Source: Siphonodentalium dalli
Taxonomy: Eukaryota > Mollusca > Scaphopoda > Gadilida > Siphonodentaliidae
DNA length: 64,000 nt
Assembly (NCBI GenBank): GCA_032622095.1
Contig: CP136061.1
Coordinates: 15,128,440-15,192,439 of the forward strand
Direction: 5' to 3'
A model generated the notes under the pieces. That model ran no database searches. It was not told the DNA's origin and worked only from the letters and a program-made list of their open reading frames with translations. A program made the translations under genes and the position numbers. Shown here one piece after another: positions 1-64,000 of the stretch. Each line of letters starts with the position of its first letter. The first letter of the stretch is position 1.

Positions 1-1160
1 ACTTATTTATACGTTATCAGATATAATCATGTCCATATTTATACGTATCAAATATAATCACGTCCATATTTATACGTTGTCAGATATAATCATGTCCATG
101 TTTATACTTTACCAGATATAATCATGTTCATATATTTACGTTATCAGATATAATCATGTCATTACGTATTCGTTATGAGATAATATCATGTTCATATTTA
201 TGCGTTATCAGATATAATCATGTCCATATTTATATGTTATCACATATAATCTTATCCATATTTATACGTTATCAGATATAATCATGTTCATATTTATACG
301 TCATCAGATATAATCATGTTCATATTTATACGTTATCAGATATAGTCATGTCCATGTTTATACGTTATCAAATGTAATCATGTCCATATGTATACGTTGT
401 CAGATATCATCTATGTAAATTTATACGTTATCATATATAATCATTTCCATATTTATACGTCATGAGATATAACCATGTTCATATTTATACGTTATCAGAT
501 ATAGTCATGTCCATATTTATACGTTATCAAATGTAATCATGTCCATATGTATACGTTATCAGATATCATCTATGTCAATTTATACGTTATCATATATAAT
601 CATTTCCATATTTATACTTTATCAGATATAATTATATTCGAAGTTATCCGTTATAAAATATAATCATGTTCAAATATGTGCGTTATTAAATATGCTCTTA
701 TTCAAATGTATGCGTTATCAAATATAATCTTATTCAAATGTATGCATTATCAAATATAATCTTATTCAAATGTATGCGCTATCAAACATAATCATATTCA
801 AATGTATGCGTTATCAAATATAATCGTTCAAATGTATGCGTTATCAAATATAATCTTATTCAAATTTATGCGTTATCAAATATAATCATATTCAAATGTA
901 TGCGTTATCAAATATAATCGTTCAAATGTATGCGTTATCAAATATAATCTTATTCAATTTTATGCGTTATCAAATATAATTATATTCAAATGTATGCGTT
1001 ATCAAATATAATCATGTTAAAATGTATGCGTTATCAAATATTATCTTATTCAAATGTATGCGTTATCAAATATTATCATGTTCAAATGTATGCGTTATCA
1101 AATATTATCTTATTCTATTTAAAGTTATCAGATATAATCATGTTCGTATTTATGCGCTAC
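1..1160. repeat. Degenerate ~32-bp minisatellite
   Basis: A diverged tandem array built on units such as TTATACGTTATCAGATATAA followed by TCATGTCCATA. The left part uses TTTATACG and the right part (from about 650) uses the variant AATGTATGCGTTATCAAATA. Unit length drifts around 29-32 bp with small indels. A stray pair of units recurs at about 1726-1790. It opens short frames on both strands that have no coding character. Confidence 0.9.
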
Positions 1161-1162
1161 CA

Positions 1163-1320
1163 CATAAAATTGGAAGTTGTCGTGATATCCTGACTGACAA
1201 ATACACGCATCGGAAGCTGTTAGAATACAAAAACTGACGACGGAAACGGAACGAGAACCCGATGCGTATACACGGTGCATGATTAATTGAGACCATAATC
1301 CCCGTGAATGTAATAATACA
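1163..1320. repeat. Dispersed duplicate, copy 1
   Basis: About 150 bp that recurs at 1795-1940. Shared blocks include GGAAGCTGTTAGAATACAAA and GATGCGTATAC. Both copies follow units of the 32-bp minisatellite, so array and flank appear to have been copied together. Confidence 0.75.
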
Positions 1321-1794
1321 AGTGAGTGGTGACAAGTGGTCTACTTTTGACATCTTTCCACACATAACTGATACCAACGCCCGGTCTTTATTTTTACCAC
1401 ACCGCAACATAATATAGTATAGTTCGCTAATTATGGATTTTGTTACATTTTGCATACAACTTTAGCCGACATATTTAATCACACAAAATGAGCATTACCA
1501 ATGCAGTATTATGTAGTATGTATAGTCATATAAGTACACAATGTATACCTAGACTTATAAATATGACAAACGCATGCAGTTGGATGTACTCTAGGTATAT
1601 TTTATAAAATAAGTATAATTATATGTACTTGAAATTAAATTTGATGTTTTGGGAAACCAATATTCAGAATAATATAAGCTGTGTTGAAGCAACATCGAAG
1701 CGTTACTCGATAGACTCTTTACAACAAATATAATCATGTTTGTATGTATGCGTTATCACATATCATCATGTTCATATTTATGCGTTATCATACT

Positions 1795-1940
1795 TGCCGT
1801 GATATCCCGACTGGAAAATACAAGCACCGGAAGCTGTTAGAATACAAAAACCGACGAAGGAAACGAAACGAGCAACTGATGCGTATACGCGGTGTTTATT
1901 TGGGCCCATAATTCCCGTCGAATGTAATCCAGTGGATGGA
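1795..1940. repeat. Dispersed duplicate, copy 2
   Basis: Second copy of the 1163-1320 segment, roughly 80% alike by eye, again preceded by two units of the TATGCGTTATCA minisatellite (1726-1790). Confidence 0.75.
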
Positions 1941-2822
1941 CTTCCTGCGTTCTCCGGCGATTATTCGCGGGTCGTACACCGTCTCAGCTAATCTAGTGTG
2001 TCGTCACACACGCGATGGGATATCTCCTCCATATATCAAGCAATCTTATTGGATTATTGTGTGAGCTGAATCCCATCTGGCTCATTGGAATTTGAAAAAT
2101 CAATTCCCTCCCCTTTTTATGTGGAATACGGCCCATTTAGTAGCTCATTACTGGCCGAAAATAATTGGAGGATGCAAGGGGGCTCTCGGGAGTCTCGCTT
2201 TAATGTCCCGACGTGTTTGAGAGTATTTGTTGGCCCTGCCTATCGATGAGATAATCACACCATCGTCTGTGCAAAGTTTTCGTTTAATTCCGCGATTTCG
2301 ATTTCCCATTCCCTGTCCAATAATTCATTATCCCTGGTCAATGTGATGTCAACAGCGATTTTCATTAACGTCGTTTACGTTAGAAGAAACAAACATACCC
2401 TATTCATCGTCTGGAACAAGTATTTGTGTTTGGTATCATGTTTCATCATGTTTCAGTCGCTTTTGCTATCGAAGCCGGTGTATATTTCGATCTTCTACGA
2501 TCTTAATCAGCTTGTGACAATAAGTATTGAGACCTCGGTTGGATTCGTCACCCCTACACTTCACCCCTACACTTCACCCCTACACTTCACCAGAGGAAAA
2601 TGTTTAGTTTGAAACTCCATTCCTCACAGAAGAGCACTCTGTTTCTTGTTTCATTATTGAGGGTTTATCGTTGCTGCGGCAACTGAGTCCGCGTTCCCAA
2701 ACTACAGTAACAGTTTAATGACATAAATAACGTCCACACGAGACCGATGTCAAAATAATAAAAACATGTTAACAAGTTTTGAACATAATATATATACACC
2801 AATAACTATTAATATAATCATA
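1941..2822. other. Unassigned sequence with a 13-bp triplet
   Basis: No gene seen. The only structure is three perfect copies of CCCCTACACTTCA at 2551-2589. Confidence 0.6.
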
Positions 2823-3759
2823 TTTATTACATGATCATACCCTTATTACATGATCCTACCATTATTACATGATCCTACCCTTATTACATGATCCTACCCT
2901 TATTACATGACCCTACCCTTATTACATGATCCTACCCTTATTACATGATCCTACCCTTATTACATGATCCTACCCTTATTACATGATCCTACCCTTATTA
3001 CATGATCCTACCCTTATTACATGATCCTACCCTTATTACATGATCCTACCCTTATTACATGATCCTACCCTTATTACATGATCCTACCCTTATTACATGA
3101 TCCTACCCTTATTACATGATCCTACCCTTATTACATGATCCTACCCTTATTACATGATCCTACCCTTATTACATGATCCTACCCTTATTACATGATCCTA
3201 CCCTTATTACATGATCCTACCCTTATTACATGATCCTACCCTTATTACATGATCCTACCCTTATTACATGATCCTACCCTTATTACATGATCCTACCCTT
3301 ATTACATGATCCTACCCTTATTACATGATCCTACCCTTATTACATGATCCTACCCTTATTACATGATCCTACCCTTATTACATGATCCTACCCTTATTAC
3401 ATGATCCTACCCTTATTACATGATCCTACCCTTATTACATGATCCTACCCGTATTACATGATCCTACCCTTATTACATGATCCTACCCTTATTACATGAT
3501 CCTACCCTTATTACATGATCCTACCCTTATTACATGATCCTACCCTTATTACATGATCCTACCCTTATTACATGATCCTACCCTTATTACATGATCCTAC
3601 CCTTATTACATGATCCTACCCTTATTACATGATCCTACCCTTATTACATGATCCTACCCTTATTACATGATCCTACCCTTATTACATGACCCTACCCTTA
3701 TTACATGATCCTACCCTTATTACATGATCCTACCCTTATTACATGATCCTACCCTTATT
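2823..3759. repeat. Highly homogeneous 19-bp satellite
   Basis: About 49 tandem copies of TTATTACATGATCCTACCC. Almost all units are identical. Exceptions are a few single-base changes, for example GATCATACCC near 2833, CCCGTATTAC near 3448 and ATGACCCTACCC near 2918 and 3687. Such uniformity implies recent expansion or active homogenisation. Confidence 0.97.
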
Positions 3760-4244
3760 CCATTCAATAAACCTATTCTATAAATTGTGATATTATACGT
3801 TCGTTTAATAGCAGTAAATAGTGCAAGGTGACCTTTGACTTCCGGTTTGTCGTCTGTTTACATTCCACACGCTACGTTTCTAAATACTATGGCTTTCAAT
3901 ATTTTCCCAAATAACTATAATGAATAAAGAGTTTGAAAAGGTATGTCATTAAATACACGCCATTAAATACGCCAAAGAGTCTTTATTTATCTGGAACTAT
4001 TTCTTAACGCGGACAAACAACCATAGTAACGTGAAACGTCATCGCATGCCTTGTAGACGCCGCTGTTAGTTTCGCATCACATTTGTTGATTTAAGTATGC
4101 ATTGCCGAGGTTTCGGATCATATAATAAATAGAATCTACAATTCGTCCACAGTTTTTAACGGAATTTACAAAACTCGTCCAGTAAATTAGATCAATAATT
4201 ATTGCATAATCATATCAGTATAATTTGACCTTTCTTTTAAAAGT
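3760..4244. other. Unassigned sequence with an element end
   Basis: No gene seen. Positions 4160-4190 (AATTTACAAAACTCGTCCAG and following bases) match one arm of the inverted repeat at the right edge of the window (63911-63998), so it is probably a fragment of the same element. Confidence 0.5.
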
Positions 4245-4312
4245 GTCCGGACCATGTTGTATGTCCGGACCATGTTGTATGTCCGGACCATGTTGTATGT
4301 CCGGACCATGTT
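4245..4312. repeat. 18-bp tandem repeat
   Basis: Three full copies and one partial copy of GTCCGGACCATGTTGTAT. The unit contains the palindrome GGTCCGGACC-like core TCCGGA. Confidence 0.95.
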
Positions 4313-5244
4313 GCGGATTATGTTGTATGTATGTGGCTCGTTGTTTTGCATTATCCATTGGAATTTGTGGCCTTCATTCAATCCAATAAATTTAGCAGTC
4401 GTCATTCCTATATATTTACACACTAAGTGTTGTCATCACTAAATCCAGCATTCTGATTGGTCGGCGCCCACGTGGCTAGTTGCAGTTATTTCTCGGTGAA
4501 TGCGTAACGCCTCATAACACCAAGCTAATAACACCATCGATACGTCATTAGGTTTGGAAAGACGAACGCGTAATGCTTTGGGCGCATTTTGACTCGCGCA
4601 GGATTGACTAAATACATCATCGGGTTTCAACATGAAGAGAAATTGTTCCTATTAACTTTTGCCAAGGGTGCTATTGGGTATTTTGGGCTGATCTTGTCAC
4701 GATACACTTTTCGATTTAAATATATTTACAAAAGCGGCTTTTTCGCTAAATGTATATAAATATAAGGATTAACTGTCATGTGGACTATTTTTATGCAGAT
4801 GTAACGTATGTATGGCATATGTTTACATGCATTCCGGTTCAGAACGATTTATTGCGAGGGACAACGAACTCAAACATGCTTATAAAATGTATCTATACCA
4901 CAGAGAATGACGTGAGAAGTAAAACCTCTAGTTCCACATGTAACGATACTACTGTATTCCATTCAGATTGAGATCTGATTGCCCATTTTCAGACATGCTA
5001 TTGTGAACAGATAAATAACAACATTTCTATCTAAACAAACAGCAGTAACCCTGGAATGAAAGATGCAAACAAAACCAATTATAACGTCATTGGAAGTCCT
5101 TATTATGGTAAAAAATCGTACTAAATGTCATTGGGATTTGATATCCCGTGGCTGAGACACAAAAATCAACATTTCCAGATAAAGGAAGGAAATAATTATA
5201 GAACGGAGAATGTGAACAACGCCGTTTAACATTTTAACGCTCGT
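4313..5244. other. Unassigned sequence
   Basis: No gene or tandem array seen. GCATTCTGATTGGTCG at about 4450 recurs almost exactly at about 12170, and in part near 12038, which may mark a dispersed element end or a shared CCAAT-type motif. Confidence 0.4.
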
Positions 5245-6215
5245 AGCGCACACTATTAAGGGCCTTATGGCTATTATGGACCGGTGGGTATGAACGACAT
5301 ACACTATTAAGGACCGGGTGGATATGCATAACGCACACTATTATGGACAGGTGGCTATGCACAACGCACACTATTAAGGACCGGTGGTTATGCACAACGC
5401 ACACTATTAAGGACCGGTGGCTATGCACAACGCACACTATTAAGGACCGGGTGGATATGCACAACGCACACTATTATGGACAGGTGGATATGCACAACGC
5501 ACACTTTTAAGGACCGGGTGGCTATGCAGAGCGCACACTATTATGGCAGGTGGGTATGCACGACACACAATATTAAGGACCGGGTGGATATGCACAACGC
5601 ACACTATTATGGACCGGTGGCTATGCACAACGCACACTATTAAGGACCGGGTGGCTATGCAGAGCGCACACTATTATGGACAGGTGGGTATGCACGACAC
5701 ACACTATTAAGGACCGGGTGGATATGCACAACGCACACTATTATGGACAGGTGGCTATGCACAACGCACACTATTAAGGACCGGTGGCTATGCACAACGC
5801 ACACTATTAAGGAGCGGTGGCTATGCACAGCGCACACTATTATGGACAGGTGGGTATGCACGACACACACTATTAAGGACCGGGTGGATATGCACAACGC
5901 ACACTATTATGGACAGGTGGCTATGCACAACGTAAACTATTATGGACAGGTGGCAATGCATAACGCACACTATTAAGGACAGCGCACACTATTGTGGACA
6001 TGTGGGTATGCACGACACACACTATTAAATACCGGGTGGATATGCACAACGCACACTATTAAGGACCGGGTGGCTATGCACAGCGCACACTATTATGGAC
6101 CGGGTGGATATGCACAACGCACACTATTATGGACAGGTGGCTATGCACAACGCACACTAATAAGGACCGGTGGCTATGCACAACGCACACTAGTAAAGAC
6201 CGGGTGTCTATGCAC
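5245..6215. repeat. 33/34-bp minisatellite
   Basis: About 29 units built around GCACACTATTAAGGACCG followed by GGTGGCTATGCACAAC. Units alternate between variants: TTAAGGACC or TTATGGACA, GGGTGG or GGTGG, CACAACGC or CAGAGCGC. The mixture of 33- and 34-bp units keeps several frames open. Those open frames are shadows, not genes. Confidence 0.95.
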
Positions 6216-6499
6216 ACCGTCGGGTTGGGAGCTGACGCTAATGGTGCCCAGTGTGTAGTAATGTGTGCGCGTTAAAGAACCCTAACACAGAGATGAAGTC
6301 ACGAGTAAATGGCAAACTTAAACTCAAATTCGAGTCATTGAGCTCACGGGACCAAAGTGGGTTATATGCACTAGTATATGAGCCTGTAGAGTGTTATCAC
6401 TGCCCTTCCAGCTGAATAAACTCACTTATAATTTGAGAATAAGTATATTCAGGGACATGGTCACAGCCAACATATCATTGCGCAAATATAATCATATTA

Positions 6500-6720
6500 G
6501 TCCTATATATTCACATAGGTTCACATTGGACTTGTTTGATTCTGAAATAACACAACAGTGGGCGTATGTATACCCGTGAGTCCGTTGAATGGCACGGGCC
6601 GCAGTTTTAGGTTCATATAGAGCCTAATTCAGATTAAAATAATGCCGATATGGGCTTACTCGTGTTTTTGAAATAAGTTCAATATGAGCTTATTTTAAGG
6701 TGAACAGGATGTGACAGCAT
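6500..6720. repeat. Dispersed repeat shared with 38 kb
   Basis: Shares ordered blocks with 38057-38310, including AATAATGCCGATATGGGCTT and GAAATAAGTTCAATA. The two copies have diverged considerably. There is no coding capacity, so it is an old dispersed element of unknown class. Confidence 0.7.
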
Positions 6721-7347
6721 TGGAAACCTCAACCCCAACCCTTCCTCCACCCAAGGAAGAATGTTCTCTAACGACACCACTGAAACTCTATTCTAGAATT
6801 AACACTTTGTGTGGTATTTTAATTTCCTATGAATATATATGAAATTATCTGCTGACAACATGGATATGAACCGGAGATGGAACTGGGAAATCGTAGTAAA
6901 TTATGAACGAAAATGCAAAGTTAGTCACAACTCGGCGAGAATTAAAATTCTTCGTGTCAGATTTGAGGAACGTAAATAGTGCATTGTCTTCGATCAGCCA
7001 GATGGGTATTAAACATGGATTTTTTTGTAAAATGAAAAGAAACAATCGTATTTCATTGGTCATTAATTTAGTGCACATAAGTCATTGTGTTTGATATAAT
7101 GCTCATATCCCAATCGTGGAGATAGTTTTCATTCCAGAAACGACAGTATTTGGAACTTTAGTCTGCAATTTAAGCTTGTTCGGATATGTAATGTTTCAGT
7201 TGCGTATTGGGAATAGTTTGAAACATAACAACAAGTACATAACATACATTTAATGAACGAAAACATCATGTTAAAAAATTACAAAACTCTATACAATAAT
7301 GTTATATCCGAATGAATGACGCATGTGCCGCACAATTGCAGAATGAT
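6721..7347. other. Unassigned sequence
   Basis: AT-rich and without a recognisable gene, tandem array or clear inverted repeat. Confidence 0.5.
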
Positions 7348-7420
7348 GTCCACATAAGGTGAATTTAGTCACGCTATCCCACACATCGGGCTAGCATCAC
7401 TAAATTCACCTTCTGTGGAC
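7348..7420. mobile_element. Hairpin MITE-like repeat (GTCCAC...GTGGAC)
   Basis: Imperfect inverted repeat: GTCCACATAAGGTGAATTTA on the left and TAAATTCACCTTCTGTGGAC on the right, with about 30 nt between. Related hairpins occur at 11059-11124 and 22835-22905, all carrying GGTGAATTT and AAATTCACC arms ending in GAGGTC-like sequence. This fits a small dispersed foldback family. Confidence 0.7.
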
Positions 7421-7890
7421 CTTATTTGAGTTTGAAGAGAGAAACCAGCAGTATTGGAAAAAATACAGAGCAGACATACAAGAAAGACATATTAAGATAG
7501 AAACAGTTATAGAAGAAAAATTAATAACTCCATCACAATTATGTACGGACAACAGCAAATGTAGAAAACATTGCCAACATACAAGAATCATCAACACATG
7601 AATTGTTATTCGAAGAAGACAGGAAAACGATAAACGCTAACATAAAAAAAATGGCGAATTGTAATGAAAACAAAATCTTATCATTCTACATGATTGGTCC
7701 GAAATCAAGAAACAAAAGCCGTCTGTGAAGATAGTTTTAAAATCAAAGCAATTAAGAGGCAAAATTATCAAAGACGCAATTATATGCAACAGAAAAGAAC
7801 GTAAGACCGCAGCTAATTCAAAAATATATTTTATTAAAGATTACACTAAATCGCAAAAGCTTGGAAAAATTGTGAAGAAGTAGAACATTA
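7421..7890 (+). pseudogene. Decayed ORF, possibly from a LINE
   Basis: Coding-like but broken. One frame reads FEERNQQYWKKYRADIQERH and continues to a stop near 7600. A second frame runs HELLFEEDRKTINANIKKM into FYMIGPKSRNK. A third reads KPSVKIVLKSKQLRGK and ends IKDYTKSQKLGKIVKK at about 7880. The lysine/glutamate-rich content and the phrase LRGKIIKD resemble the C-terminal part of LINE ORF1 proteins. A run of ATG triplets (AAGATGATGATGATGATTAT, about 7996-8015) follows about 110 nt later and could be a LINE-style tail. The family assignment is inference; no catalytic motif is visible. Confidence 0.35.
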
Positions 7891-8020
7891 ACAATATCAA
7901 TCGTACGGTGAACAATGTATTGTGATGTGCAAATGTTAAACAACATAATATAATTAACGGGAACCAAGAGTTAATGAGATTCGTTCCTAGAATAAAGATG
8001 ATGATGATGATTATTCTGCT

Positions 8021-8579
8021 TATTTATGCCTCATGCAAAGTATATTTATTGTCAAATTATAACAGGCTTTTTCAGTTTCTTTAAAAAATCTCTTTTTCTA
8101 TTTTAGTTTATGTTCTCTGTATCTCTGTGGGTATACAGCTGCCTACTATGGTATAAATTTCTACTGTAGGTGTAAATGTTCAAACGTAATTTCATGTGTT
8201 AAACGTTTATACCCATAGTAGAACTACATCGTAGTTAGCAAAATAGTTCGTCACATTCATTTAAAATTAGAAGTTGTCATGATATCAATTAGATATGAGG
8301 AACATTGTCTGCATTGCAATATAATGTAGCTTACCATCGATTGACTAGGAAACATGAAAGGTAATTCCAAGTGACTGATCGCTCATAAACAGTCTGACGC
8401 CATGACGTTAATGTATCATTCCTTGTAACGTCGTATGTGTGTCTCCCTGTGAGGATAAACTTTCAAAGAGAAAAGCGGCAGTTGAATTCGCAGAATAAAT
8501 AAAATACATAATTATGGCATAAATAAAATAAACACATATCAGCTGAGAGTACAAAATGTAATTTTTCATATCCTCGGCT
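8021..8579. other. Unassigned sequence with a small inverted repeat
   Basis: No gene seen. Around 8144-8226 CTACTATGGTATAAA pairs imperfectly with TTTATACCCATAGTAG. Confidence 0.4.
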
Positions 8580-9207
8580 AATATGGGTATATTCTATATT
8601 TACAATTTAGTAATTAATTTAGTGTGAAAATTCTCTCTTTCTTGCTCTCTCACTCTCCCTCCCTCTCCCTCTCCCTCTCTCCCTCCCTTCCTCTCTCTCT
8701 CTCTCCCTCCCCTCTCTCTCCCCCTTGACTAATTGCATTGTGTTTGCAAATTATGTTTATAATATGGGTATATTCTATATTTACAATTTAGTAATTAATT
8801 TAGTGTGAAAATTCTCTCTTTCTTGCTCTCTCACTCTCCCTCCCTCTCCCCCTCTCCCTCTCTCCCTCTCTCCCCCTCTCTCTCCCTCCCCTCTCTCTCC
8901 CTCCCCTCTCTCTCCCTCCCTCTCCCTCCCCTCTCCCTCTATCCCTCCCTCCCCCGCTCTCTCTCTCCCTCCCCCTCTCTCTCCTTCTTGACTAATTGCA
9001 TTGTGTTTGCAAATTATGTTTATAATATGGGTATATTCTATATTCTATATTTACAATTTAGTAATTAATTTAGTGTGAAAATTATCTCTTTCTTGCTCTC
9101 TCACTCTCCCTCCCTCTCCCTCTCTCCCTCCCTCCCCCTCTCTCTCTCTCCCTCCCCCTCTCTCTCCCCCTTGGCTAATTGCATTGTGTTTGCAAATTAT
9201 GTTTATG
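8580..9207. repeat. Triplicated unit with CT-rich microsatellite
   Basis: Three tandem copies (about 8580-8758, 8759-9024, 9025-9207) of a unit. Each starts near AATATGGGTATATTCTATAT, passes through TTAGTGTGAAAATTCTCTCT, holds 80-160 bp of variable (CTCT/CCCT)n, and ends with CTAATTGCATTGTGTTTGCA. Copies differ mostly in the length of the pyrimidine tract. The serine/proline/leucine ORFs here are shadows of the CT tract. Confidence 0.93.
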
Positions 9208-9712
9208 CACAGGGAATAGTACCACCACAGCGCCACCTTCCGAGATGCATGAGGAGAGCCGGATAGTTTGTCTCCTCTGTCTAATTTACACATCCCCTTG
9301 TGGATACGCGTGGTGTGTCTGTGGATCGAGATGAATGGTGCTGCCGATATAATCTGATGGCAGTTGAGTAATAACAAATACCTCCGCATCGCAACACTTT
9401 CTTTACCAATAGGATTCCCCATTCACTTATACAAATGTATATCTTGGAATGGTATGTTATTGCGATTGAAACATAAGAACACAAAAAGATGAAACAAGTG
9501 AAGAATGACTCCGATGCAATGGTGGATCATTCAGGCTTGTGACCCGACTCATAACATGTGCGACTAAAATAAAAAAGAATGAAAGTGTCAACGACAATGT
9601 AGCTCAACATGGAGAGGGTGTATTTTAATACATTACATTCAAAGGAACGACAATCTTGATTTACAAATATGTATAACATAATCGACTGGTATAGTAATCT
9701 AACATAATAATG
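9208..9712. other. Unassigned sequence
   Basis: No gene or repeat recognised between the CT-rich triplication and the next minisatellite. Confidence 0.4.
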
Positions 9713-10345
9713 TTTAAACTCACACTGTGAGAGATAGATAATGATTTATACGCCTGTTTAAACTCACACTGTGAGAGATAGTAATCTAACACCGCCTGTT
9801 TAAACTCACACTGTGAGAGATAGATAATGATTTATTGACTGGTATAGTAATCTAACAACGCCTGTTTAAACTCACACTGTGAGAGATAGATAATGATTTA
9901 TTATAATCTAACAACGCCTGTTTAAACTCACACTGTGAGAGATAGATAATGATTTATTATAATCTAACACCGCCTGTTTAAACTCACACTGTGAGAGATA
10001 GATAAGGATTTATTGACTTGTATAGTAATCTAACAACGCCTGTTTAAACTCACACTGTGAGAGATAGATAATGATTTATTGACTGGTATAGTAATCTAAC
10101 AACGCCTGTTTAAACTCACACTGTGAGAGATAGATAATGATTTATTGACTGGTATAGTAATCTAACAACGCCTGTTTAAACTCACACTGTGAGAGATAGA
10201 TAATGATTTATTGACTGGTATAGTAATCTAATAACGCCTGTTTAAACTCACACTGTGAGAGATAGATAATGATTTATTGACTGGTATAGTAATCTAATAA
10301 CGCCTGTTTAAACTCACACTGTGAGAGATAGATAATGATTTATTG
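9713..10345. repeat. 66-bp minisatellite
   Basis: About eleven copies of a unit with an invariant core GTTTAAACTCACACTGTGAG then AGATAGATAATGATTTATT and a variable tail GACTGGTATAGTAATCTAAC. Early units lack part of the tail (40-53 bp); later ones are uniformly 66 bp. The core contains the palindromes GTTTAAAC and CTCACACTGTGAG. Confidence 0.95.
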
Positions 10346-10479
10346 GCAAAAAAACATCCACACGAGGACAGTTTGCTAATACAATGGATAATAGTATACC
10401 AAACATGTGATAATAAAATATACAAGAACAAAATTACATAATATGCTAAGATGTACAAGGAGTCTCAGGATCATGTATC

Positions 10480-10870
10480 ATATTTATGGTTTCCTAACTG
10501 TTATTTGCTCAGCACGAGTATCGAAGAAGCGACGGATCAGTTTACATATTATTCGTGTTAGAGTGGGACAGTCATTTGTCAATATAGTAGTAAATTGATC
10601 GTTGACGTTAATGCGTTGAAAATTTGGATTATGGTTAACCATTGATTCGAGAAGCTATCTTCGTAGTTGTGAATATGCAGTGCATTCCATAAGGAAATGT
10701 ATTTCATCTTCTACGACATCATCGCAGCAAAACACACACTTTCTATTTTCTAAATTTACTGGGGGCTGTAAATGACGCCCCTTTTCTATGTTCTAATGTA
10801 AAAATAAGATTTTTTGAGGCGGTCATTTGAGAGGAAATATTTGCCAAAAAACACTGTATTATCAGAATCT
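10480..10870 (-). pseudogene. LINE reverse transcriptase C-terminal fragment
   Basis: Read on the minus strand, a frame from about 10795 to a stop near 10652 gives IEKGRHLQPPVNLENRK followed by CVFCCDDVVEDEIHFLMEC and TAYSQLRR. The spacing C-x2-C ... VEDE-x-HFL-x2-C-x2-Y-x2-LR is the cysteine/histidine motif found after the reverse transcriptase domain of many non-LTR retrotransposons. The frame is closed upstream and the catalytic RT domain is absent, so this is a dead 3' fragment. Shorter open stretches up to about 11100 on the same strand may belong to it but show no motif. Confidence 0.7.
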
Positions 10871-11058
10871 TAACATGTTCGACTAAAATCAAAAATAAAA
10901 AGTCGCGCGAAGCCACTGCCTCTGATGGAATGTTGGGTTTTCAGAAAATAAGGCTGTCGCATTTTTATGTTGGCGTCTTTTTTTTCAGGAAAAAAATATT
11001 TTAATTCAAGAATGACTTCGCTCATTTGAGGGAATGCGTTTAAATAGTTTGTACCCTG

Positions 11059-11124
11059 AGGTACCCAGATGGTGAATTTATTGCGGCGGGTTAGCGTTAC
11101 CAAATTCACCCTCTGGTGACCTCA
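11059..11124. mobile_element. Hairpin MITE-like repeat, second copy
   Basis: GAGGTACCCAGATGGTGAAT faces ATTCACCCTCTGGTGACCTC across a short loop, related to the hairpins at 7348-7420 and 22835-22905. Confidence 0.65.
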
Positions 11125-12592
11125 TTCTGCTATGAGAGACCAAGACTCAGATTTATGTTCCCAGATGGTGAATATTATGATTTGCACCAATTGGAAATGT
11201 GTCATCTGCCAATTTGGAGGTATAGAGAAACTAAACTAAAAACGAAAAATATTGTTTGAGAAGAAGTTTCTAAAGAAACTAATTTAATAATAAAAATACT
11301 TTTAAGTGAACCCACGTCTTCCGGTAAAGGTATATTTCGTTATTTTCACATGAAACAATTAAAAAAAACACTTGACGCACCACATTCTCTTTGTTCTAAT
11401 CGTTAACATCACGTAGTATAATTAACTTACGACTGTAGATGTTATTCCATGGTGTACCTGTGCATTTTTTTTACATAACCGATATTTAAAAATTCGAAAT
11501 GACATAAACAAAACGATCTCAAATTAAAAAATATATATATGTTCAGTGCCTATCTCAACTTAGTTGATTGGAAATCGGCCACGTATGTATGTTTTGAGAT
11601 GCATGTACATCTTACCAAATTATGTGTACATAATTGTGGGGATCGAACGACCCATCTCAGTTTAAAGCATAATATGTGCTGCACGTGTCTTTAACATACA
11701 ATATAAATATAATATAAACAAGAAGGCGGGAATGGAGTACCGAAAGGTTGAGCTTGACAACTTATAACTTCGCCCCTCAAGATATATCAAACTTATACTA
11801 TTCGTCAGGGTTTAGCGAGGGATAGCGGCCAATCGTAGAATAACCATGTTAATCAACTCCGAATAACACAGAGTTAGAATTGTTATACCCTCGAGTATAC
11901 CGACTTTAATTTGGCATTTGGTATGTCTTATTAACACAAAAACGAAATTGCTGTGTTATACGACAGGGGCTTCGTTTGAAAATAGAACACAAGTGTCTAA
12001 CTACTGGATAAAATTTCACCTCACCCAGAAATGGTGACTTCTGATTGGTCGATAGATGTGACCTATACTGCTATATTTATATTTTAATTTAGCACGCTGC
12101 TACAGTGTATATACTATAGTACATGTATATTGTAATTGAAGTTTAATATTTGTTGCTAAAAGACGCCGCATTCTGATTGGTCGAGAGTTGCTCCCTTAAG
12201 TTTTCGAATTTGTAATGGAGCACGGCGTCCTGACAATGGGACTGCTTCATCCGTAAGGGTTAGAGCACAAGCATTATTCTTTACCAGAATCAATCGAGTC
12301 GAAGACGAGATTTATTCTAGTAAAGAACTATTCGCGTGCTCTGACCGTCTTAGAGCACAATTGATCCCACATAATGCAATCAACTGTAAATGTGCCGTGG
12401 AGCATGTTTTGACCACGACGCACAATCCGTACGCTGGCCGCGATTAGACACATTAGCCGGTTAGCCACGCCCAACAACGTGATTAACATGAATTGATCGC
12501 CGTTGAATGTGAATAGATATGTTCGAAACAACACGGACTGGTCCCACTTTGAAGCGCCCGTGCGATTTGTCTGTTATGAGTTGCGGGTGCCT
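11125..12592. other. Unassigned AT-rich sequence
   Basis: No gene recognised. TTAGAGCACAA recurs at about 12259 and 12350, in inverted form near 12766, and again near 18977, hinting at ends of an old dispersed element. TTCTGATTGGTCG occurs at about 12037 and 12173. Confidence 0.4.
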
Positions 12593-12760
12593 AACAATGG
12601 GATAATCACTGAACTATTCCTTCGCCAGCCTTGGGAATTGGTGTACTTTACCAACAATCAGGATACGATTGCAACAATGGGATAATCACTGAACTATTCC
12701 TTCGCCAGCCTTGGGAATTGATGTGCTTTACCACAAATCAGGGAACGATCGCAACAAGGG
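12593..12760. repeat. 80-bp tandem duplication
   Basis: Two adjacent copies (from 12593 and 12673) sharing AACAATGGGATAATCACTGA and TTCGCCAGCCTTGGGAATTG. They differ at a few positions, and a partial third start is visible at about 12753. Confidence 0.9.
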
Positions 12761-13010
12761 ATTGTGCTCTAACGCTTATTATTGAACTTCCAATACATTC
12801 TTCATTCATTAACTGTTTATCGACCAGGGAATAATCATATTTTTCCCTCAGTAATATGGGCTGTACTTGATTTTTATTAAAATCTCCTGAAGATTTTGTA
12901 CAGTCCAGCAGTTTGTGCTGATTAGATGCCGTGTACTAAATATTCACAATACAAGTTCGAATTGTTCTGTGAAATATAATATATAGAGCATGTCTTGCCG
13001 TTGATTACGC

Positions 13011-13083
13011 GGGTATAGTGCCGAGTGGGGAGGGTATAGTGCCGAGTGGGGAGGGTATAGTGCCGAGTGGGGAGGGTATAGTA
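13011..13083. repeat. 21-bp tandem repeat
   Basis: Three and a half copies of a unit GGGTATAGTGCCGAGTGGGG plus A, 70 bp downstream of the poly(A) signal of the minus-strand gene. Confidence 0.95.
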
Positions 13084-13153
13084 CCCATTGGAGTGGTTAT
13101 AGTTTACGACGCGAACCACTGTAACCGCCTTGTCAACTTTAATCCATGATAAA

Positions 13154-13159
13154 TTTATT
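13154..13159 (-). promoter_or_regulatory. Poly(A) signal AATAAA
   Basis: AATAAA on the minus strand about 105 nt downstream of the stop codon of the tail exon (13262-13264), within a short AT-rich 3' UTR. Position and strand fit the end of the DSL-ligand transcript. Confidence 0.6.
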
Positions 13160-13261
13160 AATATGCTTCCACCTCGGGTATACAGAGAAATATAGTGTGT
13201 TTCTACGAAGTTTGAAGTTTTTCCAATATAAACCTTACTAATATAGATCTATTCAGTTTAA

Positions 13262-13712
13262 TCAGATTACACGCTCATTTGGGAATGTTTTAACATCAGA
13301 GTCGGAGTCACTGGCTCCAATTTGCTCGTTGGACACACCAATCGGCTGGTCGAAAGCAGCAGACGACATCTCGATAGCAATGGGTTTCTGAATTGAGTTA
13401 TCCACCTTGTTGCTTTTGCGGCTGCGCGGCATTCGACTCGCAGATATGTTACTGTTCTGTTTGCCGCGACCATTGGTAACCACCTTGCCGTTGTGCCTAC
13501 TACAAAAACAGCGACAGCAACCACATAGTCCGATGCGACGATCGGTAGTTTCCATGGCGACCTCGTGTCTGTTTCCGCTACTATCAAGTGATGACCCGCT
13601 CTCGAGGCCCCGTTCGACCGTGTAGTTGCCGTAACCGCTGTCATGGCTGGCTAGTTCGCTGTCCGGTTCCCCGCTCACACCTCTCGTTGGTTCCTCTTCA
13701 CACGTGATCGCT
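13262..13712 (-). CDS. Last exon: cytoplasmic tail of the DSL ligand
   Basis: Begins after a 3' splice site (ATTCATATTATAG) with one base completing the codon left by the transmembrane exon, and runs 150 codons to TGA. The tail is hydrophilic and serine-rich, with SELASHDSGYGNYTVERG near its start, a cysteine cluster GLCGCCRCFC in the middle (possible palmitoylation or metal-binding, inference), a basic stretch PRSRKSNK, an acidic DSDSD and a hydrophobic C-terminus ERVI. Several DSL ligands end in PDZ-binding peptides; ERVI is not a canonical class I motif but has the required hydrophobic last residue. Lysines are present for the ubiquitination that DSL ligands need for endocytosis. An overlapping frame on the same strand is a shadow. 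Confidence 0.7.
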
Positions 13713-16700
13713 CTATAATATGAATAAACGTGTCATAAGCATACATCTCACGACCCCCCCCCCCCCCCCTGCTACCAACACTGCATCAAGTTATCGCCAA
13801 TTTTGTTGGACATTTCAAAATTTCTTCGGCCATTTTTCTCAAACGCACAAAATAAATGTTAAAGTTGTTCAGTCGGTAACGAATATCAAAATAAATAAAT
13901 AAATTATCCCTGATTTGGCCACATGGTCATATTTTGAAACAACAAAGCAGTGAAGTATTGTCACTTGCTGATTAAGAAATGGACGACGTGATAGCGGCCA
14001 ATCATCGTCGGTAGCTCACGTGGTAATCTGCACAGCCAGTGTTGACGAAGATGGTCCGAATCCAGATAAGCGCGGTGTTTAACCCTTTACCCAACAAACC
14101 GGCCAAAACCGGCCAAATAAAGCTTCAACAGCCTAAAATATCTTCGGTCTGTCTCAATAGAACCATACAAATATGGATATCATTGGAACCGGCTCCTTGA
14201 CCACATTGTGATAGTTACAGTTATACCCTGTGCCAATGCATTCTCTTATATATGCGAGTCGACCATAGGTCGCCTCGCATATATAAGAGAATGCATTGGC
14301 CTAAAAAAAAACTTTTTACCATTTTTTCTTACATTCTTTAACAATTTTATAATTTGTAATGTGTTAAGCCAATGCATTCTCTTATATATGCGAGGCGACC
14401 TATGGTCGACTCGCATATATAAGATAATGCATTGGCACATGGCCCTTCTGTTGGGTAAAGGGTTAACCATTTCTTTACTAAATACTCAACAAACTAACAT
14501 ATTATTTGAACATTTCCCTGCAATAAATAGGAATCATTCTGCACTTTATCCCTCGTCTGCTTATTATTCCTGAAAACCACTCCATGTGAGTAATGAACAA
14601 TTCCAATTAATATTATTTTAACTAAGTTGGATAATCAATTTATAATAGAAAGGGTTAATAAAGCAAGGAAATTGTAGCATGATTCGTGTATCTGGTCAAG
14701 CTCATATTTGCCGCTTTTCTTCCTGTGTCGTGATTGTTGGTGATTGCTGGTAGTATGTGAACTGGTTTATACCTGCAGTTCAGTGATTGTTGATGAAACC
14801 TACCGCGCGGTCTTACTCCATGTGCAAAACTGACAAATTGGGGATTTGACGTTGAATATATATCAGGTAAAATTTAACTATATGTATCGCGTGCTACATA
14901 CTTCCAGGTCATATTCATAGACGCATTGTCATAGGATAATGAAATATGTGCAATTAGGCATAACTTAGCCCTTAAGACTCGTTAACTTAGCCATTAAGAC
15001 TCGTTGACGAGTAGTGCCATTAGGAGATGTTCAGATAATAAGTTCAACAAACGGCCTATGTTGAACTTATTATCTGAACAGTTCCGCCAATGAACATGAA
15101 TCCTTCTGCATTTTATTATCTTGCCTCAGGTATGTCGTCTGCTTTGATTACCTGGCCATTCCTCCAAATGAATAATAGACCATTACAATGTATATTTTTT
15201 ATAAATATACGTTATAAGCACGGCGTCCGATTTATAAGTTAAATAAAGATCACAAGCGCCCGGAGGTGTTTATTTCACTTATAAATCGGACGCCGTGCTT
15301 ATAACTTATTTATGACACCCAATCATCCGGATAAACTTACAATCAGTTCAAGTTTTTTACGAAATAGTCCATGCCCCGAATGGATGATTTCACGTCACCA
15401 GTTCAATCAAGTGACTACTCTGTTTATTCTCTTTATTAAATTCCGCTATAACCATATGATTTACCAGAAATTAGAATAATGCCACCATTGCATCCATGAC
15501 GCACACATGACGCACACATTTCGATATCGCGTATACATACATTACGCGCTATAGTTAAGTGACATAATTCACTTGTGAAATTATCGTTTATAATCACACA
15601 TATATAGGAATTTAATAAACAATATTATATAATACAATTTACTGCTATTATTGTCAACCGCTTTTTGGCTACGGAAAAACGAACGCTCATTATACGAGTC
15701 ATACACAATTATTTCCGATTACGACATTAATGCTTTAAGCTCACCGATCTACTGTGAGACAAACGTGGTCGCGAAAATTAAAAACAGGAGTCTGTTATTA
15801 GATAATAATTGGGGACATCACAAAATCAGATATAGTCTATATACGACCAAAGTGTCTTTGGTTCGTTATCAATTTTATTTAGAATTCCTTATCATCTAGG
15901 CGGGACAGTTTTATACAAAAATACACGAGAAAACATTGGACATACCAAGAAGGAGAACTCTATATTGTTAGCGCCCTCAACCATGGCAAATTGTATTAGA
16001 CTATAAAATTCACCACGATCGTATTATCGACACGACTTAATGCCTTTTAGACAAATGAAATAGAGTCTTCAGTTGTAACTGTATTTTGTGCACAAAATAG
16101 CTATCTGAGGTCTTGAAATTGGGATTTATAAAAAAAATAATGCTGTTGTAATTGTGGCCCAGAAAAATAGACCACATATGCTTTATTCTCTGATCCAATG
16201 TACATAAATGGATATTGAGAAATATAAATGGAGATAGTATACAAAAGATAAATAGAGTGAAACATGGAATATCTTTAATGACACCGTGTTTTTGGTAGGA
16301 AATAATGCAGTCTTCACTCATAGTTTCACGGTACCACTATTTAATGGATATATTCGTCGAATATAAATCATTCACAACACAAGGCAGCCACAACATTCAG
16401 GTAAAACAACTACCACGTGATCCAAACAAGTTAACCTACATGATGGTAAATATCAGTTCTGACTCAAATGGCTCCGCGTTACTGAGTCTGAAGAAATTAG
16501 CCAAACTCTACCAGAGCGCACCAGTCATACTTCCTTTTTGACTCTGTCATCGGCTGGGTACTGGTCTGTGTTTCTATATTTAGCATGGGGTTTTCAAGCA
16601 AAAATGGCGAAATCCGATCGGTACAATGTTAAATTTTCTATGTGCTTTGTGAATAATTCCCACACTAAATGGAATGGAAAATCAGAGCGGTAGTTTTGTT

Positions 16701-19700
16701 GACGATTTTTCCCAAGCTACTCGTCAAAATTGCATCAAATTAGAATGCTTGTGTTTGTTTTGCCATGCGAGTTGTGACAATGTCGTACACGCGCCTTTAG
16801 ACTTGTGTGCTGATAAAATAATCGGAGAACCGAATCACACCGTTTCGAAATATAGTTCTTCGGTTTTAGTGGGACTTTTCAAACTTAAGGTTCAAAATTT
16901 ACACAAATTTGTGTGCTTACCAAGGGCAGCATGTTGCTCTGTTCGCTTAGAATATATCATAATGTCGCGGAAGTCAACCAAATGTGGGTGAAATGTCGCC
17001 CCTGGCAGCGGTCTTACCGGGTCACCAAGGGAGGTAAACCCTGCATTGAATTTGGAAATTAGCTGCGTGCAATCTATTCAGTATGACGTCACATTGCACT
17101 AATAGTTTTACGATGTACTTTCAGTTTCCTTTTTTATCAGCAGCTTCAACTGGTGTCAAGTGTTGTATTTCTTGAAATACGCACTTCTATTCTCATTGCT
17201 ATGTATTATTGGTAAAGTATGGACAATTCACAGACGCTTTTATTGTTTAAGTAGTTGTCGTTATCTTTAATTTTGTAAACAATCTGTGAAACTGTCAATG
17301 TTAGATTAAATGTATTGTGCTATTTTAGCTATTTTGTGAATCGACCGCTGTATAGGAATTCCGCCAATCGCCTTATTGTGCTTATCGCAATGCTGCGCGG
17401 ATGATGCAAATAGAAAACACACCTACTATCTTCAGACTCAGTAAAGCGGAGCCGTTTGATTCTAATTTTAATTTGGGTCGTCTCATCCTCAAACGGCATA
17501 CCTGTTATTTCTCTCTTGATTTCTGGCCCGATAGCGTCGTCGCATATACAAGTATACATATATAACAACGGTCACCAAACATATCATGATCAGCATCAGA
17601 ACACCGGCTATGGCCATGAGGAAACTGCTGGGAATCATATCCTATAAAGTATAAATACAAGTCATATACAAGCTTAACACTCCCACGATGGTCACGTACA
17701 AGCTTAACACTCTCACGATGGTCATAACCAAGCTTAACCCTCTCCCAACGGTCATATACAAGCTTAACACTCGCCACGGTGGTCATAAACAAGCTTAACA
17801 CTCTTACGATGGTCATAAACAAGCTTAACACTCTCACGGTGGTCATATACAAGCTTACTACTCTCACGATGGTCATATACAAGCTTAACACTCTCACGAT
17901 TGTCATAAACAAGCTTAACACTCTCACGATGGTCAAATACAAGCTTAACACTCGCTCCATTCTCATATACAAGCTTAACCCTCTCACGACGGTCAAATAC
18001 AAGCTTAACTCTCCCACGATGGTCATAAACAAGCTTAACACTCCCACGGTGGTCATAAACAAGCTTAACCCTCCCACGATGGTCATAAACAAGCTTAACA
18101 CTCTCACTGTGGTCATATACAAGCTTAACACTCTCACGGTGTTCATAAACAAGCTTAACACTCCCACGGTGGTCATATACAAGCGTAACACTCTCACGGT
18201 GTTCATAAACAAGCTTAACACTCCCACGGTGGTCATATACAAGCTTAACACTCTCACGGTGTTCACAAACAAGCTTAACACTCCCACGATGGCCATAAAC
18301 AAGCTTAACACTAGCACGATGGTCATATACAAGCTTAACATTATCACGATGGTCATATACAAGCTTAACACTCTCCACGGTGGTCATATACAAGCTTAAC
18401 ACTCTCCACGGTGGTCATATACAAGCTTAACACTCTCGCGATGTTCATAAACAAGCTTAACACTCGCTCGGTGGTCAAATACAAGCTTAACACTATCACG
18501 ATAGTCAAATACAAGCTTAATACTCTCTCGATGGTCATATACGAACTTAACCCTCTCACAACGGAAGTGTCGCTGGTGTGGCACCAAAGGCACGTGCCAG
18601 TGCATTCTCTTATATAGGGAGACTCTCATATATACATGTAAGAGAACGCACTGGCTTAAAAGGCAACGGTAAATATTATATTGCCGATGTATTCTCTTAT
18701 ATACTACAGGCTCCATATGGGAGACTCGCATTTATAAGAGAATGCATTGGCACATACTTTTCTCAAAATTTCAGGAAGCTCCGGTCATAGAGGGTTAAAC
18801 GTACATGTCTCATTGAACATCCAAATGATGTTCATATAATTGTGTTCACTGGATCAGTTACATCCAGATCGATTAATACACGACATATCGATATACGTGT
18901 CGTATGTATGTGTACTCAACGAACGGTTGTCAACGCCTAACTGGAATAGATTAATAATTTATATACTATAATAAGTAAGGGTTAGAGCACAAGAATATAT
19001 GTTTTGGACGTTTCGTAGAATAGTAACAAAACTGTTGTCTAAAGCGGTATACGCTGATTACAACTCAACGGGCGTTAGCACGCTGTTGTATTATAAGATA
19101 GAATAATTCAGTTAAAGGGTGTCACAATGACAGCCTATTGTGACGTAGTAGAGTGAGTGAGTTAATGAGATCAGTAAACTGAGTCACTTTAGCAGCGTCT
19201 TCCAGACTGAACAGGTGCATTTCGCCAAAAATGGACGAAACACAAATAGAAAGAATGCAAGACGCGATTAAAAAATCACATGACGACATGTTAGAGAAAT
19301 TGGGGAAAGTGATAACTACGAACTTTAGCACGCTTGTTTCCTGTCAACGACAGATGCAAACGTCGAACACAGAAACATACAAATTTAAAAAACGTGCACA
19401 CGAAGAGCAGTTCAAGTTAAACTCTGAAGTTCAAAACAGGATGGCACAAGCAAAACACCACATGGAACAGAGCGAGCCGAATACAGAGGATGCTTTAAGC
19501 GCATTGCGAGATGGTTTGGACTTAATAAAAGATAGACAGAAGCTGATAAAATTAGCTGATTCTTCGGATTTGGGATGGAAAGTGGTAGACGAGTATCAGA
19601 GGCACAGCCTAGCTGACGATTCCGATGACGAGAAAAGGATTAGGAAGGCCATGAGCCAAGCCAAGCTGAAGGAAAAGGAGAAGAAGAAAAAAGTTCGACA

Positions 19701-22700
19701 TGCACCATATAGTGTACCTGTTTCATATTCTGTGTCGTCATCCAGGATAGCATCAGCTTCCACACCAGGAGGGAGGAAACCAGGGAGCTGTTTTCTCTGC
19801 CTAGAAGCTGGCCACTGGAAATTCGAGTGTCCAAAAAGAAGCCCCATGGGGCCGCAGAGACCTAAGATAAGTATTAGTTTTAATTCTTTAGGGTCTCAGG
19901 CCGGAGGGGCTGTTCGGGAAAGAAGCCCAATGCATGAGCTTAACGTAGAGTCCCATGGGCTTATACAACAAGACGTTCGCCACAAGCAAATTACTGGCGT
20001 GGGAGATATAAAGGGTTGTGTCAAAATTTGGGAGGAAGCAGGGGCTTCAGATTACATAATTTCTGTCATAAATAGCGGGTACCGTTTACCTTTTGTTGAT
20101 GAGCCAACAGCCAAAGTTTTGGATAATAACAAATCTTCCCGGGATAACGCTGATTTTGTAAATCAGGCAATCAAAACATTAGTAGATAAAGGTTGTGTTT
20201 CTGTAGTCGATTATATGCCGACAGTTGTCAACCCATTAACAGTTGCCATAAACAAAAATGACAAGAAAAGATTAGTCTTGGACTGTAGACATCTCAACGA
20301 GCATCTCGCAAAATATAAATTCCGCCTTGAGGACGGGTCAGTCGCAAGGCAGATATTTGAAATTAATGATTACGTGTTTGATTTTGTTTAGAATCTGCAT
20401 ACCATCATATTTGTATAGATCCGATGTACAGAAAGTACTTGGGTTTCAGCTGGATATATGAAGGGCAGTGTTTATGTACATATTTTGTTTTTAATGTTTT
20501 GCCTTTCGGAATTTCGAGTGCAGCCCAGTTATTCACGAAAATCACCAGAGTGATGTTGAAATCATGGAGAAGCGACGGTTGCAAAGTAGTAATGTATTTA
20601 GACGACGGATTAGCGGGCGCGTCCGATTTCGACGCGGCGTTAACTTTGAGCAAGCGAATACAAAACGATATTAGAAAGTTCGGTTTTGTATCTTCGGTAG
20701 AAAAATCGCATTGGATTCATACCCAGAACATCATATGGCTGGGCTTAGAATGGGATTTCAAAACCGGTACAGTCAGTGTTTCTCACGAGAGAATTGAGGT
20801 TTTTTGCGGAGCAATAAACAAGTTGAGTAACGCCATTAGCGCTAATGGTGGCAAAGTTTCCGCTAGAGCTTTGGCAGGCATTTGAGGCCAATTGTCGTCC
20901 ATGAACGGTGCAATAAACGCACAAATTGGTTTAAAAACCAGATTTTTACATATATGTCTGTCCGATAAAACGAGTTGGAATGCATCGGTGCATATAAGCG
21001 AAGATGCGCGACGAGAACTCGAGTATTGGGCGAGAAATATCGAAAGCGTGAATGGTCAGGACTTGCTTAAGTCGGAACGCGACTTGATCGCGGGTAGCGT
21101 TTACACGGACGCGTCGGGAACCGGTTACGGCGGATTCATTATTTTAGAATCAGTTTGTTCCGAAAACATGGACGCATACACACAGCACAGTGCATGTATT
21201 GCAAAGCGACCAGAAGAAGCGCTAAATCGTGTAGCCCAAGGTCGCGGACGGCGTTCAGGACGCCCAAGGATAGCACCAGGTGCTAGCGAATCGCATAACA
21301 ATGCTTTTCTAAATGAGGCCCCGGGCCTAGAGGTCTTCGGGACCTGGTCAGCTTCCGAAGCTGATAGAAGCTCTACGTGGAGAGAGTTAGAAGCTGTGAA
21401 CCGATTTTGCAAATCGAAATTGGAGATAATGTCAGGCGGGACATACAAGTTATACACAGATAACAAAGCCACAGTGAGCGTGATCAAAAATGGTAGCAAT
21501 AAAGAGCATTTACACAGGGTTGCTATCGATATAGACGCGACGTGCTCCGAGCACAGAATCGCGTTGGTACCCGAATGGATTCCCAGGGAATTCAACGAGA
21601 GCGCGGACGCTCTGAGTCGCAGATTTGACTCTGACGATTGGAAAATTTCAGAAAACATTTTCATGAAGCTAGATAATGTTTGGGGCCCTCATTCGGTAGA
21701 AAGATTTTCAACAGATTATAATGCGCAGTTGAATAGGTTCAACTCAAGGTGGTGGTGTCCGGGTACAGAGGGTGTGGACGCAATGAAACAAAGTTGGAGC
21801 GGGGAAAACAACTGGATTGTTCCACCTCCGAAAAAAGTAACTGAAGTTCTGAGAAAAGTTCACAGAGATAACTGTGAGGCCACTTTAGTATTTCCGATTT
21901 GGAAGTCAGCACCATTTTGGCCACTCATTGAAAACGAAATAAATGAGCGGAAATTGGCATCGCCAGTGATGGACCTCGGAGGTCTGTGCGTAGTTTCTCC
22001 GGGGAGGGGAGACAACGGCATTTTTGGCCGGAGAACATTACCGTTCTCAATGGGGGCGATGCATATATATATTAAGGACATTTTACCATAGCTATTAAGC
22101 ACATATATAATTATGTTAAATTTCATTTATAGGTTTAACAAGACAGATACAATCAGCTGTAAACCAGTCCAGTTTGGTGGGTTCAAACAGAGCTAATGAC
22201 TTAACCGGCAAGATGACCGATTTGTTACTCAAATCGAGAGCGGACAATACAGTGAAAAAGTATTACCACAATTTTTCAAAATGGAAAAGCTTTGCTCGTG
22301 ACATTGGATGCAACGAACTTCCCGCGGACTCCATAAACGTGGCACTGTTTCTGACTGATTTTATAGACAAAGGAAGCTCACATAGTGTTGTGTCAGCTCA
22401 CAAATATTCTCTCAAATGGGTTCACGAGCATGTTCTGATCAAACTAGAGCAGCGCCTGCAATGGCTGCAGCCGGTTCATTGGTTGGCTTGTACCAAGCGT
22501 GTTAGAGCAAGTAATTGGTTAATCGCTATATAAAACTGGTCATTATTATTATTATTATTAACATTATGTAGTAGTTCTACTCACTAGACGGACGTCGCTG
22601 ACTGAGCCCGTCGGAATCGGACTCACTGGGCCTGTGTAAATCGTGTAATCCAGATGTTTGTCCAACTCATCGATGTTGATTTTTTCCCACAATTCTCTGA

Positions 22701-25700
22701 CATCCACTAATGTTCCTGACTTGTTATGGACGACCATTGATACCTGTGTGACCACCGTTCTGGAAGAGCAAACATATTTATATCATACTCACAGGGCAAG
22801 CCAGATCATATGCTGCATGGAATTTGCAGAGAATGAGGTCCCGGTAGGATGAATTTACTCGGCACAGCAGCATAGCATCACTAAATTCACCTTCTTTGGA
22901 CCTCAATCTATAGGCATCATCTGCTCTGGAAAGTGTCTTTATTATCAAAATAACATTTGATTTAGTTTATTCAGCAATATTATGTATCTTTTTGTGTAGT
23001 TAGTTTAAGTATACGCACGAACTGCATAATAGAGGTGCCCACTGGGTGCACTTCACAATCTTCACTGTCTGGGAACTTATATCTGAGTCTATGTCTCCCA
23101 TAGCACCCTCTGGGACCTCATTTTGCAAATATCCGGTACCGTATTATCAGACCTTCTAACGGACTATTTCACCCATACCGAGCCCCAGACAAACATGAGC
23201 AGACGACACTCTTCTATATGCTTCTATATATGTGTGGAGCTCCCTGCAGGATTTTATTTTTATTTTTATTTTTGGTCCTAAAAATTGTCAGAAACATTTT
23301 GTTTTTTAAAATGATAAAAAATTGTTAGGCCAATGCATTCTCTTATATATGCGAGGCGACCTATGGTCGACTCGCATATATAAGAGAATGCATTGGCACA
23401 GGGTAAAAACATTATCATCCTACCAATGCTGCAAATCCATAAGAGAGCTATATGTTGTCAAATCGATGCCAAATTAATTTCCGAAATGTTAATATTAACC
23501 CTTTCAATACTACTGATTGGTGTGTAGTCCCATATGGACATGTTCCAATAAAAGGTTCAACAACTTACCAGGTCCCTTGCTGACCTTGTTATCTGAAAGT
23601 TGCCTTGCAATAAAAAGAACTCCATGTGGACTTGTATTATCTGTTGTATGTTTATTTCTCCTACAAACCCCTCGGGTTGACTCATATACCACTCCATATA
23701 AGTCTATCACACAGTGAGCGAAATTATTTAGTATAGACAGTGTTAAATGGCATGTTAAATTCGTACATAATTATGCTAATCCGAATTTGGGACGTCACCA
23801 AATGTTAGAACGACAAATCGTTGAGGGTAATTATAATGTCGCACAGTTGAACCTTTTCGGTACACTTGTGATAGTCGGAAGAGGTCGACGTGCAACCTAT
23901 CAGCACCAACAGCTAAATAGACCACCAGCAACAATGACCAACAGCAACAATGACCAACATCAACAATGACCAACATCAACAATGACCAACAGCAACAATG
24001 ACCAACAGCAACAATGACCAACAGCAACAATGACCAACAGCAACAATGACCAACAGCAACAATGACCAACAGCAACAATGACCAACATCAACAATGACCA
24101 ACAACAACAATGACCAGGGCAACAATGACCAACAGCAACAATGACCAACAGCAACAATGACAACAGCAACAATGACCAACAGCAACAATGACCAACAGCA
24201 ACAATGACCAGCAGCAACAATGACCAACAGCAACAATGACCAGGGCAACAATGACCAACAGCAACAATGACCAACAGCAACAATGACAACAGCAACTAGA
24301 ATGCACTCAGAGAGATGCCAACGTGCGCAAAAATGTAATAAACAATAATTAAAAAAATAATTTCACTGTATTTTACTTAATTTATTTAATTTAATTTAAT
24401 GTTAGCAAAAAAAGACAATTACTCTTTCTCATTTCATCACAGATAAAAGGCAAATTACTATATTAATCATTTAAGTTATTAAAACCAATTCCATGTTGCC
24501 GAAAGGATGATACTTTAATATCGATTACATTTTTTTCAGCGGCATATTTTGATTTTCATTTTCCGATAGTCAAAGTTGACCAAAGGAGAAATTATAAGAA
24601 ATAATTAATACAATTTGTGTAAATATTGATAGCAGCCAATATGCAACAATAAATATCAATAATTAATCAATAATTAATCAATAACGATCATTTTATGTAA
24701 TAATAAACTCTTCAAACGGTGTTTGTGTCAACAAATGCGTTTTGTTTTGTGTTACGTCATTCGTCGTATTTGACCCGGAACTCGGCTGAAGGTTAGGCTA
24801 TTCAGCCTATTGCGTCGAATTACGAAATCGCGTTTTGAATGTCTCTCTTTTCCCGCACGATAAAAAGAGGTCTTCGCACGAACAAAAAATGATAAACTTC
24901 CCAATTATAAGTAAAAATACCCAAATGAAGGAGTCTATGTATGTCCCGAAGGAGTCTATAGACTCTTTGATGTAGAGTTCTGATGGAGAAAATGTAGGTC
25001 GATCTATTTTTGTCATAACTCTGACGTATTTTGACCTGGGAGAAAAAATCTAAATCCAGGCTCACTACGAGCATGCCAGTTTTAATTATAGAAACATGGA
25101 ATCCTGACAAATGGCGATATCGGCGACAAACTAATAATCGAAAAAAACACATAAAATAAACATAGCAAAAACGCGGCACAGTAAAAATGTCAGAACGCCA
25201 CAGGGTTTTACGTCGTTTTGGTGACGTCATGGAGTGTGACACCAACCTACGAATCTGTCTGATCGCCATACTGTTTCGCGAGCGCACGTAACAATGACCA
25301 ACAGCAACAATGACCAACAGCAACAATGACCAACAGCGACAATGACCAACAGCAACAATGACCAACAGCAACAATGACAACAGCAACAATGACCAACAGC
25401 AACAATGACCAGGGCAACAATGACCAACAGCAACAATGACCAGGGCAACAATGACCAACAGCAACAATGACCAGGGCAACAATGACCAACAGCAACAATG
25501 ACAACAGCAACAATGACCAACAGCAACAATGACAACAGCAACAATGACCAACAGCAACAATGACCAGGGCAACAATGACCAACAGCAACAATGACCAGGG
25601 CAACAATGACCAACAGCAACAATGACCAACAGCAACACTGACCAACAGCAACAATGACCAACAGCAACAATGACCAACAGCAACAATGACCAACAGCAAC

Positions 25701-28700
25701 AATGACCAGGGCAACAATGACCAACAGCAACAATGACCAGGGCTACAATGACCAACAGCAACAATGACCAACAGCAACAATGACCAACAGCAACAATGAC
25801 CAACAGCAACAATGACCAACAGCAACAATGATCAACAGCAACAATGACCAACAGCAACACTGACCAACAGCAACAATGACCAACAGCAACAATGACCAAC
25901 AGCAACAATGACCAACAGCAACAATGACCAGGGCAACAATGACCAACATCAACAATGACCAACAGCAACAATGACCAACAGCAACAATGACCAACAGCAA
26001 CAATGACCAACATCAACAATGACCAACAGCAACAATGACCAACAGCAACAATGACCAACATCAACAATGACCAACATCAACAATGACCAACAGCAACAAT
26101 GACCAACAGAAACAATGACCAGGGCAACAATGACAACAGCAACAATGACCAACAGCAACAATGACCAACAGCAACAATGACCAACAGCAACAATGACCAA
26201 CAGCAACAGTGACCAACAGCAACAATGACCAGGGCAACAATGACAACAGCAACAATGACCAGGGCAACAATGACAACAGCAACAATGACCAGGGCAACAA
26301 TGACCAACAGCAACAATGACCAACAGCAACAATGACCAACAGCAACAATGACCAACAGCAACAATGACCAGGGCAACAATGACAACAGCAACAATGACCA
26401 GGGCAACAATGACAACAGCAACAATGACCAGGGCAACAATGACCAACAGCAACAATGACCAGGGCAACAATGACAACAGCAACAATGACCAGGGCAACAA
26501 TGACCAACAGCAACAATGACCAACAGCAACAATGACCAACATCAACAATGACCAACAGCAACAATGACGAACAGCAACAATGACCAACAGCAACAATGAC
26601 CAACAGCAACAATGACCAACAGCAACAATGACCAACATCAACAATGACCAACAGCAACATTGACCAGGGCAACAATGACCAACAGCAACAATGACCAACA
26701 GCAACAATGACAACAGCAACAATGACCAACAGCAACAATGACCAACAGCAACAATGACCAACAGCAACAATGACCAGCAGCAACAATGACCAACAGCAAC
26801 AATGACCAGGGCAACAATGACCAACAGCAACAATGACCAACAGCAACAATGACAACAGCAACTAGAATGCACTCAGAGAGATGCCAACGTGCGCAAAAAT
26901 GTAATAAACAATAATTAAACAAATAATTTCACTGTATTTTACTTAATTTATTTAATTTAATTTAATGTTAGCAAAAAAAGACAATTACTCTTTCTCATTT
27001 CATCACAGATAAAAGGCAAATTACTATATTAATCATTTAAGTTATTAAAACCAATTCCATGTTGCCGAAAGGATGATACTTTAATATCGATTACATTTTT
27101 TTCAGCGGCATATTTTGATTTTCATTTTCCGATAGTCAAAGTTGACCAAAGGAGAAATTATAAGAAATAATTAATACAATTTGTGTAAATATTGATAGCA
27201 GCCAATATGCAACAATAAATATCAATAATTAATCAATAATTAATCAATAACGATCATTTTATGTAATAATAAACTCTTCAAACGGTGTTTGTGTCAACAA
27301 ATGCGTTTTGTTTTGTGTTACGTCATTCGTCGTATTTGACCCGGAACTCGGCTGAAGGTTAGGCTATTCAGCCTATTGCGTCGAATTACGAAATCGCGTT
27401 TTGAATGTCTCTCTTTTCCCGCACGATAAAAAGAGGTCTTCGCACGAACAAAAAATGATAAAACTTCCCAATTATAAGTAAAAATACCCAAATGAAGGAG
27501 TCTATGTATGTCCCGAAGGAGTCTATAGACTCTTTGATGTAGAGTTCTGATGGAGAAAATGTAGGTCGATCTATTTTTGTCATAACTCTGACGTATTTTG
27601 ACCTGGGAGAAAAAATCTAAATCCAGGCTCACTACGAGCATGCCAGTTTTAAATATAGAAACATGGAATCCTGACAAATGGCGATATCGGCGACAAACTA
27701 ATAATCGAAAAAAACACATAAAATAAACATAGCAAAAACGCGGCACAGTAAAAATGTCAGAACGCCACAGGGTTTTACGTCGTTTTGGTGACGTCATGGA
27801 GTGTGACACCAACCTACGAATCTGTCTGATCGCCATACTGTTTCGCGAGCGCACGTAACAATGACCAACAGCAACAATGACCAACAGCAACAATGACCAA
27901 CAGCGACAATGACCAACAGCAACAATGACCAACAGCAACAATGACAACAGCAACAATGACCAACAGCAACAATGACCAGGGCAACAATGACCAACAGCAA
28001 CAATGACCAGGGCAACAATGACCAACAGCAACAATGACCAGGGCAACAATGACCAACAGCAACAATGACAACAGCAACAATGACCAACAGCAACAATGAC
28101 AACAGCAACAATGACCAGGGCAACAATGACCAGGGCAACAATGACCAACAGCAACAATGACCAGGGCAACAATGACCAACAGCAACAATGACCAACAGCA
28201 ACACTGACCAACAGCAACAATGACCAACAGCAACAATGACCAACAGCAACAATGACCAACAGCAACAATGACCAGGGCAACAATGACCAACAGCAACAAT
28301 GACCAGGGCTACAATGACCAACAGCAACAATGACCAACAGCAACAATGACCAACAGCAACAATGACCAACAGCAACAATGACCAACAGCAACAATGATCA
28401 ACAGCAACAATGACCAACAGCAACACTGACCAACAGCAACAATGACCAACAGCAACAATGACCAACAGCAACAATGACCAACAGCAACAATGACCAGGGC
28501 AACAATGGCCAACATCAGCAATGACCAACAGCAACAATGACCAACAGCAACAATGACCAACAGCAACAATGACCAACATCAACAATGACCAACAGCAACA
28601 ATGACCAACAGCAACAATGACCAACATCAACAATGACCAACATCAACAATGACCAACAGCAACAATGACCAACAGAAACAATGACCAGGGCAACAATGAC

Positions 28701-31700
28701 AACAGCAACAATGACCAACAGCAACAATGACCAACAGCAACAATGACCAACAGCAACAATGACCAACAGCAACAGTGACCAACAGCAACAATGACCAGGG
28801 CAACAATGACAACAGCAACAATGACCAGGGCAACAATGACAACAGCAACAATGACCAGGGCAACAATGACCAACAGCAACAATGACCAACAGCAACAATG
28901 ACCAACAGCAACAATGACCAACAGCAACAATGACCAGGGCAACAATGACAACAGCAACAATGACCAGGGCAACAATGACAACAGCAACAATGACCAGGGC
29001 AACAATGACCAACAGCAACAATGACCAGGGCAACAATGACCAACAGCAACAATGACCAACAGCAACAGTGACCAACAGCAACAATGACCAGGGCAACAAT
29101 GACAACAGCAACAATGACTAGGGCAACAATGACAACAGCAACAATGACCAGGGCAACAATGACCAACAGCAACAATGACCAACAGCAACAATGACCAACA
29201 GCAACAATGACCAGGGCAACAATGACAACAGCAACAATGACCAGGGCAACAATGACAACAGCAACAATGACCAGGGCAACAATGACCAACAGCAACAATG
29301 ACCAACAGCAACAATGACCAACAGCAACAATGACCAACAGCAACAATGACCAGGGCAACAATGACCAACAGCAACAATGACCAACAGCAACAATGACCAA
29401 CAGCAACAATGACCAACAGCAACAATGACCAACATCAACCATGACCAACAGCAACAATGACCATCAGCAACAATGACCAACATCAACAATGACCAACATC
29501 AACAATGACCAACAGCAACAATGACCAACAGAAACAATGACCAGGGCAACAATGACAACAGCAACAATGACCAACAGCAACAATGACCAACAGCAACAAT
29601 GACCAACAGCAACAATGACCAACAGCAACAGTGACCAACAGCAACAATGACCAGGGCAACAATGACAACAGCAACAATGACCAGGGCAACAATGACAACA
29701 GCAACAATGACCAGGGCAACAATGACCAACAGCAACAATGACCAACAGCAACAATGACCAACAGCAACAATGACAACAGCGACAATGACCAGGGCAACAA
29801 TGACAACAGCGACAATGACCAACAGCAACAATGACCAACAGCAACAATGACCAACAGCAACAATGACCAACAGCAACAGTGACCAACAGCAACAATGACC
29901 AGGGCAACAATGACCAACAGCAACAATTACCAACAGCAACAATGACCAACAGCAACAATGACCAACAGCAACAATGACCAACAGCAACAATGACCATCGC
30001 CACGAGATGCATCACAACCACATCCCCATATATGTATACACAGACTATTTTTACTGTAGTGACTACTGTGGGATACTTAATAAAACATTTGACATATGAA
30101 ATGCATTGCTAGGCCCTGTCATAGGACTACATTATACATGCATTCGTCTGATAATCTATTGATATCCTATATTTTTCTTGAATCGAAAAGGACACGTAAT
30201 TCTGAACAAATGTACGACAGTGTAGAACCGCCACTTCCTCTTCTGCTAATAACGTGTTTTAGCAAGTTATTAACTATACAGCTGCACATGACTACTGTTC
30301 GAATTTTGAACTGGACAAAGCATGGTACATATCTGAGGCCGTGATCCGTTAATCCCCATACACACTGAGACAGGTGTGAAACAGTACTAGACTCAAACAG
30401 TCAACAATCGTCAAGTCGTTATTCAAAGACGCATTAGACGACAGAAACGTGATGCAGGAATAAACGGGAAAACCAAACTTTACCGTTGGTAAAACGGTGC
30501 ATGGATAACATATTGATCTTAAATATTGTGAAACCCGGCCAAATCAACCACCCGCCTTGAAGAAATGTACGACCGAAGTGGACGATCAGCTAAGCCATAC
30601 CCTCCGGCCGATGCCTCGTGTGGTACGGCCACCCTAAAACCACCTGGATAGGGTGCCACATTGGGGATTATTATCCCTCGCGGTGGGGCTGCAGGTATTT
30701 GCTACGGGCGTTATGGATTGTCATTGAATGTCAATAATACAGCAACAAATTATAGAACACCTATCGTGATTTGAGTGAGTCCCTGCGGTCGCTCGTTGAA
30801 AACTGATAGTTTCACTGCTAGTCACTCATGAAATAATTATGGTGTTCATTCAAAAACCATAGGTATCCTCTATTTATTATATGCCAATGTTGAATTTAGA
30901 CATTTTTTAGAAATTGACTCCCAAATGAGTTGAAAAGATTCCACAATGTTTCCATAGGATCATCAGTTGGAGATTGCTGAATCTATGCAAAAACAAATTT
31001 CCGGCCAACGTGAAAAGGTCAGATACATCCTTACTTCCACTATTATATTGATATTTCACTATTATAGTGGTATATGAGCATAACATATGCATGCTTCCTT
31101 TATTTGCATCAGGAGTAGAAGACGGCGCATAACAGTGGACAGCTAAATTTCACTCTTAACAATATTGCAGCGAATGAACAGTCTTGAGACAAAATACTTT
31201 GCGCCAGCTTTATTATTCAATAACATTACTAATATATGCCTCTCTAATTAATGTCAACAACAGAACATAACATTTAAACTAATTGAATGTTAATTGACTC
31301 ATTGAGTTGCTTATCGTGTGCCGTCATGATTAATCATTATCCTGGACAAAATAGATGTATGATACCGAATTAGAGCGACACTGATTTTGAATAATTTTGT
31401 GAAATATGTTTTGGATTATCCCTCTTTTATCAAATTCACAAAACGGTAATGGTCATATACCACTATAATAGAGGAATTCAGGATGTGCCTGACTTGGTGA
31501 ATACTGCTTAAAACTTTAAGATTCTTACCTGTTCAATCCCAGAAAATATAGGTAACTTTCGGCAAATATATTGATATCGTATGGCGCAAACTTAAGTAGT
31601 ATGAATATTGAACGAATAAGTTCCTCCTCAGCTTCATCAAAGACTTTCCCATTAAGATATATAACCAGCCTTCCAGTAGCTGAAATAACGAAACACACCA

Positions 31701-34700
31701 ATCATTAGATATATAACCAGCCTTCCAGTAGCTGAAATAACGATAAATGCCAATTAATAGTTATAAATCAACCCAAGCCTTAGAATGCTAATTAAATTAA
31801 GATTGGGTAAATCATTGTCCCGTTAAATTATGCAATTGACTAGTGTCAGATTATTTAACCTTTCAGTGTTGTAAACCATGAGGCGCAATATTCCAACAAT
31901 GTACATATATTTGTTGAAAATGATGCATGTTAGAACGAATATCATCACGTATTACTTAAAGATACTCAATCCGATCAGACGGTCCCCATGCCATCAAGAT
32001 GCAACAACAACAACATTTCTTCAAAATGCACTTAAGTTATCAGAATCGATTTACTGCAACAAAATAATGCTAAAAAAAACTGTCAACTATGGTATCAAAT
32101 TTCCCAAAACTTGTTATTTATCAACATTTTGTTCAACAAAATATGGCCGTATTATCACTTGATTTTAGAGTTATCCATCTTAATCCGCAATTTTGTCCGA
32201 GACCCTCCGTTTTACTACGTGTTTCTGGGCCACATATTATTACACATCTCGAGAAATAACAAACTTTAAAAACCGATATCTAATCACTTTGAGCTTTGAT
32301 TAGTGGGTTCCTCGAACTCGAATCAAATACTGTTCACCCTCGAAGCCAAATAAATAGTAATTTAGGATCGTCTGATCGGATTGAGTACCTTTAAAACAAA
32401 CATGCGCTTATGATATACACCTTGTGTGTTCAACTTTTAAGAAAGCACCCCACTACGGTCGACACTTTGTATATACACGTTCATGTTGCACAAAGATACA
32501 TAATATATAATTGTCATAACCCTTTCATGGCGGGAGCTGCGCTGGCCGTGGGTGCAGCGTTAAAGATACTGTGTCAGTGCCTCCTCTTATATGTGAGTCT
32601 CCCATTTGGAGCCTTCCACATATTACAGTGAATGCATTGACAGGGTATGTGCAAACTTTCTGGACGCTCCGGACATGGAAGGTTAAATATATGCACTTAC
32701 ATGGCTGATGCACATGTTCGCAAGTTTTATTTAAACAAGGAATGTCAGTCTCGTTGCATATCCTTCCAGTCCAAGATGGCGGACACTCGCAGAAAAATCC
32801 GTGCTCTTTTCTGTGACATTTGCCCGCATTTGCGCACATGTTTTCCGCGCATGCGTGAGACTCATTACAATCTTTTCCAATTTTGCCGTTATTGCATTCA
32901 CAAAAATGTCTTCCACTATCGACCTTACAACTTTGCTTTTCACCACACGGGTTTGGATTACAAAGGTCAATTTCTCGATCACAGAGCTTCCCTGCCATCC
33001 CAATAGGACACACACACATTACATCGTCTCCACTCACGACGCACGTGCTTCCACGGAAACATGGGTTAGGTTCGCACAAGTTCGCTTTATGTTCGCAACT
33101 TGTACCAGACGATCCTTCCGGACACTTGCATACATAGTCCGACCCTTGTTGTTCACATACAGCGTGTGATGGGCATGGTGGTTCACAGTGGTTAATGTCT
33201 TTCTCACAAAGTAGTCCGGTCTTGTCAAGAGGGCACATACAAACGTGTCTGCCGTATTTTACTTCGCACTTGGAATCGCCGTGACATGGGTTCGGATCAC
33301 ATGGGTTTATCCTGCTTTCGCAGTTTCGCCCCGTTAACGACTCTGGACATTCACATGTGTAGTGGTCTACCATATCATGACATGTCGCTTCCCCACGACA
33401 AGGTGACGATGAACACGCCTGCATGCTGACGTCACATAAATCTCCGGTCCAACCGGAAGCGCATTCACAACGAGGAGAGACGAGTTCTATGCACGTGCCT
33501 CCGTTATTGCACGTGACATCTGCGCACATATCCACTTCAGTGTCACAATATTTTCCTGAAAAATAAATGGCAATCATCAAATATTTGAGTGCACGAATGC
33601 GATATTACCACCGTAGCATGGTATTACGTCATCAGAAGGCACAACATAATGAGAAGCATTAGTTTTAATTTGAAGCTGCCCACATTCCGAAGTTATTGTG
33701 ACCAATTTGAACTCATAATTTACTATGACAACCGCCTTATCATGCATGCTGAAGGGTACACGGGTTTGCTATCAACACTGGCGTTACTTAAACTGTTTTC
33801 CCAAAAGTTTGGCGCCCATCAGCAGTTTTCAGTTCATTTTAGTTTTCTTTGGAAGTAAACAATTATTCTCTGAAAACTAAGCGCAACTTAGAACAAGATT
33901 TCAAAATCTGATTACCGTTCAGCAATTGTTCAAAACATGTATACCCACGTCAGCGTTATCATACTGGCGTTACAGTGGATGACAAACAACCGGTCCCTAT
34001 CACCATAAAACAAGTTTGTAAAAACAACAAAATCATTCAACATTTATATGCGACACCAGTGATTATAAATGGTGGTGTTATAGACATATATATGCGACAC
34101 CAGTGATTATAAATGGTGATGTTATGGACACCACGTTTGGTGTGAGCTCATTCCGAGACAAAGACGAATAGCTGTTTGAAAACAAATATTGCTACTCGTT
34201 TGTGGGAAATTAGGATGTTCGTCGTTGAGGGAAATTCCTCCGCCTCGAATGTCAGTAATACGAACACGAGTATATATATACAGATGATACATTTGTCTTT
34301 TCCGCGAATGGCATAATTGACGGTAGCCACTCAAAAACACTAGATATGATCTTTATTATACACAATTGCAAAGACATTTACCATTTATGACAATAAATGT
34401 TCACGCTATCGCCTTCAATAAATGTTCACGCTATCGCCTTCAATAAATGTACCAAAGCTAACTTCTGATCGCTGCCCGTTAACGCAATCTTACTTCACCA
34501 TCATCATAATAGAGACATACAATTATTCGATTCCGTTTCTTCCTTCGAATTGTCATGCAACATTTTAGATATACTGTTATTGGAACTTTTATTATTGAAA
34601 GTGAATATAATTCAAATTAAAACAATAACAAGTGGTTCCTTAACTTTGTAGCCGAGCCCCTTGTTATGATTATGATGTACTGCAGGGATCATACCTGTAA

Positions 34701-37700
34701 ATCCTGGCGGGCATCTACACGTATAATCGTTAAGTTCATCCTGACTGCACGGTGATCCTACCTGTAAATCCTGGCGGGCATCTACACGTATAATCGTTAA
34801 GTTCATCCTGACTGCACGGTGATCCTACCTGTAAATCCTGGCGGGCATCTACACCTATACTCGTTAAGTTCATCCTGACTGCACGGTGATCCTACCTGTA
34901 AATCCTGGCGGGCATCTACACGTATAATCGTTACGTTCATCCTGACTGCACGGTGATCCTACCTGTAAATCCTGGCGGGCATCTACACGTATAATCGTTA
35001 AGTTCATCCTGACTGCACGGTGATCCTACCTGTAAATCCTGGCGGGCATCTACACGTATACTCGTTAAGTTCATCCTGACTGCACGGTGATCCTACCTGT
35101 AAATCCTGGCGGGCATCTACACGTATACTCGTTAAGTTCATCCTGACTGCACGGTGATCCTACCTGTAAATCCTGGCGGGCATCTACACGTATAATCGTT
35201 AAGTTCATCCTGACTGCACGGTGATCCTACCTGTAAATCCTGGCGGGCATCTACACGTATACTCGTTAAGTTCATCCTGACTGCACGGTGATCCTACCTG
35301 TAAATCCTGGCGGGCATCTACACGTATACTCGTTAAGTTCATCCTGACACGTGGCACCATTCATGCAGTCGTTACCAAGGCAGTTATCGGCTCTCTCCTC
35401 ACATATGGTCCCTGTCCACCCACGTGGACACTTGCAGCGTACTCCTGAGTCGGTTTCTGCGCAGCTTCCGCCGTTAAGACACGTATTTCCAGCACAGACA
35501 CGCGATAGCTGGTCGCATTTAGTCCCTGTTACATAAACAGTAACCATAGTTTGTAGTTTACAAGCAACTAAATAAATAGTTTTACATTTCTTGAAGTCAT
35601 AGAAAAAGTTACAAAAATGTGTGTGTTACATATAATGTTATCATGCGCAATGATATGGTATATATAAGTTACCAACAATAGCATAGAGTTGTGCTTCTTT
35701 TATGCGCATAACAGTTAACAAGCCTCACAGATTAAGTTATAATCCGCAATGATGTGGTGTATGTTACAATTACATAGAGTTACGCTCCTTTAACTTGTTT
35801 ATGACCGGAGCTGCATTGGGGGCAGCATTAAGGTTACACTGGTGTAAATGTTTTCCATAGGACTCAGTGCTAACGTTTTAGCGTATAGTGTTGGCAATAT
35901 AAATGTTGGGTCCAAAATTTTCTTTAAATCTGAAAAATTGACATTTTGGGAAACTTTTTACCAAAAAAAATCATGTCTGTCTAGCAGGGAATTCGCCTTT
36001 AAATCTGATGTTTTCGTAACTAGTGTCAGAACCGCATAAAAAAATACAGTCATATTTTAGACCACACCAAAAAATTCAAACTTCACTACAAAGGGTTAAT
36101 TCCTGTGCCAATGGTTATTTTACCTATGGGAAATCATAGGGAAGAGGTGTGATGATTTTTTTATGTGAAAAGCACACAAGGCTATTGACCAATCAGGGCA
36201 CAGTGTCTATTTTATTCTCTCCTATATATTCCTCCCGCATCCGCTAGATGTCACTCGGAACCTTATTTACACCAGTGTAACCTAAAGCGATAGCCCGCTT
36301 TTTCGCGGAATAATTGTAACTCCCTACATTTCTTCAGAATTGCCCATCAATGGAAAAAATGTGTTCAAAAACAATATCACTTCTGTGGTTCTTTATTTAT
36401 CACACACAATTTAACCCCACCCTCTTTAACAAATTATTCATCAAAAAAGCACAATTTTCCACCACCAGTCATGTTCAGGCCCCATTTCACTCAGTTTTAG
36501 GGGTCTGGTGTTGCAAACTTGGATCAGCCATGGAAGACTGTTCAATATTCTTTCCATGAGAGAACTTCTGGTGATGTGCGGTCATTGAGTCCAGATCTGA
36601 TCAGCTGAGCATCAAGCGCATGACTTTATCAGCACATTGAAGAATAAAATATGACATTTTCAGGTCTGCAAGGGTGATCCAAGATAACTGGATGTGGGTG
36701 TATATTGAATTAGTTGAATAAAGATATGCTCTCTTTGAATTGCTGAAGCATTTTCTTAAATGTGTCCAAGTTTTAGTGCTATTAACCTTCAAATGACCAT
36801 ACCCACCAGTGGAAATGACACACTTTTATGATATATATCTGTATATCACTGGCTATAAAATCCAAAATACTTGTTAAATTAGGTTCTTATAACAATTGAT
36901 ATATGTGTCGTTGACATGCCCATGTTATGGGTCATTTGCATTATCATGTGACTATTACCACCTTGAAATTTTTTGAAAATACCTTGAAAAATTGGCATTT
37001 TTTATGAAAAATCTTACTATTTTTTTGGCTGATGTAAGTGAAAGAAGACATCAGCAGCAAGAATAGCCACATCAAGCATGAGATATTCATTGGACTGAAA
37101 GACCAGGCTCTGTAAAATGCATTAAAATGCTTTAAAGTGACTCACAGGAATCAAAAATGATAAAAAGCTATTTTTTCCCTTTAGGTTACACTGGTGTAAA
37201 TGTTTTCCATAGGACTCAGTGCTAACGTTTTAGCGTATAGTGTTGGCAATATAAATGTTGGGTCCAAAATTTTCTTTAAATCTGAAAAATTGACATTTTG
37301 GGAAACTTTTTACAAAAAAAAATCATGTCTGTCTAGCAGGGAATTCGCCTTTAAATCTTATGTTTTCGTAACTAGTGTCAGAACCGCATAAAAAAATACA
37401 GTCATATTTTAGACCACACCAAAAAATTCAAACTTCACTACAAAGGGTTAATTCCTGTGCCAATGGTTATTTTACCTATGGGAAATCATAGGGAAGAGGT
37501 GTGATGATTTGTTTATGTGAAAAGCACACAAGGCTATTGACCAATCAGGGCCCAGTGTCTATTTTATTCTCTCCTATATATTCCTCCCGCATCCGCTAGA
37601 TGTCACTCGGAACCTTATTTACACCAGTGTAACCTTAAGATAATGTGTTATTGCATTCTCGAGCCTCGCATATATAAGAGAATGCACTGACTTACAAGAC

Positions 37701-40700
37701 CAAAGTAAATATTGTTAGGCAAATGTATTATCGTATATATGCGAGGCTTCCTATGTGAGACTCGACTATATAAGCGAATGCATTCGCACAGGGTTTTCGC
37801 AAAAGCTCATTCATGGAAGGGTTGATGCACAAGACCAGCCAACTCGTCTTACAGTCTTACTCGTCTTATGGTCGACTCGCATATATAAGAGAATGCATTG
37901 GCACAGGGCATAACTGTAACCATCACAATGTGGTCAATGAGCCGGTTCCAATGATATCCATATTTGTATGGTTTTATTGAGACAGACCCAAGATAATTTA
38001 GGCTGTTGCAGCTTTATTTGGCCGTTTTGGCCGGTTTGTTGGGTAAAGGGTTAAATGTTCATGTAGGTTCATACTGGACGTATTTGATTCTGATATAAGC
38101 CCATAGTGGACGTATGCACGTTATTCCGTGTTATGACGTGGGCCACGATGAAAACACATTATAAAGAGCATACATCTCGTCGATTCAGGTTCATATATAG
38201 AGCGTAATGCTGCTGATTCAAATAATGCCGATATGGGCTTGAAATTGAAATGGTTTGAAATAAGTTCAATAATTATTAGTTTATTTTCAGGAGAGCATGT
38301 TGAGTTGTTACGTGCAATGAATTTTCCATAACAAGAGGATGGCCATGCTTCCTATATGATTTTTCCGACAATTTCCCAAAATATCTATAATAATACATTC
38401 AGTCTCCATATCGTTATTGGTCTATAATGGTTTATTATCGTAAATCGACGTCAGTGGTTAAGATAGCGTGATCAATTGGTCAACTCTCGCATCAATCTTA
38501 ATTCATCATAGCTCTAAACTCATACAATATCGGAACACTGATTTACATGCACCTATACGTATAGACGCGACCATTGCTTACTCGATCAATTACTCACTCG
38601 CTCGTCTATAAACGCAAGCAGAATCAAACAATCAGTCAGTAATCCAAACCCACCAATCTCCAATTCCCACCACCCATCGAACTCAAAACCCCATCCACCA
38701 AACCACCGCACTATACACAATAACACAACCCATAATCCACACACGTCTCACATGCACACTCCCTCTGCCAAGTTCATACTCACTCAAAAACAACCCCACC
38801 CACACATGCACACACTTTTGTTTTTAACAACCCAATCCTCACAGAAATCTCACCCAAAACCCAGACACCCACATATACCCACCTATTCACACGTGCACTC
38901 ACTCAATCGTTAGTTCGCTCGCTAGCTTACCTACTCACCAACCCTCATCAAAAGAGCCACGTGTTTCCCATCCAGACGAAATCCAGACATCCACCTAACC
39001 CACGCACTCACTCGCTACTTACTTATACTTACCAGTGTAGCCTGCGTGGCACGAACATATATGGTCATCATCGGCGGGTAGGCATGTTCCATGGTTACAT
39101 GAGTTTGATGCACACATTCCCCTCGTTGCCATGCAGGTTTCTATTCCTGAATCTAGAAATTATATAATTGGTGTGTTAGGGCTTCGTCGGTCTAGCTCCA
39201 ACGTTAATATGGTTACTATAGGGACGTGCCCCTTATTCCATTATCATTTATAATTTAGATGCTCCAGCTCTGTATCATATACTACCTGAAACATGTGTGC
39301 GCTTCGGAAGCCTTTATTCAGCGGCGTAGGGAGCTGCGGTCTATGTTTGCGCTTCGAGAGCCTTTGGTTAGTGGCTTTGCGCACATGTTTGATGTTTTGT
39401 TTTATTTTTAGAATGTGCTCCTTGCTAATTTTTTGAAGAACTGAGGCGTTCCAACAACCGTCGGGATACTTCTAGTCACCCCAACAAATCTGGTTGAAAT
39501 AGGCCATGGGACTCGCGAACAGATAGACATTATACAGACGGAAGGATAGACAGACAAACATATTCTACATTTTATGTAGATATTTGTATATCGCCCATAC
39601 TGATTACTTTCTGGTGCCATTTTCAAGACAAAATGTGAAATTCCGTACGATCAGTTGTTACCCCATAAACAATTTGAAATCCCGATAAAGGTTACCCCAT
39701 TGTGTGATTTCAGAAGTGGTTGGTCAGGTTATCTGAAACACCTCTATTGGGCCAAACAGGAAGCGGAAAGCAAACTGCACAGCTTTATCATATATCAGTC
39801 GCATTTGCTTACAAACTTAGCCATACCCACGTGAAACACATTCCCTGTTTATGTCTCTGGCATCGAAGATATCTTACACAAATAGCCATACTCACGCGTA
39901 ACACATCCCCTGTTTGTGTCTCTGATATCGAAGCTATCTTGCAAACTTAGCCAACAACGTGAAACACATTCCCTGCCTATGTCTCTGGCATCGAAGGTAT
40001 CGTACAAACTTAGACATACTCAAGTGTAACATATTCCCTGTCTGTGTCTCTGGCACCGAAGGTATCGTACAAACTTAGCCATACTCATGTGTAACACATT
40101 CCCTGTTTGTGTCTCTGAGATCGAATATATCTTACAAACTTAGCGCTAACCACGTGAAACACATTCCTTGTTTGTGTCTCTGGCATCAAGTATATCGTAC
40201 AAACTTAGCCATACTCACGTTTAACACATTCCCTGTGTGTGTCTCTGGCATCGAAGATATCTTACAATCTTAGCCATACTCACGTGAAACACATTCCCTG
40301 TTTGTGTCTCTGATGTCGAATATATCTTACAAACTTAGCCATACACACGTGTAACACATTCCCTATTTGTGTCTCTGAGATCGAATATATCTTACAAACT
40401 TAGCCATACTCACGCTTAACACATTCCATGTTTGTATCTCTGACATCGAAGATATCTTACAAACTTAGCCATATTCACGTGTAACACATTCCCTGTTTGT
40501 GTCTCTGGCATCGAAGATATCTTACAATCTTAGCCATACTCACGTGAAACACATTCCCTGTTTGTGTCTCTGATGTCGAATATATCTTACAAACTTAGCC
40601 ATACACACGTGTAACACATTCCCTATTTGTGTCTCTGAGATCGAATATATCTTACAAACTTAGCCATACTCACGCTTAACACATTCCATGTTTGTATCTC

Positions 40701-43700
40701 TGACATCGAAGATATCTTACAAACTTAGCCATACTCACGTGTAACACATTCCCTGTCTGTGTCTCTGAGATCGAAGCTATCTTAGAAATTTAGCCATACT
40801 CACGTGAAACACTTTCCATTTTTGTGTTCTCTGAGATAGAAGATATCTTACAAACTTAGCCATACTCACGTGAAACACATTCCCTGTTTGTGTTCTCTGA
40901 GATAGAAGATATCTTACAAACTTAGCCATGCTCACGTGAAACACATTCCCTGTTTGTGTCTCTGAGATCGAATATATTTTACAAACTTAGCCATACTCAC
41001 GTGTAACATATTCCCTGTTTGTGTCTCTGGCATCGAATATATCTTACAAACTTAGCCATACTCACGAGTAACACATTCCCTATTTGTGTCTCTGAGATCG
41101 AAGATATCTAAAAAATTTAGCCATGCTCACGCTTAACACATTCCCTGTTTGTGTTCTCTGAGATCGAAGATATCTTACAAACTTAGCCATGCTCACGTGA
41201 AACACATTCCCTGTTTGTGTCTCTGAGATCGAATATATCTTACAAACTTAGCCATACTCACGTGTAACATATTCCCTGTTTGTGTCTCTGGCATCGAATA
41301 TATCTTACAAACTTAGCCATACTCACGAGTAACACATTCCCTATTTGTGTCTCTGAGATCGAATATATCTTACAAACTTAGCCATACTCACGTGTAACAC
41401 ATTCCCTGTTTGTGTCTCTGACACCGAAGATATATTACAAACTTAGCCATACTCACGTGAAACACATTCCCTGTTTGTGTCTCTGACACCGAAGATATAT
41501 TACAAACTTAGCCATATTCACGTGTAACACATTCCCTGTTTGTGTCTCTGGCATCGAATATATCTTACAATCTTAGCCATACTCACGCTTAACACATTCC
41601 CTGTTTGTGTCTCTGGCATCGAATATATCTTACAATCTTAGCGCTAACCACGTGAAACACACTCCCTGTTTGTGTCTCTAGCATCGAAGCTATCTTACAA
41701 ACTTAGCCATACTCACGTGTAACACATTCCCTGTTTGTATCTCTGGCATCGAAGCTATCTTACAAACTTAGCCATACACACGTGTAACACATTCTCTGTG
41801 TGTGTCTCTGGCATCGAAGATATCTTACAAACTTAGCCATACTCACGTTTAACACATTCCCTGTTTGTGTCTGTGAGATCGAAGATATATTACAAACTTA
41901 GCCATACTCACGTGTAACACATTCAATGTTTGTGTCTCTGAGATCGAAGATATCTTACAAACTTAGCCATACTCACTTGTAACACATTCCCTGTTTGTGT
42001 CTGTGAGATCGAAGATATATTACAAACTTAGCCATACTCACGCTTAACACATTCCTGTTTGTGTCTCTGAGATCGAATATATATTACAAACTTAGCCATA
42101 CTCACGTGAAACACATTCCCTGTTTGTGTTCTCTGAGATCGAAGATATCTTACAAACTTAGCCATACTCACGTGAAACACATTCCCTGTTTGTGACTGTG
42201 AGATCGAAGATATATTACAAACTTAGCCATACTCACGTGTAACACATTCCTGTTTGTGTCTCCGATATCGAATATATCTTACAAACTTAGCCATACTCAC
42301 GTGTAACATATTCCCTGTTTGTGTCTCTGGCATCGAAGCTATCTTACAAACTTAGCCATACTCACGTTTAACACATTCCCTGTTTGTGTCTCTGGCATCG
42401 AAGCTATCTTACAAACTTAGCCATACTCACGTGTAATATATTCCCTGTTTGTGTCTCTGGCATCGAAGATATCTTACAAACTTAACCATAATCACGTGTA
42501 ACACATTCCCTGTTTGTGTCTGTGAGATCGAAGATATATTACAAACTTAGCCATACTCACGCTTAACACATTCCTGTTTGTGTCTCTGAGATCGAATATA
42601 TCTTACAAACTTAGCCATACTCACCTGAAACACATTCCATGTTTGTGTTCTCTGAGATCGAAGATATCTTACAAACTTAACCACACTCACGTGAAATATA
42701 TTCCTTGTTTGTGTCTCTGACATCGAAGATATATTACAAACTTAGCCATACTCACGAGTAACACATTCCCTGTTTGTGTCTCTGGCATCGAAGATATCTT
42801 ACAAACTTAGCCCTACTCACGAGTAATATATTCCCTATTTGTGTCTTTGGCATCGAAGATATATTACAAACTTAGCCATACTCACGCTTAACACATTCCT
42901 GTTTGTGTCTCTGAGATCGAATATATCTTACAAACTTAGCCATACTCACCTGAAACACATTCCATGTTTGTGTTCTCTGAGATCGAAGATATCTTACAAA
43001 CTTAGCCACACTCACGTGAAATATATTCCTTGTTTGTGTCTCTGACATCGAAGATATATTACAAACTTAGCCATACTCACGAGTAACACATTCCCTGTTT
43101 GTGTCTCTGGCATCAAGGATATCTTACAAACTTAGCCCTACTCACGAGTAATATATTCCCTATTTGTGTCTTTGGCATCGAAGATATATTACAAACTTAG
43201 CCATACTCACGTGAAACACATTCCCTGTTTGTGTCTCTGAGATCGAAGATATCTTACAAACTTAGCCATACACACGTGTAACACATTCCCTGTTTGTGTC
43301 TTTGGCATCGAAGATATCTTACAAACTTAGCCATATTCACGTGTAACACATTCCCTGTTTGTGTCTGTGAGATCGAAGATATATTACAAACTTAGCCATA
43401 CTCACGCTTAACACATTCCTGTTTGTGTCTCTGAGATCGAATATATCTTACAATCTTAGCCATACGAGTAACACATTCCCTGTTTGTGTTCTCTGAGATC
43501 GAATATATCTTACAAACTTAGCCATACTCACGCTTAACACATTCCTGTTTGTGTCTCTGAGATCGAATATATCTTACAAACTTAGCCATACTCACCTGAA
43601 ACACATTCCATGTTTGTGTTCTCTGAGATCGAAGATATCTTACAAACTTAGCCACACTCACGTGAAATATATTCCTTGTTTGTGTCTCTGACATCGAAGA

Positions 43701-46700
43701 TATATTACAAACTTAGCCATACTCACGTGTAACACATTCCCTGTTTGTGTCTCTGACACCGAAGATATATTACAAACTTAGCCATACTCACGTGAAACAC
43801 ATTCCCTGTTTGTGTCTCTGACACCGAAGATATATTACAAACTTAGCCATATTCACGTGTAACACATTCCCTGTTTGTGTCTCTGGCATCGAATATATCT
43901 TACAATCTTAGCCATACTCACGCTTAACACATTCCCTGTTTGTGTCTCTGGCATCGAATATATCTTACAATCTTAGCGCTAACCACGTGAAACACACTCC
44001 CTGTTTGTGTTTCTAGCATCGAAGCTATCTTACAAACTTAGCCATACTCACGTGTAACACATTCCCTGTTTGTATCTCTGGCATCGAAGCTATCTTACAA
44101 ACTTAGCCATACACACGTGTAACACATTCTCTGTGTGTGTCTCTGGCATCGAAGATATCTTACAAACTTAGCCATACTCACGTTTAACACATTCCCTGTT
44201 TGTGTCTGTGAGATCGAAGATATATTACAAACTTAGCCATACTCACGTGTAACACATTCAATGTTTGTGTCTCTGAGATCGAAGATATCTTACAAACTTA
44301 GCCATACTCACTTGTAACACATTCCCTGTTTGTGTCTGTGAGATCGAAGATATATTACAAACTTAGCCATACTCACGCTTAACACATTCCTGTTTGTGTC
44401 TCTGAGATCGAATATATATTACAAACTTAGCCATACTCACGTGAAACACATTCCCTGTTTGTGTTCTCTGAGATCGAAGATATCTTACAAACTTAGCCAT
44501 ACTCACGTGAAACACATTCCCTGTTTGTGACTGTGAGATCGAAGATATATTACAAACTTAGCCATACTCACGTGTAACACATTCCTGTTTGTGTCTCCGA
44601 TATCGAATATATCTTACAAACTTAGCCATACTCACGTGTAACATATTCCCTGTTTGTGTCTCTGGCATCGAAGCTATCTTACAAACTTAGCCATACTCAC
44701 GTTTAACACATTCCCTGTTTGTGTCTCTGGCATCGAAGCTATCTTACAAACTTAGCCATACTCACGTGTAATATATTCCCTGTTTGTGTCTCTGGCATCG
44801 AAGATATCTTACAAACTTAACCATAATCACGTGTAACACATTCCCTGTTTGTGTCTGTGAGATCGAAGATATATTACAAACTTAGCCATACTCACGCTTA
44901 ACACATTCCTGTTTGTGTCTCTGAGATCGAATATATCTTACAAACTTAGCCATACTCACCTGAAACACATTCCATGTTTGTGTTCTCTGAGATCGAAGAT
45001 ATCTTACAAACTTAACCACACTCACGTGAAATATATTCCTTGTTTGTGTCTCTGACATCGAAGATATATTACAAACTTAGCCATACTCACGAGTAACACA
45101 TTCCCTGTTTGTGTCTCTGGCATCGAAGATATCTTACAAACTTAGCCCTACTCACGAGTAATATATTCCCTATTTGTGTCTTTGGCATCGAAGATATATT
45201 ACAAACTTAGCCATACTCACGCTTAACACATTCCTGTTTGTGTCTCTGAGATCGAATATATCTTACAAACTTAGCCATACTCACCTGAAACACATTCCAT
45301 GTTTGTGTTCTCTGAGATCGAAGATATCTTACAAACTTAGCCACACTCACGTGAAATATATTCCTTGTTTGTGTCTCTGACATCGAAGATATATTACAAA
45401 CTTAGCCATACTCACGAGTAACACATTCCCTGTTTGTGTCTCTGGCATCAAGGATATCTTACAAACTTAGCCCTACTCACGAGTAATATATTCCCTATTT
45501 GTGTCTTTGGCATCGAAGATATATTACAAACTTAGCCATACTCACGTGAAACACATTCCCTGTTTGTGTCTCTGAGATCGAAGATATCTTACAAACTTAG
45601 CCATACACACGTGTAACACATTCCCTGTTTGTGTCTTTGGCATCGAAGATATCTTACAAACTTAGCCATATTCACGTGTAACACATTCCCTGTTTGTGTC
45701 TGTGAGATCGAAGATATATTACAAACTTAGCCATACTCACGCTTAACACATTCCTGTTTGTGTCTCTGAGATCGAATATATCTTACAATCTTAGCCATAC
45801 GAGTAACACATTCCCTGTTTGTGTTCTCTGAGATCGAATATATCTTACAAACTTAACCATACACACGTGTAACACATTCCCTGTGTGTGTCTTTGGCATC
45901 GAAGATATCTTACAAACTGAGCCATACTCACATGAAACACATTCCATGTTTGTGTCTGTGGCATCGAAAATATCTTACAATCTTAGCCATACCTACGTGA
46001 AACACATTCCATGTTTGTGTCTCTAGCATCGAAGATATCTTACAATCTTAGCCATACTCACGTGTAACACATTCCCTGTTTGTGTCTTTGGCATCGAAGA
46101 TATCTTACAAACTGAGCCATACTCACGTGAAACACATTCCATGTTTGTGTCTGTGGCATCGAAGATATCTTACAATCTTAGCCATACTCCCGAGTAACGC
46201 ATTCCCTGTTTGTGTCTCTGAGATCGAATATATCTTACAAACTTAGCCATACCTACGTGAAACACATTCCATGTTTGTGTCTCTAGCATCGAAAATATCT
46301 TACAAACTTAGCGCTAACCACGTGAAACACATTCCCTGTGTGTGTCTCTGAGATCGAAGATATCTTACAAACTTAGCCATACTCACGCTTAACACATTCC
46401 CTGTTTGTGTCTCTGATATCTAAGATATCTTACAAACTGAGCCATACTCACGTGTAACACATTCCCTGTTTGTGACTCTGAGATCGAATATATCTTACAA
46501 ACTTAGCCATACGTGAAACACATTCCCTGTTTGTGTCTCTGGCATCGAAGATATCTTACAATCTTAGCCATACGTGAAACACATTCCATGTTTGTGTCTC
46601 TGGCATCGATGATATCTTACATACTTAGACATACGTGTAACACATTCCCTGTTTGTGTCTCTGAGATCGAATATATCTTACAAACTTAGCCATACGTGAA

Positions 46701-49700
46701 ACACATTCCCTGTTTGTGTCTCTGGCATCGAAGATATCTTACAATCTTAGCCATACGAGTAACACATTCCATGTTTTTGTTCTCTGAGATCGAATATATC
46801 TTACAAACTTAGCCATACTCACGTGAAACACATTCCCTATTTGTGTCTCTGAGATCGAAGACTTCGCACACATCCGAGCACTCCTTCCCACAGTACGACG
46901 CTGAACAGTATACTTTGACCTCTATATGTAACCTAAAATGGATGTATGCTGGCAGTTCAAGTGCATGTCCCACGAAAACGACCATTGTGTGCGGCATTTC
47001 GAATGCCCCGACTTCGGTAATTGTTTTCAACAGATGGAAATTCCATGTGTGAAACAACATCACTTGGAATCTTCATACCAAACCACGTGCATGGGAGATC
47101 GACAAGACCAAACTACCTACACGCGAAGTCGACAAGAGGTCGGTAAAACGAAAACACGGGCACGGAGGTCGGTAAGACGAAACCACGTACACGGGAGGTC
47201 GGTAAGACCAAACCGCGTGCACGGGAGGTCGGTAAGACCAAACCACGTACACGGGAGGTCGGTAAGACCAAACCACGTGCACGGGAGGTCGGTAAGACCA
47301 AACCACGTACACGGGAGGTCGGTAAGACCAAACCACGTACACGGGAGGTCGGTAAGACCAAACCACGTGCACGGGAGGTCGGTAAGACCAAACCACGTAC
47401 ACGGGAGGTCGGTAAGACCAAACCACGTACACGGGAGGTCGGTAAGACCAAACCACGTACACGGGAGGTCGGTAAGACCAAACCACGTACACGGGAGGTC
47501 GGTAAGACCAAACCACGTGCACGGGAGGTCGGTAAGACCAAACCACGTACACGGGAGGTCGGTAAGACCAAACCACGTACACGGGAGGTCGGTAAGACCA
47601 AACCACGTACACGGGAGGTCGGTAAGACATTTACTCATTTTCATCATAATTAGCATGTTTTACGTCGCTCGCATTGCACATGATTGTATTTTGCTCACAA
47701 TTTATTTGTTGAATATTATTTGTCGAACATAGTAGGAGATGGTTCCAGCCAATAGCTGAATTTAGTGTACAGCACCCCATTAATCCTTTCAGTGCAAAGT
47801 CATGCAATTGAGTCATTGTTTCATCAAATAATGCTAAAGTACGCTTCTAACCAATTATTTTAACCAATTAATTAAGAATACAAGTAGGTTGACTCTGTTC
47901 TTTCGCATTTCCTCCATGTGGGCCGCGATGCGTTTCGATTCGATTTGATTTTGAATTTTCCATGGTTCGTAAATAGTATATGTTTTAAATATCAAAGTTG
48001 TGTAACAAAATAAATATATACGGTACTTCGCTTCACTCCCATCTTTCATTTTGGCTGTTGTATGGTATACAATACCAATCAACTTGACAAACGTGCTTCC
48101 TTCCTGCACTCTATCCCTCTACCCCCTCCTAGAACAATATTTTTTCGGATCTAACATGATATCCCGTCTGCTAAATTTACCCTATATTGGTATCTATTTT
48201 GATACCAAGGGTAAAACTTTTATTTCGAGGAAAAGACTCGATAAAAGCCTTTCAGGCTTGTTATCTAATCCCCATTTTTGAACATGTGTTGTATATTATG
48301 TCAATTTGTTTGTATGTGTTAAATGTTCTGTTCGAAAATTAAATATTGTTTACACTAAGTCCGATTTTTGTATCAACCCATATACCATGTGCAATGCATT
48401 CTCTTAGATATGCGAGTCGACCATAGGTCGCCTCGCATATATAAGAGAATGCATTGGCCTAACATTTTTCATCATTTGTTATTATTTTTTATAATTTTTT
48501 ACAATTTTAATATTTTTTTCTTATATTCTTTAACAGACTTATTTTGTAGGTTTAGTGCCAGGGAATCTTACGTTTTTCATGGGCATCAAACTTATTACTA
48601 TGAATACTTGGTGATAGTTTTGAGTTATAACATGCCCCTAAGGTTTTATCAAGTTTGTTTTTAAATTCGCCGTAGCATGCTTAAGCATACCCAAAACAAT
48701 TCAACCCAAAACAAAAACAATTTTTTTTTTTTTTTTTTTTTTAGGGCCGATCTTACAGACCATAAATTAGGGCCGATGAGATCAGCCCCTGGCACTGAAA
48801 GGGTTAAGACAACCGTTAAGACAACCGAACAACGTGCACGCACATGATATATCGCAGTGGTCGGTGTCATAACAGTTAGACTCAAAACTCACGTGATTGT
48901 ATTTGTTAATCAATACATTTTACACGATGAATACAACGGGACTATCTTGTGGTCGTATCTGATATGTCAGAACTGGGGGCAGAAGTGCAAACAAAATACA
49001 TACTAATAATAATCGACAATGTCCATGCTGGTTGAGAGAATATTTGTATAGAGTAGAGCGCAGCAATATAGAATATTATACATATTTGACTAGGTTGCGA
49101 CTATAAACACTGTACCATGCTAGATAATGGTTTATATATATATAATTTGTATTAAAAATGGATTATCTCTTAAAACAACACATGTTAGATACTTTCCTGG
49201 ATATGAAATAACGCGTATGAGTTGGAAATCCATGCCCGATAATGACTATCAATGTGTGAGGAAATCATTAGGATCTTTGTCTGAAATTATTTTGTCTGCA
49301 AAATTGGGCCCAATTTTGGTGTAGAATTCATTCAATTATTCTGCAATTTGGATTTTTACATTTAAATACTTATTTTTGTGTAAGAATTGTGATGATCCAT
49401 GATGTGAAACCGCCTGAATATTCGCTATAGTCACGTGATACGGCGATCAGTGTACGATCAGGTGTTGCATGACCTAAGTTTTACGATCTTGGGTGTGGTA
49501 TTATAGGCTGAAAGGCACAGTCGGGAAATAATCACATGAAGCGATGTTCAATACCTATACAAGGCATTTTGAGACATCTAGGGTGATGTAACACGGCGTC
49601 CGATGTAGAGTCAAATGGCGCGATGCATGATTCGTGTCCTACCTTTTGGATGACCGAGGGTTTGGTAACCATAGCGACACAGGCAAAGCTACTCTGCTAC

Positions 49701-49803
49701 TAGCTGAAGCCGCGGTTCGTATTGTTTTAGATAATGTCGTCACCAGTGTTGTTTCGCTCCGACTTCTGGAATGATCCACCCGAACCTTCAGCTTCGCCTG
49801 GCC
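13262..49803 (-). CDS. Divergent DSL (Notch ligand) gene, nine-exon model, 5' end missing
   Basis: Overall span of the hand-built gene; individual exons are listed separately. In transcript order: 49643-49803, 46823-46932, 39033-39152, 35298-35525, 32701-33555, 31529-31679, 22585-22759, 17502-17641, 13262-13712. Exit/entry phases run 2/2, 1/1, 1/1, 1/1, 1/1, 2/2, 0/0, 2/2, which is hard to get by chance. The model encodes about 800 residues: linker, DSL domain, ten complete EGF repeats plus a partial one, a cysteine-free juxtamembrane domain, one transmembrane helix and a tail of about 150 residues. Known Delta/Serrate/Jagged proteins are type I membrane ligands that activate Notch on neighbouring cells. 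Whether this one activates or inhibits cannot be read from the sequence. Signal peptide and most of the N-terminal MNNL region were not located. Introns carry most of the repeats in this window. Confidence 0.75.
13713..14082. other. Intron sequence
   Basis: 3' end of the last intron. A poly-C run lies at about 13756-13769. Nothing else stands out before the MITE at 14083. Confidence 0.5.
14083..14462. mobile_element. Hairpin-pair MITE with TTAA target site, copy A
   Basis: Flanked by TTAA on both sides (14079-14082 and 14463-14466), with terminal inverted repeats CCCTTTACCCAACA and GTTGGGTAAAGGG. TTAA duplication plus CCC-starting termini is the signature of piggyBac-type elements; no transposase is present. 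Inside are two near-perfect hairpins, each with arms based on CCAATGCATTCTCTTATATA then TGCGAG, in opposite orientation (about 14231-14300 and 14370-14437), separated by a T-rich spacer. A near-identical copy lies at 61119-61508. Confidence 0.85.
15029..15079. repeat. Perfect 21-bp-arm hairpin
   Basis: Left arm 15029-15049 starts GTTCAGATAATAAGTTCAAC and is perfectly matched by 15059-15079 across a 9-nt loop. It may be a foldback element remnant or a structured intronic RNA. No coding potential. Confidence 0.9.
15211..15305. repeat. Long hairpin with ~34-bp arms
   Basis: Left arm GTTATAAGCACGGCGTCCGA continuing TTTATAAGT (from 15211) pairs with 15277-15305. Pairing extends inward with one mismatch, leaving a ~25-nt loop containing GCGCCCGGAGG. 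CACGGCGTCC also occurs singly near 12222 and 49590, so this may be a dispersed family. Confidence 0.9.
15306..17501. other. Intron sequence without recognised features
   Basis: AT-rich. Short frames at 16037-16321 (minus) and 16674-16991 (plus) begin with ATG but have no recognisable motif and no splice context, so they are not called. Confidence 0.5.
17502..17641 (-). CDS. Transmembrane exon of the DSL ligand
   Basis: Bounded by a 3' splice site TACTTTATAG before GATATG and a 5' splice site AACAG|GTATGC; enters in phase 0 and leaves in phase 2. It encodes DMIPSSFLMAIAGVLMLIM then ICLVTVVIYVYLY followed at once by MRRRYRARNQERNN. A run of about 25 hydrophobic residues with a strongly basic stop-transfer segment on its C-terminal side is the standard topology of a type I membrane protein with the tail inside the cell. 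Read-through of the donor meets a stop within a few codons, which supports the splice. The 30-bp minisatellite begins only about 20 bp upstream in the intron. Confidence 0.75.
17662..18555. repeat. 30-bp minisatellite with HindIII site in nearly every unit
   Basis: About 30 units of AAGCTTAACACTCTCACGAT then GGTCATATAC. Unit length is kept at 30 bp (occasionally 31), so long frames stay open on both strands; none is a gene. Variants alternate between ATATAC and ATAAAC and between GATGGTCA and GGTGTTCA. The array sits inside an intron, right next to the transmembrane exon, and its last unit merges into the left end of the MITE at 18551. Confidence 0.95.
18551..18794. mobile_element. Second-family hairpin MITE with TTAA flanks
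   Basis: TTAA at 18547-18550 and 18795-18798 bracket termini CCCTCTCACAACGG and CCGGTCATAGAGGG. It contains the same CATTCTCTTATATA/TATAAGAGAATGCA hairpin arms as the 14-kb element, more diverged. Relatives occur at 32518-32686 and, split by another insertion, at about 35793-37820. Confidence 0.7.
18799..19230. other. 5' region of the DIRS element or its flank
   Basis: No clear terminal repeat could be identified by eye. The stretch 19080-19230 directly precedes the gag-like ATG and is probably the element's leader. Confidence 0.4.
19231..20391 (+). pseudogene. DIRS-type retrotransposon: gag-like region plus start of RT (386 codons)
   Basis: The ORF starts at an ATG in good context and opens with a helical, charged region (residues 1-175). 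A CCHC zinc knuckle CFLCLEAGHWKFEC follows at residues 187-200 (C-x2-C-x4-H-x4-C), used by gag proteins to bind nucleic acid. From about residue 285 it runs into the N-terminal part of a reverse transcriptase, including KKRLVLDCRHLN. The frame ends in TAG at 20389-20391 inside the RT domain, where a single-base frameshift moves the continuation to another frame. The domain order gag-RT-RNase H-tyrosine recombinase over 19.2-22.5 kb identifies a DIRS element rather than an integrase-bearing LTR element. It lies in an intron of the DSL gene on the opposite strand. Confidence 0.85.
20410..20885 (+). pseudogene. DIRS reverse transcriptase core
   Basis: Continues the RT domain after the frameshift: KYLGFSWIYEGQCLCTYFVF, then VLPFGISSAAQLFTKI and the catalytic YLDD at 20595-20606. 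LPFG and YLDD are the diagnostic RT motifs. The frame is stopped by a TGA at 20883-20885, after which the same frame continues into RNase H, so this is a single nonsense change in an otherwise continuous pol. Confidence 0.9.
20892..22091 (+). pseudogene. DIRS RNase H with an unusual insertion, and following region
   Basis: Same frame as the RT, downstream of one TGA. RNase H carboxylates are visible: VYTDASGTGYGG (Asp 73), STWRELEAV (Glu in WRELE), KLYTDNKA (Asp 190) and NESADALSRR (Asp 239). Between the first and second motifs there are about 55 extra residues (roughly 89-145, with AQGRGRRSGRPRIAPGASES) not expected in an RNase H fold. The part after residue 245 resembles the linker to the recombinase of DIRS elements. 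The frame closes at 22089-22091, just before the recombinase N-terminal domain. Confidence 0.85.
22150..22533 (+). pseudogene. Truncated DIRS tyrosine recombinase, N-terminal domain
   Basis: Reads KSRADNTVKKYYHNFSKWKS, then CNELPADSINVALFLTDFI and SVVSAHKYSLKWVHEH, the helical core-binding (SAM-like) domain of tyrosine recombinases. After HEHV the similarity stops; the catalytic Arg...His-x-x-Arg...Tyr domain is missing. The sequence passes into an unrelated-looking segment ending in (ATT)n at about 22542-22560, and a host exon starts 25 bp later. The element is therefore 3'-truncated and cannot have been active in this form. Confidence 0.8.
22585..22759 (-). CDS. DSL ligand exon: juxtamembrane region, part 2
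   Basis: 3' splice site GCTCTTCCAG, phase 2 entry; 5' splice site CTA|GTGAGT, phase 0 exit, both matching the neighbouring exons. It encodes TVVTQVSMVVHNKSGTLVDV then RELWEKINIDELDKHLDYTI and a Pro/Ser-rich YTGPVSPIPTGSVSDVRL just before the membrane exon. No cysteine is present, in contrast to the EGF region. One possible N-glycosylation sequon (NKS). Jagged and Delta proteins also have a cysteine-free stretch before the membrane where cleavage occurs; whether this is the same fold cannot be told by eye. The DIRS element ends 25-50 bp from the donor side. Confidence 0.7.
22835..22905. mobile_element. Hairpin MITE-like repeat, third copy
   Basis: GAGGTCCCGGTAGGATGAAT pairs with ATTCACCTTCTTTGGACCTC. 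Same family as 7348-7420. A weaker relative may lie at 23028-23115, where AGGTGCCCACTGGGTG faces CACCCTCTGGGACCT. Confidence 0.65.
23329..23397. mobile_element. Solo hairpin of the TTAA MITE family
   Basis: One near-perfect hairpin (CCAATGCATTCTCTTATATA and complement, loop containing CGACCTATGGTCG) without the terminal repeats seen at 14 and 61 kb. Confidence 0.85.
23398..23918. other. Intron sequence
   Basis: No gene or repeat recognised before the start of the minisatellite. Confidence 0.4.
23919..24297. repeat. 15/16-bp minisatellite, block 1
   Basis: Units ATGACCAACAGCAACA (16 bp) mixed with the 15-bp variants ATGACCAGGGCAACA and ATGACAACAGCAACA. All three minus-strand frames stay open (Leu/Val/Cys/Trp-rich); these are shadows. 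Confidence 0.97.
24298..25288. repeat. Duplicated spacer, copy 1
   Basis: Non-repetitive 990-bp segment between minisatellite blocks, repeated at 26864-27857 with a shift of about 2566 bp and only about three differences by eye (for example AATTAAAAAAATAA against AATTAAACAAATAA). A minus-strand frame stays open through part of it and joins the minisatellite frame; it has no recognisable domain. Confidence 0.9.
25289..26863. repeat. 15/16-bp minisatellite, block 2
   Basis: About 100 units of the same family as block 1. Rare variants (GGGCTACAATGACC near 25741, ATGATCAACAGC near 25829) recur in the same order about 2566 bp further on, so the block was duplicated as a whole. Confidence 0.97.
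26864..27857. repeat. Duplicated spacer, copy 2
   Basis: Second copy of 24298-25288, about 99.7% identical by eye. Together with the adjoining array it forms a tandem segmental duplication of about 2.57 kb. Confidence 0.9.
27858..29997. repeat. 15/16-bp minisatellite, block 3
   Basis: First about 1.5 kb mirrors block 2 at the 2566-bp shift. The rest is further expansion, including a rearranged repeat of the ATGACCAACAGAAACA marker (about 28666 and 29523). Confidence 0.97.
29998..31058. other. Intron sequence
   Basis: No exon supported. Near 30540-30720 there is a GC-richer patch (TACGGCCACCCTAAAACC, CTCGCGGTGGGGCTGCAGG) that looks like a fragment of an unidentified element. About 30748-30847 carries a weak inverted repeat GAACACC...GGTGTTC. 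Confidence 0.4.
31059..31471. mobile_element. TIR MITE, 413 bp
   Basis: Perfect 19-bp terminal inverted repeats: CTATTATAGTGGTATATGA at 31059-31077 and its complement at 31453-31471. No coding capacity. Class uncertain because no clear target-site duplication is seen. Confidence 0.75.
31529..31679 (-). CDS. DSL ligand exon: juxtamembrane region, part 1
   Basis: 3' splice site GTTATTTCAG, phase 1 entry; 5' splice site AACAG|GTAAGAAT, phase 2 exit. It encodes TGRLVIYLNGKVFDEAEEEL then IRSIFILLKFAPYDINIFAE and SYLYFLGLNR. The alternation of beta-like (LVIYLNG) and amphipathic helical segments suggests a small folded domain between the last EGF and the membrane, completed by exon 22585-22759. 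No match to the cysteine-rich domain of Jagged is seen. The junction with exon 32701-33555 is phase-compatible, but EGF11 would then be incomplete, so a small exon between them could be missing. The 3' splice-site region is duplicated in tandem upstream (31708-31745). Confidence 0.65.
31656..31745 (-). repeat. 52-bp tandem duplication of a 3' splice junction
   Basis: The exon start and its splice acceptor (31656-31693) recur almost exactly at 31708-31745, offset by 52 bp. On the minus strand both copies read CGTTATTTCAG then CTACTGGAAGGCTGG, so two equivalent acceptors lie in tandem. Use of the distal one would add 52 nt and shift the frame. Confidence 0.85.
31960..32390. mobile_element. TIR MITE with TTAA target site, 431 bp
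   Basis: TTAA at 31956-31959 and 32391-32394. Termini AGATACTCAATCCGATCAGA and its near-perfect inverse ending GGATTGAGTACCT. AT-rich interior with no transposase. A third TTAA-flanked family, distinct from the CCCTTTACCC MITEs. Confidence 0.8.
32518..32686. mobile_element. Second-family hairpin MITE beside a splice donor
   Basis: Termini TAACCCTTTCATGGCGGGAG and CTCCGGACATGGAAGGTTA. Interior CTCCTCTTATATGTGAGTCT is a diverged version of the CTCTTATATATGCGAG hairpin. Its right end lies about 14 bp inside the intron from the donor of exon 32701-33555. Confidence 0.65.
32701..33555 (-). CDS. DSL ligand exon: seven EGF repeats
   Basis: 855 bp, phase 1 to phase 1. 3' splice site TTATTTTTCAG; 5' splice site CAT|GTAAGTGC. 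After GKYC, which closes EGF3, seven complete six-cysteine EGF modules follow: starting DMCADVTCNNGGTC, QACSSSPCRGEATC, NPCDPNPCHGDSKC, NHCEPPCPSHAVC, NLCEPNPCFRGSTC, DLCNPNPCGEKQSC and HACAENMCANAGKC. An eighth starts (IPCLNKTCEHVHQP) and is cut by the donor. Several begin with calcium-binding-type D-x-D/N patterns, as in EINPC-like openings. Having seven modules in one exon suggests past intron loss or fusion, since EGF modules often have one exon each. Confidence 0.9.
33556..34695. other. Intron with two short tandem duplications
   Basis: A ~44-bp unit (TATATGCGACACCAGTGATT ...) is duplicated at 34045-34132. A 25-bp unit (CAATAAATGTTCACGCTATC ...) occurs 2.4 times from 34391 to about 34450. 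No exon supported. Confidence 0.7.
34696..35350 (-). repeat. 67-bp minisatellite made of an exon end plus its 5' splice site
   Basis: Ten units at an exact 67-bp period (starts 34696, 34763, 34830, 34897, 34964, 35031, 35098, 35165, 35232, 35299). On the minus strand each unit reads CAGGATGAACTTAACGA then GTATACGTGTAGATGCCC and GCCAGGATTTACAG|GTAGGATCACC. That is the last ~50 nt of the EGF3 exon, the donor, and the first bases of the intron. The unit closest to the exon (35299-35350) is the genuine exon end; the nine others lie downstream in the intron. Skipping the first donor meets a stop (GRITVQSG*), so only the first gives a functional product. Confidence 0.92.
35298..35525 (-). CDS. DSL ligand exon: EGF2 and EGF3
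   Basis: 228 bp, phase 1 to phase 1. 3' splice site TTATGTAACAG before GGACTAAATGC; 5' splice site TTTACAG|GTAGGATC. It encodes the last cysteine of EGF1 (GTKC), the whole of EGF2 (RVCAGNTCLNGGSC ... VRCKCPRGWTGTIC) and most of EGF3 (DNCLGNDCMNGATC ... YTCRCPPGFTG), whose sixth cysteine is supplied by the next exon (KYC). Cysteine spacing is canonical and both domains have the C-x-C-P-x-G-[WF]-x-G signature. The distal end of this exon is the seed of the 67-bp minisatellite. Confidence 0.9.
35832..37634. mobile_element. 1.8-kb element with 451-bp direct terminal repeats, TTAA flanked
   Basis: TTAA at 35828-35831 and 37635-37638. Two direct repeats, 35832-36282 and 37184-37634, both exactly 451 bp and about 99% identical by eye, flank a 901-bp interior. 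Each repeat itself begins GGTTACACTGGTGTAAAT and ends with the inverse ATTTACACCAGTGTAACC. The ends are not TG...CA and no gag/pol is present, so it is not an ordinary LTR element. It resembles either a composite of two TIR elements or an unusual LTR-like transposon. It is inserted in a second-family MITE (GACCGGAGCTGCATTGG on the left, hairpin remnants on the right). Confidence 0.8.
37635..37820. mobile_element. Right part of the MITE interrupted by the 1.8-kb element
   Basis: Contains GCCTCGCATATATAAGAGAA and a second diverged hairpin, ending near TCATTCATGGAAGGGTTGA. Its left part lies at about 35793-35831. Confidence 0.6.
37860..38050 (-). mobile_element. Truncated first-family TTAA MITE
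   Basis: Matches one half of the 14-kb and 61-kb elements in reverse orientation: one hairpin arm (GACTCGCATATATAAGAGAA), the AACCGGTTCC-like middle and the terminus TTGGGTAAAGGG followed by TTAA at 38051-38054. Confidence 0.8.
38057..38310. repeat. Dispersed repeat shared with 6.5 kb
   Basis: Diverged copy of 6500-6720 (shared AATAATGCCGATATGGGCTT). Confidence 0.65.
38570..39032 (-). other. G-poor, donor-like intron start
   Basis: On the plus strand this is rich in A and C and nearly lacks G. On the transcribed (minus) strand the intron after the EGF1 exon starts GTAAGTATAAGTAAGTAGCG and repeatedly contains GTGAGT, GTAAGC and TGGG. No coding potential. Confidence 0.6.
39033..39152 (-). CDS. 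DSL ligand exon: second half of DSL domain and EGF1
   Basis: 120 bp, phase 1 to phase 1. 3' splice site TATAATTTCTAG; 5' splice site TACACTG|GTAAGTAT. It encodes SGIETCMATRGMCASNSC then NHGTCLPADDDHICSC and HAGYTG. The first two cysteines complete the DSL domain begun in exon 46823-46932: C4-x9-C5-x5-G-x-C6, slightly shorter than typical DSL. The rest is a short EGF module closed by the next exon (GTKC), as usual in Delta-type proteins where EGF1 directly follows DSL. The 7-kb minisatellite separates it from the preceding exon. Confidence 0.8.
39153..39794. other. Intron sequence with a diverged duplication
   Basis: Two related segments near 39296-39335 and 39341-39380 share TTTGCGCTTCGAGAGCC-like sequence. 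Otherwise nothing recognised. Confidence 0.4.
39795..46822 (-). repeat. 7-kb minisatellite derived from the DSL exon end and its 5' splice site
   Basis: About 105 units of roughly 66 bp. On the minus strand the consensus reads TTCGATCTCAGAGACACAAA then CAGGGAATGTGT and TTCACGTGAGTATGGC followed by TAAGTTTGTAAGATATC. The first part equals the last ~36 nt of the DSL exon (FDLRDTNRECVS). GTGAGTATGG equals its 5' splice site; the rest is the start of the intron. Units carry 5-20% variation, many keep the GTGAGT donor, and some read GTTAAG, CTCGTG or lose it. A higher-order duplication with a shift of 2335 bp covers about 41.4-43.5 kb and 43.7-45.8 kb. Confidence 0.93.
46823..46932 (-). CDS. DSL ligand exon: first half of the DSL domain
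   Basis: 110 bp, phase 2 to phase 1. 3' splice site CATCCATTTTAG before GTTACATATAG; 5' splice site TTTCAC|GTGAGTATGG. It encodes LHIEVKVYCSASYCGKEC then SDVCEVFDLRDTNREC and VS. The pattern V-x-V-x-C-x3-Y-x-G-x2-C-x3-C followed by a cysteine 12 residues on is the N-terminal half of the DSL domain that contacts Notch. The second residue of the usual Y-Y-G is Cys here. An alternative acceptor (ACATATAG) nine bases on gives the wrong phase for the upstream exon. The end of this exon is the seed of the 7-kb minisatellite. Confidence 0.75.
46933..47089. other. Intron sequence next to the DSL exon
   Basis: Open in one minus frame and one plus frame; no splice-phase or domain support for coding. 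Confidence 0.4.
47090..47632. repeat. 30-bp minisatellite
   Basis: About 17 units of GGTCGGTAAGACCAAACCAC then GTACACGGGA. Units near the left edge are diverged (CGACAAGAGG, GGTAAAACGAAAACACG); the others differ only at GTAC/GTGC. Because 30 is a multiple of three, long repetitive frames occur on both strands. The palindromes CCACGTGC/GTGCACGGG and CACGTG are prominent. Confidence 0.96.
47633..48102. other. Intron sequence
   Basis: AT-rich, no gene or repeat recognised. Confidence 0.4.
48103..48360 (+). mobile_element. LINE-like 3' end, copy 1
   Basis: About 250 bp repeated at 57060-57335 (shared TTCCTTCCTGCACTCTATCC, ATATTTTTTCGGATCTAACA and AATTAAATATTGTTTACAC). The segment AAAAGCCTTTCAGGCTTGTT with TCTAATCCCC also resembles 55315-55360. 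Ending in AATTAAATATTG suggests the 3' UTR of a non-LTR element. Assignment is inference. Confidence 0.55.
48388..48463. mobile_element. Hairpin of the TTAA MITE family
   Basis: Near-perfect hairpin (TGCAATGCATTCTCTTAGAT and complement CATATATAAGAGAATGCATT). The T-rich spacer seen in the 14-kb element follows. A possible far end AGGGTTAAG is at about 48798-48806. Confidence 0.75.
48464..49642. other. Intron sequence
   Basis: Contains a poly-T run at about 48720-48742 and the short duplication TTAAGACAACCG near 48805-48827. No exon supported. Confidence 0.4.
49643..49803 (-). CDS. DSL ligand exon: linker before the DSL domain
   Basis: 161 bp, phase 0 to phase 2. Strong 3' splice site TTTTCTTTTGTACAG and 5' splice site TCCAAAAG|GTAGGAC. 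It encodes GQAKLKVRVDHSRSRSETTL then VTTLSKTIRTAASASSRVAL and PVSLWLPNPRSSKR. Joined in phase to exon 46823-46932 this gives W-x9-R-L-x-I-x-V-x-V-x-C, which resembles the segment between the MNNL and DSL domains of Delta proteins (a Trp, then a basic residue, then the first DSL strand). The residues upstream of the Trp match poorly. No upstream exon could be identified, so the start codon and signal peptide are missing from the model. Confidence 0.5.
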
Positions 49804-50390
49804 CTGTACAAAAGAAAATAAGGAAACCATAGTCAGAAATGGTAACGGCGTCAAGATCATAGCAACCACCCCAGTGGGTGTTTATACCTAAATGCAGGTG
49901 AATTATGACGTCATATAATTTTTCTATATTTCTATACCAAGAACGAAAATGCAGTGTATGCTTTTTTGTAAATTTCACACGTGACTTCCGGGGGGTTACT
50001 GCGCAGAATCCAGCAGAAACTACAGGGTGCTCAGATATAACGGAGGAATATTCAGACAACAACAACAAGTGATCAAATTAATTCCCAGGTTCTAGATACT
50101 CCGTTCTTATCGATGATTAATTTCATCTGATAAAAATCATTAGGATATTAGATTAATCGAGGATTAATCACAGCCTTTCTAGTTTGATAACATTATTACC
50201 GTGGCACAGTGTGTGATTAGCCATCTCGATTGTAAACAAATCTTCTACGCGAAATTTGTAAATTAAAAACCAAAACTCGGACACACATACATGTACCAAT
50301 ACGCATTCACATCCACTGAGAAACAACGAAGAAACAATTTTATTTAGAGCCGGCACAGGAATGTGATTTGGGGGCTAACCCCGGGATGGT
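49804..50390. other. Unassigned sequence upstream of the first recognised exon
   Basis: No signal-peptide exon with credible splice sites was found. A minus frame across 49727-50068 is open but unsupported. Confidence 0.4.
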
Positions 50391-50414
50391 CGAATAGACC
50401 GAGAGGTCTATTCC
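50391..50414. repeat. Short perfect hairpin downstream of ORF
   Basis: GAATAGACC and GGTCTATTC with a four-base loop, 75-100 bp beyond the stop of the minus-strand ORF at 50489 and next to GGGGGCTAACCCCGGG. It may be a structured 3' UTR of the element or gene carrying that ORF. Confidence 0.75.
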
Positions 50415-50488
50415 TTCACCCCTCATTTTTTTAGCTTTAATTATTTGTAATCACAAAAAGGAGCATTTTTATACTATTAATCAAATAT

Positions 50489-51142
50489 TCATTTCTGTTT
50501 GTGCTTCTTCTTTTTATGTGGCTTTTCTGTTGAGGATAGTGATGTTGGTTTGTCCTTCCGTTCTTGGTCTTTGCTGCTGGTCATTCGGATCATTCTGTCG
50601 GACTCTCGGAGCACTCTGCTGGACTCAGCTAAAGTCTTGTCGATTCTTTCTTGTTGCTCAGATATTCTTTGCTGCATGGCTCTCTGTTGTTCTTTTTCAT
50701 CCTCATCTTCGAAGTAGTTGTTGTTGTTGTTGGTGGAGGAGCTGGGGGACACCGGGATAAGATGGAATTCCGGTGTCCGTGGTGGCAAGCTGTCCAACTC
50801 CACCTCGAAGCTGGTGGCAGGAACAGCAGGGGTGGTTTCCTGCTCCCTTTCTCCGCTCGCCTCGACGACGACAGCAGGGACCTCCAGCAGATCAACGGAG
50901 TCCCTTCTAGCTGATGCAATGTCGCCTGTCTCCATGCAGGTCGGGTCGTCTGGGCGTCTCTCAGACAACTCAGACCTGCCGGTTGTGACCTTGGACGTCG
51001 GCTGAACCACAAGGGGAGGGGTGACTGGCAGATCAACAGTCACCCCCATCTCCTTCTTCCATTTGGCTCGTCCGGCGGCGTCCCTTCTATTCCTCGCAGG
51101 CGTCTTTTTCTTCGGCGGCCCCTTCTTCTTCCCACTCTTCAT
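50489..51142 (-). CDS. Uncharacterised charged, low-complexity protein
   Basis: 217 codons from the first ATG; the frame is open about 100 nt further upstream (QGLPDPLPGVPDCNAG ...) to a TAG. Basic N-terminus (MKSGKKKGPPKKKTPARNRR), a Pro/Ser/Glu-rich middle, an Asn run (TNNNNNYFEDEDEKEQQ), a Gln/Arg-rich stretch likely to form a coiled coil (QQRISEQQERIDKTLAES), and a lysine-rich C-terminus (EKPHKKKKHKQK) typical of a nuclear signal. I do not recognise the family. Codon use and higher GC differ from the flanks. A retrotransposon ORF1 or a processed gene copy are both possible; about 350 bp beyond its upstream end lies a 1.8-kb repeat element. Confidence 0.5.
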   Translation of the reverse strand: MKSGKKKGPPKKKTPARNRRDAAGRAKWKKEMGVTVDLPVTPPLVVQPTSKVTTGRSELSERRPDDPTCMETGDIASARRDSVDLLEVPAVVVEASGEREQETTPAVPATSFEVELDSLPPRTPEFHLIPVSPSSSTNNNNNYFEDEDEKEQQRAMQQRISEQQERIDKTLAESSRVLRESDRMIRMTSSKDQERKDKPTSLSSTEKPHKKKKHKQK

Positions 51143-51511
51143 AGAACAGGAGGCAGTCTTGGCATTGGCTTCCCGGGTATGTGATCTCTGGATGCCAGCA
51201 TTGCAGTCCGGAACTCCAGGCAAAGGGTCAGGTAATCCCTGCTAGACTGGAGACTCCAGTTAGCAATGTCCAATACCCGACTCTTTTGCACTGCGCCAAC
51301 ACAGCTTCGTGGATTAAGTTCATAAGCCTAATCCAAAACTGTCTCACCGGCGTTAATCACGAGGGCAGCTGCACCCGGATGCGCGACCACACGACTCACC
51401 CGTGCTCAACGCTCTGACAGAGAGGAACTAATGCAACCGAAGCAACCACGACTGGTTCGCTCCACTCCCTGCCAGAGTATAGCCGGCATCGGCGTCAACA
51501 AACACTTTATA
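51143..51511. other. GC-richer sequence upstream of the ORF
   Basis: May be the 5' part of the same mobile element or gene as 50489-51142. No motif recognised. Confidence 0.35.
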
Positions 51512-53323
51512 GGAATCACTGAACTAAATGGTTTCCCATAGGCGACAGTGTTAACGTTTCGGCCAAATTCACTGAATTGAAGCCTGCAGGCCATACCAGT
51601 GATGTTTACCCAGCTAGAATGACAACAGTTGATCACGAAAATGCAAGAAAAATCATAGGTCATGTGTTTACTTTTTTAAATAAATCCCCAAGTCTACGAC
51701 AGGGCTATCTCACAGCCAAATTTGATCTGGAAAAACCCAGAACTACAGCAGCTAGTTAAATAAATTTCCCGCTCACAAAAATCCATTCCCCCATTCATTC
51801 ACCAGTTTAAATTATTTAGATATTATGTACAAATCAAATAAACGCGATGTCACCCTTTAATAACGTGTCGCATGTATCAGGTGAAGGTCATTCTGCAGTT
51901 ACCTTCACCTTTCCACGGTGTACTCGGTGTACTCGCTCCCCGACTCTAGAACACATTTAGCTCCCTGATTCCTATATATATGTATATGTGTGAAACACAG
52001 CGTTTCTTATAGTATTTTATCAAAATATAGACCTTACTGAAATCAAAAATGGATTATATCGAGCAGTAGTGGTTTATTTTTCCAATATGAGGCATCTTGA
52101 AAATTATTGTCCATCCTCAAAATAAAGCCAAAAAAATTAGATTTGTTTTTCAATTTTACTAGCTGATGCATCTCGTATAACTGAAGTATGCCCTTATATG
52201 CCATAATATTACTAAATTGAAGAGGAAATGTTAATGTACATTTTGAGAGGGATATCTTATCCAATTTTAAACACTTTTCATGCAGAATTTGGCAATTTAT
52301 AATAAACATTTACCAAAATTAACAGAAAATAAAAATAAAAAATACTTTAATAGCAATATAAAGCAACCATAAGTCAATTTAAATATCTAAACATAGTGAT
52401 ACAGTATCAGACACAGCTTCAGGCATGACATTTTACCAGATGGCAGGGCATACTGTCTGTTTAAAAAACCTGCCATGACAATTTTGCACGACAGTAACTC
52501 TAGTGGTGGTGCCATAACCCCCCCCCCCCGACTTGGGGTGGGGCTACGGTCCCCGATAAAACTACTGGGGGTGCCGGAAAAGTTTAATTGGGTCAACTGT
52601 CACATTTTCCCAATGGGCGGGGGGGCTAACACTCCTCAAAATTGTGGGGATGGGTCTTTAGACCCCCCTGACCCGCTAATGGTACCTGATGTCCATGCAA
52701 AATTCCCAGATTTGTCACTTTCTTTACTATATACAGGCGAATCCATGGGTTTCTTCTTCAAATATGTCCAAAATTTGGTCATTATCATTTGAAAATAAGA
52801 AAATATGGAATTAACAACTTATCATGGCGAGACGTGAAATTTCGTAAAATTCAAATTGTTCTTATAGGAATCACTGAACTAAATGGTTTCCCATAGGCGA
52901 CAGTGTTAACGTTTCGGCCAAATTCACTGAATTGAAGCCTGCAGGCCATACCAGTGATGTTTACCCAGCTAGATTGACACCAGTTGATCACGAAAATGCA
53001 AGAAAAATCATAGGTCATGTGTTTACTTTTTTAAATAAATCCCCAAGTCTACGACAGGGCTATCTCACAGCCAAATTTGATTTGGAAAAACCCAGAACTA
53101 CAGCAGCTAGTTAAATAAATTTCCCGCTCAATAAATCCATTCCCCCATTCATTCACCAGTTTAAATTATTTAGATATTATGTACAAATCAAATAAACGCG
53201 ATGTCACCCTTTAATAACGTGTCGCATGTATCAGGTGAAGGTCATTCTGCAGTTACCTTCACCTTTAGCATTCCACGGTGTACTCGCTCCCCGACTCTAG
53301 AACACATTTAGCTCCCTGATTCC
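51512..53323. mobile_element. Second 1.8-kb element with ~460-bp direct terminal repeats
   Basis: Direct repeats 51512-51972 (461 bp) and 52867-53323 (457 bp), differing by a few changes and one short duplication (GGTGTACTC), flank an 894-bp interior. Each repeat starts GGAATCACTG and ends CTGATTCC, bordered by TATA on each side. Each contains the same ~80-codon frame (TKWFPIGDSVNVSAKFTEL ... GYLTAKFDLEKPRTTAAS) with a synonymous change between copies. The segment TTTCCCATAGGCGACAGTGT with TAACGTTT resembles TTTTCCATAGGACTCAGTGC with TAACGTTT in the element at 35832-37634, so the two are related. Confidence 0.75.
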
Positions 53324-53838
53324 TATAGCGTGTACCAACTCTCCACTACAAGGTCAAGGAGGGTCCTACTAAACAACGAACACAAACGAACATAAACGAA
53401 CACAGGTCCAAAAAGCGGAATAGAATGGTGAAATTAGGTTTGTGTGTGGGTCCACTCTATGTATATGTGGTGTTATTTCCAACTTTGACCACTTATATTT
53501 TTAGTTATTAGCATTATTTGAATACAAAGCTACTAAACAACGAACACAAACAAACATAAGATTACCATACTGCAAAGGTGTTAATTAACTACGGCTTACT
53601 CTGTCTCCTTGTTAATTGCACATCTGTGAGTTGTTTTTACTGCAAGGTGATTTCCTAGGCGTGTCTGATTACTCTGATACTGTGCGCGAGACATAGCTCC
53701 AACCCTCTTTTTGTTCCTATTCCTTTGAGGTTTTACAGTTGAAATATAATATTATATGTTTATGTAACTTGATTGACCTGTGCATGCGTTAGAACTATGA
53801 GAATCACACACATCGTCAAGGACAGACAACGGATCTAC
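53324..53838. other. Unassigned sequence
   Basis: Short diverged repeats of CTACTAAACAACGAACACAA at about 53366 and 53531. No gene seen. Confidence 0.4.
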
Positions 53839-53924
53839 TTAAGCTAGCCACACATGCTTGCGTATGCGTCTGGTGCGTTGTGTTATTTTTATCGCATGCG
53901 ATTGTCGGACGGAAAATCAAATAG

Positions 53925-54165
53925 AAATGGTGGTGACCTGACAGATAATCATGTAAAAAAAATCCGTTTCTGTTTATGTGGGGAACATGAGACAACTTAC
54001 CACTATCTCTTTGAATGTACTTTCTATCAAGATCACAGAAGAGAACTATATGACACCCTACCCAATGTTGCCCTATCTGAAAACACTATATTGCGGGGAT
54101 CAAGGGAGCTTATAGCCTTCGCGAAAACAAACATATATTTAATGCAGTTCAGACATATATCATGA
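53925..54165 (+). pseudogene. LINE reverse transcriptase C-terminal fragment
   Basis: Encodes NGGDLTDNHVKKIRFCLCGE and CLCGEHETTYHYLFEC then TFYQDHRRELYDTLPNV, ending at a natural-looking stop. The C-x-C-G-x2-E-T-x2-H-Y-L-x2-C spacing is the zinc-binding tail after the RT domain of non-LTR retrotransposons. It is a different lineage from the copy near 10.7 kb (CxCG rather than CxxC). No RT catalytic region remains. Confidence 0.75.
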
Positions 54166-54446
54166 GAACAAAAAGATTTCCATGATGCTATCACCTGTAC
54201 GGACAGCGAATTGCTTTGGACTCTGGTCGAGTTTTGCGGCAGCATGATATTCCTCACTATACATGTGTAATTACTTATTGACCAATGCAACATTTTAATA
54301 ACTGCGCTTGACCCCCTCCCATGGCGCCTGACACACGAAGAATAGTATAGACGAGCATCATTAGTATTACTATTACGTAACAACTCAACTCAATTATTGA
54401 AAACTCCTCACAACTACCCCCTCTCCCAGCATCTCATCCCCTTTAT

Positions 54447-55188
54447 ATCTATTATATATATATATTTTGAAAGATCTGTGTGTGTGTGTGTGTGTGTGTG
54501 TGTATCTGTCTGTCTGTCAGTAATCGATGGACTCGAAAATAGCCCAGCCGATTTCGATGAAACTTGGTATGTGGGGGTATATTCGGGCCACGAGTAACAT
54601 AGGCCTATTGATTTTCAGATCCGATGTCAACTTTTCACGTGCCGAGGTCAAATCTGTTTTTACGCCGTTTTGCGCTAATATATTTCAGTTCGGTGCTCAC
54701 AAATCGATTCGATATAGCGCGAATAATAAATTGCCAGTCATATAATTTGCACGGTTAGAATCTGTGGCTCTTCATCTTTCCAATGATGCATCACACGCCT
54801 GTGTACGTTTAAAGTTTCTACCTTAATTATCGGGAAGAACACAGGACCATGCTTCGCTCATCGAAAATCATTGCGTAAAATATATTACGCCATCAACATA
54901 TCGTGACGTGTTCGCGTTAACTCTTGATCGGCCGATGTCGCGTTAACTCATCACCGGCCGAGGTATCCGCAAATGACATTGGGCTATATATCTCGCAAAC
55001 GGGTGGAGCTATCGACTTGAAATTTGGAATGTGAATGTATCTTGCCCCGGATACGAATTTTATCGGGTCGCCGAGCCCGTGCGACGCCAGCTTCGCGCAT
55101 GCGCAGACCAGATCTCGGAAACGGGTGGAGCAATCGACTTGAAATTTGGTTTTGAATAGCCCGGACGAAGTCGGGTCACCTTCTAGTA
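54447..55188. mobile_element. Helitron-like fragment
   Basis: From an (AT)n/(TG)n tract through CCGATTTCGATGAAACTTGG to a 3' end with the small hairpin CCCGGACGAAGTCGGG followed after a few bases by CTTCTAGT and an AT run. A hairpin just before CTAG with insertion at A/T is the hallmark of Helitron 3' ends. No Rep/helicase sequence is present, and CGGGTGGAGC(A/T)ATCGACTTG occurs twice inside (about 54999 and 55121). Tentative. Confidence 0.5.
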
Positions 55189-55304
55189 TATATATATATA
55201 TATATATATATCTCACGACAACAACATTATACTATAATTATGATAGTTTCATTCCTTCCCGTCCGACCCCCTGTACACTTAATGAAGATTTGGCGCGAAC
55301 CAAA

Positions 55305-55455
55305 AGGGGAGCAAACTTAATAAAAGCCCTTGGGCTTGTTGTTTAATCCCCTTTCCAATCATCCGATTATATATATTATTCTGTATTACTGTAAAATATT
55401 TGTCAAATGTTTTAAAATGTTATTTTTTTATTGGAATAAAATATGTTTACATCAA
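55305..55455 (+). mobile_element. LINE-like 3' end, related to 48 and 57 kb
   Basis: AATAAAAGCCCTTGGGCTTG with TTGTTTAATCCCC, then an AT-rich tail with TTGGAATAAAATATGTTTAC, matching the pattern of 48223-48360 and 57215-57335. Confidence 0.55.
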
Positions 55456-55735
55456 ATAGAAATGCACGGGCACCCACACATGCATGCGGTTCCGATGCGA
55501 AACTATTCTGACGCTCCGAATGTCTCCGATTTTTATCGGACCGAAAATACTCGTATTTTCCATCCGATAGAAATCGTCGCTCCGTTTGCGTTCGCATGTA
55601 AATCCATGGTGAAGTGACTGAAACGATCATTATCGGACAACGTTCGCACGACCCCAAACCGCACGACGAACGGATCCGACGAACGGATCCGATTATTTCC
55701 GCTAACGCATACGCAAGCATGTGTGGCTAGCTTTA

Positions 55736-56716
55736 GGGTGCATTTACATTGCTATAGAAATGTATATAGATATGTATGAAGTCACGTGTCGCGCATTACT
55801 GTGATCACAACATGATTACCAATAGTGAACGCGCCTATGATATGATATTACTCTGGTAATTGACAATTCACTGCGAGACGTGTCAGTTTAGGCCAGACAT
55901 GAAAATGTATCAACTATCAGCAGATAACAGCGATTTGGTATGTGCCGCATGTATTTAAAGTGTATCCTTATACCACTTGATAATGGTTCGAAGAAAGAAT
56001 GAAAATCATGCAGTTACCCTACAACACCCTTTATTTGACCAAATGTAGTAAAATTTTCAACTGATGACAATTCCAATGACAATGTTAACCAATGTAGGAC
56101 AATATTGTTTTCTTAAATTACATGCAGTTTTTATATATAGCTGTTAGACAATAAATATGATGATGATGACTGGCCACGGGGAGGGACCAGGACACAATCT
56201 TTCCAAGTGTTGGACATTTCCAACATTACATCCGCCCCTATGATAAGGTTGGAAAATTTCCAGCTGATGGCCATTCCAGTCCAAAATTTTGATAAAAAGT
56301 AGGAAATTATGCAAATATTGGTCCGAAAACAATACCCCCCCCCCCCCAAATAAAATGTTTGAAAATCAAACTACAAGATCATTTTTAATCTATTGTTGGT
56401 TTGGAAATTACAACTAATGTTGTGTCAGGTATGAAATATCCAACCGTTGAACAAGTTGCCACGGCCCTATCCGTGTTCAATATTCGAAATACACGGGTTG
56501 AAATGACAACGAAAACATTCGCCAAGCCCGAGTAACAATTAATCAAAACTGATTTGCCTGTCGCAATATATGGGCGTTGACCGTGACGTGTAGCGGTCAC
56601 GATTTTTGCTCACACGAACTAATACCGTTTTCTTTCTGTGTGCAGTTCTATATCAACCCGTTTACACTGTCTGCGTGTAGATCTGTGTACATTTCTATAG
56701 CAATGTAAATGCACCC
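55736..56716. mobile_element. TIR MITE with TTA target site, 981 bp, abutting the previous element
   Basis: 29-bp perfect terminal inverted repeats starting GGGTGCATTTACATTGCTAT (55736) with complement ending at 56716. TTA lies on both sides (55733-55735, shared with the left element, and 56717-56719). Interior AT-rich, with ATATGATGATGATGACTGGC near 56155 and a poly-C run at about 56333-56347. No transposase. Confidence 0.78.
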
Positions 56717-57059
56717 TTACACATTAACCTAACTATTTAATTAGACGGTTATGATATCGTTGACATGTTTTAGTCGATAATACACTCCCCATTTGAGCCA
56801 AATAGACCAACTGAACGAAAATGGCACCATCCTTGATATTTCTGGGGCATACTAGAACTTATATCACATTATTGCCTCGTTAACATTCGGATATGTAAAT
56901 ATAAGAAATCAATTATTGTTTCGTTCATTTCCATGGTGTGTGAATGCATGTGAACCTGGCAAATGTGAGAAGTGATTCTGCGCGTCACGCCAATTTTCAG
57001 GCCTATATGCATTCTTACCCATTAAATTGAAAGAGACAATTGAATTGTAAGCAAAAGGG

Positions 57060-57335
57060 TTCTTCCTTCCTGCACTCTATCCCTCTACCCCCTCCTTGAA
57101 CAATATTTTTTCGGATCTAACATGTTATCCCCGTCTGCTAAATTAACCCTATATGGTCAGATATGGTATCTATTCTGATACCAAGGGTAAACTTCCTACT
57201 CCGAGGAAAAGACTTGATAAAAGCCTTTTAGGCTCGTTTTCTAATCCCCGTTTTGAACATTATTATTAATTATGTCAATTTGTTTGTATGTATGTATTAC
57301 ATGTTCTGTTCGAAATTAAATATTGTTTACACCAA
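57060..57335 (+). mobile_element. LINE-like 3' end, copy 2
   Basis: Diverged copy of 48103-48360 with several small indels, again ending GAAATTAAATATTGTTTACA. Confidence 0.55.
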
Positions 57336-57517
57336 AAGGGTTCTATCTCTAAACACATTTTTGTCTTTTATTATAAAACTGGCGAGTTTCTAGAACTGAG
57401 ACTTCGGATATAATAATATTTTAGTTAGCTTTAACATTTTAAAACATGACACACATTGAAAACGATTTACTTGGTAATTCCCGTCTCGAAATTTCAACAT
57501 CGATTTCCCAAAAAGTA

Positions 57518-57770
57518 TGAGGCCCCACCCCCTTTTTCATACACCGTATTCCATGCCCTGTTATGAAGCACTCCGTATTCCAGTCCCTCTGTTAGATGGT
57601 ATTCGGTATTCCAAAAATACCGGTACATGTATTCGTATGCCGAACTTCCAAAAAATGAAGTTTTCATATATGTTTATGTATTTCATATGGCTGCTAACTG
57701 GTATTCCGTATTCCACCCTCTGTGTTAAGTGGTATTCCGTATTCCATGGGTGTGGGGATGCGGGCCTCAT
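57518..57770. repeat. Inverted-end repeat with GTATTCC motifs
   Basis: ATGAGGCCC at 57518 and GGGCCTCAT at 57770 bracket five occurrences of a GGTATTCCGTATTCCA-like motif. It may be a small foldback element or a decayed minisatellite. Confidence 0.6.
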
Positions 57771-57869
57771 GTATGGGGCCAGTGTGGCTATTACTATGGG
57801 CCCATAATAATATACAATGAGATGGACTCAATCATTCGCAATCAGAGGGAAGTAAGGGAGTGTTAGGTA

Positions 57870-57947
57870 TTTGCGCTTAAGCGCAAAGGCAAATAAACTA
57901 GACACATATTTGTGGTTAAGGCAAATGATTTGCGCTAAAGCGCAAAT
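57870..57947. repeat. Pair of 18-20-bp palindromes
   Basis: TTTGCGCTTAAGCGCAAA (57870-57887) is a perfect palindrome. ATTTGCGCTAAAGCGCAAAT (about 57928-57947) is a near copy 58 bp away. Confidence 0.9.
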
Positions 57948-58089
57948 GAATAATAAATGTGAAAAGGGCCTCCCATAGAGGCTGAATTAGTCTATTTTTC
58001 ATTACTGGTATATCTTTTAATTTTCTAGTTCAATTTACTTTGTAAGTTTGAGATATTGCCATGGGTTGGCGTCCATCATCTGTGTGTCT

Positions 58090-59330
58090 GTCAACATTTT
58101 CCTTTGGCACGGGCTACAGATCGTACCGTTGGTCTGATCTTTATGAAATTTGTCATGAATGTTAAAATTGACATGTAGATGGGAAACAAGTCATTTTGGG
58201 GTTGTTCAGCCAAAACACATGGCCGCCAGCAGCCAAGTTTGATTTTACTCTTTGTATGACTAAATTCTTTGGCGCGGGTTACAGGTCGTAACTTTGGTCG
58301 GGTCTTCATGAAATTTGTCATGGATGTTAAAAATGACATGTAGATGGGAACGAGTCTTTTGGGTTCATTCGGCCGAAAAACATGACCGCTGACGGCCATT
58401 TTGGATTTCAAAAGTAAATCAATTGGCATGGTCTACAGGTCGTACTGTTTGTCTGATCATCATGACATTTGTCATGGATGTTAATACTGACATTGTAGAT
58501 GGGAATAAGCCATTTTGGGGTCGTTCGGCCAACAAACATCGCCGCCAGCAGCCATATTTGATTTTACTCTTTGCATAACTAAATCCTTTGGCACGGGCTA
58601 CAGGTCGTAGCTTTGTCGGATAATCGTGACATTTGTCATGGATGTTAATAATGACATGTAGATGGGAATGAGTCATTTTGGGATCATTTGGCCAAAAAAC
58701 ATGGCCGCCAGCAGCCATCTTGGAGTTTGCTCTTTGCATGACTAAATCCTTTGGCACAGGCTAGAGGTCCTTACTTTGGTCAGATCATTATGAAATTTGT
58801 CATGAATGTTGACATTGATATGTAGATGGGAACGAGTCATTTTGGGGTTGTTTAACAACAAAAAACATGGCCGCCAGCGGTCATCTTGGATTTCAAAATT
58901 CAATCCATTAGCACGGGCTACAGGTCGTATCTTTTGTCAGATCATTACTAAATTTGTCATGGATGTTAAAATTGACACGAAGATGGGAAAGGAGTAATTT
59001 TGGGGGCATTCGGCCAAAAACATGGCCACCAGCAGCAATCATGGATGTTAACAATTACATGTACATGTAGATGGGAAACGATTCATTTTGAATTCAACCA
59101 TAAAACCCGGCCGCCAGCAGCCATCTTGTATTTTACTCTTTTCACAACTAAATCCTTTGGCATAGGCTACAGGTCGTATCTTTTGTCGGATCATCATAAC
59201 ATTTGTGCAGGATGTTAACAATGACATATAAATAGGAATGAGTCTTTTTTGGGGGTTATTTGGCAAAAAACATGGCTGTCGCGGCCATCTTGGATATTAA
59301 TCTTTGCATAACTAGGCCTTTCAACTTTCC
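58090..59330. repeat. Degenerate ~160-bp tandem repeat
   Basis: Seven to eight diverged units with ordered blocks: TTTGGCACGGGCTACAGGTC, GTCATGGATGTTAA, GACATGTAGATGGGAA, GGCCAAAAAACATGGCCGCC and AGCAGCCATCTTGGA. Short frames on both strands are shadows. GGCCATGTTTTTTGGCC-type palindromes mark each unit. Confidence 0.9.
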
Positions 59331-59639
59331 ACATTCCTAATAGCTCCATTGACTGTAACACATGAAATTACATGTATTCCCTTTCCAAGTTGAGATACAG
59401 TGTCTTTGACACTTTCATAATTACATTTCAGTCAATTCAGATTTTCAGCTGCATATACATGTAAACCAAATTCATCATTAAAGGAAATTGCAAATTCATC
59501 GTTGATTCTATCATCTCAGCATTTCATTAAAGTGAGACTTTATGTTCACACATCTATTCATTCGGGCAACATTTTTCCATTTCTACACTGCTCATTGCAT
59601 TGCTCGTCTTCAATGGGGATACCCTATAATTCTACATGT
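59331..59639. other. Unassigned sequence
   Basis: No gene. Faint similarity to the following 119-bp repeat (CATTAAAGTGA, CATTGCATTG). Confidence 0.4.
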
Positions 59640-59935
59640 ATATTATTGTTAATTATTAAAGTGACATTTCTCTTCCTCCCGATGGATATTTCATTAAAAT
59701 GACGCTTCATATTCATCACACTTCATTCAATAATTTCCGTTTCTGCGTCGCTTATTGCATTGATTGTCTTTAGCTAAGGTAATCTATGTCCGACTCAAAT
59801 ATTGAAGTGACGCATCATATTCAATAAACTTCATTCAATAATTTCTTTTTCTACATAGTTTACATGTATTGCATTGATTGCCTTCAGCTAAGGTAATCTA
59901 TGGCAGACTCAAATATTAAAGTGCATTCCATTTCC
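59640..59935. repeat. ~119-bp tandem repeat
   Basis: Two clear copies plus a diverged third, sharing CTTCATTCAATAATTTC, ATTGCATTGATTG and AGCTAAGGTAATCTATG. Confidence 0.85.
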
Positions 59936-59995
59936 ATCCATTAATTCTAAGGAAACTTCAGCTGTGGTATATATATATATGTATATATACATACC

Positions 59996-60517
59996 GGGTA
60001 CTACATGTGCTACACCACTTGGAGAAATGTCTGTGTCATCACACTAAAATACCATGTTAGAACTTTTATTGATATATTCATAATCGCATATAGTCACCAA
60101 TAGCAGGGTTACTACCGTAGTGCCGGTACCTGAAATTGCCTATCTAGTGAACGATTCAAACCCAGCAGGACTGGTTGATTTCGCTGTGGGATGATGGTTC
60201 ACTTCCATCCTCGAGCTAATTTTGTTCGGACGTGCAGGGGTAGATGTGCTTGAGACACCACCACAGTTCAATTAACACCGGTTCTCTGCTATTATTATCT
60301 TATATTGGAACTTCAGTCATATGTTTGGACTTATCATGACCATGATTTTAATGCTATGTTTGAATAGTTCACTAGATGGGCAATGTCAGGTACTACGGTA
60401 GTAACCCGGATATTGGTGACTATATACCATTACGAATATATCAATCTAAGTTCTAACATGGAATTTTAGTGTGATGACACAGACATTTCTCAGAGTGGTG
60501 TAGCACATGTAGTACCC
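59996..60517. mobile_element. Large foldback element, ~155-bp inverted arms
   Basis: Left arm 59996-60159 starting GGGTACTACATGTGCTACAC is inversely repeated at about 60366-60517 with some 90% identity (ACTAAAATACCATGTTAGAA against its inverse). The ~205-bp loop is unique. No coding sequence. The transcript could form a very long double-stranded stem. Confidence 0.88.
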
Positions 60518-61118
60518 TGTACGGAACATCCTATAATTATTGTAATATTGAACTTAATGATCAACTTGGTGGTTGCTCCATTACGTGTCACGTACGATCA
60601 TATTATTATTAGGCATATATACAATACAGCAGCTTTAATGTGGTGACTGTGAAAAATATGTATACATGTATAGGTAACGCCTATGTAGTTGATTAGATGT
60701 GATATTATTTGCATGTGCATGGGTATACTTTACACTTGGCGAGAATGGGTGTGCATACATTTTTTTAATCGGACCTTCCAATCTAAAGTTTAATTTCAAA
60801 TATTTAAACACCATACGTCACGTATGATATGTGGTACACGGGTTGAATATACTATTTCCCTTTTAACTAAAGTAAAATAATACCGATTTTTTGGCAATTG
60901 TATACCAAAGTAACATCATTACACTACACACTACTGAATAATGCACGAAATAGCATGCAGAATACTTAGACCACAATAAGTATTGCCAATCTTCCATGAT
61001 TCCGGTACGAATATATCTAAGTACATTTCTAATAATATTTCCTCATGCCTCCAGTGAGTACCAAAAAATACGGACAGAGAAAACACCCTTAGAGGGCGTA
61101 ATAAGCTTTGTAATTTAA
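60518..61118. other. Unassigned AT-rich sequence
   Basis: No gene, array or inverted repeat recognised. Confidence 0.4.
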
Positions 61119-61508
61119 CCCTTTACCCAACAAAACGGCCAAAACCGCCAAATAAAGCTTCAACAGCCTAAATTATCTTGGGTCTGTCTCAATAAAACCA
61201 TACAAATATGGATATCATTGGAACCGGTTCATTGACCACATTGTGATAGTTACAGTTATGCCCTGTGCCAATGCATTCTCTTATATATGCGAGTCGACCA
61301 TAGGTCGCCTCGCATATATAAGAGAATGCATTGGCCTAAACAAAATCTTTTTTTAACACTTTTTACTATTTTTTCTTACATTCTTTAACAATTTTATAAT
61401 TTTTAATGTGTTAAGCCAATATTTCTCTTATATATGCGAGGCGACCTATAGTCGACTCGCATATATAAGAGAATGCATTGGCACAGGGCCCTTCTGTTGG
61501 GTAAAGGG
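61119..61508. mobile_element. Hairpin-pair MITE with TTAA target site, copy B
   Basis: TTAA at 61115-61118 and 61509-61512. Termini CCCTTTACCCAACAAAACGG and TGTTGGGTAAAGGG. Two opposed hairpins as in the 14083-14462 copy, with one small deletion in the second. Close to copy A over its whole length, so activity was fairly recent. Confidence 0.87.
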
Positions 61509-61512
61509 TTAA

Positions 61513-61861
61513 TTACGTCACACTATTATAGTCCACTCACAGTGACTTGTCGTTTCGAGAGCAAAAATGATCGAAAACGAAATTTAAAAAGTATTGAAAA
61601 TAAACACTAGTATTAGAGATGTTTTTGTTAAAGTGGCACGCGTTTTTTATTTTATTTATGATCTTTTTAGCTAGTCTGTTTTAAGGACAAGCCATATGGC
61701 CATTTATGTGCAATTTATGAATTTACGCATGAAGGCGTGACATGGAGAAAGGGAGACACGGCACTTTAAGAGTGCGTATATGACTTGGTGTTAATTCGTG
61801 TCTATCTGGCGTTTTGGCTTGAAAGCAGTACATTTTGCATATTTATATAATCTACGGGTTC
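61513..61861. other. Unassigned sequence
   Basis: No gene or repeat recognised. Confidence 0.4.
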
Positions 61862-63074
61862 GATAACGTCGATCTATACAGGGGGTGGTATAACGTCGAT
61901 CTATACAGGGGTGGTATAACGTCGATCTATACAGGGGTGGTATAACGTCGATCTATACAGGGGTGGTATAACGTCGATCTATACAGGGGGTGGTATAACG
62001 TCGATCTATACAGGGGTGGTATAACGTCGATCTATACAGGGGTGGTATAACGTCGATCTATACAGGGGGTGGTATAACGTCGATCTATACAGGGGTGGTA
62101 TAACGTCGATCTATACAGGGGGTGGTATAACGTCGATCTATACAGGGGTGGTATAACGTCGATCTATACAGGGGTGGTATAACGTCGATCTATACAGGGG
62201 GTGGTATAACGTCGATCTATACAGGGGTGGTATAACGTCGATCTATACAGGGGTGGTATAACGTCGATCTATACAGGGGGTGGTATAACGTCGATCTATA
62301 CAGGGGTGGTATAACGTCGATCTATACAGGGGTGGTATAACGTCGATCTATACAGGGGTGGTATAACGTCGATCTATACAGGGGTGGTATAACGTCGATC
62401 TATACAGGGGTGGTATAACGTCGATCTATACAGGGGTGGTATAACGTCGATCTATACAGGGGTGGTATAACGTCGATCTATACAGGGGTGGTATAACGTC
62501 GATCTATACAGGGGTGGTATAACGTCGATCTATACAGGGGTGGTATAACGTCGATCTATACAGGGGTGGTATAACGTCGATCTATACAGGGGGTGGTATA
62601 ACGTCGATCTATACAGGGGTGGTATAACGTCGATCTATACAGGGGTGGTATAACGTCGATCTATACAGGGGGTGGTATAACGTCGATCTATACAGGGGTG
62701 GTATAACGTCGATCTATACAGGGGTGGTATAACGTCGATCTATACAGGGGTGGTATAACGTCGATCTATACAGGGGGTGGTATAACGTCGATCTATACAG
62801 GGGTGGTATAACGTCGATCTATACAGGGGGTGGTATAACGTCGATCTATACAGGGGTGGTATAACGTCGATCTATACAGGGGTGGTATAACGTCGATCTA
62901 TACAGGGGGTGGTATAACGTCGATCTATACAGGGGTGGTATAACGTCGATCTATACAGGGGTGGTATAACGTCGATCTATACAGGGGTGGTATAACGTCG
63001 ATCTATACAGGGGGTGGTATAACGTCGATCTATACAGGGGGTAGTATAACGTCGATCTATACAGGGGTGGTATA
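61862..63074. repeat. 26/27-bp minisatellite
   Basis: About 45 units of GGTATAACGTCGATCTATAC then AGGGGT. Units differ almost only by four or five G (26 or 27 bp), plus one GGTAGTATAA near 63040. Groups of 26-26-27 recur. No coding frame. Confidence 0.97.
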
Positions 63075-63468
63075 AATTACACGCGAAAACACTTTCCCGC
63101 TACTGATTCAGCTTCTGTCAAAATGTCGCACTTCTAACTCAATCATGTGGCTATTTTGCTGATCATAATGAGTTTGATTTTCTTGTTTATCTACGAACTC
63201 AAATAGCGAAATGCATCCTTTTGATGTCGAAATTCTTGCATGTAAGACAAATTAGACAAAATTCTTTACATTGTGTAATTACTGGCGGCCTATTATATGT
63301 CAGCTGGGGATCATAGATTGTCAAGATCTGTATTTCTGTCTCTCTTCCGGCATTAGTTACAATGTATACATAGCAGTGGAATTTAAAGAAATAAGTTTTG
63401 CCTGTCTTGAAAAAAAAACAAAAGATCTAATTAAGACCGTTTGACTGTAAGATGACGATAACATTCTT
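63075..63468. other. Unassigned sequence
   Basis: No gene recognised. Confidence 0.4.
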
Positions 63469-63688
63469 AAATAACTTATCAATGTTGAATAATATAAATA
63501 ACTTATCAATGTTGAATAATATAAATAACTTATCAATTTTGAATAATATAAATAACTTATCAATGTTGAATAATATAAATAACTTATCAATGTTGAATAA
63601 TATAAATAACTTATCAATGTTGAATAATATAAATAACTTATCAATGTTTAATAATATAAATAACTTATCAATGTTTAATAATATAAAA
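63469..63688. repeat. 27-bp AT-rich minisatellite
   Basis: Eight units of ATAACTTATCAATGTTGAAT then AATATAA, with TTTTG or TTTA variants. 27 is a multiple of three, so frames (LSMLNNINN; YLYYSTLIS) run open on both strands; not genes. Confidence 0.96.
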
Positions 63689-63910
63689 TGTTATTTTTGT
63701 GGAAAATCGTGTATAAAATGTCGTATCAGCGTTCCCCACGAAATGCTATCGTTAATTATGAAATGCTATCGTTAATTCTGAAATGTCGAATGTCCTATTT
63801 TCTAATTCGTTTCTAGATAATTTTGATTGGATTATTTTGAAGAGGCACGGAGTTTCCTGCTTAACAAAATCCTGATAGATCATATACAACTCGTCTCCAG
63901 TTTATAGCAG

Positions 63911-63998
63911 AATTTACAAAACAAGATCAGTAAATTGGGTCTGGACCGAGCCTTTGTATAGGTCGAGACCTAATTTACTGGACGAGTTTTGTAAATTC
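63911..63998. mobile_element. Inverted repeat at the window edge
   Basis: AATTTACAAAACAAGATCAG ... faces ... CTGGACGAGTTTTGTAAATT, arms of about 37 bp with a short centre containing GGACCGAGCC. The right arm matches 4160-4190, so this is a dispersed foldback family. The element may continue past the window. Confidence 0.7.
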
Positions 63999-64000
63999 CG

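Follow-up and report, generated by a model that had tools for sequence, protein, structure and literature searches.

We describe here a 7-kb array of repeats in one intron of a putative Notch-ligand gene of the scaphopod Siphonodentalium dalli, in which the end of a coding exon is repeated together with its splice donor. It is probably a minisatellite of the 'mirage' type and a neutral expansion that is tolerated in the intron while the first donor, the one attached to the exon, is used. This repeat type has already been described, and the preliminary description of the locus did not recognise the class. The exons and duplications of the gene lie on the minus strand of the window, the whole stretch of 64,000 nucleotides that was analysed, and are given in its coordinates.

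The host gene

The array follows exon e1 (46823..46932), which carries the first half of a divergent DSL-like domain. Upstream of it and in frame lies e0 (49643..49803), which may encode the end of an MNNL domain, and downstream are e2 (39033..39152), with the fifth and sixth DSL-like cysteines and the first EGF, e3 (35298..35525) and e4 (32701..33555), both with EGF repeats, and e5 (31529..31679), a probable juxtamembrane region into which the open frame continues from e4. Joined together, these six exons give a single open frame, the divergent DSL-like part being followed by EGFs, which supports the boundary of e1. By our reading of the alignment, the exon ends after the fourth of the DSL-like cysteines and before the fifth, in agreement with the earlier claim. 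Candidate exons of the same gene for a transmembrane segment (17502..17641, a hydrophobic stretch and then basic residues) and for a cytoplasmic tail with a stop codon (13262..13712) join each other in frame and show weak similarity to homologues; the exon or exons linking them to e5 were searched for and not found.

Judged by its sequence, the host gene looks like a Notch ligand of divergent DSL type. Its earlier assignment to Notch ligands is favoured by the architecture and by jagged/delta-like similarity, but at E up to 1 Pfam reports neither the DSL model PF01414 nor an MNNL domain. A profile made from nine DSL proteins scores 20.7 bits on the DSL-like region. Neither 1,000 shuffles, with 8.6 at most, nor 1,000 cysteine-preserving shuffles reach this value; since the latter come up to 19.1 bits, much of the score reflects cysteine spacing. 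The EGF repeats after this region match PF00008 in 10 stretches (E 6.7e-46), though EGFs alone are not specific for Notch ligands, and the best solved relative is Delta-like protein 1 (E 2e-49), with the best stretch in the EGF part. Exon e0 matches Argopecten P0015 with 38% over 37 residues (E 0.033 in a four-sequence comparison), which indicates a possible MNNL end only.

The best named matches for the gene are Branchiostoma proteins, yet at only 31-37% identity although three Branchiostoma sources were covered. No close relative occurs among 68 matches of 27-61% identity, the two above 50% covering at most 12% of the query. As for other open reading frames, the one at 50492-51241 matched none of 652 candidates, and of the 120 matches listed for a retroelement ORF, 26 name an organism, 22 of these being bivalves and none Branchiostoma.

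The true 5' splice site of e1, GTGAGT at 46817..46822, begins at 46822 and scores 8.7 on a human matrix; the acceptor of e2 closes the array-bearing intron of 7,670 bp. The reading frame, if continued past the true donor, is closed by a stop codon 11 nt into the intron; transcripts using any downstream array donor would therefore give no full protein. Two AATAAA hexamers stand in the last 650 nt of this intron, none of the four poly(A) hexamers looked for occurs inside the array, and a role of the array donors in guarding against early cleavage is conceivable but not suggested.

Anatomy and copy number of the main array

TRF reports a single array at 39808-46861 with a period of 65, 109 copies and 88% matches. 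When units are cut against the true junction, as the last 36 nt of e1 and 29 nt of the following intron, the array occupies 39803..46858 and consists of 109 units of about 65 bp, of which unit 0 is the real exon end and 108 are intronic copies; it fills 7,020 of the 7,670 bp of the intron between e1 and e2. Identity of the 108 copies to the true junction is at least 0.815 and on average 0.902 (0.883 in the exonic, 0.925 in the intronic part). Their alignment scores have a mean of 103.5 and a minimum of 78, and as 2,160 shuffled units did not exceed 20, chance likeness to the exon end is ruled out. Tandem-repeat alignment thus upholds the array of the preliminary description and its unit of some 36 nt of exon end with the real splice site, while the intronic part, put there at about 20 nt, measures 28-29 nt, and the copies after the true exon, put at about 105, number 108.

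Within the array, a block of 2,075 bp occurs twice, at 43763..45837 (units 16-47) and at 41428..43502 (units 52-83), with 1 mismatch between the two. It stems either from a duplication of recent date or from an error of the assembly, and the copy number is to be read accordingly. There is some chance, if a small one, that a real array has been inflated in the assembly, for instance by the joining of two haplotypes inside it, and the near-identical block is what one would then see; this would be compatible with expansion of the mirage type, of which a block doubled with a single mismatch is also the expected outcome under unequal exchange. The 108 copies, however, comprise 64 distinct sequences and are not assembly copies of one unit, so that inflation would affect only the block.

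Donor-like sites and the question of competition

That most copies retain GTGAGT, and that the intron therefore holds many donor-like sites, was already claimed in the preliminary description and agrees with our count, in which the exact hexamer is kept in 73 of the 108 copies. On the human matrix, 43 of the 108 copies equal or exceed the true donor, and five with CAG/GTGAGT clearly outscore it (13.0 vs 8.7). Weakness of the sites, therefore, would not account for silence of the copies.

From these counts one might argue, in line with the competing or decoy donors proposed in the preliminary description, that the downstream donors compete with the true one, so that the exon is extended into an in-frame stop, the transcript is destroyed or truncated, and the copy number tunes the output of a Notch ligand. 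The stop at 11 nt would indeed make the product of any copy null, and the copies nearest to e1 look as if they had been cleared of strong donors: units 1-5 (46488..46793) are all without the GTGA of the donor, and the first GTGAGT copy is unit 6, whose use would give a 481-nt exon. Counted in units that are related by descent, GTGAGT stands in 0/5 of the nearest copies against 73/103 elsewhere (Fisher P 0.003), in 2/10 of the first ten (P 0.002) and in 5/16 of the first sixteen (P 0.002); when the array is rotated, 2 of the 108 positions give an equally low count for five units, and 13 of the 108 do so for sixteen. Such a pattern could come from selection against near competitors, but it may as well be one deletion spread by duplication, the donor-deleted units of the array being seven in all (1-5, 16 and 52). 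In a second array of the same gene, moreover, the true donor recurs unchanged in eight of nine copies, and in the amphioxus precedents regular splicing seems undisturbed, with cryptic use called possible, according to the accessible parts of the reports (PMC3087553, PMC3902484). We therefore consider competition improbable.

Some structural masking of the copy donors is seen in single-strand folding, and it is not clear: the unpaired value is 0.58 for the true donor, 0.23 and 0.44 for the next two GTGAGT copies and 0.21-0.82 for ten mid-array donors.

The substitutions among copies were also compared. In the exonic part of the 64 distinct copies, 8 of the 21 synonymous single changes that are possible occur, and 25 of the 78 non-synonymous ones (P 0.61), so that synonymous changes are not in excess and a coding role of the copies finds no footing. 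Mean departure from the consensus is 0.125 at the donor positions, against 0.084 for the exonic and 0.061 for the remaining intronic positions; the donor columns depart slightly more, not less, which speaks against selection preserving the hexamers, and six random columns match their departure in 15% of draws. The lack of a frame signal and of better conservation of the donor columns is counted for neutral expansion.

Tandem duplications at other splice boundaries

Two further duplications over splice boundaries of the same gene, which had escaped the first reading, were observed. A second array (34694..35297) is built from the end of e3 and its donor and has ten 67-bp units including the true junction, each comprising the last 49 nt of e3 and 18 nt of intron, with a mean pairwise identity of 98.5% among nine of the ten units. 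Over the splice acceptor of e5 (31679) there is a two-copy tandem duplication of 52 bp (31650..31765), in which 41 of 46 positions are equal at offset 52 and a 64-column alignment gives 87.5%. With three splice boundaries of one gene bearing tandem duplications, a process rather than a single donor is likely the common cause.

In the window, 22,207 bp or 34.7% lie in tandem arrays (36 intervals after merging of 62 TRF rows), which indicates that arrays arise here in many places. Splice boundaries are not preferred: 3 of 15 lie in arrays, no excess over the coverage of 34.7%, or of 22.4% if only boundary-free arrays are counted. All 15 known boundaries were also searched against the 64-kb window, and beyond the donors of e1 and e3 and the acceptor of e5 this gave one 26-bp match for the donor of e4 and 26 extra matches for the acceptor of the candidate transmembrane exon. 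Of the latter, 25 fall only on the 30-bp array that adjoins the acceptor in the intron, and the remaining one, 25 bp long, crosses the boundary within another array and is taken as chance.

It may even be imagined that arrays at exon edges are a general, recurring outcome in this lineage and serve as a store of exon ends and donors, locked in phase, for exchange with the real exon, by which the protein end would be rewritable with the splice junction intact, selection clearing strong donors only within the few hundred nucleotides where competition is possible. We regard this as quite doubtful.

Proposed origin

Under neutral expansion of the mirage type, a 65-bp stretch over the end of the coding exon and the start of the intron would have been duplicated in tandem, and its copies would have multiplied into the intron through unequal exchange or slippage. 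Exchange in register with the real exon would restore a working exon end and, as every unit carries a complete exon end with a donor, growth or shrinkage of the array would be harmless to the protein. The first, exon-attached donor would be chosen, aided by its distance from the acceptor of e1 itself, and the remaining copies would be removed with the intron.

It is very unlikely that internal units serve as small exons adding short peptides to the DSL-like domain. The spacing of 24-27 nt from AG to GTGAGT does repeat along the array, the five CAG/GTGAGT units would give an in-frame insert of 27 nt, and pyrimidines make up 11/16 of the tract upstream of the best array AG against 10/16 at the true acceptor of e2, so that array AGs are not plainly worse; but from a donor to the next AG there are only about 39 nt (counted by eye), which is short for an intron, the insert would add an odd cysteine, and the reading frame is not conserved among units. 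Hardly credible, too, is that the exon was extended into an older array, taking its last 36 nt and donor from the repeat: exon end and array share the same sequence, and identity alone gives no direction, but the e1 piece with the fourth DSL-like cysteine and the second-array piece, an EGF end, can both be aligned to homologues beyond the edge of the repeat, and since the copied pieces encode parts common to homologues, the exon was probably there first.

Comparison with known systems

Mirage minisatellites are known from amphioxus Adh3, the globins BflGb6 and BflGb9 and troponin C, with similar repeats in PGBD5, as far as the available text of the reports goes (PMC3087553, PMC3902484). The scaphopod gene shares with them, on the same portions of these sources, a tandem unit over an exon-intron boundary (here 36+29 nt, 49+18 nt and the 52-bp acceptor duplication), AG/GT signals in many but not all units (here GTGAGT in 73/108) and the involvement of both donor and acceptor boundaries (PMC3087553, PMC3902484). 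The ends of amphioxus clusters are described there as diverged (PMC3087553, PMC3902484); in the main array the lowest mean identities belong to units 106, 1 and 4, but internal units 44 and 93 are nearly as low. Unlike BflGb6, with haplotypes of 6 and 3 units, and PGBD5, with 3 x 108 bp, as given in the same partial texts (PMC3087553, PMC3902484), our gene has 108 copies over 7 kb and three affected boundaries. The e1 array is larger than the copy numbers published for these two genes in the text available to us.

A little-noticed repeat class known from lancelets would be extended by this gene to another phylum; our literature search, limited largely to freely available journals and in part to the first papers of longer listings, and weak for these reasons, recognised no molluscan case. 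With 73 extra GTGAGT hexamers behind one true donor, none of which can be reached by read-through without a stop, the locus is a natural test of the preference of the spliceosome for an exon-attached donor. As one gene shows three stages (2, 10 and 109 units), it can be tested directly how such arrays arise and expand.

In human 6-16 (IFI6/G1P3), a minisatellite of 12-bp units reportedly yields multiple splice donor sites, several of which are said to be really used. Both this minisatellite and the e1 array repeat a donor; the donors of the latter are putative. Minisatellites at exon-intron boundaries of human duplicated genes alter gene structure and, in contrast to the e1 array, have on average four 30-bp units and transcript evidence for new introns, according to the part of the report that could be consulted (PMC2812944). 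In amphioxus VCBP3, introns hold whole exons or parts of exons, in some cases with canonical splice sites, that resemble adjacent exons; unlike the e1 array, they are not called a tandem array in the accessible sections of that study (PMC2632668).

Boundary array in the e1-e2 intron

We cut the array on the minus strand using the end of exon e1 and the start of its intron as a template, and obtained 109 units: unit 0, which holds the genuine end of e1 and its donor (46822), and 108 intronic copies, numbered away from e1 and extending to 39803. Tandem Repeats Finder gives a single array at 39808-46861 (period 65, 109 copies); 79 of the 109 units are 65 bp long, and the array fills 7,020 bp of the e1-e2 intron, which is 7,670 bp long. 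The preliminary description held that the repeat was built from the exon end and its splice donor. This is borne out: every one of the 108 copies aligns with a score of at least 78, a set of 2,160 shuffled units never exceeds 20, and mean identity of the copies to the true junction is 0.902 (minimum 0.815). That most copies carry a GTGAGT donor is confirmed as well (73 of 108). The original observation is correct, if slightly understated.

Most likely the array works neutrally, the exon-attached donor being used and the copies removed with the intron; the interesting alternative is that the copies compete with the true donor. By a human donor matrix, 43 of the 108 copies equal or exceed the score of the true donor, which has C at -1, and CAG|GTGAGT, present in five units, reaches 13.0 versus 8.7 for the true site. 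Use of the first GTGAGT-bearing copy would give a predicted exon of 481 nt, and read-through of the true donor meets a stop codon 11 nt inside the intron. GTGA is deleted in seven units (1-5, 16 and 52), and thus in all five nearest to the exon; GTGAGT occurs in 0 of these 5 versus 73 of the 103 others (Fisher P 0.003, the units not being independent). On rotating the array, a count as low as that of the nearest five was found at 2 of 108 positions, and one as low as that of the first sixteen units, 5 of which have GTGAGT, at 13 of 108. Donor positions in the copies show no special conservation.

There are 64 distinct sequences among the 108 copies, and a block of 2,075 bp is present in duplicate, as units 16-47 and 52-83, with one mismatch. 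Mean identity to the other units is lowest for units 106, 1 and 4 (0.78-0.79), but divergence of the array ends is a tendency only, since internal units 44 and 93 stand at 0.80 and unit 0 at 0.89. Of the single changes possible in the exonic portion of the units, 8 of 21 synonymous and 25 of 78 non-synonymous ones occur among the copies, and therefore the copies do not look translated.

Host gene

That e1 (46932-46823, minus strand, as all exons here) is a genuine exon is well supported. Joined to e2 (39152-39033), e3 (35525-35298) and e4 (33555-32701), it yields an open frame 437 codons long. Adding e0 (49803-49643) and e5 (31679-31529) leaves this frame stop-free, against 15 and 47 stops in the other two frames. 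A candidate transmembrane exon (17641-17502) and a candidate tail exon (13712-13262) are in frame with each other; we looked for sequence linking them to e5 and did not find it.

Pfam clearly identifies EGF repeats, in ten stretches (PF00008). The putative DSL domain is a divergent one that Pfam does not report; a profile of nine DSL proteins scores it at 20.7 bits, more than any of 2,000 shuffles, the best cysteine-preserving one reaching 19.1. From e0 onward, the sequence is 31% identical over 343 columns to P0015, which is jagged-1-like and comes from the scallop Argopecten irradians. No close relative of the protein occurred among 68 matches, the best named ones being Branchiostoma proteins at 31-37% identity. 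That genus is the source of the known mirage cases described below, but a gene of Branchiostoma origin would be expected to match much more closely.

Further boundary repeats and known systems

A second array (34694-35297, minus strand) comprises ten 67-bp units, the true junction included, each made of the last 49 nt of EGF exon e3, then its donor and 18 nt of intron. Mean pairwise identity is 98.5% among nine units, and CAG|GTAGGA is the donor in 9 of 10, the true one included; read-through of the e3 donor meets a stop codon 23 nt inside its intron. A tandem two-copy duplication of 52 bp spans the e5 acceptor (31650-31765, minus strand; 41 of 46 positions equal at 52 bp distance), and its upstream copy, if used, would lead to a stop. 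The duplication may show how such an array begins. With the repeats at the e5 acceptor, e3 donor and e1 donor, one gene thus holds 2, 10 and 109 units; a search of all 15 known boundaries gave no fourth case.

The human 6-16 gene reportedly has a minisatellite yielding several donors. In amphioxus, tandem duplications of exon-intron boundaries, named mirages, are described in the genes for Adh3, globins and troponin C, with similar repeats in PGBD5, and regular splicing seems undisturbed by them (PMC3087553; PMC3902484). Boundary repeats creating introns are described for human duplicated genes (PMC2812944). Given these amphioxus and human precedents, we place the main array in this known class, where it is larger than the published cases whose copy numbers were compared (Adh3 not being one). 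No molluscan case was recognised among the literature matches listed, which cover few subscription papers.

Other repeats and reading frames

Merged into 36 intervals, the arrays make up 34.7% of the window, or 22.4% when those holding a boundary are left aside; 3 of the 15 known boundaries lie inside arrays, no excess over array coverage.

The first 600 nt beyond the e2 donor (38433-39032, minus strand) are GT-rich, with 7 GTRAGT motifs, where 200 shuffles averaged 1.17 and never exceeded 5, and a clear repeat unit was not found there. By eye, the intron after e2 holds two copies of a ~450-bp element (~35830-36285 and ~37185-37635, minus strand) with inverted, TTACACTGGTGTAA-like ends. A 30-bp array of ~30 units (17661-18559) ends ~20 bp ahead of the acceptor of the candidate transmembrane exon and contains no copy of that boundary itself. 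Several blocks of 16-bp arrays lie at 23905-29996, and 11-bp repeats identical in consensus and length (24647-24684 and 27213-27250) suggest a duplicated block of ~2.6 kb.

The gene also contains, on the strand opposite to its own, an element (19183-22533, plus strand) which we take to be a DIRS-like retroelement. Pfam gives only a weak zinc knuckle in its first ORF (19183-20391); among the 120 matches listed for it, 26 bear an organism name: 22 come from bivalves, 3 from Candidatus Thiodiazotropha bins and one from a sea urchin. A protein search with the ORF at 50492-51241 gave no match. By eye, a short palindrome around CCAATGCATTCTCTTATATATGCGAG is seen repeatedly through the window, at ~14235-14440, 18640-18760, 37690-37900 and 48400-48460.
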